Source: Oscillospiraceae bacterium (GTDB lineage Bacteria; Bacillota; Clostridia; Oscillospirales; Ruminococcaceae). From it: 36,078 nucleotides of DNA. Below the pieces are notes generated by a model. That model did no database searches. It saw only the letters and a program-made list of their open reading frames with translations, and was not told the DNA's origin. Both the position numbers and the translations under genes were made by a program. This document shows positions 1 to 36,078 of this stretch, in pieces. Location: NCBI GenBank assembly GCA_017427265.1, contig JAFRTG010000025.1, forward strand, positions 1 to 36,078. Reading direction: 5' to 3'. Position 1 is the first letter of the stretch. The number at the start of each line of letters is the position of its first letter.

Positions 1-239
1 TCGTTCTCAGCATCATTGCAATGAACATCGACCGCCTTGCGGCGATGCTTTTGCGCTTTGTTCAATTCTTCCAGGGCTCGGGATATCACACGGTCTAATA
101 GAGATCTCTTGAAATTTGGGGACTTGTTGAGGAGAGACTATCTATTAGCGATTGAGAAGAGCAAGGGGCAAGCTGTGCACTAAATGATATCCGGAAATAG
201 CCAAGCAGCAATAATGCGATATAAACAATCATATGAATC

Positions 240-277
240 GTGCAGATATCCGTTTAAGGTATCTGCACTTTTGTTTG
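240..277 (+). terminator. Intrinsic terminator, plus strand
   Basis: A 9-bp perfect stem (GTGCAGATA at 240-248 pairing with TATCTGCAC at 260-268) is followed directly by a T-rich run (CTTTTGTTTG). It probably ends a transcript entering from left of the window and insulates the sigma-factor promoter that begins 16 bases later. Confidence 0.6.
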
Positions 278-292
278 TTAACAAATATTTTC

Positions 293-321
293 TTGTTAAT
301 ACGGCTCTCACGTGATATAAT
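293..321 (+). promoter_or_regulatory. Sigma-A type promoter of the ECF sigma operon
   Basis: TTGTTA at 293-298 and a perfect TATAAT at 316-321 are separated by exactly 17 bases. The leader to the GTG start at 416 is about 90 bases. No ECF-type promoter was recognised, so autoregulation is not shown by the sequence. Confidence 0.65.
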
Positions 322-415
322 AAGAAAAGATTTTTTGAATGTGATGCAACCGGCTGAGACTGTTTGGGTAGTAGTATAATAGAAGCTTCTGAATACACAT
401 GGAAGGAGGAATACT

Positions 416-973
416 GTGGAAGATCAGCAGATTATCGAAATGTATTTACAGCGGAATGAAAATGCTGTTGCTCAGACGGAGCGAAAATATACGAAATATT
501 GCCATTCGATAGCAATACATATCCTGCATTGCCCTGAAGATGCTGATGAAGCGCTCAACGACACTTGGCTCGCTGCATGGAACAGCATTCCGCCTCATAT
601 TCCGGAATGCCTTCAAACTTTTCTTGGCAGACTCACACGAAACATCAGCCTGAAGCGTATTCGTTCAGAAAACACATTAAAACGAGGCTCTGCTGAAACA
701 AGAGTTGTATTTGAAGAAGTCGAGGATTGGCTCCGATCTGAACAGGATATCGAACGGCAAGTATCAGAGCATGCGCTGGCTGAGGAAATTGACCGGTTTC
801 TTGACAGCATATCTGATACAGAAAGAAATGTATTTGTCAGGCGTTATTTTTATATGCAGTCAATCTCTGAAATAGCTGAATGCCACGACTTTTCCGAAAG
901 CAAGGTGAAATCCATGCTGCTTCGGATACGAAAAAAAATCTATGCCCAACTGAAAAAGGAGCACTACCTATGA
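416..973 (+). CDS. ECF-type RNA polymerase sigma factor
   Basis: A 185-residue sigma-70 family protein of extracytoplasmic-function size. The N-terminal half (about 10-90) fits region 2: a helical segment with the acidic EDADEALNDTWLAAW stretch, typical of core-RNA-polymerase binding and -10 recognition. The C-terminal part (about 125-180) fits region 4, with the helix-turn-helix SISEIAECHDFSESKVKSML and a basic end. The start is GTG at 416, placed by GGAGGAA at 405-411. Its stop overlaps the next ATG by four bases (ATGA), so the two proteins are likely translated in a fixed ratio. It should direct RNA polymerase to a small regulon, probably restrained by the membrane protein encoded next. 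Confidence 0.85.
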   Translation: MEDQQIIEMYLQRNENAVAQTERKYTKYCHSIAIHILHCPEDADEALNDTWLAAWNSIPPHIPECLQTFLGRLTRNISLKRIRSENTLKRGSAETRVVFEEVEDWLRSEQDIERQVSEHALAEEIDRFLDSISDTERNVFVRRYFYMQSISEIAECHDFSESKVKSMLLRIRKKIYAQLKKEHYL

Positions 974-2001
974 AAGCTGATATGTTTATGAATGCTGTCG
1001 GCTTGATCAATGATCGTCATCTTGATATTGAAGTGCCGACAAAAAGAATCACACATCGGAAACGAAAAAAAAGAATTGCTGCGATTGCAGCCGCAGCTGT
1101 GTTAATCACCTGTTCACTCCCGACATTAACTGCATTTGGGTTTGAACCTGCATATATGATTCTTTATCACATCGCGCCGTCCGCTGCACAGACATTCAAG
1201 CCGGTACAGAAAACCTGTGCGGATAACGGCATTGAAATGACTGTCATCTCCGCTGAACGCAGCGGCAGTGAAGCAAGCGTGTATCTTGCCATGCGTGATA
1301 TAACAGGTACTTGTCCTGACGGTGATTGGGATTTGTTCGACAGCTACTCGATCAATGTCCCCCGTGATATGAGCGGACATTGCAGTTTCTCAGAATATGA
1401 TGCGGATACACATACGGCATATTTTGTTGTGCATCTTCAAACAACAGACGGCGGTTCAATGCCGAAGGGCAAGGTCACATTTTCTGTCCGTTCGCTACTT
1501 TGCGGAAAAGAGAACCAGAACGGAGAGCTGACTGCGCTTGATCTCAGCAGTGTGCCGAAAGAACCTGAAACCGTGTACCGCACAAATATTGTAGGCATTG
1601 CCGGTAACAAACACGGTGACTTTCCGAAACCGGAAGATTACCGCTTCCTTGTTCCGGCAGAAACACCGCTGCTATCCCCGATGTCCGGTGTTTCAGTCAT
1701 GGGAATCGGCTATACGGACGGCGCACTGCATATTCTGACAAAATACGACGATGTTAATCATACGGACAATCACGGCAATATTGACCTTTATGACCGTGCC
1801 GGCAACCGGATCAACGAAAAAGAATGGATTGTTTTCAACTACAGTTCAGATGACAGTACACCGGACAGAAAAAACTACTGCTGTGAAAGCATCTTTCCAA
1901 TAGAATATGATAAACTGAAAGACTGTACGCTCTATGGCAGTTTTGTCACGGCACAGCAGTATGTTTCCGGAAACTGGCAGATTACTTTTCCGTTGAAATA
2001 A
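970..2001 (+). CDS. Single-span membrane protein, probable anti-sigma factor
   Basis: Residues 1-35 form a basic cytoplasmic segment (HRKRKKR just before the membrane), residues about 36-56 one membrane helix, and the remaining ~285 residues an extracytoplasmic domain with no catalytic motif that I recognise. Total length is 343 residues. The ATG at 970 overlaps the sigma stop. That organisation matches the DUF4179/RsiV-like anti-sigma architecture, in which the cytoplasmic tail holds the sigma factor and the outer domain senses a signal. The short cytoplasmic part shows no ZAS zinc motif. The function is inferred mainly from the operon and topology; another open frame begins upstream at 880 but lacks a ribosome site. 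Confidence 0.6.
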   Translation: MKADMFMNAVGLINDRHLDIEVPTKRITHRKRKKRIAAIAAAAVLITCSLPTLTAFGFEPAYMILYHIAPSAAQTFKPVQKTCADNGIEMTVISAERSGSEASVYLAMRDITGTCPDGDWDLFDSYSINVPRDMSGHCSFSEYDADTHTAYFVVHLQTTDGGSMPKGKVTFSVRSLLCGKENQNGELTALDLSSVPKEPETVYRTNIVGIAGNKHGDFPKPEDYRFLVPAETPLLSPMSGVSVMGIGYTDGALHILTKYDDVNHTDNHGNIDLYDRAGNRINEKEWIVFNYSSDDSTPDRKNYCCESIFPIEYDKLKDCTLYGSFVTAQQYVSGNWQITFPLK

Positions 2002-2076
2002 CTCAATGAGATCGATTTCGCGCTGATAAAAAGGCGAATAAATAAGTACCGAAACAGAATCATCAAAGGATAAAAC

Positions 2077-2118
2077 AGAGCCGACGGTGTGTTTATAATG
2101 ATACACACCGTCGGCTCT
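2077..2118 (+). terminator. Terminator hairpin of the sigma/anti-sigma operon
   Basis: A perfect 16-bp stem (2077-2092 with 2103-2118, loop of 10) lies 76 bases after the stop of the membrane protein. The T run after it on the plus strand is poor, while the minus side reads TGTTTTA, so it may work in both directions. Confidence 0.65.
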
Positions 2119-2183
2119 TACTGACTGTACATGATAAACGCGGTTTATAATTCAAATCGGAATCAAAGTATCATAAATGTATC

Positions 2184-2245
2184 AAGGGGCTGCGACTGCC
2201 AGTTTGATCATCCTCACATTGGCAGTTACAACCCCTTTTTGTTTT
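2184..2245 (+). terminator. Second terminator, strong T tract
   Basis: AAGGGG plus ACTGCCA (2184-2201) pair with TGGCAGT plus ACCCCTT (2220-2237 region), with G-T wobbles in between, followed by TTTTTGTTTT. This is a complete rho-independent terminator about 180 bases after the operon, backing up the hairpin at 2077-2118. Confidence 0.7.
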
Positions 2246-2415
2246 ATGGGTTCTCATAACCGGCTGAAATCATTAAGTACCCATATGCTGACTGATCTTT
2301 TGCCCGAAATACAGATTTGTAATTCCGCACACACATCGCATAACATAATTGGTATTATAATAGCATTCAGTTGTTCGCATTGTGTTCCTGAGCGGCTTGC
2401 TTGATCGGATCTTTA

Positions 2416-2715
2416 TCAGCCGTATATCACGTTGCCAAATATATCAATCATCTTATATCCGTAAACCTGTCCACAAACGGAGCATTTTCTGTCATAGCGC
2501 ACCCAAAACCCGGTACAGCAGAGCGGATCCAACTCATAAACCATATGTTCCCCGCAATGATGGGGCGAATAGCCCGGATTCGGGTTGACCGATGCTGCAG
2601 AAGCAATCAAAGTGGTGTTTTTGTCTTTTGCTGAGTCCAATGCAAAAACGTTTCCTGTGCTGAGGAGTGTGAGTGCCATTGTAATGGCAGAAAGCTTTTT
2701 AACGATCTTTTTCAT
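2416..2715 (-). CDS. Small secreted Cys-rich protein, function unknown
   Basis: A 99-residue protein that I do not recognise. Residues 1-25 form a clear signal peptide (KK, hydrophobic ITMALTLLSTG, cleavage near VFA-LD). The mature part of about 74 residues has a zinc-ribbon-like set of cysteines and histidines: HHCGEH, CC, and CSVCGQVYG. The CxxC knuckle looks structural (disulfide or zinc). The start is supported by AGGGGT nine bases upstream, and a consensus promoter sits at 2780-2808. It is monocistronic. Possible roles are a small extracellular effector or a cell-wall-associated protein; nothing nearby decides this. Confidence 0.75.
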   Translation of the reverse strand: MKKIVKKLSAITMALTLLSTGNVFALDSAKDKNTTLIASAASVNPNPGYSPHHCGEHMVYELDPLCCTGFWVRYDRKCSVCGQVYGYKMIDIFGNVIYG

Positions 2716-2779
2716 AAATCTACCCCTAAAGCTTTATTTTTGTTAGCATATTCAACATAACTTATGCTGAATTGTCCTA

Positions 2780-2808
2780 ATTATAACATTTTATTCAAGA
2801 TATGTCAA
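2780..2808 (-). promoter_or_regulatory. Consensus promoter of the small secreted protein
   Basis: Read on the minus strand: perfect TTGACA (2808-2803), 17-base spacer, perfect TATAAT (2785-2780). The leader to the start at 2715 is about 60 bases. This is one of the strongest promoter matches in the window, suggesting the small protein is made abundantly. Confidence 0.75.
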
Positions 2809-2809
2809 T

Positions 2810-3215
2810 ATATTTATATAGCATTCGTCAACAAGCGGCAATCGCGCAATCAGACAGGACAGAAATCTGTGCGCTGTGCACAGTTCCTGTGCTGCTTACA
2901 ACTAATCAGATGCAGCCAGAACCGACCTCTGAACTGCAGCGGATGACGATTCGGAGATATGCCCCGGGCAATCTGTTCTAAAAGACACTTCTGAAATTGC
3001 AGCTTCTGATACAGTAACCCCAACATAAACATCAAGGATCGTCGAGCAAAGGTCGGCGATCCTTCTTGTATTAGGAACCGTATTTTATTTGACGCATACT
3101 GGTCTTTCGCTCGACTTCATGTCTTGGAGGCATGCGTTTTGCTCTCCGCTATGATGAGCCCAGTACAACACATTTTCAGAGAAAAGTAGTCGTTTCTCAA
3201 GCGACGAATCATAAT
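2810..3215. other. About 400 bases without a convincing gene
   Basis: Short open frames exist on both strands but none has a ribosome site or recognisable product. The one structured item is a 12-bp stem with one mismatch (3034-3045 with 3053-3064) followed by CTTGT, which could be a plus-strand terminator with no obvious gene in front of it. The stretch may be a gene relic. Confidence 0.4.
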
Positions 3216-3238
3216 GCCCCTGCGCAATGCGCAGGGGC
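3216..3238 (-). terminator. Terminator of the LPQTG LRR gene
   Basis: A perfect 10-bp GC-rich stem, GCCCCTGCGC at 3216-3225 and its complement at 3229-3238, with a 3-base loop. It lies 36 bases beyond the stop of the LRR gene on the minus strand. The T run is weak (ATTATGATT). Confidence 0.65.
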
Positions 3239-3273
3239 AAAATGTCTATATCAATATCTGTTGATGCATCCGG

Positions 3274-6135
3274 TTAGTCTGTTTCGTTCTTTTTGCGGCG
3301 GATAAAGCCGGATTTCTGCACAACAATCAGGCCTGTTCCGGTCAGCATGAACGCGAGAATAGCAAGGAGCCGATTTACCACGGAGTTATTGCCGGTCTGC
3401 GGCAGATTGACAGCCTTCTGTGCCGAATCCGCGCCCTTGCCGGTCGCCGGATCAATTTTGTAGACATCGAGAACCGTGCCATCAGAATCGCGCAGCGTGA
3501 TCTCGTATTCACTATCCGAAGCAGCAGTGATCTCTGCGACGACATTTTTGCCGTTATGCTTGCTCTGATAATCCTTGACTGCCCACTCGACAAGCGCTGC
3601 ATCCGAGGCAATATGTTCGGCTGCTTTTGTTTCCGGCGCGGTTGTGGTTGTTACAACAGTCGTTGTCGTTACCAAAGCTGTAGTCGTGGTGCAGAATGTT
3701 GTCGTTTCGGTGAACGAGGGATCTTTTGCTGTTGTTTCCGTTGTGACGCCGGATTCTGCTGCGGATGTTGTCGTAACAGGCGTTGTCACAATTGCTTCCG
3801 GATCTTCGTCTACGGCAACGAAGTCATAGCCTTTTTCTGCTGCGAATGTTTCCGCATAAGAGCCGCGGAAGCCGAGAATTGTTTTCAGCTTCGGGCAGCC
3901 TTTGAAGTCTGTGTCGATCTTGACAACACTGTCCGGAATCATGAGTTCTGTCAGTTCAGGGCAGGTATAGAAGCTGCCGGTAATCTGCTTGATACAGTTG
4001 GGAAGCGCAAGGCTTTTCAGATTCGGCAGTTCGCCGTAGTCGGACATATAACCGAGCGTTCCATACAATTCAGTATAATAACTGAGATCGGATTCAATGG
4101 TTTTTCTGTATTTGCGCGTCACCTTTTCCAGACTTGTGCAGCCGGAAAATGCGCTGCTATTAAACAAATACACCCTGTTCGGCAGTGCGAATTCCTTCAG
4201 CTTGACGCAGTTGCGGAATGCATATTCACAGATGTAGAAAGCTTCAGAACTTTCCGGAATCGTCACGGATTCAAGTGCGGTACAGCCGTCAAACATAGAG
4301 ACACCGACATCTTGCAACTGCTTCGGGAATCGGAAGCTGGTGAGCGAAGTACAGCCTGCAAAGAGTTGATTTGTTTCAAAATTTACTACGCTGTCCGGAA
4401 TTGAGATCTCCTTCAGGCTGCTGCATCCCATGAATGCACCTTTTTCGAGTCTTGTGACCGAATCCGGAATATTGATTTCTTTCAGGCTCTGGCAATCATT
4501 AAACGCACGGAATCTGATGACATCAAGTTTCTCCGGAAGCGTGATGTCAGTCAGCTTTTCGCAATACGCAAATGCGCAGCCGTCGATGAAAGTCAGGCTG
4601 TCCGGGAGTGTGACTTTTTTCAATCCATCGCATCTTGCAAATGCCTCATAGCCGATTTTTGTAACGCCTTCCGGGAGTATGACTTCCGTCAGACCGCTAT
4701 TGCCGCTGAATGCATTATCACCGATCACTGTGACACCATTCGGTACGACAACCTTTCCTTCGACATTACAGCGCACCAGCGTCTGACCGACGATCAGAAG
4801 TGGCTCTTCGTTTTGCTGTGCTTCATACCATGGAGTGCCGTCGAAGGCTTCGTCACCGATTTCCTCGATCCCTTCCGGAATGCTGATCTCTGCCAGTGCA
4901 GAACAGCCGCTGAATGCATTGTTGCCGATTTTTTTCAGCGTATCGGGAAGGGTGATATCTGTCAGGCTTTCGCAATCTGCAAAAGTCTTATTCTTGATTT
5001 CCGACACACCGGCGGGAACTGCAAATGCGGTCAAAGCAGTGCAGCTATAGAATGCCGAGCTGCCGATTTCGTTCAGCGTATCCGGAACAGTGATCGTTTT
5101 CAGCGCACTACAATAAGAGAATGCTTCTGAATCAATTATCGTAACACCTTCGGGAACAGTCATTGCCTTCAGCGCGCTGCAGGATGCAAATGCAGAGGCA
5201 CCGATACGCCGCAGCGAATCCGGAAGTGTGACTTTTTCCAGATTGCTGCACGATGAAAATGCTTCCCTGCAGATTTCCGTAATGCCGTCCGGAACGGAGA
5301 TCTCCTTCAGCGCGCATCCGGAAAATGCGCGCTCGCCGATCTCTTTCAGATTCGTCGGCAGTGTGATCTTTTCCAGTTTTTCACAATTACAGAATGCCGC
5401 TCCCCTGATATTGGTTACGCTGTCCGGAATCACGACTTCTGTCAGTTCAGAGCAGCCTTCAAACAGAGAGTGATCAATGATCTCCAGCTTATCCGGCAGT
5501 GTGATCTTCTTCAGTGCTTTGCATTCCTCAAAGGCAGCAGTACCGATTTCCATTACGCTGTTCGGGATCGTGATCTCAGACAGATTCGGGCATTTCATGA
5601 ACACACAGTTGCCGATGAATTTCAGATTGTCCGGGAGCGTGATTTTTTTCAGCTCCGTGCATTCCGAAAATGCACTGTGTGAAAGCGTCGTCACGCCGGC
5701 AGGAATGCTGATCTCTGTCAGCGCACTGCATCCGGAAAAAGCCTCTCTGCCAAGTTCAGTCAGATTCTTCGGAAGTGTGACTGTTTTCAGGCGGGTGCAT
5801 GAACTAAATGCTCCGTCACCGATTTTTGTTACAGTGTCCGGGATAGAGACCTCTGTCAGATTGCGGCACACCTGAAACGCCCACTCCCCGATCCGTGTGA
5901 CGCCCGGTTCAATGATGATCTTCCGGATCGAGTCTGCGTCAGCGCTCCACGGACAATCCCGGTTAGTGAAATCCGTTTTGATGGTCAGCGTGCCGTTCTC
6001 ATCAAGCGACCAATTGTTTTCTGCCGCATATACGAGCGACAGGTTTTCCAGGATGCCTTCCGGCATCGCAGCGGCTGTTCCCGTAAATGCAAGACACGCT
6101 GCGCAGGCAAGTGCTGTTTTTCTGTTCGATTTCAT
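3274..6135 (-). CDS. BspA-type LRR surface protein with LPQTG sortase anchor
   Basis: A 953-residue cell-wall protein. Signal peptide about 1-39. Residues about 60-760 are tandem LRR_5/BspA repeats of roughly 23 residues (IPDSVTKIGDGAFSSC type), interrupted near residues 420-445. A Thr-rich linker (about 780-830) and a small 65-residue domain follow. The end is a textbook sorting signal: LPQTG at 911-915, hydrophobic helix, then RRKKNETD. Sortase should cleave between T and G and join it to peptidoglycan. Proteins of this family act in adhesion and host or substrate binding. The start is supported by AGGAGAG 8 bases upstream. The gene stands alone between terminators; a sortase gene lies at 25716 in this window. 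Confidence 0.9.
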   Translation of the reverse strand: MKSNRKTALACAACLAFTGTAAAMPEGILENLSLVYAAENNWSLDENGTLTIKTDFTNRDCPWSADADSIRKIIIEPGVTRIGEWAFQVCRNLTEVSIPDTVTKIGDGAFSSCTRLKTVTLPKNLTELGREAFSGCSALTEISIPAGVTTLSHSAFSECTELKKITLPDNLKFIGNCVFMKCPNLSEITIPNSVMEIGTAAFEECKALKKITLPDKLEIIDHSLFEGCSELTEVVIPDSVTNIRGAAFCNCEKLEKITLPTNLKEIGERAFSGCALKEISVPDGITEICREAFSSCSNLEKVTLPDSLRRIGASAFASCSALKAMTVPEGVTIIDSEAFSYCSALKTITVPDTLNEIGSSAFYSCTALTAFAVPAGVSEIKNKTFADCESLTDITLPDTLKKIGNNAFSGCSALAEISIPEGIEEIGDEAFDGTPWYEAQQNEEPLLIVGQTLVRCNVEGKVVVPNGVTVIGDNAFSGNSGLTEVILPEGVTKIGYEAFARCDGLKKVTLPDSLTFIDGCAFAYCEKLTDITLPEKLDVIRFRAFNDCQSLKEINIPDSVTRLEKGAFMGCSSLKEISIPDSVVNFETNQLFAGCTSLTSFRFPKQLQDVGVSMFDGCTALESVTIPESSEAFYICEYAFRNCVKLKEFALPNRVYLFNSSAFSGCTSLEKVTRKYRKTIESDLSYYTELYGTLGYMSDYGELPNLKSLALPNCIKQITGSFYTCPELTELMIPDSVVKIDTDFKGCPKLKTILGFRGSYAETFAAEKGYDFVAVDEDPEAIVTTPVTTTSAAESGVTTETTAKDPSFTETTTFCTTTTALVTTTTVVTTTTAPETKAAEHIASDAALVEWAVKDYQSKHNGKNVVAEITAASDSEYEITLRDSDGTVLDVYKIDPATGKGADSAQKAVNLPQTGNNSVVNRLLAILAFMLTGTGLIVVQKSGFIRRKKNETD

Positions 6136-6545
6136 TCTTTTTCTCTCCTTAAATTTTAATCAGATTCGGCAGGATCCGTTTACTTTCCTTTTATACATTT
6201 TTTCCTTAAATGAAATTGGATCTTCTCTGCCGTGCGAAAATATTGAATTAATCCTGAATTACATAAGTTATTTTGCATCCGCCCCCTTTCACTGTGTCCT
6301 CTATCCTATATGACCTAATCCACACGAATTGGTTACAAAAAATTTTTTGGATTTTGAGTCTCCCATGAAAAAGATTGTACTTTTCACAACGCATTGGTTA
6401 TGCAGCCCTTTTTCCATATTTGCCTGTTTCAACGGAGATCTTTGTCTCCGCCACACCAAAGCAGCAGTGAATGACAATATCCTGAATACGCTTTCCGAAA
6501 TTCTCCTTCACACGCTTTCTGCTTATATTATGCCATAAATCGCGC
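6136..6545. other. Intergenic stretch upstream of the LRR gene
   Basis: About 400 bases with no credible gene. It should carry the LRR promoter on the minus strand; a TATAAA box occurs about 60 bases before the start but no good -35 partner is seen. A 69-codon plus-strand frame at 6329-6538 lacks a ribosome site. Confidence 0.35.
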
Positions 6546-6583
6546 AAAAAAGCAAGGGAAATGACGGCTTTTCCTTGCTTTTT
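6546..6583 (-). terminator. Terminator of the bacteriocin transporter operon
   Basis: AAAAAAGCAAGGG (6546-6558) pairs with CCTTGCTTTTT (6573-6583). Because both arms begin or end in A/T runs it should terminate in either direction. It lies about 70 bases after the last gene of the minus-strand ABC operon. Confidence 0.7.
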
Positions 6584-6650
6584 CTTCAGTATAATGCGCC
6601 CGGTTTCCCCCCTCAGATACGGGCGGGTGTAATTATCGTTTTGCAATGAT

Positions 6651-7109
6651 TTATCGCTCAGATGCTTCCCACATATCTGCTGCCTTTTCCCGGAGCAGCT
6701 GAATTGTATTCTTATTCTCATCGATCAGATCATTGTACTCCGTTTTCTTGGATTCCAGTTTTTCATTCACCTCTATGCTGTATACTTCGCCATCCTTTTC
6801 AACCTGTACACCATAGTGATAGTCTTTGAAAACATTCGGCCATATGATCAGAGCGATTTTGTCATCCGGTGTCGCAACGCACAGATTGCCTGTGAAAGAG
6901 AGATAATCCGGCAGCTTGACATTGAAGAGATAACCGTCATCCGCGGTCAGAACATAGCTGTAGTGCTCGCGGAAGGTCTTCAGATTTTTGGTGTACCCGT
7001 TGTAGCGGATATTTCGCCAGCACAGCCAAAAAAGATTGTATAAGATAAAGGCAAGGACTATTCCGATCATAACGAACAGCCACATTTTGTTTTTCAGTTC
7101 TGCTTTCAT
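6651..7109 (-). CDS. Small membrane protein of the bacteriocin ABC locus
   Basis: A 152-residue protein: short basic N-terminus, one membrane helix (about 9-30), then an extracytoplasmic domain ending in an acidic, charged helix (about 118-150, coiled-coil-like). I do not recognise a family. The ATG overlaps the ATPase stop as ATGA, so it is the third translationally coupled gene after the membrane protein and the ATPase. Position and topology suggest an accessory subunit for bacteriocin export or a self-immunity protein; this is inference only. Confidence 0.7.
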   Translation of the reverse strand: MKAELKNKMWLFVMIGIVLAFILYNLFWLCWRNIRYNGYTKNLKTFREHYSYVLTADDGYLFNVKLPDYLSFTGNLCVATPDDKIALIIWPNVFKDYHYGVQVEKDGEVYSIEVNEKLESKKTEYNDLIDENKNTIQLLREKAADMWEASER

Positions 7110-7714
7110 AGTGTGATCAGCCTTTCTCCGCAGTTTTTGTATTTTTCATCATGCGTGACCATAATGATTGTTTTTCCGCTGCTGTGCATCGTTTTGATGA
7201 TATCAATCACAGCATCACCGTTTGTGCGGTCAAGTGAACCGGTCGGTTCATCGCAAAGAACGATGCTGCATTTTTTCATCAGGACACGCGCAAGCGCCAC
7301 ACGCTGCTGTTCTCCGCCGGAAAGCGAATATATCTTTGCATTTATTTTATTCGACAAGCCGACTTTTTCCAGTGCTTCTTCCATGCTCATACCGGAACTG
7401 TTTCCTTTGTTGATGAGCTTCAGATTCTCCTTAACCGTCTTTTCTTCAACAAGTGCAAAGTTCTGAAAGACGAAACCGACCTCTTCCCGAAGATATTTTC
7501 TTTGATTGCGTTTCACACCGATATCCAGTCCGTTTACTGTAATTTTTCCGGCGTCATAGGATTCCAGTGAACCGATCATGTTCAGAAGTGTAGTCTTTCC
7601 GCAGCCGCTTTTTCCTGAAAAAACGACAAATTCGCCGTCTTTGATTTCGAGATTCAGATCCTGAAACAAGACCCCGTCAGAGAAACTCTTCTTCAAATGC
7701 TCAATTTTAATCAT
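7106..7714 (-). CDS. ABC transporter ATPase, lactococcin 972-type bacteriocin export
   Basis: A 202-residue nucleotide-binding subunit with every core motif: Walker A GKSGCGKTT (34-42), Q-loop Gln at 84, signature LSGGEQQRVALAR (131-143), Walker B IVLCDEP (151-157), D-loop SLD and switch His 188 (VTHDE). It belongs to the MacB/LolD-like group that includes ATPases of lactococcin 972 clusters. It should hydrolyse ATP on the cytoplasmic face to drive the membrane protein encoded just upstream. ATGA overlaps occur at both ends (with 7711 and 7109), giving tight coupling. The short length without any C-terminal extension is normal for the group. Confidence 0.9.
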   Translation of the reverse strand: MIKIEHLKKSFSDGVLFQDLNLEIKDGEFVVFSGKSGCGKTTLLNMIGSLESYDAGKITVNGLDIGVKRNQRKYLREEVGFVFQNFALVEEKTVKENLKLINKGNSSGMSMEEALEKVGLSNKINAKIYSLSGGEQQRVALARVLMKKCSIVLCDEPTGSLDRTNGDAVIDIIKTMHSSGKTIIMVTHDEKYKNCGERLITL

Positions 7715-9666
7715 ATTACCGCTCCCTTCAGTGCCTTAACAGTACTGCGTTTTTCCCATGCACAGGTAGAAAACAACGTAATGCCCCAGTCAAATACCAG
7801 AATCAGAATGATTCCGGCAAGCATGTAGCCCCAAATGCCTGAGAACAAGGAAACGCCCAGACAAATGCACAGCATTCCGTTGATGATGATCGTAATCAGA
7901 TTCAGCAGGAAAAGCAGCTTGAATTTTGCAATGACGCTGTAGCCGAGGGTTGTCTTGACTGCGATCTCTGTCGCATTCGCCGTGCAGATAAACCGGACAA
8001 CCGTCCATGTCACAACAATGTTCAGGATGAGAAGTGCCATGAGCACTGCAACTGCCATCAGGGCTGTTCTCTTATAGCCCGCCAGCAGTCTCTCATAATT
8101 CGAGAGCGCATTTGTTTTGTTGCTGATTCTCTTGGAGAGATCATAATCCGCAACAAATTCGTCCCATTCAGCATCCGATAACCGAACGTGTGCTGACTGC
8201 AGAATATACATGCCGTTATAAAAATTCGTTATTCCTGCGTTGTTCAAAATAATCAGCGGATTTCTATAGTAACTTCCGGTTATACTACTGGAATCAGTCA
8301 TGCCGATCACGGTAACATCTTTTTCATATGTAATGACCTCATATTCGATATCATCCGAAAGATACATGTCAGCAAGGAACTCCAGATCCTGAGCGCCTTC
8401 CTCCTGCAGCGATTCCGGAACAATAAAACATAGCTTGCCGTTTGTATTTTGCGAACCGAGCTCCGGACATTTCTCTTTCAGGTAATCCTCAGAGCCGGAA
8501 TTAAACATCAGGCAGGGCTTCTCCGTAAAGACTCCGTCGTCCAGATATACATTCAGAAAAACGTCGCCGTTTTTTTCCTTCTCTGCGAAGAAAGATTCCA
8601 TTGCGCGCTCTGTCGATTCAATTGTTTCGTCGGCAGCGTCGGCTGAAATATAGGAATATTCCCGCAGATCTGTAAAGAAACCCTCCTCGCTTTTATATAT
8701 GACATACTCAGATATCATGGAAATAAAAGCCGTCATACTGAACACGATGACAGCAGATATGACAACGCGGAAGACATATCCGACCGCAATCGTAAACGAC
8801 CCGATCGGCGCTCTACTCAGATTTCTTTTATAATTGGTATTGTTCAGCGACAGGAACACACATGTGTCCAGCACACATAGGATTATAATAGCACAGATCG
8901 GAATTACATTGTAAAATCCGGAATGAATTCTGAATTGCTGCCGGATAAAGTGATATGCCGCCAGATATGCTGCGATAAAAAATCCGATATCGCACAAGAT
9001 GTTCTTCACTATCACAGAATAAGGAGAGGAACCCAGAATAACCCTCAGCGAGGTTTCTTTCTTGATTACGGATACCTCAAAAATGCTAATCAGTATAAAG
9101 AACAGCAACCCCACCATCCATATGGCAAGGATGTTTCTTCCGGCATGCAGATATGTGTAACCTTCGTTCGGAAAATTGCCGCTGTATTTGTCTATCAGTG
9201 CGGATTTGAAGTTTCTCGCATCCGCCATATTTCCAATGAAATAAAAACTGTCGATCCCGTTCATATCCGGGATGCTGCTGAAATTGTCGAACCGAAGTAC
9301 GGTATCGCCGGTCAGAATGCTGTGATATTCTCCCTCGGATAAGCTGCTGTTTTCCTCCAGCGTTTTGCGCACGCCTTCCGTGCCATAGACCGTTATCTCC
9401 GTTTGATAAGATGATTTCAGTTCTCTGACGACTGTAAAGATTTTGAGGTTATTCAGTGCCGCTTCCCGTTCCAGATCTGCTGTCATTTCTGCCGATGAAA
9501 CGTCAGGCGGCAAGTACATTGTCGTCCGGATATATTCTGTTTCAAAACTGTCCATATTCAGCAGATACATCTCACAGGTAAAGACCATGACAACTGCAAG
9601 AAACAGGACGTAGATAATGTATTTTAACGTTTTCAAGCGCATCACCCGGATTAAATATTTTAGCAA
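7711..9666 (-). CDS. DUF1430-like bacteriocin-associated integral membrane protein
   Basis: A 651-residue multi-spanning protein: an N-terminal helix (about 12-32), an external domain, a bundle of helices (about 180-330), a second external domain (about 335-535) and three C-terminal helices (about 545-640). That FtsX/MacB-like layout matches the membrane proteins that accompany lactococcin 972 bacteriocins and are annotated as putative immunity or export permeases. The ATPase follows with an ATGA overlap. The start is uncertain: the frame opens with TTG at 9666, just past the intergenic hairpin and without a ribosome site; ATG at 9642 (MRLKTLKY) is the alternative. Family call is from architecture plus context. 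Confidence 0.8.
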   Translation of the reverse strand: MLKYLIRVMRLKTLKYIIYVLFLAVVMVFTCEMYLLNMDSFETEYIRTTMYLPPDVSSAEMTADLEREAALNNLKIFTVVRELKSSYQTEITVYGTEGVRKTLEENSSLSEGEYHSILTGDTVLRFDNFSSIPDMNGIDSFYFIGNMADARNFKSALIDKYSGNFPNEGYTYLHAGRNILAIWMVGLLFFILISIFEVSVIKKETSLRVILGSSPYSVIVKNILCDIGFFIAAYLAAYHFIRQQFRIHSGFYNVIPICAIIILCVLDTCVFLSLNNTNYKRNLSRAPIGSFTIAVGYVFRVVISAVIVFSMTAFISMISEYVIYKSEEGFFTDLREYSYISADAADETIESTERAMESFFAEKEKNGDVFLNVYLDDGVFTEKPCLMFNSGSEDYLKEKCPELGSQNTNGKLCFIVPESLQEEGAQDLEFLADMYLSDDIEYEVITYEKDVTVIGMTDSSSITGSYYRNPLIILNNAGITNFYNGMYILQSAHVRLSDAEWDEFVADYDLSKRISNKTNALSNYERLLAGYKRTALMAVAVLMALLILNIVVTWTVVRFICTANATEIAVKTTLGYSVIAKFKLLFLLNLITIIINGMLCICLGVSLFSGIWGYMLAGIILILVFDWGITLFSTCAWEKRSTVKALKGAVI

Positions 9667-9670
9667 ATGA

Positions 9671-9704
9671 AAAGGGGAACCCAGGCCATTCTGAGTTCCC
9701 CTTT
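9671..9704 (-). terminator. Intercistronic hairpin between bacteriocin and transporter
   Basis: AAAGGGGAACcCAG (9671-9684) pairs with CTGaGTTCCCCTTT (9691-9704), one mismatch, ending in CCTTTT on the minus strand. It lies 8 bases after the bacteriocin stop and 5 bases before the first possible start of the membrane protein. It probably works as a leaky terminator or RNA stabiliser, giving much bacteriocin mRNA and less transporter mRNA. Confidence 0.7.
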
Positions 9705-9711
9705 GTTCATT

Positions 9712-10083
9712 TTAATAGTACATATAATAGCTTACAGAGGTGCCCCTGTGTGTGACATCAACTCTCGAAAGCTTACCGCCGGCCTTAGCGGATCCGGTGT
9801 GCCAGCCCTTGGCGTTCTTCAGTGATGCGTAGTGTGATTTTGTGTCGTGACTTGCCCAAGCATAGTCTTCATCAATTGCAAAGGTGTTAAAACCGTAGGT
9901 CAGAACGCCCAGGCCGTCATCAGCTTCTTTGTAGCGTTCCCAATCATCGCTGAACGAGCTTGCACTGGCAGAAACGCTGTCTGCTGCAGATGCACAAATC
10001 GTTGCCGGGACCATCAGAGAGCAGGCCATCACGATGCTTACTGCGGCTTTTGCCGCGCGACTGAAATGCATGCGCTTTTTCAT
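9712..10083 (-). CDS. Lactococcin 972-family bacteriocin precursor
   Basis: A 123-residue secreted peptide. Residues 1 to about 34 form a Sec signal peptide (MKKRMHFSRAAK, hydrophobic core, ASAA cleavage). The mature ~89 residues show the family pattern: a YG near the start of the conserved part (LTYGFNTF), aromatic/Ser/His stretch (SHYASLKN), KGWHTGSAKAGGKLS, and an aromatic C-terminus (SYYMYY). Lactococcin 972 blocks septum formation through lipid II in susceptible cells; the target here is unknown. ATG at 10083 is fixed by AGGAGA 8 bases upstream. The immediate DUF1430-like and ABC genes support the call. No cysteines are seen in the mature part. Confidence 0.85.
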   Translation of the reverse strand: MKKRMHFSRAAKAAVSIVMACSLMVPATICASAADSVSASASSFSDDWERYKEADDGLGVLTYGFNTFAIDEDYAWASHDTKSHYASLKNAKGWHTGSAKAGGKLSRVDVTHRGTSVSYYMYY

Positions 10084-10103
10084 TTTTTCTTCTCCTTTGA
10101 CAG

Positions 10104-10170
10104 TGGTGTGTTTGGTGTGTTGTGAGTTTGTTGCGTGTGTTGAGTTTGTTGAGTGTGTCGTAATAGTTGA
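10104..10170 (-). repeat. C/A-rich repeated leader of the bacteriocin mRNA
   Basis: On the minus strand the leader is almost free of G and built of repeated CAACAAACTCA and ACACAC units; CAACAAACTCA occurs twice. It runs between the promoter region and the Shine-Dalgarno site. A/C-rich leaders stay unfolded and can enhance ribosome loading; a slipped-strand origin is plausible. Confidence 0.55.
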
Positions 10171-10187
10171 GTCGGTTGAAAAAATAC

Positions 10188-10236
10188 CCTGATCAGGAGT
10201 GATTATCATTATACTACATGATCTCGTAAAATTCAA
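10188..10236 (-). promoter_or_regulatory. Bacteriocin promoter with possible operator
   Basis: Minus strand: TTGAAT (10236-10231), 17-base spacer, perfect TATAAT (10213-10208). Just downstream, around the expected transcription start, is the perfect palindrome CCTGATCAGG (10188-10197), a possible repressor site. Confidence 0.65.
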
Positions 10237-10439
10237 TGAAAAAAACAATAATTTACAAAAAATTCATAATTACATGTTATACTAAACAATATGTAAAAAA
10301 CAGGCCGGAGGCGCCGGTCAGCGAAAATCGCGTAATATTAAGATAAAAACATATTATAGGCATTCTGTCCTGTGCTTTATGATACCGGCAGTTATATTGA
10401 TGCAAATGACTGTTTTCGGTCATTGCCGCAATTTTAGCA

Positions 10440-10575
10440 GAGAAACAGAATCGGATGATTGAGCGGAACGGTTCCAAAAGCTCCTGATGCCTGCCCTTTT
10501 CGCTTATTCTGCCATGTTCCATCATATAGATCGTATCGGCATTAACCGTCGTCTGTCAGGCGATGTTTGTTATAT
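10440..10575 (-). pseudogene. Remnant of an ABC exporter nucleotide-binding domain
   Basis: Minus-strand frames encode the very end of an ABC exporter ATPase: HRLT (H-loop, 10565-10554), then, after a frameshift, TVNADTIYMMEHGRIS and EKGRHQELLE. This matches the typical H-loop to C-terminus segment of MsbA/LmrA-type exporters. Nothing of the Walker motifs or the membrane domain remains, and a stop lies between the two frames. An 82-codon frame to 10277 continues past the homologous part but is not conserved sequence. It sits directly upstream of the bacteriocin promoter, so an exporter may once have been part of this locus. Confidence 0.65.
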
Positions 10576-10714
10576 CCGGCTATGCTTCAATTCTGTTTTC
10601 TTCGTATTTTCGTCGTTCCCATTATAACGTATTGAAAGAGATTTGTCAACAGACAAGCTGTGAAAATCAATTCGCATACTGACACAGAGCGCTTTCCAAA
10701 AATGACAGCACACA

Positions 10715-10743
10715 TTGCTTTTTCCGCGGCAATGATGTATAAT
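10715..10743 (+). promoter_or_regulatory. Promoter of the small zinc-ribbon gene
   Basis: TTGCTT (10715-10720), 17-base spacer, TATAAT (10738-10743). A second TATAAT at 10750-10755 could be used with a different -35. The leader to 10850 is about 100 bases. Confidence 0.55.
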
Positions 10744-10849
10744 GATACTATAATATTGCGAGGTGCAGTACGGGCAGAGCATTCATGTGTCCGCTTCCCG
10801 GCAGGATCTGCGCAGGAGCGTCCGCACTGACAAGAGGAGAAGAACCATA

Positions 10850-11095
10850 ATGGAGCTGATTAAGAAGCAAGTGCCTTATCAATTATCAAAAGATTGCGCA
10901 GCTGAATACGGAGACTTAAACAAGGCTGTTCCGGAAGAGCTTTATGATAACACCATACTGGATTGTGTTATCATACGCTGTCATCAGTGCCGTAAAATCA
11001 TCCCTGATGACAGCGAAATCTACGACCTCCGCTTGAATGAGAAAAATGGCTGCTGCATTTGCTCTGCGTGTGCAAAAAAGCTGTTTAACATTTAA
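10850..11095 (+). CDS. Small cytoplasmic protein with two CxxC pairs
   Basis: An 81-residue protein without signal peptide or membrane helix. Two knuckles, CHQC (around residue 45) and CICSAC (around residue 70), look like a treble-clef or rubredoxin-type zinc site. I do not recognise a family. Start ATG at 10850 follows AGAGGAGAAG at 10834-10843; an open frame reaches further upstream to 10763 but without a ribosome site. It stands alone, with its own promoter and the terminator at 11135. A zinc-dependent regulator or nucleic-acid-binding protein is possible. Confidence 0.7.
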   Translation: MELIKKQVPYQLSKDCAAEYGDLNKAVPEELYDNTILDCVIIRCHQCRKIIPDDSEIYDLRLNEKNGCCICSACAKKLFNI

Positions 11096-11134
11096 TCGCT
11101 CGCGGCGTTTCATGAAACGGGATTACTTACATAG

Positions 11135-11173
11135 AAAAAGCGCATTGCCCTGAACTGAGGACAATGCGCTTTT
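11135..11173 (+). terminator. Terminator, copy 1 of a repeated hairpin
   Basis: AGCGCATTGcCCT (11139-11151), loop GAACTG, AGGaCAATGCGCT (11158-11170) with flanking A and T runs. A near-identical hairpin (loop GAAACA) occurs at 12783-12814; together they bracket the regulator/hydrolase operon. Confidence 0.7.
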
Positions 11174-11185
11174 GTTATCCGCCCC

Positions 11186-11214
11186 TTGACTTTTGCATAA
11201 AATTATGCTATACT
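11186..11214 (+). promoter_or_regulatory. Promoter with operator-like dyad of the regulator/hydrolase operon
   Basis: TTGACT (11186-11191), 17-base spacer, TATACT (11209-11214). Inside the spacer lies GCATAA-aa-TTATGC (11195-11208), a 6-bp dyad exactly where a repressor would block RNA polymerase. The first gene encodes a winged-helix regulator, so autorepression is likely. Confidence 0.7.
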
Positions 11215-11245
11215 AGTCTCAATAAATGATATTAGTGGAGGGGCT

Positions 11246-11770
11246 ATGGAAAAGCTAATCAAAATTCTGACAGATCCCATATCCAACAGGATCATCCAAC
11301 TGATACGAAAGAACCGGAAAATGACCGTTTCAGAAATACTGGCTGCAACGCCGGATATTCCCAGAGCTACCATATACCGCAGAATCGAGAAAATGGCAGC
11401 AGCAGAAGTGATTGAGGTTGCCGAAACGCACAAGGTTCGCGGACAGACGGAAAACACATACGCGATCAAGAATATCTATATTCCTTCGGACAGCGGCACC
11501 GACGAAATGAAGATCATGACGGCAGCCTTTCTCCGTATGTTCAGCCTTTGCAGCGAATACTTCAAACGGGAGGATGCGGATGTTGAGCGGGACAAGCTCT
11601 TTATTCTGAATTATGCGATTGCGCTTTCTGACCGTGATTTTTCTGAAATGGTCAAAGAACTGTATGCTGTCGTGGATAAATACCAGAATCAACCTGTATC
11701 GGAAGACACGAAAACCCGAAATCTGTACCTGATGTCGCTGCCGAACGGAGGTGAACCTGATGAGCCGTAA
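11246..11770 (+). CDS. Winged-helix (ArsR/HTH_20-like) transcriptional regulator
   Basis: A 174-residue regulator. Residues about 8-75 form a winged helix: ISNRIIQLIRKNRKMTVSE, recognition helix PRATIYRRIEKM and a wing around RGQTENTYAI. The rest is a helical sensor or dimer domain, a common layout in regulators of multidrug or hydrolase genes. ATG at 11246 follows GGAGGGG. It overlaps the hydrolase gene by 11 bases and sits behind a promoter with an inverted repeat. It most likely senses a small molecule that the hydrolase acts upon, or represses the operon until needed. Ligand unknown. Confidence 0.8.
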   Translation: MEKLIKILTDPISNRIIQLIRKNRKMTVSEILAATPDIPRATIYRRIEKMAAAEVIEVAETHKVRGQTENTYAIKNIYIPSDSGTDEMKIMTAAFLRMFSLCSEYFKREDADVERDKLFILNYAIALSDRDFSEMVKELYAVVDKYQNQPVSEDTKTRNLYLMSLPNGGEPDEP

Positions 11771-12755
11771 AAACGAGATATTGCACTGTTATTCTGAGAA
11801 AGGAATCTGCCTGTATGACACGGTTGAGATTAACGGCATCCGGCAGTATATTCAGATCAGGGGTGCAGACAGAAACGCACCGCTGATGCTGTTTCTGCAC
11901 GGAGGTCCGGGCGGTTCCGTGGCAGGACTGTGCCATGTATTGCAGGCGGAATGGGAACAGCATTTCACGGTTGTCAACTGGGATCAGCGGAACACCTGCA
12001 AGACCTATCTTGCCAACAAAGGCAATGCCACTGCCATTGCGCAGACCGGCAGCATTTCCGATTACATGGCGGATATTGATGCGGTGATCGGGTATCTTCA
12101 TACGGTTTATAATTTTGAAAAGATCATCCTTGCAGGTTTTTCGTGGGGCAGTCTGATCGGTGCAGCGTATGCCAACACACACGGTGATCAGGTGTCCCAC
12201 TATATCGGCATCGGACAGCATGTTCACTATACTGACGGACTGCGGTATTCGTGCGAATGGCTGAAAGAGGCGGCAAAGGACTCTGCAGCGGACAAAGCAA
12301 AGATTCAGAGCTTTCTGGAAAGCATCCCGCAGCCGCCTGAAATGAATACAGCGTTTATGAAATCTCTGCGGAGCTTTTCTATGCTGGGAGCAAAGTACAT
12401 TGCCAAGGACGGCAAAGCATTTCCGCTGAAAGCGCTGCTGACATCACCATTTCTGAATCTGTCAGAGAAACTGTCCATGCTGCGCGGAGATCCGAATCTG
12501 CTCACAGAAACCTATCATACTCTGATGACACACGATTTCAGGGAAAACCTGCATTTTGATATGCCACTGCTGTTCATCAGCGGTGACGAAGATTTCATCT
12601 GCCCGAACCAGCTTCTGGTGCAATGCTTTGATGAAATTGAAGCACCTGTGAAAAAGAATGTTGTGATCCCGAAAGCTACGCATCTCTGCTTTCTCGATCA
12701 GCCGGAGGCATTTCGAAAGGAGGTTGTCCGGTTTTACAGCAATCCCCTACATTAA
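11760..12755 (+). CDS. Alpha/beta hydrolase, proline iminopeptidase-like
   Basis: A 331-residue alpha/beta-hydrolase with oxyanion motif HGGPGG (47-52), nucleophile elbow GFSWGS (Ser128), an acid in GDEDFICP (Asp278) and catalytic His308 (ATHLCF). HGGPG is typical of the proline iminopeptidase/tricorn-interacting (S33) group. There is no signal peptide, so it acts in the cytoplasm on a peptide or ester. ATG at 11760 is chosen because GGAGGTGA at 11747-11754 is correctly spaced; a GTG at 11751 overlaps that ribosome site. Translation is coupled to the regulator, whose frame runs to 11770. The natural substrate cannot be deduced. Confidence 0.85.
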   Translation: MSRKNEILHCYSEKGICLYDTVEINGIRQYIQIRGADRNAPLMLFLHGGPGGSVAGLCHVLQAEWEQHFTVVNWDQRNTCKTYLANKGNATAIAQTGSISDYMADIDAVIGYLHTVYNFEKIILAGFSWGSLIGAAYANTHGDQVSHYIGIGQHVHYTDGLRYSCEWLKEAAKDSAADKAKIQSFLESIPQPPEMNTAFMKSLRSFSMLGAKYIAKDGKAFPLKALLTSPFLNLSEKLSMLRGDPNLLTETYHTLMTHDFRENLHFDMPLLFISGDEDFICPNQLLVQCFDEIEAPVKKNVVIPKATHLCFLDQPEAFRKEVVRFYSNPLH

Positions 12756-12782
12756 ACCAGTATACCCAATATATAAAAAAAC

Positions 12783-12814
12783 AGCGCATTGTCCTGAAAC
12801 AAGGACAATGCGCT
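12783..12814 (+). terminator. Hairpin, copy 2 of the repeated terminator
   Basis: A perfect 13-bp stem, AGCGCATTGTCCT (12783-12795) and AGGACAATGCGCT (12802-12814), loop GAAACA. It is the near twin of 11139-11170 and ends the regulator/hydrolase operon, though it lacks a T tail. Confidence 0.6.
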
Positions 12815-12819
12815 GAGCT

Positions 12820-12846
12820 GAATCCCCCGGCTTCGCCGGGGGATTC
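12820..12846 (-). terminator. Terminator of the serine recombinase gene
   Basis: A perfect 12-bp GC-rich stem, GAATCCCCCGGC at 12820-12831 and its complement at 12835-12846, TTC loop. The arm overlaps the recombinase stop codon. With 12783-12814 it separates two convergent transcripts and marks the left edge of the mobile element. Confidence 0.65.
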
Positions 12847-14413
12847 AGATTTTCCAGTGAATATGTATCTCCCGCTCGCCGTTCTCATCGGTCATGCCGA
12901 TCTCGACGCAGTCAATAAACTCGTCCGCAACTGTACGGTCCAGCGTATCAAAATGCGTGTACCGCTCGATCAGTGCCTTCTGTCCCGCCGCGTTTTCCAT
13001 GCGTTCGCGGGTTTCGGCAATCTGCTGCTGTATCTCGTCGATGCGCCGTGTGAGTGCCTGCTCCTCGCCTGCAAGACTCTGACGGAACAAAGTATAATCT
13101 GCATCAGAGATCATGCCGTCCAGTTTGTCTTTGTACATCTGCACAAGCCGTTTTTGCGCGGATGCCTGCTTTTCGCTGAGCTTCGCAGCGCTGCTTTCCA
13201 GTGCGCGAAGCTGCTCCTCATAGTGATTCGTGAATCGGATCTCATCTGCCTGACAATACTGCGAAATGATGTTGTTCAGCTCATCCAGGATGGTCTGTTC
13301 AAGCACCTTTCCGCTGATTGTGCGGACATTCGGGCAGTTCATGGCTCCGGTCTTGTACGTCGCACATTGCAGCCCGTAGTATTTGATTGTCTTGGTTTTA
13401 TTATAGTATACATTCCGTTTCATCGGTCTGCCGCAGACGGCACAGCGAACCTTGCCGGACAGCGGCGAAAGCTCCTGCATCCGGCTTCCGACGCGGGTAT
13501 TGCTGTTCAGGCGCGCCTGCGCTCGCGCCCATGTATCTGCATCGATGATTGCCGCGTGCGCGTTCGGGATGCGTACCCATTCTGCCGGATCGACCTTTTT
13601 GCGGCGCTTGTTCTTGTAGCTGATGTGATGCGATTTTCCCTGCACCAGCGTGCCGGTATACATCTCATTCGCAAGCATTCGGGCAATCGTTGACTGCGTC
13701 CACAGCCCGCGTGCGTTGCTGCTGTCAGCATTGCAGTTCGTATATCGCGAACCACTCTGCCGCTTGTATGCACTTGGGCTTGCGATGCCTTCGCTGTTCA
13801 GCTTCTGCACAATATGCCGGTAACCTTCGCCACTGGCATAGAGTTCAAAAATCAGTCGCACAACCGGTGCGGTTTCCGCATCAATGATAAGCCGGTGCTT
13901 GTCAGCAGGGTCAATTACGTAGCCGTAGGGCGCAAAGGAACCGATAAACTGCCCCTGTTCGCGTTTATAGGCCAGCGTGCGTCGGATTTTCGAACTGATA
14001 TCCCGAACATACATTTCGTTGTACGCGCTCGTGAATAGGCGCAGGGTTCCGTAACCCTCGTTGTCGGTATCTGCGTTGTCCGCAACGCCGATGAATCGGA
14101 TGCCCCATTCCAGAAATTTGTCGTTCAGATACTGCTCAATGACCACAGTATCACGCGAAAAGCGGCTCTGATCCTTGCAGAGGACAATGTCAATATTGCC
14201 CTGCTCGCAGTCACGGAGCAGCCGGTTGAATGCAGGCCGGTTGCGGTCAATGCCGCTGAACCCGTCGTCTGCGTAGATATCGAAAATCTCCCAGTTTCGC
14301 TCCAAACAGTATTCACGCAGCATAGCTTTCTGGTTCTGGATGCTCTGGCTCTCTACGTCGCCCTTATCCCTGTCCTCGATCGACAGGCGGCAATATATTC
14401 CGACTTTTGGCAC
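12845..14413 (-). CDS. Large serine recombinase (site-specific integrase)
   Basis: A 522-residue large serine recombinase. The resolvase-type catalytic domain (1 to about 145) has Ser11 in YCRLS, and Arg84/Arg87 in QSRFSRD. A recombinase domain (about 160-270, GSFAPYGYVID) is followed by a zinc ribbon (CAVCGRPM ... CATYKTGAMNCPN) and a long coiled coil (about 375-460) that controls synapsis. It excises and integrates the element. Start: a GTG at 14413 eight bases after GGAGG; a GTG at 14422 overlaps that ribosome site. The terminator hairpin overlaps its stop. Size and domain order are those of an intact enzyme. Confidence 0.92.
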   Translation of the reverse strand: MPKVGIYCRLSIEDRDKGDVESQSIQNQKAMLREYCLERNWEIFDIYADDGFSGIDRNRPAFNRLLRDCEQGNIDIVLCKDQSRFSRDTVVIEQYLNDKFLEWGIRFIGVADNADTDNEGYGTLRLFTSAYNEMYVRDISSKIRRTLAYKREQGQFIGSFAPYGYVIDPADKHRLIIDAETAPVVRLIFELYASGEGYRHIVQKLNSEGIASPSAYKRQSGSRYTNCNADSSNARGLWTQSTIARMLANEMYTGTLVQGKSHHISYKNKRRKKVDPAEWVRIPNAHAAIIDADTWARAQARLNSNTRVGSRMQELSPLSGKVRCAVCGRPMKRNVYYNKTKTIKYYGLQCATYKTGAMNCPNVRTISGKVLEQTILDELNNIISQYCQADEIRFTNHYEEQLRALESSAAKLSEKQASAQKRLVQMYKDKLDGMISDADYTLFRQSLAGEEQALTRRIDEIQQQIAETRERMENAAGQKALIERYTHFDTLDRTVADEFIDCVEIGMTDENGEREIHIHWKI

Positions 14414-14447
14414 TGACCGCACCTCCTTCCGTTTGAGCAGGCTGGGT

Positions 14448-14567
14448 TCAGCCTGCTTTCTTTGTCTTGGTGGTCATGATCTTTTCGATCTTTCTAGTCA
14501 CCGACTGCCGGAGCTGCTCCTTGCCCTTCGCGATAAAGCTGCTCCGGAGCCTGATCCGCTCCTTCAT
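14448..14567 (-). CDS. 39-residue basic peptide upstream of the recombinase
   Basis: ATG at 14567 follows a strong GGGAGGG and reads 39 codons to TGA at 14448, ending 34 bases before the recombinase start. The peptide is very basic, with a KERIRLRSSFIAKGK start and a TTKTKKAG end, and should be helical. Similar short basic frames often precede serine integrases in Clostridia and may be recombination-direction or leader peptides, but I do not recognise this one. The spacing makes it part of the recombinase transcript. Confidence 0.5.
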   Translation of the reverse strand: MKERIRLRSSFIAKGKEQLRQSVTRKIEKIMTTKTKKAG

Positions 14568-14662
14568 GTAAATCCCTCCCTCCCCCAAAATAGTATGTGG
14601 GCTCAAACAATCCTATGCTATGCACTTGACATTGCGCCAAATTTGCTGTATATTTTAGGTAA

Positions 14663-14690
14663 GGGGCGGCGCCCCGAAGGGCGCCTGCCC
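14663..14690 (-). terminator. GC-rich hairpin after the large ATPase gene
   Basis: GGGCgGCGCCC pairs with GGGCGCctGCCC across a CGAA loop (14664-14690), starting 7 bases past the ATPase stop on the minus strand. It has no long T tail, so it may terminate weakly or pause before the recombinase unit. Confidence 0.5.
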
Positions 14691-14696
14691 GTCAAA

Positions 14697-17105
14697 TCAA
14701 CTGTTTTGCGGTGCGGCGGAATCGTCTTCGATAAACGATGCCAGCTGACCGCTCAGCGTACTTTGGATATTCCGTCCTTCCTTTTTGCTGTAGAAAGCCG
14801 TTTTTATGATCGCATCGCCGCGCTGCATCGAATCAAAGCGAGCGGTATCGCCCTTTTTGAACCGGAGCTTCGCTGCAACAGCAGACTCCGAATTCTGCGT
14901 AGGCCGCAAAATCAGCTGCGTATCCGCCTTGCCCATGGCCTTCCCAAGCTCCGTGTTGCTCGGATAATAATCCTGAGTTGAGCCGATGAAGGAGATGAGG
15001 GAACGCCGACCTTCCTTGAGGATGCGGCAGATCGGGCTGCCTTCCGCGAAGTTCTGATTCTGAACTTCATCCAAGACGAGATCAAGCGGAATTCCCGGTT
15101 GCTCCCTTTGGTATCTGAGGAGCGTTTCGAGGAGCATGTCGATTAGCTGATCGCCGCGCTCCGAACTACCGGAAGCCGTAGAAATCACAATGATTTTTCC
15201 TGCGTTCTGCCGCAGCAGCTTGCCGGCAACCCGACCGGATGCGTCACAAAGCAGCGGGATAAAATCACGTTCCGGGATTTCGTCCGGAGCAAGCCAGAAC
15301 TGTTCGCTGTCGATGTTGTGCAGCAGGTGCAGCATATCGTCATCCAGCATGGATGCATCCATGCAGTACCAGTAGAGTCGCTGGGACTTCCCGGTGAGAT
15401 CGTAGACCTGAATCGGTTTGGTTTGTCCGTCCGTCGCATGCAGCAAATCATTTTGCCGCAGCGCAGCGAGAAGACTGCTTCGCATGTGCGCTGTTTGTGC
15501 AGAACGCAAAATGCTGTCAACCAGTCCGCCGCAGATATAAAAGTGGTCGCCATCGACCAGGATCGTATCCTGTTTCGGATCAATACGCACCTTCTGCTGT
15601 TTTTGCACTGCGGCGATTTCTCCGTTTCGGATGCTTTCGCTGAGAATCGACGCAAAGTCCTGAATCATCATCTGATCTGCGGACACTGCTGAACGACTGA
15701 CCTGATAAATAGCACCCAGTTGTACCTTCAGCTCATCGTCGCTGAGCAAACCGTGCTGACAAAATTCCTCGAGAAATTTCTCTGCGCTCATGAAAAGCGC
15801 TGCAGAATCCGATACCGGTCTGTCAAAAAACTGCTGCCAGTAAGGCGGAAGCGCTTTGCAATTGTCAAGATACTTGCGTCGCTCCTGTTCCGGGATGCGC
15901 TGCATCGTTTGAATGACAACAGCATCCAGTGCCTGAACGATCTGCCGGATGATCCCGCAGTCAAGGTCAAGCGCCACGCCTTCCATTGAGACGGAAAGAA
16001 CATTCTCTGCCGCTATCCGCTGCACTGCATAAGGAGCAAATCGCGAAATTAACGCAATCGAATTGCGGCCGTTTCCGGTACCTCCGCCAGCTTCCTTAAT
16101 CAGAAGGCGCAGCGGCTCTTCGATTTTGTCGGATTCGTCTGCAAACGATGAATCGGTGAAAACAGCAATTCCGTCCCACACCAGATTGAGTTCGTTCAGC
16201 AGAACCTTCCGGCTGCTTTCAATCCCCGGAATGCGATGCAGCTGCGTATCGTTTGTGCTGAGCAGAACGCCCAATTTCTCCTCGCTCACGCCAGCAGAAG
16301 GCGTAACAATCAGCAGCGAATAGCTTCTGACCCGAATCGGTTCAAGCCAGAACATCAGCAGGCTGCCGACTCGCTGCAGAAGCAAGAGCCGAATGAGCGG
16401 ATGCAGTGCATCCACGGCCTGCCACAACCGCTCTGAAGGAATTAGAGCGGTTGAATCAGACATGGGCAGCCGGACGCGCAAGCTTTCAGAAATGAGGTCC
16501 TGGGGAATCTGCGATGCGTTCGGATTTGCCGCGAAAACGACAGTGCCGTCAGCCAGCGGAATGAATCCCTGACGTGGAAATACTGTTATCGTAATCGTCG
16601 GCGCATTTGCAAGCAGGAGACCGATCAGATCATTGGCCTGACTTTTGGTGCAGCCGGGCAACCGTTGAACGTGGTCAAAGTGCTTTGTAAAGCGCTCGTT
16701 GATGTAATCATCAGCCGGAATATACGCGGTATATGCCGCGTCGACAGAATAGCTGACCACAGCACCGCGAACGCTGCCTCTATCGGGATCGGTGATGACA
16801 ACGACCTGTGAGATAGTGAATCCGTTGGTCAGCGGAATACGCTTCCGCGGATTGCCATTTACACTCTGCAGTTCGAACCATGCGTTCTGCAGTGCATCGA
16901 GATCGTAGGTTCGGGCACAGTTCCTCATCTCAGGAGCAGGTCGGCAAGCATCTCTCCATCTGAAGGAGTTGCTCTCCGTGCCGCCCCCGTAAGGGGACGG
17001 CATGACAGGTGAAACCGGAAAACCGGTCGGGTTGTTTTGCTGATAGCCGCTCAGTGACACATTATTCCACTGCGGCTGACTAGCCTCAAAATCAAAAATG
17101 CTCAT
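14697..17105 (-). CDS. Large ATPase-like protein of the mobile element (HerA/TraG-like C-terminus)
   Basis: An 802-residue protein. Residues about 640-770 resemble HerA/FtsK/TraG motor ATPases: Walker B-like LDLVLDEVQNQ, then EGSPICRILKEGRRSLISF with an arginine-finger-like GRR and a sensor segment IGSTQDYY, as in coupling proteins that pump DNA. Residues about 230-400 resemble a second ATPase or DUF927-like helicase core, with IVTPSAGVSEEKL where a Walker A would be and GGGTGNGR later. No intact GxxxxGK[ST] is visible in either half, which is unusual. N-terminal 60 residues are Pro/Gly/Asn-rich. ATG at 17105 follows AAGGAGG. It should aid replication or transfer of the element; exact role unknown. 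Confidence 0.6.
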   Translation of the reverse strand: MSIFDFEASQPQWNNVSLSGYQQNNPTGFPVSPVMPSPYGGGTESNSFRWRDACRPAPEMRNCARTYDLDALQNAWFELQSVNGNPRKRIPLTNGFTISQVVVITDPDRGSVRGAVVSYSVDAAYTAYIPADDYINERFTKHFDHVQRLPGCTKSQANDLIGLLLANAPTITITVFPRQGFIPLADGTVVFAANPNASQIPQDLISESLRVRLPMSDSTALIPSERLWQAVDALHPLIRLLLLQRVGSLLMFWLEPIRVRSYSLLIVTPSAGVSEEKLGVLLSTNDTQLHRIPGIESSRKVLLNELNLVWDGIAVFTDSSFADESDKIEEPLRLLIKEAGGGTGNGRNSIALISRFAPYAVQRIAAENVLSVSMEGVALDLDCGIIRQIVQALDAVVIQTMQRIPEQERRKYLDNCKALPPYWQQFFDRPVSDSAALFMSAEKFLEEFCQHGLLSDDELKVQLGAIYQVSRSAVSADQMMIQDFASILSESIRNGEIAAVQKQQKVRIDPKQDTILVDGDHFYICGGLVDSILRSAQTAHMRSSLLAALRQNDLLHATDGQTKPIQVYDLTGKSQRLYWYCMDASMLDDDMLHLLHNIDSEQFWLAPDEIPERDFIPLLCDASGRVAGKLLRQNAGKIIVISTASGSSERGDQLIDMLLETLLRYQREQPGIPLDLVLDEVQNQNFAEGSPICRILKEGRRSLISFIGSTQDYYPSNTELGKAMGKADTQLILRPTQNSESAVAAKLRFKKGDTARFDSMQRGDAIIKTAFYSKKEGRNIQSTLSGQLASFIEDDSAAPQNS

Positions 17106-17151
17106 TTGCTTTCCTCCTTTTTTATGAGCAAAAATGCAATCATTTTTCTTG

Positions 17152-17247
17152 AATTATAGGTTCTTTCCGACGCGTGCCTATCAAAAATCCTAAAACCCCG
17201 GGATTTTCAGCATTTTTGAAGGAGCGTCTTTAGCTTCACCTATAATT
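17152..17247. promoter_or_regulatory. Mirror-image divergent promoters
   Basis: Two copies of one module face outward: ATTTTTGA, then GCGTC, then ACCTATAATT. The plus copy is at 17212-17247 (ATTTTTGA 17212-17219, GCGTC 17224-17228, -10 at 17241-17246). The minus copy is at 17188-17152 (-10 at 17158-17153). The -35-like TTGA boxes lie 19-20 bases from the -10 boxes. They should drive the 333-residue protein (right) and the ATPase (left) under the same control. Confidence 0.55.
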
Positions 17248-17380
17248 TCCGCTTATTGACTCGGATTTTGAACCTCGGCTCCTTTCTGCAGCAAAGAGCG
17301 TGGTTCTCGGTTCGAGCTTTGCGCTTTGCGCTTGGCTCTGACTTCAGTATACCATGAACGGATTCATTTTCACACGACAA

Positions 17381-17406
17381 GACAAGACATTGACATCTGT
17401 CTTGTC
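17381..17406 (+). promoter_or_regulatory. Perfect inverted repeat in the leader of the 333-residue gene
   Basis: GACAAGACA (17381-17389) and TGTCTTGTC (17398-17406) flank TTGACATC and end 7 bases before the Shine-Dalgarno AAGGAGGA. It may be a DNA operator or an RNA hairpin that can mask the ribosome site. Confidence 0.55.
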
Positions 17407-17425
17407 AGATCTAAGGAGGAAGACT

Positions 17426-18427
17426 ATGAAAAAAGCAACCGAAAAGCATGCAACGATGTTTTCGATTTATGCCCAAATGCTGTATCCCTTTTTTGACTGG
17501 AACTTCGATGCAACATCTGGAAAAATAGGCGGAAAAGGACTATTTACACGGATTCTGCTGACAGCCGGACTGGACGAAAATGCCGCGAATTGTGTTGACT
17601 ATATTGAAGATTTATCCAATGACGCACTCTTGAAGTTTTTCAGAGGCGCTCGAGAGGTTTCTAACGTAATGAAGCTTTCAAAGACAGCCTTTAATCGTGA
17701 CCTTTTTCTTAATTTCATATACGACAGATTTGAAAACAGTTTTGAGGACATCAGCGATTCGTTTAGAAAATACGGCATAAAATTCACACCAAACGATGTC
17801 CCGTATATAACATTGGAATTGTATTGCCAGATTTATGACAAAAATACGGAAAGCCCTCATAAAGACTCAAAGGTGTCTGAAAAGACAGAAAAAGAGGCAG
17901 AGCTTGAATTTGCAGCTCTGCTGAAAAAAGCGATTGAAAATTACATGGCATCACCGGAAAACACAAATGCTCAGGCATATCCGCTGCCTGAAGTGGAATC
18001 GTCCGCAGAGGCATCTGTTGAAATTACAGATGAACGCTATTCCAAGGCTGCCGAAACGGTAAAAACGGATATGCAGGACATGGAGCGTATCCTGCATGCT
18101 CTTCAGGATCTCATGATGAAAATGATTTCTATGGGAGCGGAGCTGCGATTCAACTATGAAAAAACGGAGCCGAGATTTAGTGCTGTTTTTAAGGAGTTTT
18201 GGAGTTATAATACAGCACTGCGGTCGTATGTAAAAAAATACCCTCAAATCTTGGCGCTTCAGGAACTATACGGTTGCGGCGATGCATTAACAATACAAGA
18301 CTTTATGGTTGTTTCTCCTCAAGAAAGAGATTGCCACCTCTCGAAAAAGCTGACAGAATACACAAGACTATTTGAAGAGATGACAAGGCATGCTTACACA
18401 TTGGACGATCTCATGCACATGTCCTAA
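17426..18427 (+). CDS. Unknown 333-residue helical protein of the mobile element
   Basis: I do not recognise this protein. It is predicted helical and soluble, with no signal peptide and no membrane helix. Residues 1-150 form one block; 150-200 is a charged, low-complexity linker (KDSKVSEKTEKEAELE then Pro/Glu/Ser-rich); 200-333 is a second helical block with coiled-coil character. ATG at 17426 is set by AAGGAGGA at 17413-17420. It is transcribed away from the ATPase gene from a mirror-image promoter. As the only plus-strand gene in the left half of the element, it might be a maintenance, entry-exclusion or defence protein; this is speculation. Confidence 0.7.
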   Translation: MKKATEKHATMFSIYAQMLYPFFDWNFDATSGKIGGKGLFTRILLTAGLDENAANCVDYIEDLSNDALLKFFRGAREVSNVMKLSKTAFNRDLFLNFIYDRFENSFEDISDSFRKYGIKFTPNDVPYITLELYCQIYDKNTESPHKDSKVSEKTEKEAELEFAALLKKAIENYMASPENTNAQAYPLPEVESSAEASVEITDERYSKAAETVKTDMQDMERILHALQDLMMKMISMGAELRFNYEKTEPRFSAVFKEFWSYNTALRSYVKKYPQILALQELYGCGDALTIQDFMVVSPQERDCHLSKKLTEYTRLFEEMTRHAYTLDDLMHMS

Positions 18428-18470
18428 AATGGCGGGAATTTCAATTTGCCGCATACTATCCATTTGAACT

Positions 18471-18510
18471 ACAGGTGCCCTGCCGATAGTGAAATCGGCA
18501 GGGCACCTGT
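18471..18510. terminator. Bidirectional terminator between convergent genes
   Basis: A perfect 17-bp stem (18471-18487 with 18494-18510) with a loop of 6 lies between the stop of the unknown plus-strand gene and the stop of the minus-strand amidotransferase at 18512. Confidence 0.75.
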
Positions 18511-18511
18511 A

Positions 18512-19471
18512 TTATAGCTCTGCCAAGGCCTGTTCTGCACTGTAATTCTCGGGATACATAAGGTATTCCTCGATCTCCGTATACGAATACCCTAACTCTC
18601 GCAAATAGCAGATGGTTTCCGGGTCAGCGCCATAGTAACCGCACAGCTCAATCAGCAGCAAATAGTCCTCGTCGGAGCAGCTGCCTTTTTCGGGCTTGTC
18701 CCAGTCACAGAGGCAGCTGCCGAACCAGCCGTGACTGTAAATATGGTAATCGTTTTGTACGGTGTAGCTGCTGCGGATGATCTTGCCATCCGGCGAAATC
18801 CGGAGCATCTCCCCTTCTGTTAGTGTAACCACTTCGTACTTTGGGAACCGCACCGGTATCTGCTTGAATGCTGCAGTCATGATCTCTTTTGTTGAGCAAT
18901 AGATGTACAAACCTAGCGCGGGGAAGTGAATCAGGAAGAGCGGGCTTTCTCCCTTAACAAAGTAGAGGTTGTTCTGACGATCCAGAAGCGTAAAAGTAAA
19001 ATATCCCCGAACTTGCTCGGCAGCATACCGCAGGGATTCAAAGCTCAGTTCTTTCCGGGCTTCAATCAGTTGCACGGCAATATACGAGTCGGTTTCGATC
19101 TGCGTTTCCGGCAGCCGCAGCTTTGAACGCAGCGTCGTATCATTATATATTATGCCGTTATGCGCAAGTGCAAACTCGGTTCCGGCTTGTCCGCGGAACG
19201 GATGGTTGTTATAGTTATGCTTTTGGTCGCCCTGCGTGGTGAGCCGGGTGTGCCCCATCACAGCTGTCGTATTTTCCGGTATGCGGAAATGCAGCTTGTG
19301 TGCGGGCTTCGGTCGCTTGAAAATTGTCAAGGCTTCCTCCTTATTATATGCGATTCCGGCAGCATGATGGCCGCGCACCTCAGATGCATTTGCAAGTGCC
19401 TGCACAAGTTTTTGCAGCGTCCGTGCCGGAACGCGCCTGCCATAGTCTAAAAATCCAAATAAAGCGCACAT
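18512..19471 (-). CDS. Class II glutamine amidotransferase (Ntn hydrolase)
   Basis: A 319-residue protein of the Gn_AT_II fold. Start at 19471 gives MCALFGF, so Cys2 becomes the N-terminal nucleophile once Met is removed; AAGGAGAT precedes it. Further glutaminase motifs are present: RGHHAAG (33-39), GHTRLTTQG (73-81), HNGIIYN (104-110) and ETDSY (126-130). It should release ammonia from glutamine, or act as an Ntn amide hydrolase. No synthetase or isomerase domain follows; the last ~80 residues are acidic. It is the fourth gene of the DUF960-amidoligase operon, which suggests that it supplies ammonia or trims a product for the amidoligase. Such pairs are known from comparative genomics, not from a defined reaction. 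Confidence 0.88.
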   Translation of the reverse strand: MCALFGFLDYGRRVPARTLQKLVQALANASEVRGHHAAGIAYNKEEALTIFKRPKPAHKLHFRIPENTTAVMGHTRLTTQGDQKHNYNNHPFRGQAGTEFALAHNGIIYNDTTLRSKLRLPETQIETDSYIAVQLIEARKELSFESLRYAAEQVRGYFTFTLLDRQNNLYFVKGESPLFLIHFPALGLYIYCSTKEIMTAAFKQIPVRFPKYEVVTLTEGEMLRISPDGKIIRSSYTVQNDYHIYSHGWFGSCLCDWDKPEKGSCSDEDYLLLIELCGYYGADPETICYLRELGYSYTEIEEYLMYPENYSAEQALAEL

Positions 19472-19473
19472 TT

Positions 19474-19629
19474 CTATCTCCTTTCCCATGGCGATTTCTC
19501 GTCATCTGTGATTTTCAATATCATGCGGATCAAATATCCGATGACTTGGATTGCAAACCAGATGCCGCCAACTTTGGCATTCCCGTTTGCCATACTCGAT
19601 TTATGCGGGGCGATAATGTGCTTCATCAT
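19474..19629 (-). CDS. 51-residue single-helix membrane peptide within the amidoligase operon
   Basis: Short frame fused tightly into the operon: its ATG at 19629 overlaps the amidoligase stop (ATGA) and its TAG stop sits 2 bases before the amidotransferase ATG, so it carries that gene's ribosome site (AAGGAGA). The peptide has a basic N-terminus (MMKHIIAPHKSS), a hydrophobic helix (about 21-39, GIWFAIQVIGYLIRMILKI) and an acidic/basic tail ending KSPWERR. I know no family. Because an amide-bond-forming enzyme and a glutaminase flank it, it might be their substrate, their membrane tether or simply a coupling ORF. The spacing makes it very likely to be translated. Confidence 0.65.
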   Translation of the reverse strand: MMKHIIAPHKSSMANGNAKVGGIWFAIQVIGYLIRMILKITDDEKSPWERR

Positions 19630-20714
19630 ATATCATCCTCCGTTTCGATCTCCTCGTTGATATAAAGCTGTCGCTCCTTGAGATATTGGAGCAGCTCAGG
19701 TTCGGTGATCGTCATTACAAAGTCGCGCCATGATTGCTGTGCGATCTCTTCTTCCGACATATAAAGTGCCGCATCACAAATTTTGTTGACCAACTGCAAC
19801 GTGGCGTAGAGCGTGTTCAGTTTGAGCGTGCCGCGGAACAGCCGGAACTCGATTGTACTATAATTACACAGGTTGACAGCGGCGTATCTTCCAACATTGC
19901 CTTTCTTTGCTTTATCCAGGATTTGCTTGCCGGTTTTCTCGATGCCGTACCGGGCTGCCCAGCGGTTCATACTGTGCGGGCTTCTTCGCGAGAATGTGAA
20001 CAATTCGTTCCAATGCAGCTCCGTGAAGAAGAGGATACGCTCGACCACTTTCTCCTGTTCTTCGGGCGTATCGCCGAATGCATCGCGGTTCACATGTACA
20101 TGCAGGCCGCACGTATTCGTCATATGTGAACGATACCCCATATGGATTGCCTCCCGTAAAATGTCCTCCCAGTACATGCAAGTCATGTGGTATTCCAGCG
20201 TCATCGGATGGGTTACGATCTCAAAACCGTCGTCAAGGCTGCCGTCCGACTTGCAATAGATGTGTTCGCAGCGGATGTTGGTCTGCTTTTTGATGCGGGC
20301 AGCACTTTCATCGTATTTTCCGGCGCCGTCGATTTCCAGCTCGACACCGAAATAGCGGCTGCCGTCGCCGTAAAATATCGGGTCCGGCTTGTAGGAATAG
20401 TCCTCGATCTCATTTTCGATGCGATCGTAGCAGCTTGAGCAGTAAGGATAATCGCGGCTCCACAAAATATCATCTTCATGCAGGATGCGTCCGCAGCAGT
20501 CACAGCGCCGGTAGTGATCGTCAAAGCAGCAGGAGCAAAGCGTTGTTTGCTCGTCCGCAATCGCATCATTGCGCCAGATCGTTTCTCCGCAATGGTCGCA
20601 CTGTACGGTGTGTTCTTCTGCACAGCTGTCACATATCAGTTCATTGTCGATTTCGGTGTGCTCGTCATCATCCAGCACACAGCCGCACATCGAGCAGATT
20701 CTTTGTTCTTCCAT
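19626..20714 (-). CDS. Amidoligase (Amidoligase_2 family) with N-terminal zinc ribbons
   Basis: A 362-residue fusion. Residues about 7-105 hold four zinc-ribbon-like knuckles (CSMCGC, CDHCG, CSCC, CDCCG, CSSC). Residues about 120-320 form the amidoligase: FGVELEID (122-129, glutamine-synthetase-like metal site), DGSLDDGFEIVTHP (158-170), CGLHVHVN (202-209) and NYSTIEFRLFRGTL. These enzymes are predicted to join a carboxylate to an amine with ATP, like GCS2/glutamine synthetase. ATG at 20714 follows AGGAGGT; the TTG frame further up is not needed. A stop overlap starts the 51-residue gene. The zinc ribbons may bind nucleic acid or the substrate protein. Substrate unknown. Confidence 0.85.
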   Translation of the reverse strand: MEEQRICSMCGCVLDDDEHTEIDNELICDSCAEEHTVQCDHCGETIWRNDAIADEQTTLCSCCFDDHYRRCDCCGRILHEDDILWSRDYPYCSSCYDRIENEIEDYSYKPDPIFYGDGSRYFGVELEIDGAGKYDESAARIKKQTNIRCEHIYCKSDGSLDDGFEIVTHPMTLEYHMTCMYWEDILREAIHMGYRSHMTNTCGLHVHVNRDAFGDTPEEQEKVVERILFFTELHWNELFTFSRRSPHSMNRWAARYGIEKTGKQILDKAKKGNVGRYAAVNLCNYSTIEFRLFRGTLKLNTLYATLQLVNKICDAALYMSEEEIAQQSWRDFVMTITEPELLQYLKERQLYINEEIETEDDI

Positions 20715-20746
20715 TTTTTTACCTCCTGAAACAGCACATAAGAATT

Positions 20747-20766
20747 GCCCCGCCAATCGGCGGGGC
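20747..20766 (-). terminator. Hairpin between DUF960 and amidoligase genes
   Basis: A perfect 8-bp stem, GCCCCGCC (20747-20754) with GGCGGGGC (20759-20766), loop AATC, lies 2 bases past the DUF960 stop and is followed by AATTCTT on the minus strand. It probably partly terminates transcription, lowering amidoligase mRNA relative to DUF960. Confidence 0.55.
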
Positions 20767-20767
20767 T

Positions 20768-21052
20768 TCAGTATTCTTCTGCAAGTAACATTGTTGAATG
20801 GTCATCGTCATCAATGACATAAATTTTCGCAGTGATCGGCTCATCTGCCGGGATCATGCAGAGCATACTGTATTCCGGCTGCTCGGATGTGTGCCGAATC
20901 TGCTGCATTCCGCCGAAGGGTTCCAGCCGGAAAACCTGCAAGTAGTCGCATTCTTCAGGCAGACGATCAATGCACTGCCATAAAAACAGCTGCAAATAAT
21001 CCGGTATAGCCGCAGCGACACCGGCGGTCAGGTAACGCTGGTTGTTGAACAT
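20768..21052 (-). CDS. DUF960-family protein
   Basis: A 94-residue cytoplasmic protein with the hallmark N-terminus of DUF960, MFNNQRYLTAGV and then LQLFLWQCIDRLPEECDYLQVFRL. The family is frequent on mobile elements of Firmicutes and has no known role. The last third is acidic (VIDDDDHS). ATG at 21052 follows AGGAG 8 bases upstream. It is first in the minus-strand operon with amidoligase, mini-protein and glutaminase. It may be an antirestriction-like or regulatory factor. Confidence 0.7.
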   Translation of the reverse strand: MFNNQRYLTAGVAAAIPDYLQLFLWQCIDRLPEECDYLQVFRLEPFGGMQQIRHTSEQPEYSMLCMIPADEPITAKIYVIDDDDHSTMLLAEEY

Positions 21053-21121
21053 GCAAAAAACTCCTTTCGTTTGAGATTTGAAGCAGAAACAGGGCGGGAT
21101 TCCTTCTTCATCTGAATAATA

Positions 21122-21149
21122 TATATATGAAAAAACGGAAAAATATCAA
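21122..21149 (-). promoter_or_regulatory. Possible promoter of the DUF960-amidoligase operon
   Basis: Minus strand: TTGATA (21149-21144), 16-base spacer, TATATA (21127-21122), about 70 bases before the DUF960 start. The region is generally A/T-rich, so the match is only moderate. Confidence 0.35.
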
Positions 21150-21171
21150 AAGCGTCAAAATGTACTACATT

Positions 21172-21200
21172 ATGATAATCCCGGATCCACGGGAAATCAT
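21172..21200. other. Inverted repeat, possible oriT (part 1)
   Basis: ATGATaatCCCG (21172-21183) and CGGGaaATCAT (21190-21200) form a nested dyad around GATCCA in the spacer between divergent DUF960 and MobC-like genes. Relaxase targets are commonly inverted repeats just upstream of the mob genes, so this is an oriT candidate; nicking site unidentified. Confidence 0.4.
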
Positions 21201-21286
21201 GAAGAAATGAGGGATGTGGACGGCAGTTGCAAAAAAAGAAGCAAAAAGGCGCATTTTCGTTGGATGAAAGGGGGGTGAAAAATGAC

Positions 21287-21315
21287 TTGTATCACAATTT
21301 GCATTACAATATGAT
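21287..21315 (+). promoter_or_regulatory. Promoter of the mobilization genes
   Basis: TTGTAT (21287-21292), 17-base spacer, TATGAT (21310-21315). The MobC-like start lies about 85 bases downstream. Confidence 0.5.
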
Positions 21316-21357
21316 AAGAGCGAGCGAAGCGAGAGACCTGCAAAATAAGAATATTAT

Positions 21358-21377
21358 GATTATCATAGGCGATAATC
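21358..21377 (+). promoter_or_regulatory. Inverted repeat in the leader of the MobC-like gene
   Basis: GATTATC (21358-21364) and GATAATC (21371-21377) flank ATAGGC, a perfect 7-bp dyad 10 bases before the Shine-Dalgarno AGGAGGA. It is a likely operator of the ribbon-helix-helix protein encoded next, or a second oriT arm. Confidence 0.45.
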
Positions 21378-21400
21378 AGAATAAACAGGAGGATTATTCC

Positions 21401-21673
21401 ATGGCAAGAGATAAATCTGAACAAAAAACGGTCAATACATCCATACGATTGACCGCAGAGCAGAAAAATGAGTTTGAAAAGCGTGCGAAAGCAATGGGTA
21501 TCAAGCCGAGCAGTTACATTGTAAACGCAGCTTTTCATGCAGATGAACTGAAACCGGAAACGAAAGTGAAGATGCAGAACATTCTCAATCTCACGGAAGA
21601 AATCGTGAGAGAATATGCACCGGAAAAGCTGGAGGAGCTGAAACAGAAAGGAGCAGAAATATGGTACTTTTGA
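21401..21673 (+). CDS. MobC-like ribbon-helix-helix mobilization protein
   Basis: A 90-residue basic protein. Residues about 12-55 read as a ribbon-helix-helix: TVNTSIRLTAEQKNEFEKR and then KAMGIKPSSYIVNAA. The remainder is a charged helix. Such relaxosome accessory proteins bind oriT and help the relaxase load. ATG at 21401 follows AGGAGGA at 21388-21394. Its end overlaps the relaxase start by 13 bases. Its dyad-containing leader suggests that it also represses its own operon. Confidence 0.75.
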   Translation: MARDKSEQKTVNTSIRLTAEQKNEFEKRAKAMGIKPSSYIVNAAFHADELKPETKVKMQNILNLTEEIVREYAPEKLEELKQKGAEIWYF

Positions 21674-22134
21674 AAGTAAAGCGCGATACATACGGCGGGC
21701 TCAGATACCTGAAACACGCTGTGAAGTATCTGGAGGACGGAGAAAAAGCGCTGTATACCGGAAGCTTCGGCGTCACACCGGAACCTCTGGAGGATACATT
21801 TGCGCAGATGGTCGCAGTACGGAAGTATTTTGGCAAGGTGAGCGGAAATCCGCTGATGCATTTCATCATATCCTTTGACGAGAAGGTTGTGACATTGAAT
21901 CAGGCGATTGATTCTGCCTCGCAGCTGACAAACTTCTTCAGCAACGAATATCAGGGGGTCTGGTGCGTGCATTATAAAAAGCGCGCCGGTTCCTATTTTC
22001 ATGTGCATATCGTCATGAACACCGTGAGCTTTGTCAACGGCAAAATGTATCATAGCTCGGCATCTGAGATTGCGCGGTTCAGGGATTATGCGAAATGTGT
22101 GCTGAATTCTGATGTCAGATGGTTCTTCGCATGA
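21661..22134 (+). CDS. Short relaxase/mobilization nuclease
   Basis: A 157-residue protein resembling the N-terminal catalytic domain of relaxases. The metal-binding HUH-type motif is seen as FHVHIVMNTV (about residues 118-127), preceded by the MHFIISFDEKV strand and WCVHYKKRAG. The candidate catalytic Tyr is among Y11, Y16 or Y23 in the first 25 residues. It should nick oriT and pilot the DNA strand. It has no helicase or accessory C-terminal domain; the very short length could be natural for this group, or it may be cut at DVRWFFA. It is translated with the MobC-like gene by overlap. Confidence 0.7.
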   Translation: MVLLKVKRDTYGGLRYLKHAVKYLEDGEKALYTGSFGVTPEPLEDTFAQMVAVRKYFGKVSGNPLMHFIISFDEKVVTLNQAIDSASQLTNFFSNEYQGVWCVHYKKRAGSYFHVHIVMNTVSFVNGKMYHSSASEIARFRDYAKCVLNSDVRWFFA

Positions 22135-22372
22135 TGTATCGGTTTAGAGCTTCGGCAATTGATAGAATCTTTGATTCTATGCGATGCGTAACGATGTGAT
22201 TGACAGCAGCATGATATCGTACAATCAGAATACCTGATTTAATTATATGCGCAATCCAGCGTCAAATACATTGCCTGCTCAGCACCATACCTTGAATACC
22301 GCTCACGGTATTCACCTTGATTCGAAAGTCGCTTGGCAATAACATCCTAAATATGATGAAAAGAATAAACAG

Positions 22373-22402
22373 AAGTTGAGGGCGCATATGCGTCCTCAAC
22401 TT
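22373..22402 (+). terminator. Terminator after the mobilization operon
   Basis: A 30-base near-perfect palindrome, AAGTTGAGG and CGCAT against ATGCG and CCTCAACTT with a single G-T pair, about 240 bases past the relaxase stop, followed by TTACTTGTG. Two smaller stems at 22162-22180 and 22294-22313 lie between. Confidence 0.55.
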
Positions 22403-22542
22403 ACTTGTGTGCGGGAATGGAGGGCAATCGTCTTTGCAGCAATAACAAGCGCCGTTTCAGCCGTCAAATAAATTTACGAACTGGATATGTGCAGCATGCT
22501 ATTACAATTAGTTTAGGACAATTTACTGGTAGGATATTGCTG

Positions 22543-23106
22543 CTAATCCTCTTTGTGCGTTGTTACAGATAGCAACAAAGGCCGTACCTCTCGTTTGGCG
22601 AAGTCTACAAAATTGGTATGAAGAAACTGTACATCTTGTTGTAGCCACTTGACTATAGCGGCATTTCATGCTATAACAACTACATTAAACCAAACATATG
22701 GCATCATTTGGCCATACATTTTCATTGATACAATATTGACTGTAAGCTGATTGGCTCTCACTTTAAGCCACTGCAAATCAAGTCGAAGTAATTCCGTAAA
22801 ATCAGATAAATCTATCCCATACAATGGAAAGATATGCACTCTGAGAAGACGGAATTTTTCTTTTCCCTTGGCCTTACGCCACTGCTTACGGGTGACTTCC
22901 GGCCTAACAGATTGATATTTTGACAGAATTAATCGACATGATATTGGGCAAAATTGCGCTGCCTGTATATGTCTTTTTAAAGATTGTCAGCATCCATAGT
23001 GGCGATTTGTATTGCAAAAGATATATATATTATCAAAATCGACAACTGATAGACTTTCATAGGCATGATTAGTTAACTCAAATTTCACGAAATCAATTAT
23101 AGCGAT
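22543..23106 (-). pseudogene. Decayed gene of unknown family with two internal stops
   Basis: One minus-strand frame stays protein-like from 23106 to 22543 but contains TGA at 22989-22987 and TGA at 22668-22666, and has no start codon. Pieces read NRHYGC before the first stop, then CPISCRLILSKYQSV, TRKQWRKAKGKEKFRLLRV, GIDLSDFTELLRLDLQWLK, and after the second stop a tail such as FVDFAKREVRPLL. Cys/His pairs suggest a zinc-binding protein, possibly DNA-interacting. I cannot name a family. The base composition is distinctly A/T-rich. It fills what otherwise looks like a 1.1-kb gene-free gap between the relaxase and the IS110 remnant. Confidence 0.55.
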
Positions 23107-23250
23107 TTAGATGCCGTTCTCGCTCAATTCTATATATACATAGTGGGATACACAATTTTAGTAGATTGATATGAGGGAGAGTGTTCCATGATATGAATCA
23201 ATTCAAATTGTGCTAAACAGACGTTTTAAGAGAAGGCTAAAATTTTATAA

Positions 23251-24420
23251 AAAGAAGGAGCGTATGCATTTTCAAATGACGTTGAGGGATTTGCAGGCTT
23301 TCTGGAATGGGTGTCAGATATTCAGGAGAAGACCGGGAAGGAAACCGTCATACCGGGCATGGAGCCCACAGGGCATTATTGGTTCAATCTCGCATTGTTT
23401 CTTCGGGATAACGGAATACAGCCTGTACTCGTTAACCCCCTTCATGTAAAACGCAGCAAGGAGCTCGATGATCACCTGCCGAGCAAGAATGACATGAAGG
23501 ATCCGAAAACGATTGCAAAGCTTGTCATTGAGGGCAGATATGTAAATCCGTATTTGCCGGAAGGAATCTATGCAGAGATCAGGAATGCATCGAATATGCG
23601 CTTTCAGATCGAAGCAGAACTGACACGAAACAAGAACCGCATTCAACGCTGGTTTGCCATTTACTTTCCTGAATATACCGAAGTATACGGAAGTTTTGAT
23701 GCGATCAGCAGCATGATGATACTCAGACAGGCGGCATTGCCGTGTGACATCATAAATCTCGGAGCAGACAGGATCAATCAGATATGGCGTGATGCGAAGC
23801 TGAGAGCGGTCGGTAAAAAGAGGGCGCAGACCCTGGTTGACGCTGCACAGCGAAGTATTGGCTATACAGAAGGACTGGATACTGCCAGATTCGAGATGAC
23901 GCTTCTGCTTGAGGATTATGACAGACTGCAGAGCCGGCTGAAGCAGATAACAGAACTGATTGAAAAACTGGTCAGAAAGGTGCCTTATGCTGAAAAGCTG
24001 CTGCAGATCAAAGGCATCGGCATGAAGACCGTGTCAGGATTTATCGCAGAGGTCGGAGACATCATTCGTTTTACAGACGCAAAGCAAATTCAGAAGCTTG
24101 CAGGGCAGGCAATTGTTGAAAACAGTTCCGGCAAGCATAACGGAAAGTCAAGGATCAGCAAACGAGGACGGAAACGCCTTCGGTATCTGCTGTTTGAAGC
24201 AGTTTTATCCTTGGCTGCAACCAATCCGGAATTCAGGGAAATACACCGCTATTACACAAGCAGGAAAATAAATCCGCTGAAGACAATGCAGTCACTGACA
24301 GCATTGTCAAATAAGCTGATACGGGTGTTTTATACGATCCTGAAACACGGTGTTGACTACGATCCGAAGAAACTATTAAGCGACATCAGGCGTCCTGAAG
24401 AAATGCCGCAAGCGGCATAA
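23251..24420 (+). pseudogene. IS110-family transposase, 5'-truncated
   Basis: The frame 23251-24420 (390 codons) encodes most of an IS110 transposase. The N-terminal RuvC-like DEDD domain keeps the second acid in PGMEPTGHYWFN and the DHLPSKNDMKDPKTI acidic pair. The C-terminal Transposase_20 domain has GIGMKTVSGFIAEVG, KLAGQAIVENSSGKHNGK and SKRGRKRLRYLL. Before KEGAYAFSNDVEGFAGF there is only a TAA stop at 23248, so the first ~50 residues, including the first catalytic Asp, are gone. The earliest in-frame ATG is at 23311. It is therefore probably inactive. IS110 enzymes insert DNA guided by a bridge RNA from the element's non-coding end. Confidence 0.85.
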
Positions 24421-24700
24421 ACAGGTGTAAGTCCTACCAGCTGAACTTACAGAGAACGTCCGCCGAAAGGTGCTGTAACGGAAGCGAAGCAAATACTACA
24501 AAAAGGAAGAGCCAGCAGTCGGCAGGAATATTCACCATGAGGCATGACCTCGCGAAGGAGCTGCACTGACGCCCGGTTATGGACAGGCAGGACGAAGGAA
24601 GTTGGGACTCTGCAAGACGGATGATCCCGTTGGACATAGGAGGTTCGCTGCCGTAACGGAATGGGTTTGCATCAAGGCCTTTTGAAAATAAATCAAAAGA
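24421..24700 (+). ncRNA. Structured non-coding end of the IS110 element, bridge-RNA candidate
   Basis: No reading frame lies here, yet it is rich in possible pairing: TGTAAGT (24426-24432) with ACTTACA (24445-24451); CGCC-gaaa-GGTG (24461-24472), a GNRA-capped stem inside CGT/ACG; GGGA with TCCC near 24605-24632; and CTTTTGA with TCAAAAG (24679-24699), a terminator-like hairpin. It starts directly after the transposase stop. IS110/IS1111 elements carry such RNA on one side of the transposase gene. Identity as a bridge RNA is inference; a group II intron domain V was not seen. Confidence 0.45.
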
Positions 24701-24790
24701 CGTTTGTCTTGTTGTACCCTAAAAACGTTATCATCCGCACTTTATGCTATGGATTGTCCTTTACCATGCTCTACCCTGACGTTCATCTTT

Positions 24791-24819
24791 TTGAAAAACA
24801 GAGATATCGTTAGTATACG
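24791..24819 (+). promoter_or_regulatory. Promoter of the sortase operon
   Basis: TTGAAA (24791-24796), 17-base spacer, TATACG (24814-24819), about 40 bases before the ribbon-helix-helix gene. Confidence 0.5.
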
Positions 24820-24857
24820 AGAGCAATCAAAAGATACTATGAGGAGGTCAATCCATA

Positions 24858-25043
24858 ATGAGAACCAAGCAGTCTGATCCATCCACAATTAAATCAAACG
24901 TAATTCGCCTCCGAGTAACAGAGGCAGAAGCAGAGTTGTTTAAAAGAAAGTCAAAGGAAGCTGGCTGCAAGACTGTAAGCGAGTACATTCGCATTTGCTG
25001 CATAGAAGATGAAAAAGGTCGTAAAAATGCGGACAAGGGTTAA
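24858..25043 (+). CDS. Small ribbon-helix-helix DNA-binding protein
   Basis: A 61-residue protein that fits a ribbon-helix-helix domain: a beta strand SNVIRLRVTEAEAELF, helix FKRKSKEAGC and then the second helix TVSEYIRICCIEDE. Similar proteins act as MobC relaxosome factors, antitoxins or transcription repressors. ATG at 24858 follows GAGGAGG with a 10-base gap. It overlaps the next gene by 17 bases and heads the sortase operon, so it more likely regulates this operon. No toxin gene adjoins it. Confidence 0.7.
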   Translation: MRTKQSDPSTIKSNVIRLRVTEAEAELFKRKSKEAGCKTVSEYIRICCIEDEKGRKNADKG

Positions 25044-25710
25044 AGCATTGATAACTGCAGCATCAGTTCTATCAATAGCTGTATGCTCTCCAATCACAAC
25101 TTCGGCTGCCACTGTAGGCGATGTTATTACATATGCTTATCAGGTTGGAATGCCTGAAGAAATGATACAGGAATACATTGCGATGGGCAGCGGGCACGAG
25201 TGGACATCGGCACAATGCGATCAAGCTATTGCAATATTAAGTTCATGGGCGGTTGAACGAGATTCAGCTATCAGTGAAAGCAACAGTCCCTCTCAGACAA
25301 GTCTTGATTTGATAGAGCCTGAAGAATTTAAAGAGATGACGATTGACGAAAAGCAGGAATATATCACCTCGATTCCAAGTGATCAGAAGCAGGAATATCT
25401 TGATGTCATGACGAACGATGAAAAGAATCAGCTTTTGAAAAAACTGGATACCTCAGAACAGGTAGAAGTTATTGCAGAAATGTTAGGCGTTGGCGATCCG
25501 TTTGGCTATAACTTTTCAATTGAGGATATATCCGATGGATCGGTTATGATCAGTGCAAGGGACAAGGATAAAAAGCTCATTGGTGTAACTGTACTTGGTG
25601 ATTCAGTTGAGAAAACAGGCAAAACATATACATATCCGATCTTAATTGCCTTTAGTATTATTCTTTCATCATCAGCAGGTATTGTGACTCTTTTCAAAAA
25701 GGAAAGGTGA
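25027..25710 (+). CDS. Secreted protein with C-terminal membrane anchor
   Basis: A 227-residue protein without a family that I know. A signal peptide (about 1-27) ends TTSA-A. The middle holds an acidic segment of DEKQEY/DQKQEY/DEKNQL repeats (about 105-145). The C-terminus has a 20-residue membrane helix followed by KKER, as in sortase substrates, but the expected LPXTG is replaced by VEKTG just before the helix. The next gene is a sortase. Start: ATG at 25027 behind AAGG; an in-frame ATG at 25009 is possible. It may be a substrate of the neighbouring sortase or simply a single-pass protein. Confidence 0.7.
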   Translation: MRTRVKALITAASVLSIAVCSPITTSAATVGDVITYAYQVGMPEEMIQEYIAMGSGHEWTSAQCDQAIAILSSWAVERDSAISESNSPSQTSLDLIEPEEFKEMTIDEKQEYITSIPSDQKQEYLDVMTNDEKNQLLKKLDTSEQVEVIAEMLGVGDPFGYNFSIEDISDGSVMISARDKDKKLIGVTVLGDSVEKTGKTYTYPILIAFSIILSSSAGIVTLFKKER

Positions 25711-25715
25711 AAGTA

Positions 25716-26405
25716 ATGGGGAAAAAGCCTCTTTTGCCGCAGATACTTATGCCTTTTTTCATTACAGCCTTTTGCGGCGGAATACTTTTCTTGCTTTCCA
25801 TTAAGCCCTATGAGAAGGCACAGACCTATCTGAAGGTCGGTTTTATGGATAACAATAATGTGATTCCGCAGAGTGAAGGGATTGTTGGTCTGAACATCGT
25901 GCAAACTGATATAGATACTGAGTTTACAGGTGAAACCTTGAAAAACGGTGAAATTGTCTATCCGGAATTCGGCACCCAGTATGCAGTAATCGAGTGCGAG
26001 CAAGCTGATATTTTTGTTCCGGTTTACTGGGGCAGAGGATCTGAGCTGCTTGAACTTGGCGGCTGCAATACACCTTCATCTGTTCCGGCTGGAGGTGAAG
26101 GAAATACCGTTATCAGTGCACATGTGAACACTTTCTTTGCGGATCTTGACAAGGTAAAGGTCGGTGATGAAGTCAAGGTTTATACTGATTACGGGCGTTT
26201 CACATATAAAGTGTCAGAGCTTATTGAGTTTCAAACTGCTGATAAGAAATATCTTAAAAAAGGTGATAAGGATATATTGACTTTATATACCTGCGAGAAG
26301 GATCTGCTTGCATCCTCAGATAAGAGAATCGGATGTATCTGCGATCTGAAAAAGCGTGAGTTTTACAAGGAAGCAGAAGTGAAGGAGAATGCCGATGAAA
26401 AGTAA
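25716..26405 (+). CDS. Sortase
   Basis: A 229-residue transpeptidase with an N-terminal membrane helix (about 8-29) and an extracellular beta-barrel. The catalytic triad can be placed: His136 in SAHVNTFF, Cys193 in LTLYTCEK and Arg204 in SSDKRIGC. TLYTC and the preceding FADLDKVKVGDEV are strong sortase signatures; the class cannot be fixed by eye. It anchors proteins to peptidoglycan or joins pilin-like subunits. ATG at 25716 follows AAGGTGA; a GTG at 25707 would overlap the previous stop. The LPQTG LRR protein at 3274 is a possible substrate, as is the preceding gene product. Confidence 0.88.
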   Translation: MGKKPLLPQILMPFFITAFCGGILFLLSIKPYEKAQTYLKVGFMDNNNVIPQSEGIVGLNIVQTDIDTEFTGETLKNGEIVYPEFGTQYAVIECEQADIFVPVYWGRGSELLELGGCNTPSSVPAGGEGNTVISAHVNTFFADLDKVKVGDEVKVYTDYGRFTYKVSELIEFQTADKKYLKKGDKDILTLYTCEKDLLASSDKRIGCICDLKKREFYKEAEVKENADEK

Positions 26406-27246
26406 GATCAGGGATGTTTTTAGCGTTCTCATTTGTATAATCCTTGTGTTTGTAATAATAGGTACTATTGGTGTGATTACGGCAGATAAGCTGTATACTG
26501 CTCAGTATTTCCGTATGCAGGCAGAGAAAACGAATACCTATGAAAATGCATATCAAACCTTGATGAAGCGCTTTTCTGATAATTGTAGTGTATCGAATAT
26601 CCCTGTAGAAGTCTATGAGAAGGCTTTTGCAAAAGACTGGATGAGAAATGCGATTGATGAAAAAATCAACAGCACTTTCGATCAGCGTAAAGCGGATATT
26701 GATTGTTCAGCAGTTGAAAAAAGCATAACAGAATACTTTGAGAATTATGCTCATGAAGCTCATGTCGTGAAGGACGAAACCTATGATAAAAAACTTGCTG
26801 AGTCGATCAGCTATGCTGAAAATGCAGCATTGAACGCAGCAGACGTTTACTCCTTAGATGTGATGGAAAGGGCTGGAATAACTGCGAAAATATCGTCATA
26901 TGTCGGACATGCAAGAAAGTATCTGTATCCGTGTATCATTTTGACGATCGTATTGGGCGTTATCCTGGTAATACTTAAACGCTCTGCTTACTGGACAGGA
27001 ACTGCTTTATTCACAGCCGGAGCGCTGATGACTGTTCCGACAGCAGTTGTATTATCGACTGATATGATCCAGAGGTTTTCCCTGAAGGATTATACGACAT
27101 ATCATCTTGTCACAGGAGTCTTAAACGCAGTGACGAAAAATGTCATGATAACCGGAATAGTTATGCTGCTGATTGGCGTTTTCATGATTGTACTTTCAAT
27201 GGTTACAGTTTCGCAGAAGCAGCAGAATACCGCACATGGAGAATAA
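26395..27246 (+). CDS. Four-helix membrane protein of the sortase operon
   Basis: A 283-residue protein: one N-terminal helix (about 8-32), a large extracytoplasmic, mostly helical domain (about 33-178), then three helices (about 180-200, 205-227 and 250-275) and a short cytoplasmic tail. I do not know the family. ATG at 26395 follows GAAGGAGA and overlaps the sortase stop by 11 bases. Together with the sortase and the anchored protein it makes a three-gene secretion or surface-assembly unit; a role as an assembly partner of the sortase is inferred from position. Confidence 0.7.
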   Translation: MKSKIRDVFSVLICIILVFVIIGTIGVITADKLYTAQYFRMQAEKTNTYENAYQTLMKRFSDNCSVSNIPVEVYEKAFAKDWMRNAIDEKINSTFDQRKADIDCSAVEKSITEYFENYAHEAHVVKDETYDKKLAESISYAENAALNAADVYSLDVMERAGITAKISSYVGHARKYLYPCIILTIVLGVILVILKRSAYWTGTALFTAGALMTVPTAVVLSTDMIQRFSLKDYTTYHLVTGVLNAVTKNVMITGIVMLLIGVFMIVLSMVTVSQKQQNTAHGE

Positions 27247-27249
27247 ACA

Positions 27250-27267
27250 GGTGGGCTTTCGCCCACC
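27250..27267 (+). terminator. Short hairpin after the sortase operon
   Basis: GGTGGGC (27250-27256) pairs with GCCCACC (27261-27267), loop TTTC, four bases past the stop. There is no T tail; the stronger hairpin at 27338-27376 is the better terminator. Confidence 0.4.
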
Positions 27268-27337
27268 GCAAACCACAATTCTTTTGCCGGCAGACCGGTC
27301 AGGTTTGATACGTCGTTTTTGAAACAGCGGTACAAAA

Positions 27338-27376
27338 AGCACGGGTATGATGCGATTGAGGTATCATACCCGTGCT
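27338..27376 (+). terminator. Strong terminator of the sortase operon
   Basis: A perfect 14-bp stem (27338-27351 with 27363-27376), preceded by AAAAA and followed by CTCTT. It ends right before a new consensus promoter. Confidence 0.65.
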
Positions 27377-27379
27377 CTC

Positions 27380-27408
27380 TTGACAAATCCGGCATTATGT
27401 GCTATAAT
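27380..27408 (+). promoter_or_regulatory. Perfect consensus promoter before the broken amidase
   Basis: TTGACA (27380-27385), 17-base spacer, TATAAT (27403-27408), matching the sigma-A consensus in all twelve positions. It drives the amidase remnant. Confidence 0.8.
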
Positions 27409-28033
27409 GGAAATAACGAAAATACGAAGAAAACAGGGCTCTATTTAAGTTGATTCGCCGCACGGCGGACTGGACGGCGGATGCTCCACCGCGGACGGAA
27501 TCCCGGAAAAAGGAATCAATCTTGCAATCGTGATGCATCTGCGCAGTCTGCTGGAATGTTCCGGCTACGAGGTCCGGCTGACGCGGGATTCTGACCGTTC
27601 CATTCACGACAAAGGCATTGAGGGCATCGCAGCGCAGAAAAGCTCCGATATGGATAACCGTCTTGCAATTCTGAATGCGCAGGAACCGGCCGTCTGTCTC
27701 TCTGTTCACCAAAATCAGTTTACCGATCCGCAGTACAGCGGTGCACAGATGTTCTATTCCGATACGGCGGACGGCAGCGAAGGCCTCGCAGAAGCCCTGC
27801 AGACGGCCTTCCGGACAATGCTCCAGCCGGGGAACGACCGCGCTGTCAAGCACTGCGGAAAAGAGCTCTTCCTCTGTTATTTCTGCAAGCACCCGATGGT
27901 CATGGCAGAATGCGGATTTCTTTCCAATCCGGAAGAAGCCAAGCGCCTCACCGATCCGGATTATCAGAAGCAGGTCGCATTTACACTGTATGCCGGCCTG
28001 ACCAGCTGGCTCTCAAAGCAGAATGCAGTCTGA
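27407..28033 (+). pseudogene. N-acetylmuramoyl-L-alanine amidase (Amidase_3) interrupted by a stop
   Basis: The reading frame 27449-28033 has all catalytic pieces of a zinc amidase: first ligand His in VDSPHGGLDGG, Glu in GIPEKGINLA, second His in CLSVHQNQF, and AECGFLSN with the catalytic Glu. Just before VDSPHGG the same frame has TAA at 27446-27448; upstream it stays open to ATG at 27407, which overlaps the -10 box and has no ribosome site. Expression from ATG 27530 would drop the first zinc ligand. So it is probably a pseudogene cutting cell-wall peptides in its functional relatives. A non-AUG start after the stop cannot be excluded. Confidence 0.6.
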
Positions 28034-28076
28034 ACACCGGTTCTGCCGTGCTGCGGAAAAATATCCGGATTCGCAC

Positions 28077-28105
28077 TTGCTTTTTTCCGGAAACTGTGTT
28101 ATAAT
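28077..28105 (+). promoter_or_regulatory. Promoter of the lipoprotein gene
   Basis: TTGCTT (28077-28082), 17-base spacer, TATAAT (28100-28105). Confidence 0.6.
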
Positions 28106-28171
28106 AAGGAATAACGCATCGAGAGGGTTATTTGATGCTGAAAAATTCAGGTCTCAGGAGGATCTTATCAT

Positions 28172-28825
28172 ATGAAAAAAATGCGCCAGTCCACTTCCCT
28201 GCTGCTCGCCGCAGCACTGTGCTGCTCTGCAGCGCTCAGCCTGACCGGCTGCGCCAACAATAAAAACACCAGCACACCGCAGAACGACGGAGAAACCGTC
28301 TCCTATGAAAGCGCCTACACCCCGGAGGTTCCGGAAAATCCGGTCGCGGAAAATGTTCCCGGCAAGGAGATCAAAGCCGAGATCGGCGAAGAGCTTACCT
28401 ATGACAACAAGCTCAGCATCCGCCTGAATCAGGTGATTGAGCTGGATGCAGTAGACAAATCCCAGTTCCGCGTTCTGCTTGCAGAAATGACCATCGTCAA
28501 CAATTCCGACAAGAAGATCGACTGCCAGACGCTGACGCACTTCGCCGCAACGATCGACGACAAGTCCGACGACAACATCGTCCGTGATGTCACGGCAGGT
28601 GTTCTGGCCAGAAAATACTACACCAAGATCAACAGCTCGCTCCAGAGCTTCAACCAGGAGATTGCGCCCGGCGAAACGGCAAACGGTTATGTTCACATCT
28701 ACGCACCGTCTACCTGGAACGATATGAAGCTGATCTACAAGCCGTATAAGTACTACAACAATGACCAGATCGTCTTTAATATTGATGAGACCAAGCTGAC
28801 GCACTATGCAGAGGCTCTGAACTGA
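28172..28825 (+). CDS. Lipoprotein with DUF4352/DUF5067-like domain
   Basis: A 217-residue protein exported by a lipoprotein signal: basic N-terminus, hydrophobic SLLLAAALCC, lipobox LTGC with Cys27 as the lipid site. A disordered linker (about 28-60) precedes an immunoglobulin-like beta domain (about 65-205, e.g. LAEMTIVNNSDKKI and APGETANGYVHIYAP) like the telokin-type DUF4352/DUF5067. Such proteins sit on the outer membrane face and act as sensors or chaperones; no specific partner is visible. ATG at 28172 follows AGGAGGAT. It is monocistronic, closed by a hairpin at 28861. Confidence 0.85.
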   Translation: MKKMRQSTSLLLAAALCCSAALSLTGCANNKNTSTPQNDGETVSYESAYTPEVPENPVAENVPGKEIKAEIGEELTYDNKLSIRLNQVIELDAVDKSQFRVLLAEMTIVNNSDKKIDCQTLTHFAATIDDKSDDNIVRDVTAGVLARKYYTKINSSLQSFNQEIAPGETANGYVHIYAPSTWNDMKLIYKPYKYYNNDQIVFNIDETKLTHYAEALN

Positions 28826-28860
28826 GGCGGCAATCCACCGGTCAATTTCCGTATGAAAAG

Positions 28861-28888
28861 CGGGCGCTGACAGACAAGTCGGCGCCCG
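28861..28888 (+). terminator. Terminator of the lipoprotein gene
   Basis: CGGGCGC (28861-28867) pairs with GCGCCCG (28882-28888) plus an inner GAC/GTC pair, followed by TTATTTT. Confidence 0.7.
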
Positions 28889-28905
28889 TTATTTTGCGGA
28901 CAGAT

Positions 28906-28943
28906 ACAGAAAAGGCGCTGTGTAGCATCAGCGTCTTTTCTGT
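28906..28943 (-). terminator. Terminator of the SPFH operon
   Basis: ACAGAAAAGgCGCTG (28906-28920) pairs with CAGCGtCTTTTCTGT (28929-28943), one mismatch. On the minus strand it lies 10 bases after the stop of the last gene. Confidence 0.65.
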
Positions 28944-28953
28944 TCATATCCTA

Positions 28954-29181
28954 TTATTTCTTTGGCGGATCGGCAGGCGAAAACGTATCCGGATCGAGTC
29001 CGAGCGGTGCGTCAATTTCCGTGCCGACATATCCTCCGTTTTTTCTCCGCTGCTTCACACATTCCGTCAGCAGATATTCAATCTGTCCGTTGACAGAGCG
29101 GAAGTCGTCCTCAGCCCACGCGGCAATGGCCTGATAGAGCTTTTCGGAAAGCCGCAGCGGAATCTGCTTCTTTTCAGCCAT
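28954..29181 (-). CDS. Arc-like ribbon-helix-helix protein fused to the SPFH operon
   Basis: A 75-residue protein with a ribbon-helix-helix: IPLRLSEKLYQAIAAWAEDD and then FRSVNGQIEYLLTECV, both helices intact, followed by a short Pro/Gly-rich tail. Its ATG overlaps the SPFH stop codon (TGATG), so both are translated from one mRNA. Arc-like proteins regulate transcription, but coupling with an SPFH gene is a recurrent Firmicutes arrangement of unknown meaning. It could repress its own operon. Confidence 0.75.
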   Translation of the reverse strand: MAEKKQIPLRLSEKLYQAIAAWAEDDFRSVNGQIEYLLTECVKQRRKNGGYVGTEIDAPLGLDPDTFSPADPPKK

Positions 29182-30221
29182 CAGTAAAGGCTGCCGGAAT
29201 TGACGACCGGCTGTGCGTCGTGATTGCCGCAGAGCACGACGAGCAGATTGGAAACCATGGCAGCTTTGCGCTCCTCATCCAGTTCGACAGTGTTCTTCTC
29301 ACTGAGCCGGTCCAGCGCCATTTCCACCATACCGACTGCGCCGTCCACGATCATCTTGCGGGCGTCGATGATGGCAGATGCCTGCTGACGCTGCAGCATG
29401 ACCGCAGCAATTTCCGGTGCATATGCAAGGTAGGTGATTCTTGCCTCAAGTATTTCCAGACCGGCCTCCTCGACCTTCTGCTGAATCTCATCGCGGATTC
29501 TCGCCGCAACGACCTCGCTGGAGCCTCTCAGGCTGCCCTCGTCGGCAACGCCGTCACCGGTCGTATCGACATTCGGTGCAACGTCATAGGGATAAACGCG
29601 AACGATGTTGCGCAGCGCACTGTCGCACTGCAGCGAGAGATATTCCTTGTAGTTATCGACATTGAACACAGCCTTGGCAGTATCGGTCACGCGCCACATG
29701 ACTGCAATGCCGATCTCAACAGGATTGCCGAGGCAGTCGTTGATCTTCTGGCGGTTGTTGTTGAGCGTCATGATCTTGAGAGAGATTTTCTTGCTCGGTA
29801 TCTGCATGGAGACCGTGACATCCTGCTTGGTATCTCCGCTTGAAAGCGCGATCGGAGAAGCCGCCGCGACATCGCCGCTCTGGCGCAGCTTTGTGCCGGC
29901 GGCAGGGTTAAAGCCGGTGCAGAACGGGTTGACATAATAGAAGCCGTCGCCCTTGAGCGTACCGACGTACTTGCCGAACAGCGTCAGCACGAGCGCTTCC
30001 TGCGGCTTGAGGATTTTGAAGCCGAGCGCCGGAATCCAGCCGAGGCACATCCAGATAAGACCGATAATAAAGGCGATCATCTGCACCGGAGCAATGCCTC
30101 CCTCCGCACCGAAGCCGGTCACGCCGAATACAAAGAGTGCGATACCTGCTGCATAGAGCAGAAGAATGAGCAGCAGCATTGCCATGCCGTTTTGCTTTTT
30201 GGAGAGTATCATTTCTTTCAT
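29181..30221 (-). CDS. SPFH/band 7 domain membrane protein
   Basis: A 346-residue protein with two N-terminal membrane helices (about 15-35 and 45-65) and an SPFH/band 7 domain (about 65-300): [57 protein letters not shown] and the long helix [16 protein letters not shown]. Relatives form flotillin-like rings that organise membrane proteins or proteolysis. A Ca-like [11 protein letters not shown] stretch sits at about 217-227. Start ATG at 30221 follows AAAGGACA. A promoter is at 30277-30305. Confidence 0.88.
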
Positions 30222-30276
30222 AGTCTTGTCCTTTCTGTTGGCGGATGATTCCTCTTTCGATCATCCTGATATCAAA

Positions 30277-30305
30277 ATCATATCATATTCAAATCAAATT
30301 GTCAA
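30277..30305 (-). promoter_or_regulatory. Promoter of the SPFH operon
   Basis: Minus strand: TTGACA (30305-30300), 17-base spacer, TATGAT (30282-30277). A second TATGAT overlaps at 30287-30282. Confidence 0.7.
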
Positions 30306-30369
30306 TATACCGGATAAATATTTATCTTTTATTTTTATATGTGCATATATCAGATCATACGGCAAGCAA

Positions 30370-30407
30370 ACAGCAGCCGTCTCTCTGCCCGGAAAGACGG
30401 CTGCTGT
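30370..30407 (-). terminator. Terminator of the second ECF sigma operon
   Basis: A perfect 13-bp stem (30370-30382 with 30395-30407) starts 5 bases after the anti-sigma stop; on the minus strand it is followed by TTGCTTG. Confidence 0.65.
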
Positions 30408-30412
30408 CATTG

Positions 30413-31381
30413 TTATTCGATTTCAACGGAGATCATCAGGTTCATGATCTCATAGATATCTGTGCCGAGATCAAAGACCGCCTCATATGCAATGCCGCTG
30501 TCCCAATCCGGATAATACCCGATCATTCTGCTCCCCCATTCCTCCCGGACATAGAATGTCCTGCCTGAGTATGTGTATGCCGTTCCGAAATCTGAGGCAG
30601 ATGAACCGCTCAGTCTGTCCTGATCCGAAAGATGAACAGCGCCGTTTGCGAAAACATATTCGAGCGAAAGACAAAACGCACGCTCCGAATGAATATTGCC
30701 GTCCGGACTGACAATGCCGATCTTATACTGCAGAAAATCATCGCGTTCGCACCGGACAATCGGGTGCGCAAACGCTTCCTTCGCTTCGTCATAGCTGACG
30801 GCCAGACTCGTGAAAACCGCGCCGGGCGTACCGGGATTGGCAGGCGGTTCGGTGCCGGGGCATGTTTCCGGCAAAGCCGCTGCGGCAGTCGTCGCGGGTT
30901 TGGTCTGAACGGGCGCAGCGGTTGCAGCGGTTGTTTCTGTGCTGTGCACGGCGGTCGCCGCAGCCGTGTCAGAAGCGGCTGTCAGCGCAGCAGCAGTATC
31001 CGTCTGCAGCGCCGTCACAGGCTGTTCCGCGGCAGAATCTGCCGGAGCCGGTTCCGTCCGGTATTCAGCCGCGGTCTGCGCAGTCTGTTCGCCTTCAGCC
31101 GTCTCTGTTTTTGCCGTCCCGGTTTGTACACATTTTTCTGTTCCGGCCGTTGAATCCTGCGGATCGGAAGCAGCCGGCACTGCATCCTCATGCATCGCTG
31201 CCGGAATGTTCTCTTTCGCAGCGTAAAAACGTCCTGCTGCGTACAGCACGCCGCCGAGGATGCATATAACGGAGGCAGCAGCCGTCACGCCTGTCAGACG
31301 GCGGATTCTCCTTTGTTTTTTTTGCAGCGCATGATCCCGTGCCGCCAGCACGGCCGCTGCAATCTGTTCAGAGTTCTTCAT
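30413..31381 (-). CDS. Single-span protein with Ala/Thr-rich stalk, probable anti-sigma factor
   Basis: A 322-residue protein. Residues 1-30 are cytoplasmic and basic (KKQRRIRRLTG), about 31-52 form one membrane helix, about 60-190 are a low-complexity Ala/Thr/Glu stalk likely to be O-glycosylated or wall-spanning, and about 195-322 form an outer folded domain with DRLSGSSASDFGTAYTYS and REEWGSRMIGYYPDWD. ATG at 31381 overlaps the sigma gene by 14 bases and follows GGAGGG. Because of the partner gene it is probably the anti-sigma factor; no zinc site is visible. The outer domain may bind a wall or substrate signal. Confidence 0.65.
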   Translation of the reverse strand: MKNSEQIAAAVLAARDHALQKKQRRIRRLTGVTAAASVICILGGVLYAAGRFYAAKENIPAAMHEDAVPAASDPQDSTAGTEKCVQTGTAKTETAEGEQTAQTAAEYRTEPAPADSAAEQPVTALQTDTAAALTAASDTAAATAVHSTETTAATAAPVQTKPATTAAAALPETCPGTEPPANPGTPGAVFTSLAVSYDEAKEAFAHPIVRCERDDFLQYKIGIVSPDGNIHSERAFCLSLEYVFANGAVHLSDQDRLSGSSASDFGTAYTYSGRTFYVREEWGSRMIGYYPDWDSGIAYEAVFDLGTDIYEIMNLMISVEIE

Positions 31382-31922
31382 ACACAAAGCCCTCCTTTTC
31401 AAGTTCTGATTTCAGTGCCTTTTTCGCACGGTACAGCAAATCGCCGATCTGTTTTTTGCTCTTTTTCATGATACCGGCAATCTCCGCCGTGTCAAAATCC
31501 TCAAAATACATCAGATAAAGCACCTGCGCATATTCTGTTTTCAGCCGTTTCATCGCACGGTGCAATTCGATCCTCTGCTCCTCTTTGAGATATTGCTTTT
31601 CAATATCCGCCTCGTCCGAAAGCTGAAATGCATTGTCGATCGGAAGTGCAGTCACACGCGCACTTTTCCGTATGTAATCAATCGCACAGTGCTTGGCAAT
31701 ACAATAAAGCCATGTCTTAAAATACTTTCTGCCGCTGAACCGCGGTTTTCTGACCGCCAGCCTGATAAATGTTTCCTGCATCAGCTCCTCCGCGACACAG
31801 ATATTCCGGACGATGCTGTTCAGGTACAGCGTCAGACCTTCGTGGTACCTGTCAATGATTTCGATCAGTCCATTGTCATCACCTGCAAGGTAACGGCGGT
31901 AGCGATCCGCATCGTTGCCCAT
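31368..31922 (-). CDS. ECF-type RNA polymerase sigma factor
   Basis: A 184-residue sigma factor: region 2 with VAEELMQETFIRLA and RKYFKTWLYCIAKHCAIDYIR (about 40-85), region 4 with VLYLMYFEDFDTAEIAGI and the helix-turn-helix KKSKKQIGDLLYRAKKAL (about 130-172). It is the second ECF gene in the window and differs clearly from that at 416. ATG at 31922 follows AGGAGG. It overlaps the membrane protein gene, so it is likely held inactive at the membrane until a signal arrives. Confidence 0.88.
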   Translation of the reverse strand: MGNDADRYRRYLAGDDNGLIEIIDRYHEGLTLYLNSIVRNICVAEELMQETFIRLAVRKPRFSGRKYFKTWLYCIAKHCAIDYIRKSARVTALPIDNAFQLSDEADIEKQYLKEEQRIELHRAMKRLKTEYAQVLYLMYFEDFDTAEIAGIMKKSKKQIGDLLYRAKKALKSELEKEGFVYEEL

Positions 31923-32030
31923 CTGATTTCCTCCTTCCGGCGCATCCGCAAATTTGCGTTCTGTATATTGATCGCACGGGCGCCTGATTTTTCGCAGCAG
32001 ATTTTCAAAAATTTTTTTCCTCTCAGCATC

Positions 32031-32059
32031 ATTATAATTGTTTTCCGGACGGAATACAA
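32031..32059 (-). promoter_or_regulatory. Promoter of the second ECF sigma operon
   Basis: Minus strand: TTGTAT (32059-32054), 17-base spacer, TATAAT (32036-32031), about 100 bases before the sigma start. Confidence 0.65.
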
Positions 32060-32067
32060 TATACGAA

Positions 32068-32104
32068 AACAGAGCTGCTTCCGACTACAGAAAGCAGCTC
32101 TGTT
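32068..32104 (-). terminator. Terminator of the SpoIIQ-like gene
   Basis: AACAGAGCTGCTT (32068-32080) pairs perfectly with AAGCAGCTCTGTT (32092-32104); on the minus strand it ends in TTTTCG. The stop is 17 bases before it. Confidence 0.7.
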
Positions 32105-32121
32105 AAAATGCAGGAGATCTT

Positions 32122-32904
32122 TCACGTATTGCCCGCGGGGTTCCCCGCCGCAAAATAGGATTCCGGGTCGAGATAGCGGTCATTGCGGCGCACCTCAAAA
32201 TGCAGGTGCGGTGCCAGTGCCGATTCCGCCTCATTCGTCGCGCCGACTGTTCCGAGCACCGTGCCGCGCGGGATCACATCGCCCGCCTGCACATTCAGAT
32301 TCTCGTTCAGTCCGCAGTAGCGCGTCTCGGTGCCGTCGGCATGAAGCACCGTCACACAGACGCCCCAGAGCGTATCCCGCCCGACAGCCGCAACCGTACC
32401 GTCATCCGTGCAGAGCACCTCTGTTCCGAGCGGTACTGCATAATCATTGCCGTTATGCGTGGACCAGATGCCGGTCGTTTCCGATTTCACGAGCTCTCCC
32501 TGACTGAACCGCTGCAGAATCTCACCCGAAACAGGCATCATCGGCAGCAGCTCAGCCGGTTCGGTTTCCGCAGGAGGCGGTGCGGTTTCAGCCGGAAGCG
32601 CCGGCTCCGTCCGCCGCAGGATTGCAGCTGCTTCCTCCGCGGCTTCTGTCGCTGCGGGCACGGTGCCTGCCGGCTGTGCAGCGGGTACGGGCACAGTCGT
32701 CTGCGGGGGCGGCGGCGCAGTCTGCGGCACCGTGCTCTGCGGAAACGCAGGCTCAGACCGGCTCTGCTCCGGAACCGCCCGCCTGCTCAGCTTGTCCGAT
32801 TCCGACCAGGCGTACCAGCAGGCGGCGCCGACCATTGCAACGCTCAGAGAAAGCGCCGCATAAAAGCTCTTGCCGGTCATACCGGCATGTGTTGTTCGTT
32901 TCAT
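32122..32904 (-). CDS. Membrane-anchored M23 (LytM) protein, SpoIIQ-like
   Basis: A 260-residue protein: membrane helix about 12-32, a Pro/Ala/Glu-rich stalk (about 45-120) and an M23 domain (about 125-250). Zinc ligands His150 and Asp154 (THNGNDY) and His235 in PHLHFEV are present. The other catalytic His is replaced: the family's YxHL reads YCGL (Tyr196, Gly198). That loss is shared with SpoIIQ, the engulfment-zipper protein. ATG at 32904 follows AAGGAAAGG; an upstream in-frame ATG at 32961 is possible. A forespore-type promoter at 32980-33008 supports a sporulation role. Confidence 0.8.
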   Translation of the reverse strand: MKRTTHAGMTGKSFYAALSLSVAMVGAACWYAWSESDKLSRRAVPEQSRSEPAFPQSTVPQTAPPPPQTTVPVPAAQPAGTVPAATEAAEEAAAILRRTEPALPAETAPPPAETEPAELLPMMPVSGEILQRFSQGELVKSETTGIWSTHNGNDYAVPLGTEVLCTDDGTVAAVGRDTLWGVCVTVLHADGTETRYCGLNENLNVQAGDVIPRGTVLGTVGATNEAESALAPHLHFEVRRNDRYLDPESYFAAGNPAGNT

Positions 32905-32979
32905 AATGATCGCCTTTCCTTCACCCGTTCCGCGGGCGTCTTTGTCTTCAAGCCTTGTCATCAGAGCGGCTTTCAGCGA

Positions 32980-33008
32980 TAGTATGAGCCGTTTTTTCAG
33001 TTTTATGC
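32980..33008 (-). promoter_or_regulatory. Forespore (sigma-F/G)-type promoter
   Basis: On the minus strand GCATA (33008-33004), 17-base spacer, CATACTA (32986-32980). This fits the sigma-G consensus GHATR-N18-CATnHTA within one base of spacing. No sigma-A promoter of quality was found in the same interval. Confidence 0.5.
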
Positions 33009-33115
33009 ATCCGCTTTTACTGCCCGATAATTGCGAAAAATACCGACGAGTCATCAGGAAATGCGGTGCAAAATGGTTCCATTTTTATGCATTTGGACAA
33101 AACCGCGCAAAATAC

Positions 33116-33145
33116 TTGCGAAAAGCCTGCATTTTATGATATAAT
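33116..33145 (+). promoter_or_regulatory. Promoter of the dockerin LRR gene
   Basis: TTGCGA (33116-33121), 18-base spacer, TATAAT (33140-33145) with an extended TG (TGATATAAT). Confidence 0.6.
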
Positions 33146-33197
33146 CATGCTGTTCCGGTGTGTCCGGAAATAAAAGGGAAGGGAATTTGAAACATCT

Positions 33198-35525
33198 ATG
33201 AAAGCGAAAAAAATTGCCGCTGTTTTCGCGGCAGCAATGACGCTTTCTGCGGTATGCAGTACCGGGCTGCCGCAGCTGGGTGTCATGCAGAACGGGATCA
33301 CCGTTTGTGCAGCTGATTATCAGAACGGCACAGAAGCCTATCTGACGTATCAGCTCTTCACGGACCGTGCAATCATAACAGCCTGTGAAAAATCAACGGT
33401 CGGCGCTGTCAGAATCCCGGAAACGCTCGGCGGAAAACCGGTTGTTGCAATCGCAGAAAATGCATTCAGCAACTGCAAAAAGATCACATCCGTCGATATG
33501 CCCACAAGTCTGCTTGCCATTGGGGATCAGGCATTTGCAGGCTGTGAGAATCTTTCCGCCGTCAAGCTGAACGAAAAGGCCAGAAACATCGGAAAGGGCG
33601 CCTTCAGCGGCTGCCCGTCTCTGACGCGGATTGCCCTGCCGGACAGCGTTACGGAAATCGGTACCGGCTGCTTCAAGAATGACTCTGCGCTTGCGACTGT
33701 GGGGATCGGCGCAGGGCTGACTGCGGTTCCGGAATCCGCATTTGAGGGCTGCACGAGCCTTGCAAGACTCGATCTGCCGAAAACGGTCAAAACGGTCGGC
33801 AAAGCTGCGTTCCGCGGCTGCAAAACGCTGACTGCTGCCAATTTCTACGCAGGTCTGCAGCGCATCGGCGCACATGCCTTTGAGGACTGCACAAGCCTCA
33901 GCAAGATCACGCTGCCGGATACCGTGCTTGAACTGGAACAGTCCGCATTTGAGGGCTGCTCGGCTCTGAACAGCGTGAAATTCTCCAAGAATCTGAAATG
34001 GATCCCGATTTCCGCCTTCAGCGGCTGCACACAGCTGAAGGAAGTCGAGCTCCCTGAAAAAGTCACAACGATTGATGCGTTCGCATTCTACGGCTGCAAG
34101 TCGCTCTGCGCCCTGACAATGCCGGACGGCATCACTGAAATCGGCTCCTGCGCGTTCAAGGACTGCGCTGCACTGCAGACGCTGCAGATTCCGAAAAAAA
34201 CCGTCACGATCGGCAACAGCACCTTTGAAAACTGCACCGGGCTGCTCTCCTGCATTCTGCCGGACGGTCTGACGTCGCTCGGCGTCAATGCATTCGGCGG
34301 CTGCAGCAGACTCGGCGAAATCGCACTGCCGGATACCGTCGTTACAATCGGTGCAAATGCTTTCCGTGAATGCACCGCGCTGAAAAAAGCAAAGCTCTCC
34401 GATAAGCTGACCTCCATTCCGGCACAGGCATTCTATAAGTGCAGTGCGCTGACTGAGATCACCGTGCCGGATAATGTGACCGGCATTGCCGCCTATGCAT
34501 TCTTCGGATGCAGTTCGATGACTGCGCTGAAAATCGGCGACGGCACCGTTACAATCAAAAACAGCGCTTTCCAGGAATGCGGAAAGCTGACCGATATTTC
34601 CTTCGGACGCAATCTTGTCACAATCGGCTCCGATTCCTTCCGCGACTGTAAGTCGCTGAAAACGCTCAATCTGCCAAACAGCCTTGAAACCTTGGAGATC
34701 CGTGCGTTTTACGGCTGCGACGCGCTCGAAAGCGTCGCCCTGCCGGAGCTGCTCACCGTATTGAACGAGGGTGTATTCTACAACTGCCTGTCGCTCAGAA
34801 CGCTTGATATTCCTGCAAATATCAGGCAGATTGATGCAGATGTATGCTATTACTGCACCGCGCTGGAATCCGTCATCATCCGGAATCCGCAGTGCAAAAT
34901 CTATGAAGCGGACAGCGTGTTCGCCAACCGCTACAAGACGCACAACGCAAAGATCTACGCACCGAACGTCTCCTATGCAAAGAGCTATGCCGATACATAC
35001 GGCTATGCATTCAGCGATCTTTCCAATGCACCGGCCGCACCGTCGGTGCCTGCTGTGACAACTGCTCCGGCACCGGTCACAACGGCGCTCACAACGACAA
35101 CAACTGCGGCTGCCACGACTACGGAAGCAGCAACCACAACCGTCACAACCACGACGACCACCGCTGCTGAAACAACCGCGACGACGACTGAAACGACGAC
35201 AGCCGAGACAACGACGGCCGAAACGACCGTGTCCACGCTGCCCGGCGTATCGAAACAGGTCTATATGCGCGGCGACATCAACAACAGCGGCAAGATTGAC
35301 GCACTGGATTCGCTGCTCGCACTGAGAGCATACGTCAATACGTTCATCGGACTTGACCCGAATCTCAGTGAGCCCGCACGCACGGCAACCGACGTAGATC
35401 AGGACGGACGGATTACGCTGACTGACGCGCAGTTCATTCTGCGGTATTATGTGTACAATACGATCCTGAAATACAATATTTCATGGGATATGATGTTCCT
35501 TGCAGCAAAGCTGAAGCTGCTTTGA
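33198..35525 (+). CDS. BspA-type LRR protein with type I dockerin
   Basis: A 775-residue secreted protein. Signal peptide (about 1-38, ending VCA-AD). Residues about 60-600 are tandem LRR_5/BspA repeats (LPDSVTEIGTGCFKND type). A Thr/Ala-rich linker (about 620-690) leads to a dockerin (about 695-760) with two calcium loops, GDINNSGKIDALDSLLALR and DVDQDGRITLTDAQFIL. Dockerins plug into cohesins, so the protein should dock to a scaffoldin or cell-surface cohesin rather than be anchored by sortase. Likely role: binding substrate or neighbours within a cellulosome-like complex. ATG at 33198 follows AAGGGAAGGG at an unusually long distance of about 14 bases. Confidence 0.9.
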   Translation: MKAKKIAAVFAAAMTLSAVCSTGLPQLGVMQNGITVCAADYQNGTEAYLTYQLFTDRAIITACEKSTVGAVRIPETLGGKPVVAIAENAFSNCKKITSVDMPTSLLAIGDQAFAGCENLSAVKLNEKARNIGKGAFSGCPSLTRIALPDSVTEIGTGCFKNDSALATVGIGAGLTAVPESAFEGCTSLARLDLPKTVKTVGKAAFRGCKTLTAANFYAGLQRIGAHAFEDCTSLSKITLPDTVLELEQSAFEGCSALNSVKFSKNLKWIPISAFSGCTQLKEVELPEKVTTIDAFAFYGCKSLCALTMPDGITEIGSCAFKDCAALQTLQIPKKTVTIGNSTFENCTGLLSCILPDGLTSLGVNAFGGCSRLGEIALPDTVVTIGANAFRECTALKKAKLSDKLTSIPAQAFYKCSALTEITVPDNVTGIAAYAFFGCSSMTALKIGDGTVTIKNSAFQECGKLTDISFGRNLVTIGSDSFRDCKSLKTLNLPNSLETLEIRAFYGCDALESVALPELLTVLNEGVFYNCLSLRTLDIPANIRQIDADVCYYCTALESVIIRNPQCKIYEADSVFANRYKTHNAKIYAPNVSYAKSYADTYGYAFSDLSNAPAAPSVPAVTTAPAPVTTALTTTTTAAATTTEAATTTVTTTTTTAAETTATTTETTTAETTTAETTVSTLPGVSKQVYMRGDINNSGKIDALDSLLALRAYVNTFIGLDPNLSEPARTATDVDQDGRITLTDAQFILRYYVYNTILKYNISWDMMFLAAKLKLL

Positions 35526-35592
35526 TTCTCAGAATCATATCACATAACAAAAGGCGCTGATGTTAAAGTCGATACACATATAAAAGTATCAA

Positions 35593-35631
35593 GCCATAGT
35601 ATTTCTGATCTAAAGTCAGAAGTACTATGGC
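35593..35631 (+). terminator. Terminator of the dockerin LRR gene
   Basis: GCCATAGTAtTTCTGA (35593-35608) pairs with TCAGAAgTACTATGGC (35616-35631), one mismatch, followed by GTTTCTATT. Confidence 0.75.
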
Positions 35632-35638
35632 GTTTCTA

Positions 35639-35667
35639 TTGACAGTGCTGCGATGCTGTGATATAAT
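35639..35667 (+). promoter_or_regulatory. Consensus promoter of the last gene
   Basis: TTGACA (35639-35644), 17-base spacer, TATAAT (35662-35667), all twelve bases consensus. Confidence 0.8.
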
Positions 35668-35712
35668 TGTTACTAACATAAATCGGAATTTAGAAAGGCA
35701 AACAGTGTTGAT

Positions 35713-36078
35713 ATGAAAGCGAAAAAAGCATTAAAGGTAACAGGAATAATTATACTGGTGATTCTTGTACTTGTCATTGTAGTCCTCATTATCACCTCTG
35801 TCATGTTCCGTCTCAGAGTGAACAGGGCAAAGGACTATCTGAAAAATAACGGATACTACAACCTTGTGTCAGCAGGCGATTATAATTTGAATGTTTACTC
35901 ATGCGGCAATGAAAACGGCAGGCATACCATTGTTGCATTAGCGGGCTATCTTGACGGCGAGATGTATATAGGCTGGCGAAGGATGACGGCTCCGCTTGAA
36001 GAGGATAACAGGCTTGTTTTTCTCGACCGTGCAGGATATGGCGTGAGCGATGATTATAAGGGCGCTATGACCGTTGAA
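35713..36078 (+). CDS. Membrane-anchored alpha/beta hydrolase, 5' part only
   Basis: Partial: 122 codons to the window edge. A basic start (MKAKKALK) and a long hydrophobic helix (about 9-35) place the protein at the membrane with the rest outside. The next part follows the alpha/beta-hydrolase pattern: HTIVALAGYLDG in the oxyanion strand position and VFLDRAGYGVSDD, the typical DxxGxGxSD loop. The nucleophile and catalytic His lie beyond the end. ATG at 35713; GAAAGG lies about 13 bases upstream. Outside-facing hydrolases of this type act on lipids or peptides; substrate unknown. Confidence 0.75.
   Translation, partial: MKAKKALKVTGIIILVILVLVIVVLIITSVMFRLRVNRAKDYLKNNGYYNLVSAGDYNLNVYSCGNENGRHTIVALAGYLDGEMYIGWRRMTAPLEEDNRLVFLDRAGYGVSDDYKGAMTVE

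Follow-up and report, generated by a model that had tools for sequence, protein, structure and literature searches.

The window, by which we mean the whole 36,078-nucleotide stretch of Oscillospiraceae DNA analyzed here, carries on its minus strand a compact operon in which a DUF960 gene is followed by genes for an amidoligase (AL), a 51-residue hydrophobic protein, and a class II glutamine amidotransferase (GAT) (Table 1). The original prediction had given this order, and all four genes proved to be real and correctly placed. The junctions that it described are also exact: the start of the small open reading frame (ORF) overlaps the end of AL as ATGA (19626-19629), and its stop lies 2 bases before the GAT start codon, the ATG at 19471. 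A TTG at 20756 is also listed as a start for AL and is less likely than the ATG, and a longer GAT start at 19489 is possible. Hereafter, the position between AL and GAT is referred to as the slot.

Table 1. Genes and features of the operon and of the surrounding element
Feature	Position	Strand	Evidence or remark
DUF960 gene (94 aa), opening the operon	20768..21052	-	PF06124, 90.5 bits, E 1e-25
Terminator/attenuator-like hairpin in the DUF960-AL spacer, GCCCCGCC-GATT-GGCGGGGC	20747..20766	-	Read from the sequence
Amidoligase_2 gene (AL), 362 aa	19626..20714	-	Pfam Amidoligase_2 (PF12224), 31.7 bits (curated cut-off 22); ATG after AGGAGG
Hydrophobic ORF, 51 aa, exchangeable slot protein (type 3 among the slot types)	19474..19629	-	Recurrence and selection
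Stand-alone class II glutamine amidotransferase (GAT), 319 aa	18512..19471	-	GATase_6, 54.8 bits
17-bp perfect inverted repeat directly 3' of the GAT stop, ACAGGTGCCCTGCCGAT ... ATCGGCAGGGCACCTGT	18471..18510	-	Read from the sequence
802-aa protein downstream of the operon	14697..17105	-	Cluster shared by 34 of 124 loci, counting the window
Large serine recombinase, likely the integrase of the element	12845..14422	-	PF07508, 97 bits; PF00239, 91 bits
NikA-like ribbon-helix-helix (RHH) mobilization protein, divergent from the operon	21227..21673	+	PF21983, 29.7 bits
MobA/VirD2-type relaxase, 157 aa	21661..22134	+	PF03432, 57.9 bits

Among the 30 DUF960-AL spacers listed, all 22 of at least 48 nt folded (z scores from -2.0 to -5.2), whereas none of the 8 spacers of 17 to 36 nt did. 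Four of the seven pairs of the window's own hairpin had changes on both sides in 12 chosen sequences, with a small covariation term (-0.17). The inverted repeat behind GAT likely marks the end of transcription. Besides, DUF960 lies upstream of AL in all 36 loci that have a slot ORF and more than 3.5 kb of upstream flank. We regard the anatomy of the operon as secure, and its mechanism is what we infer below.

The assignment of the two enzymes to the Amidoligase_2 and class II amidotransferase families held, with Pfam matches over the cut-offs, the expected fold, and conserved residues. AL consists of three LIM-like CxxC-x17-CxxC zinc pairs and a ligase domain. In the fold comparison, the ligase domain showed a glutamine-synthetase (GS)-like fold with conserved ligase residues, as is characteristic of Amidoligase_2 proteins; since this domain took up all the matches listed, none of them covered the zinc N terminus. 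In GAT, C2 (directly preceded by M1), R76, N105, G106, and D128 were invariant in 19 sequences, and we take these residues to have the catalytic cysteine and glutamine-binding roles known from GlmS and PurF. Indeed, GAT matched the amidotransferase domains of PurF and GlmS with an E value of about 1e-8, and judged by these residues it is an intact stand-alone class II glutamine amidotransferase. A Pfam scan of 29 window ORFs revealed no ATP-grasp, COOH-NH2 ligase, second amidoligase, or cyclotransferase partner, and neither DUF960, AL, the slot ORF, nor GAT matched any PADLOC model at an E value of 0.01.

The operon belongs to a mobile element, as had been claimed, because genes for a relaxase, a NikA-like protein, and a serine recombinase are present, and the relaxase plus integrase combination is that of an integrative mobilizable element. 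The relaxase is near the usual size for the element family (cluster median, 169.5 aa in 50 loci). The 802-aa protein had neither a Pfam match nor solved relatives below an E value of 0.5, and it gave a weak DndH-like match (E 0.0014).

AL occurred in 13 of the 30 genus genomes and in 31 of 297 genomes sampled from the family. The order sample gave 31 of 394 and the phylum sample 12 of 398; in the latter, 3 genomes, one of them the window's own, had a strong full-length match. Scanning named genomes yielded 462 relatives of 475 stretches, and the best 80, which were kept, derive mostly from Ruminococcus flavefaciens, further members of Ruminococcus, and Oscillospiraceae of the rumen or gut. A second operon is present in the window's genome (contig C33), in which 2 bases and no ORF separate AL from GAT. 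In viral contigs, single-sequence searches with AL and GAT did not find relatives, and an alignment search did find AL relatives; by the queries used, 79 of the 90 AL rows were without GAT, and therefore the slot counts given below do not describe phages.

We found that a small ORF was present in each of 65 distinct AL-GAT gaps of 61 to 300 nt: 53 of these ORFs belong to a hydrophobic class, and 12 are DUF4314-like (100.6 bits to the DUF4314 profile for one of them) and have no hydrophobic stretch. The hydrophobic class numbers 53 in the counts of ORFs and hydrophobicity, 52 in the identity pairs, 51 in the count of mini-ORFs after GAT, and 49 in the tree. One ORF spanned the gap in all 53 distinct homologous gaps of the hydrophobic class, compared with 2.9% of shuffled gaps, and a chance ORF was rejected on this ground. 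The guess that a small membrane-like ORF would recur between the two enzymes elsewhere was thus borne out. The ORFs range from 26 to 65 aa in length (median, 55; n = 53), and a Shine-Dalgarno-like motif precedes the GAT start in 53 of 53 cases and lies at the end of the AL gene in 46 of 53.

The window's slot protein contains a single hydrophobic stretch, with a best 19-residue Kyte-Doolittle mean of 1.77. Since Q, R, and K lie within this stretch, a membrane span is marginal, and the earlier description as a membrane peptide stands as likely. A 17-residue hydrophobic stretch was present in 52 of 53 slot proteins, compared with 21% of shuffled versions of these proteins and with 8.6% and 0.2% of segments from the two enzymes; a 19-residue mean of at least 1.6 was reached by 37 of 53, and a crude membrane-insertion score was positive in all 53. 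The window's slot ORF gave nothing above the curated cut-offs in Pfam or NCBIfam and no match in PHROGs or PADLOC. Window-type slot ORFs had dN/dS values of 0.04 to 0.10 in those five of six pairs of type mates for which dS is defined, and pooled pN/pS was 0.12 to 0.48 over the hydrophobic slot types, in type groups chosen by eye. These ratios indicate that the slot ORF is under purifying selection within types. Divergent slot pairs had dN/dS values of 0.41 to 0.92 with dS near saturation, and we therefore make no statement on selection across types. The types look unrelated, and weak links between them are untrustworthy owing to hydrophobic bias.

In contrast to the two enzymes, whose identities were correlated at 0.91, the slot protein correlated with either at about 0.4 (1,326 pairs from 52 operons). 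Where GAT sequences were 90 to 95% identical (25 pairs), slot identity had a median of 54% and a minimum of 14%, and in the three pairs with GAT identity of at least 95%, slot identity was kept at 91 to 98%. At the nucleotide level, loci L149 and L173, one of 13 hand-chosen pairs compared in ungapped bins, were 83, 78, and 85% identical over the last 300 nt of one enzyme gene, 40% in the slot, and 86, 84, and 95% over the first 300 nt of the other; AL bins of 22 to 35% in the pairs L005/L007, L002/L005, and L155/L177 are artefacts of length shifts. Among the 27 loci possessing every part, the relaxase co-varied with the RHH protein as one module (0.88), and DUF960, AL, and GAT formed another (0.73 to 0.91), although the DUF960 link was 0.24 to 0.31 within the 21-locus R. 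flavefaciens subset. The slot protein belonged to neither (r = 0.18 to 0.43 overall and 0.37 to 0.43 with AL or GAT), and co-variation gave no clue to the relaxase, RHH protein, or DUF960 as its partner (r = 0.18 to 0.33). In a FastTree phylogeny of 125 operons, drawn without support values, the minimum number of changes was 6 for slot state and 16 for slot types. Even where the flanking enzymes of two operons are about 90% identical, their slot types differ.

The content of the slot also differs between two element families. Slot-ORF operons lie mostly in relaxase elements of Ruminococcus and its relatives, and operons with DUF4314 lie in a recombinase/DUF960/DUF1643 setting. A relaxase or RHH gene was present in 32 of 36 slot-ORF loci, whereas it was present in 1 of 23 operons with DUF4314 or an empty slot; these counts ignore kinship and omit 19 of 80 loci with a short upstream flank and 2 without GAT. 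When the short-flank loci were included, the figures were 39 of 47 and 2 of 30. Downstream of the nine DUF4314 operons with enough flank we found a serine recombinase in 8, DUF960 in 8, and DUF1643 in 6, counts in which shared descent is still contained.

Homologous operons without the small ORF, which the original prediction had named as evidence against itself, are indeed numerous and include the second operon of the same genome; thus, the enzymes seem not to need a slot ORF. Hydrophobic mini-ORFs are also found at other positions. An ORF of 25 to 37 aa directly follows GAT in 11 of 12 DUF4314 operons, which suggests that the operon favors having one. The corresponding counts were 1 of 48 slot-ORF operons, 13 of 72 operons in which AL and GAT abut (nearer 11, as L068 and L070, whose AL is split by an internal stop, were each counted twice), and 21 of 666 other long ORFs; some single cases may be due to chance, and the null includes spurious ORFs. 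In a wider look, hydrophobic mini-ORFs recurring in at least two loci were present in 19 of 77 abutting operons, partly the same as the preceding set, either after GAT or upstream of AL (before DUF960, as inferred from distance). Since the remaining abutting operons are without a recurring mini-ORF, this part is common but apparently dispensable.

We propose, with a probability of roughly 0.42, that the operon is a glutamine-dependent amide ligase module in the backbone of an integrative mobilizable element, equipped with an exchangeable membrane-targeting accessory. GAT would free ammonia from glutamine, and the GS-fold AL would use ATP to join it to a carboxylate, most likely one of the cell envelope, such as those of lipid-linked cell wall precursors or membrane proteins. 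The slot protein would most likely hold or direct the two enzymes at the inner membrane. The slot itself may work as a plug-in site: in most operons, the ribosome-binding-like motif at the end of the AL gene would serve the slot ORF, which would bring with it the next such motif for GAT. A benefit may lie, for example, in an altered host surface against competing phages or elements. Three points favor a membrane adaptor: the recurrence of a hydrophobic mini-protein whose sequence varies, the occurrence of the enzymes in its absence, and the action on lipid II of MurT/GatD, a known two-chain amidating ligase. Against the proposal, the accessory looks dispensable, since in many operons no slot ORF is present and no hydrophobic mini-ORF was detected nearby. 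The weak co-variation of the slot protein with AL or GAT, which is unusual for a tight subunit, also argues against it, as do the marginal hydrophobic segments, the divergent slot pairs with their near-saturated dS, and the many viral AL rows without GAT. We consider it doubtful that the operon is a three-part system in which the interchangeable mini-protein, swapped as a cassette through the slot, sets the target of the enzymes or is their modified product; if true, mobile DNA would here carry a cassette of a new kind, one that either confers exchangeable specificity or modifies peptides.

The low co-variation of the slot protein with all element parts would also be expected if it were simply a membrane peptide of a toxin-like, holin-like, or phage-response kind, using a convenient expression slot beside unrelated enzymes. 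Such cargo accords with the occurrence in the slot of DUF4314 proteins lacking a hydrophobic stretch, and with phage UFV-P2, in which amidoligase and amidotransferase are separated by an HNH endonuclease. However, operons with DUF4314 in the slot nearly always carry a hydrophobic mini-ORF after GAT, and no toxin family was matched by the window's slot protein or by ten proteins of each of several slot kinds scanned. We judge this explanation somewhat improbable.

In peptide-modifying systems, a constant set of enzymes often goes with precursors that vary. The enzymes here are constant, and the peptide is variable and exchanged; its ORF lies between both enzyme genes and is coupled to them, and other operons place a different hydrophobic mini-ORF beside the same enzyme pair. 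The slot protein might therefore be a substrate whose C terminus or acidic side chain is amidated to give a membrane weapon, signal, or immunity factor. By eye, however, no residue is common to all slot types, their C termini differ, and they show no conserved modified position or leader of the kind that marks precursors of ribosomally synthesized, posttranslationally modified peptides (RiPPs). The ERR(D) tail of the window's type was rejected as a conserved motif, being the GAT Shine-Dalgarno sequence read in frame. Furthermore, many AL-GAT pairs have no detected peptide, and no exporter is a regular neighbor: among the 36 neighbor clusters listed, mostly unannotated, one was ABC transporter-like by eye, in 6 of 124 loci. 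We consider a substrate role unlikely. For the mini-protein, a role as tether or adaptor fits better than the originally offered roles of substrate or product carrier, which found no support, with no conserved residue or C terminus by eye.

LIM-like zinc modules usually bind proteins, and their presence in AL, together with the marginal hydrophobic segments of the slot proteins, would suit a target outside the envelope, either a soluble small molecule or an element-transfer protein, with the slot protein in a structural role, for instance that of an ammonia-channel bridge. Such a bridge should co-vary with its partners, but does so weakly, and in many operons AL and GAT abut without it, which makes this reading quite unlikely. 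Exclusion of incoming elements of the same type by a resident one, with the slot protein as specificity factor, is the simplest form of the entry control envisaged originally, and although the slot ORF is hypervariable and tied to relaxase-bearing elements (with kinship ignored), we rejected it as highly improbable, because slot proteins are more alike within genomes (mean identity, 0.39; 28 pairs) than between them (0.27; 638 pairs; permutation P = 0.0008), so that similar types occur together in a genome more often than expected; in strain XPD3002, three slot proteins are 91 to 95% identical.

Thus, a membrane-targeted amide ligase module remains our preferred reading, and it can be compared with several known systems. 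MurT/GatD, which amidates lipid II, is likewise a two-gene glutamine-dependent amidating ligase, a likeness in the way of working only. GatD is a class I amidotransferase. MurT is reported to be a relative of the Mur ligases, and therefore neither chain is homologous to AL or GAT. YbdK/glutamate-cysteine ligase 2 and glutamine synthetase were 8 to 14% identical to AL among the fold-comparison matches listed, and AL scored 12.3 bits against the NCBIfam model gshA_cyan_rel (cut-off, 176.4). Besides, DUF960 and DUF1643 proteins are present in the staphylococcal cassette chromosome ccr complex, according to a passage in PMC10581047, and relatives with the order AL-DUF4314-GAT-DUF1643-recombinase-DUF960 recall this set. 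In contrast to the ccr complex, the window's element carries a relaxase, and against the 900-bit CcrB cut-off its recombinase reaches 136.

The closest comparison is with phages. Passages in PMC10580990 and PMC5498523 report an amidoligase and class II amidotransferase pair in phiEco32, LUZ24-like, RIO-1-like, Marvin-like, and OM43 phages, and the pair is predicted to modify cell wall or peptidoglycan and so stop superinfection, a proposal credited to Iyer et al. 2009 (PMC10580990, PMC11318856, PMC5498523); PMC5498523 cites it as of 2002. Several phage papers regard the pair as likely cell wall modifying or metabolite making, and passages in them still term its function open. Since the enzyme pair is already known from phages, the view that it is unexpected on a mobile element was too strong. 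The window resembles the phage cassette in that an Amidoligase_2 protein is encoded next to a class II amidotransferase on a mobile genome, the two genes being adjacent in a Marvin-like phage; the ATP-grasp, second amidoligase, and cyclotransferase genes that accompany the phage cassette are missing from the 29 window ORFs scanned. In the open-library literature, we found no report of an exchangeable mini-protein slot or of the window's element family. Here, mobilizable elements of rumen and gut Ruminococcus repeatedly carry the AL and GAT pair as a module of their backbone, and some genomes have several copies. The natural versions of the pair, in which the mini-protein is different, absent, or moved, lend themselves to comparisons aimed at finding the substrate. 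Unlike the phage pair, the window's operon combines three LIM-like zinc pairs, a DUF960 gene, and an exchangeable hydrophobic mini-ORF, and it resides on a relaxase/integrase element rather than a phage.

The spacer between the DUF960 gene and the amidoligase gene contains a terminator-like hairpin, whose sequence is not conserved across many elements even though its form is. This hairpin may determine how much DUF960 is made relative to the enzymes.

Features of the window outside the operon's coding sequences
Feature	Position	Strand	Remark
Large BspA-type leucine-rich-repeat protein gene	3274-6135	-	
Mediterrocin-family (Lcn972-like) bacteriocin gene	9712-10248	-	NF052268, 125 bits vs. cut-off 40
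357-aa protein gene	17354-18427	+	Partial match, Lamassu LmuA model
Terminator-like hairpin, DUF960/amidoligase spacer	20747-20766	-	Form kept across many elements
Large BspA-type leucine-rich-repeat protein gene	33198-35525	+	

We found that a single strain, R. flavefaciens XPD3002, carries at least five copies of the operon (L145, L150, L154, L169, and L188), three of which encode almost identical slot proteins, the hydrophobic mini-proteins encoded between the two enzyme genes. In another amidoligase locus, L041, a tandem pair of amidoligase genes precedes one amidotransferase gene, and both gaps contain a small ORF each (the first gap was judged by eye).

The 357-aa protein gene lies on the strand opposite to the operon and adjoins the gene of the 802-aa protein. 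Its match to the LmuA model (44 bits) is partial, covering residues 36 to 189 alone, and some other elements of the family have a different opposite-strand gene at the same position (cluster 12, 11 loci). Besides, one of the two leucine-rich-repeat proteins contains a dockerin domain.

On contig C32 of the window's own genome, a canonical Amidoligase_2 gene (L001, 196.7 bits) adjoins ORFs resembling, as judged by eye, gamma-glutamyl cyclotransferases, which are described in excerpted literature (e.g., PMC3485107) as other gene company of this family. Within the window, the bacteriocin gene is followed by genes for a 651-aa protein, without a match in a Pfam profile scan, and an ABC ATPase (region 7106-10248, minus strand); the mediterrocin cluster, as excerpted from its published description (PMC12345188), contains, alongside an ABC protein, a DUF1430 protein with seven helices.
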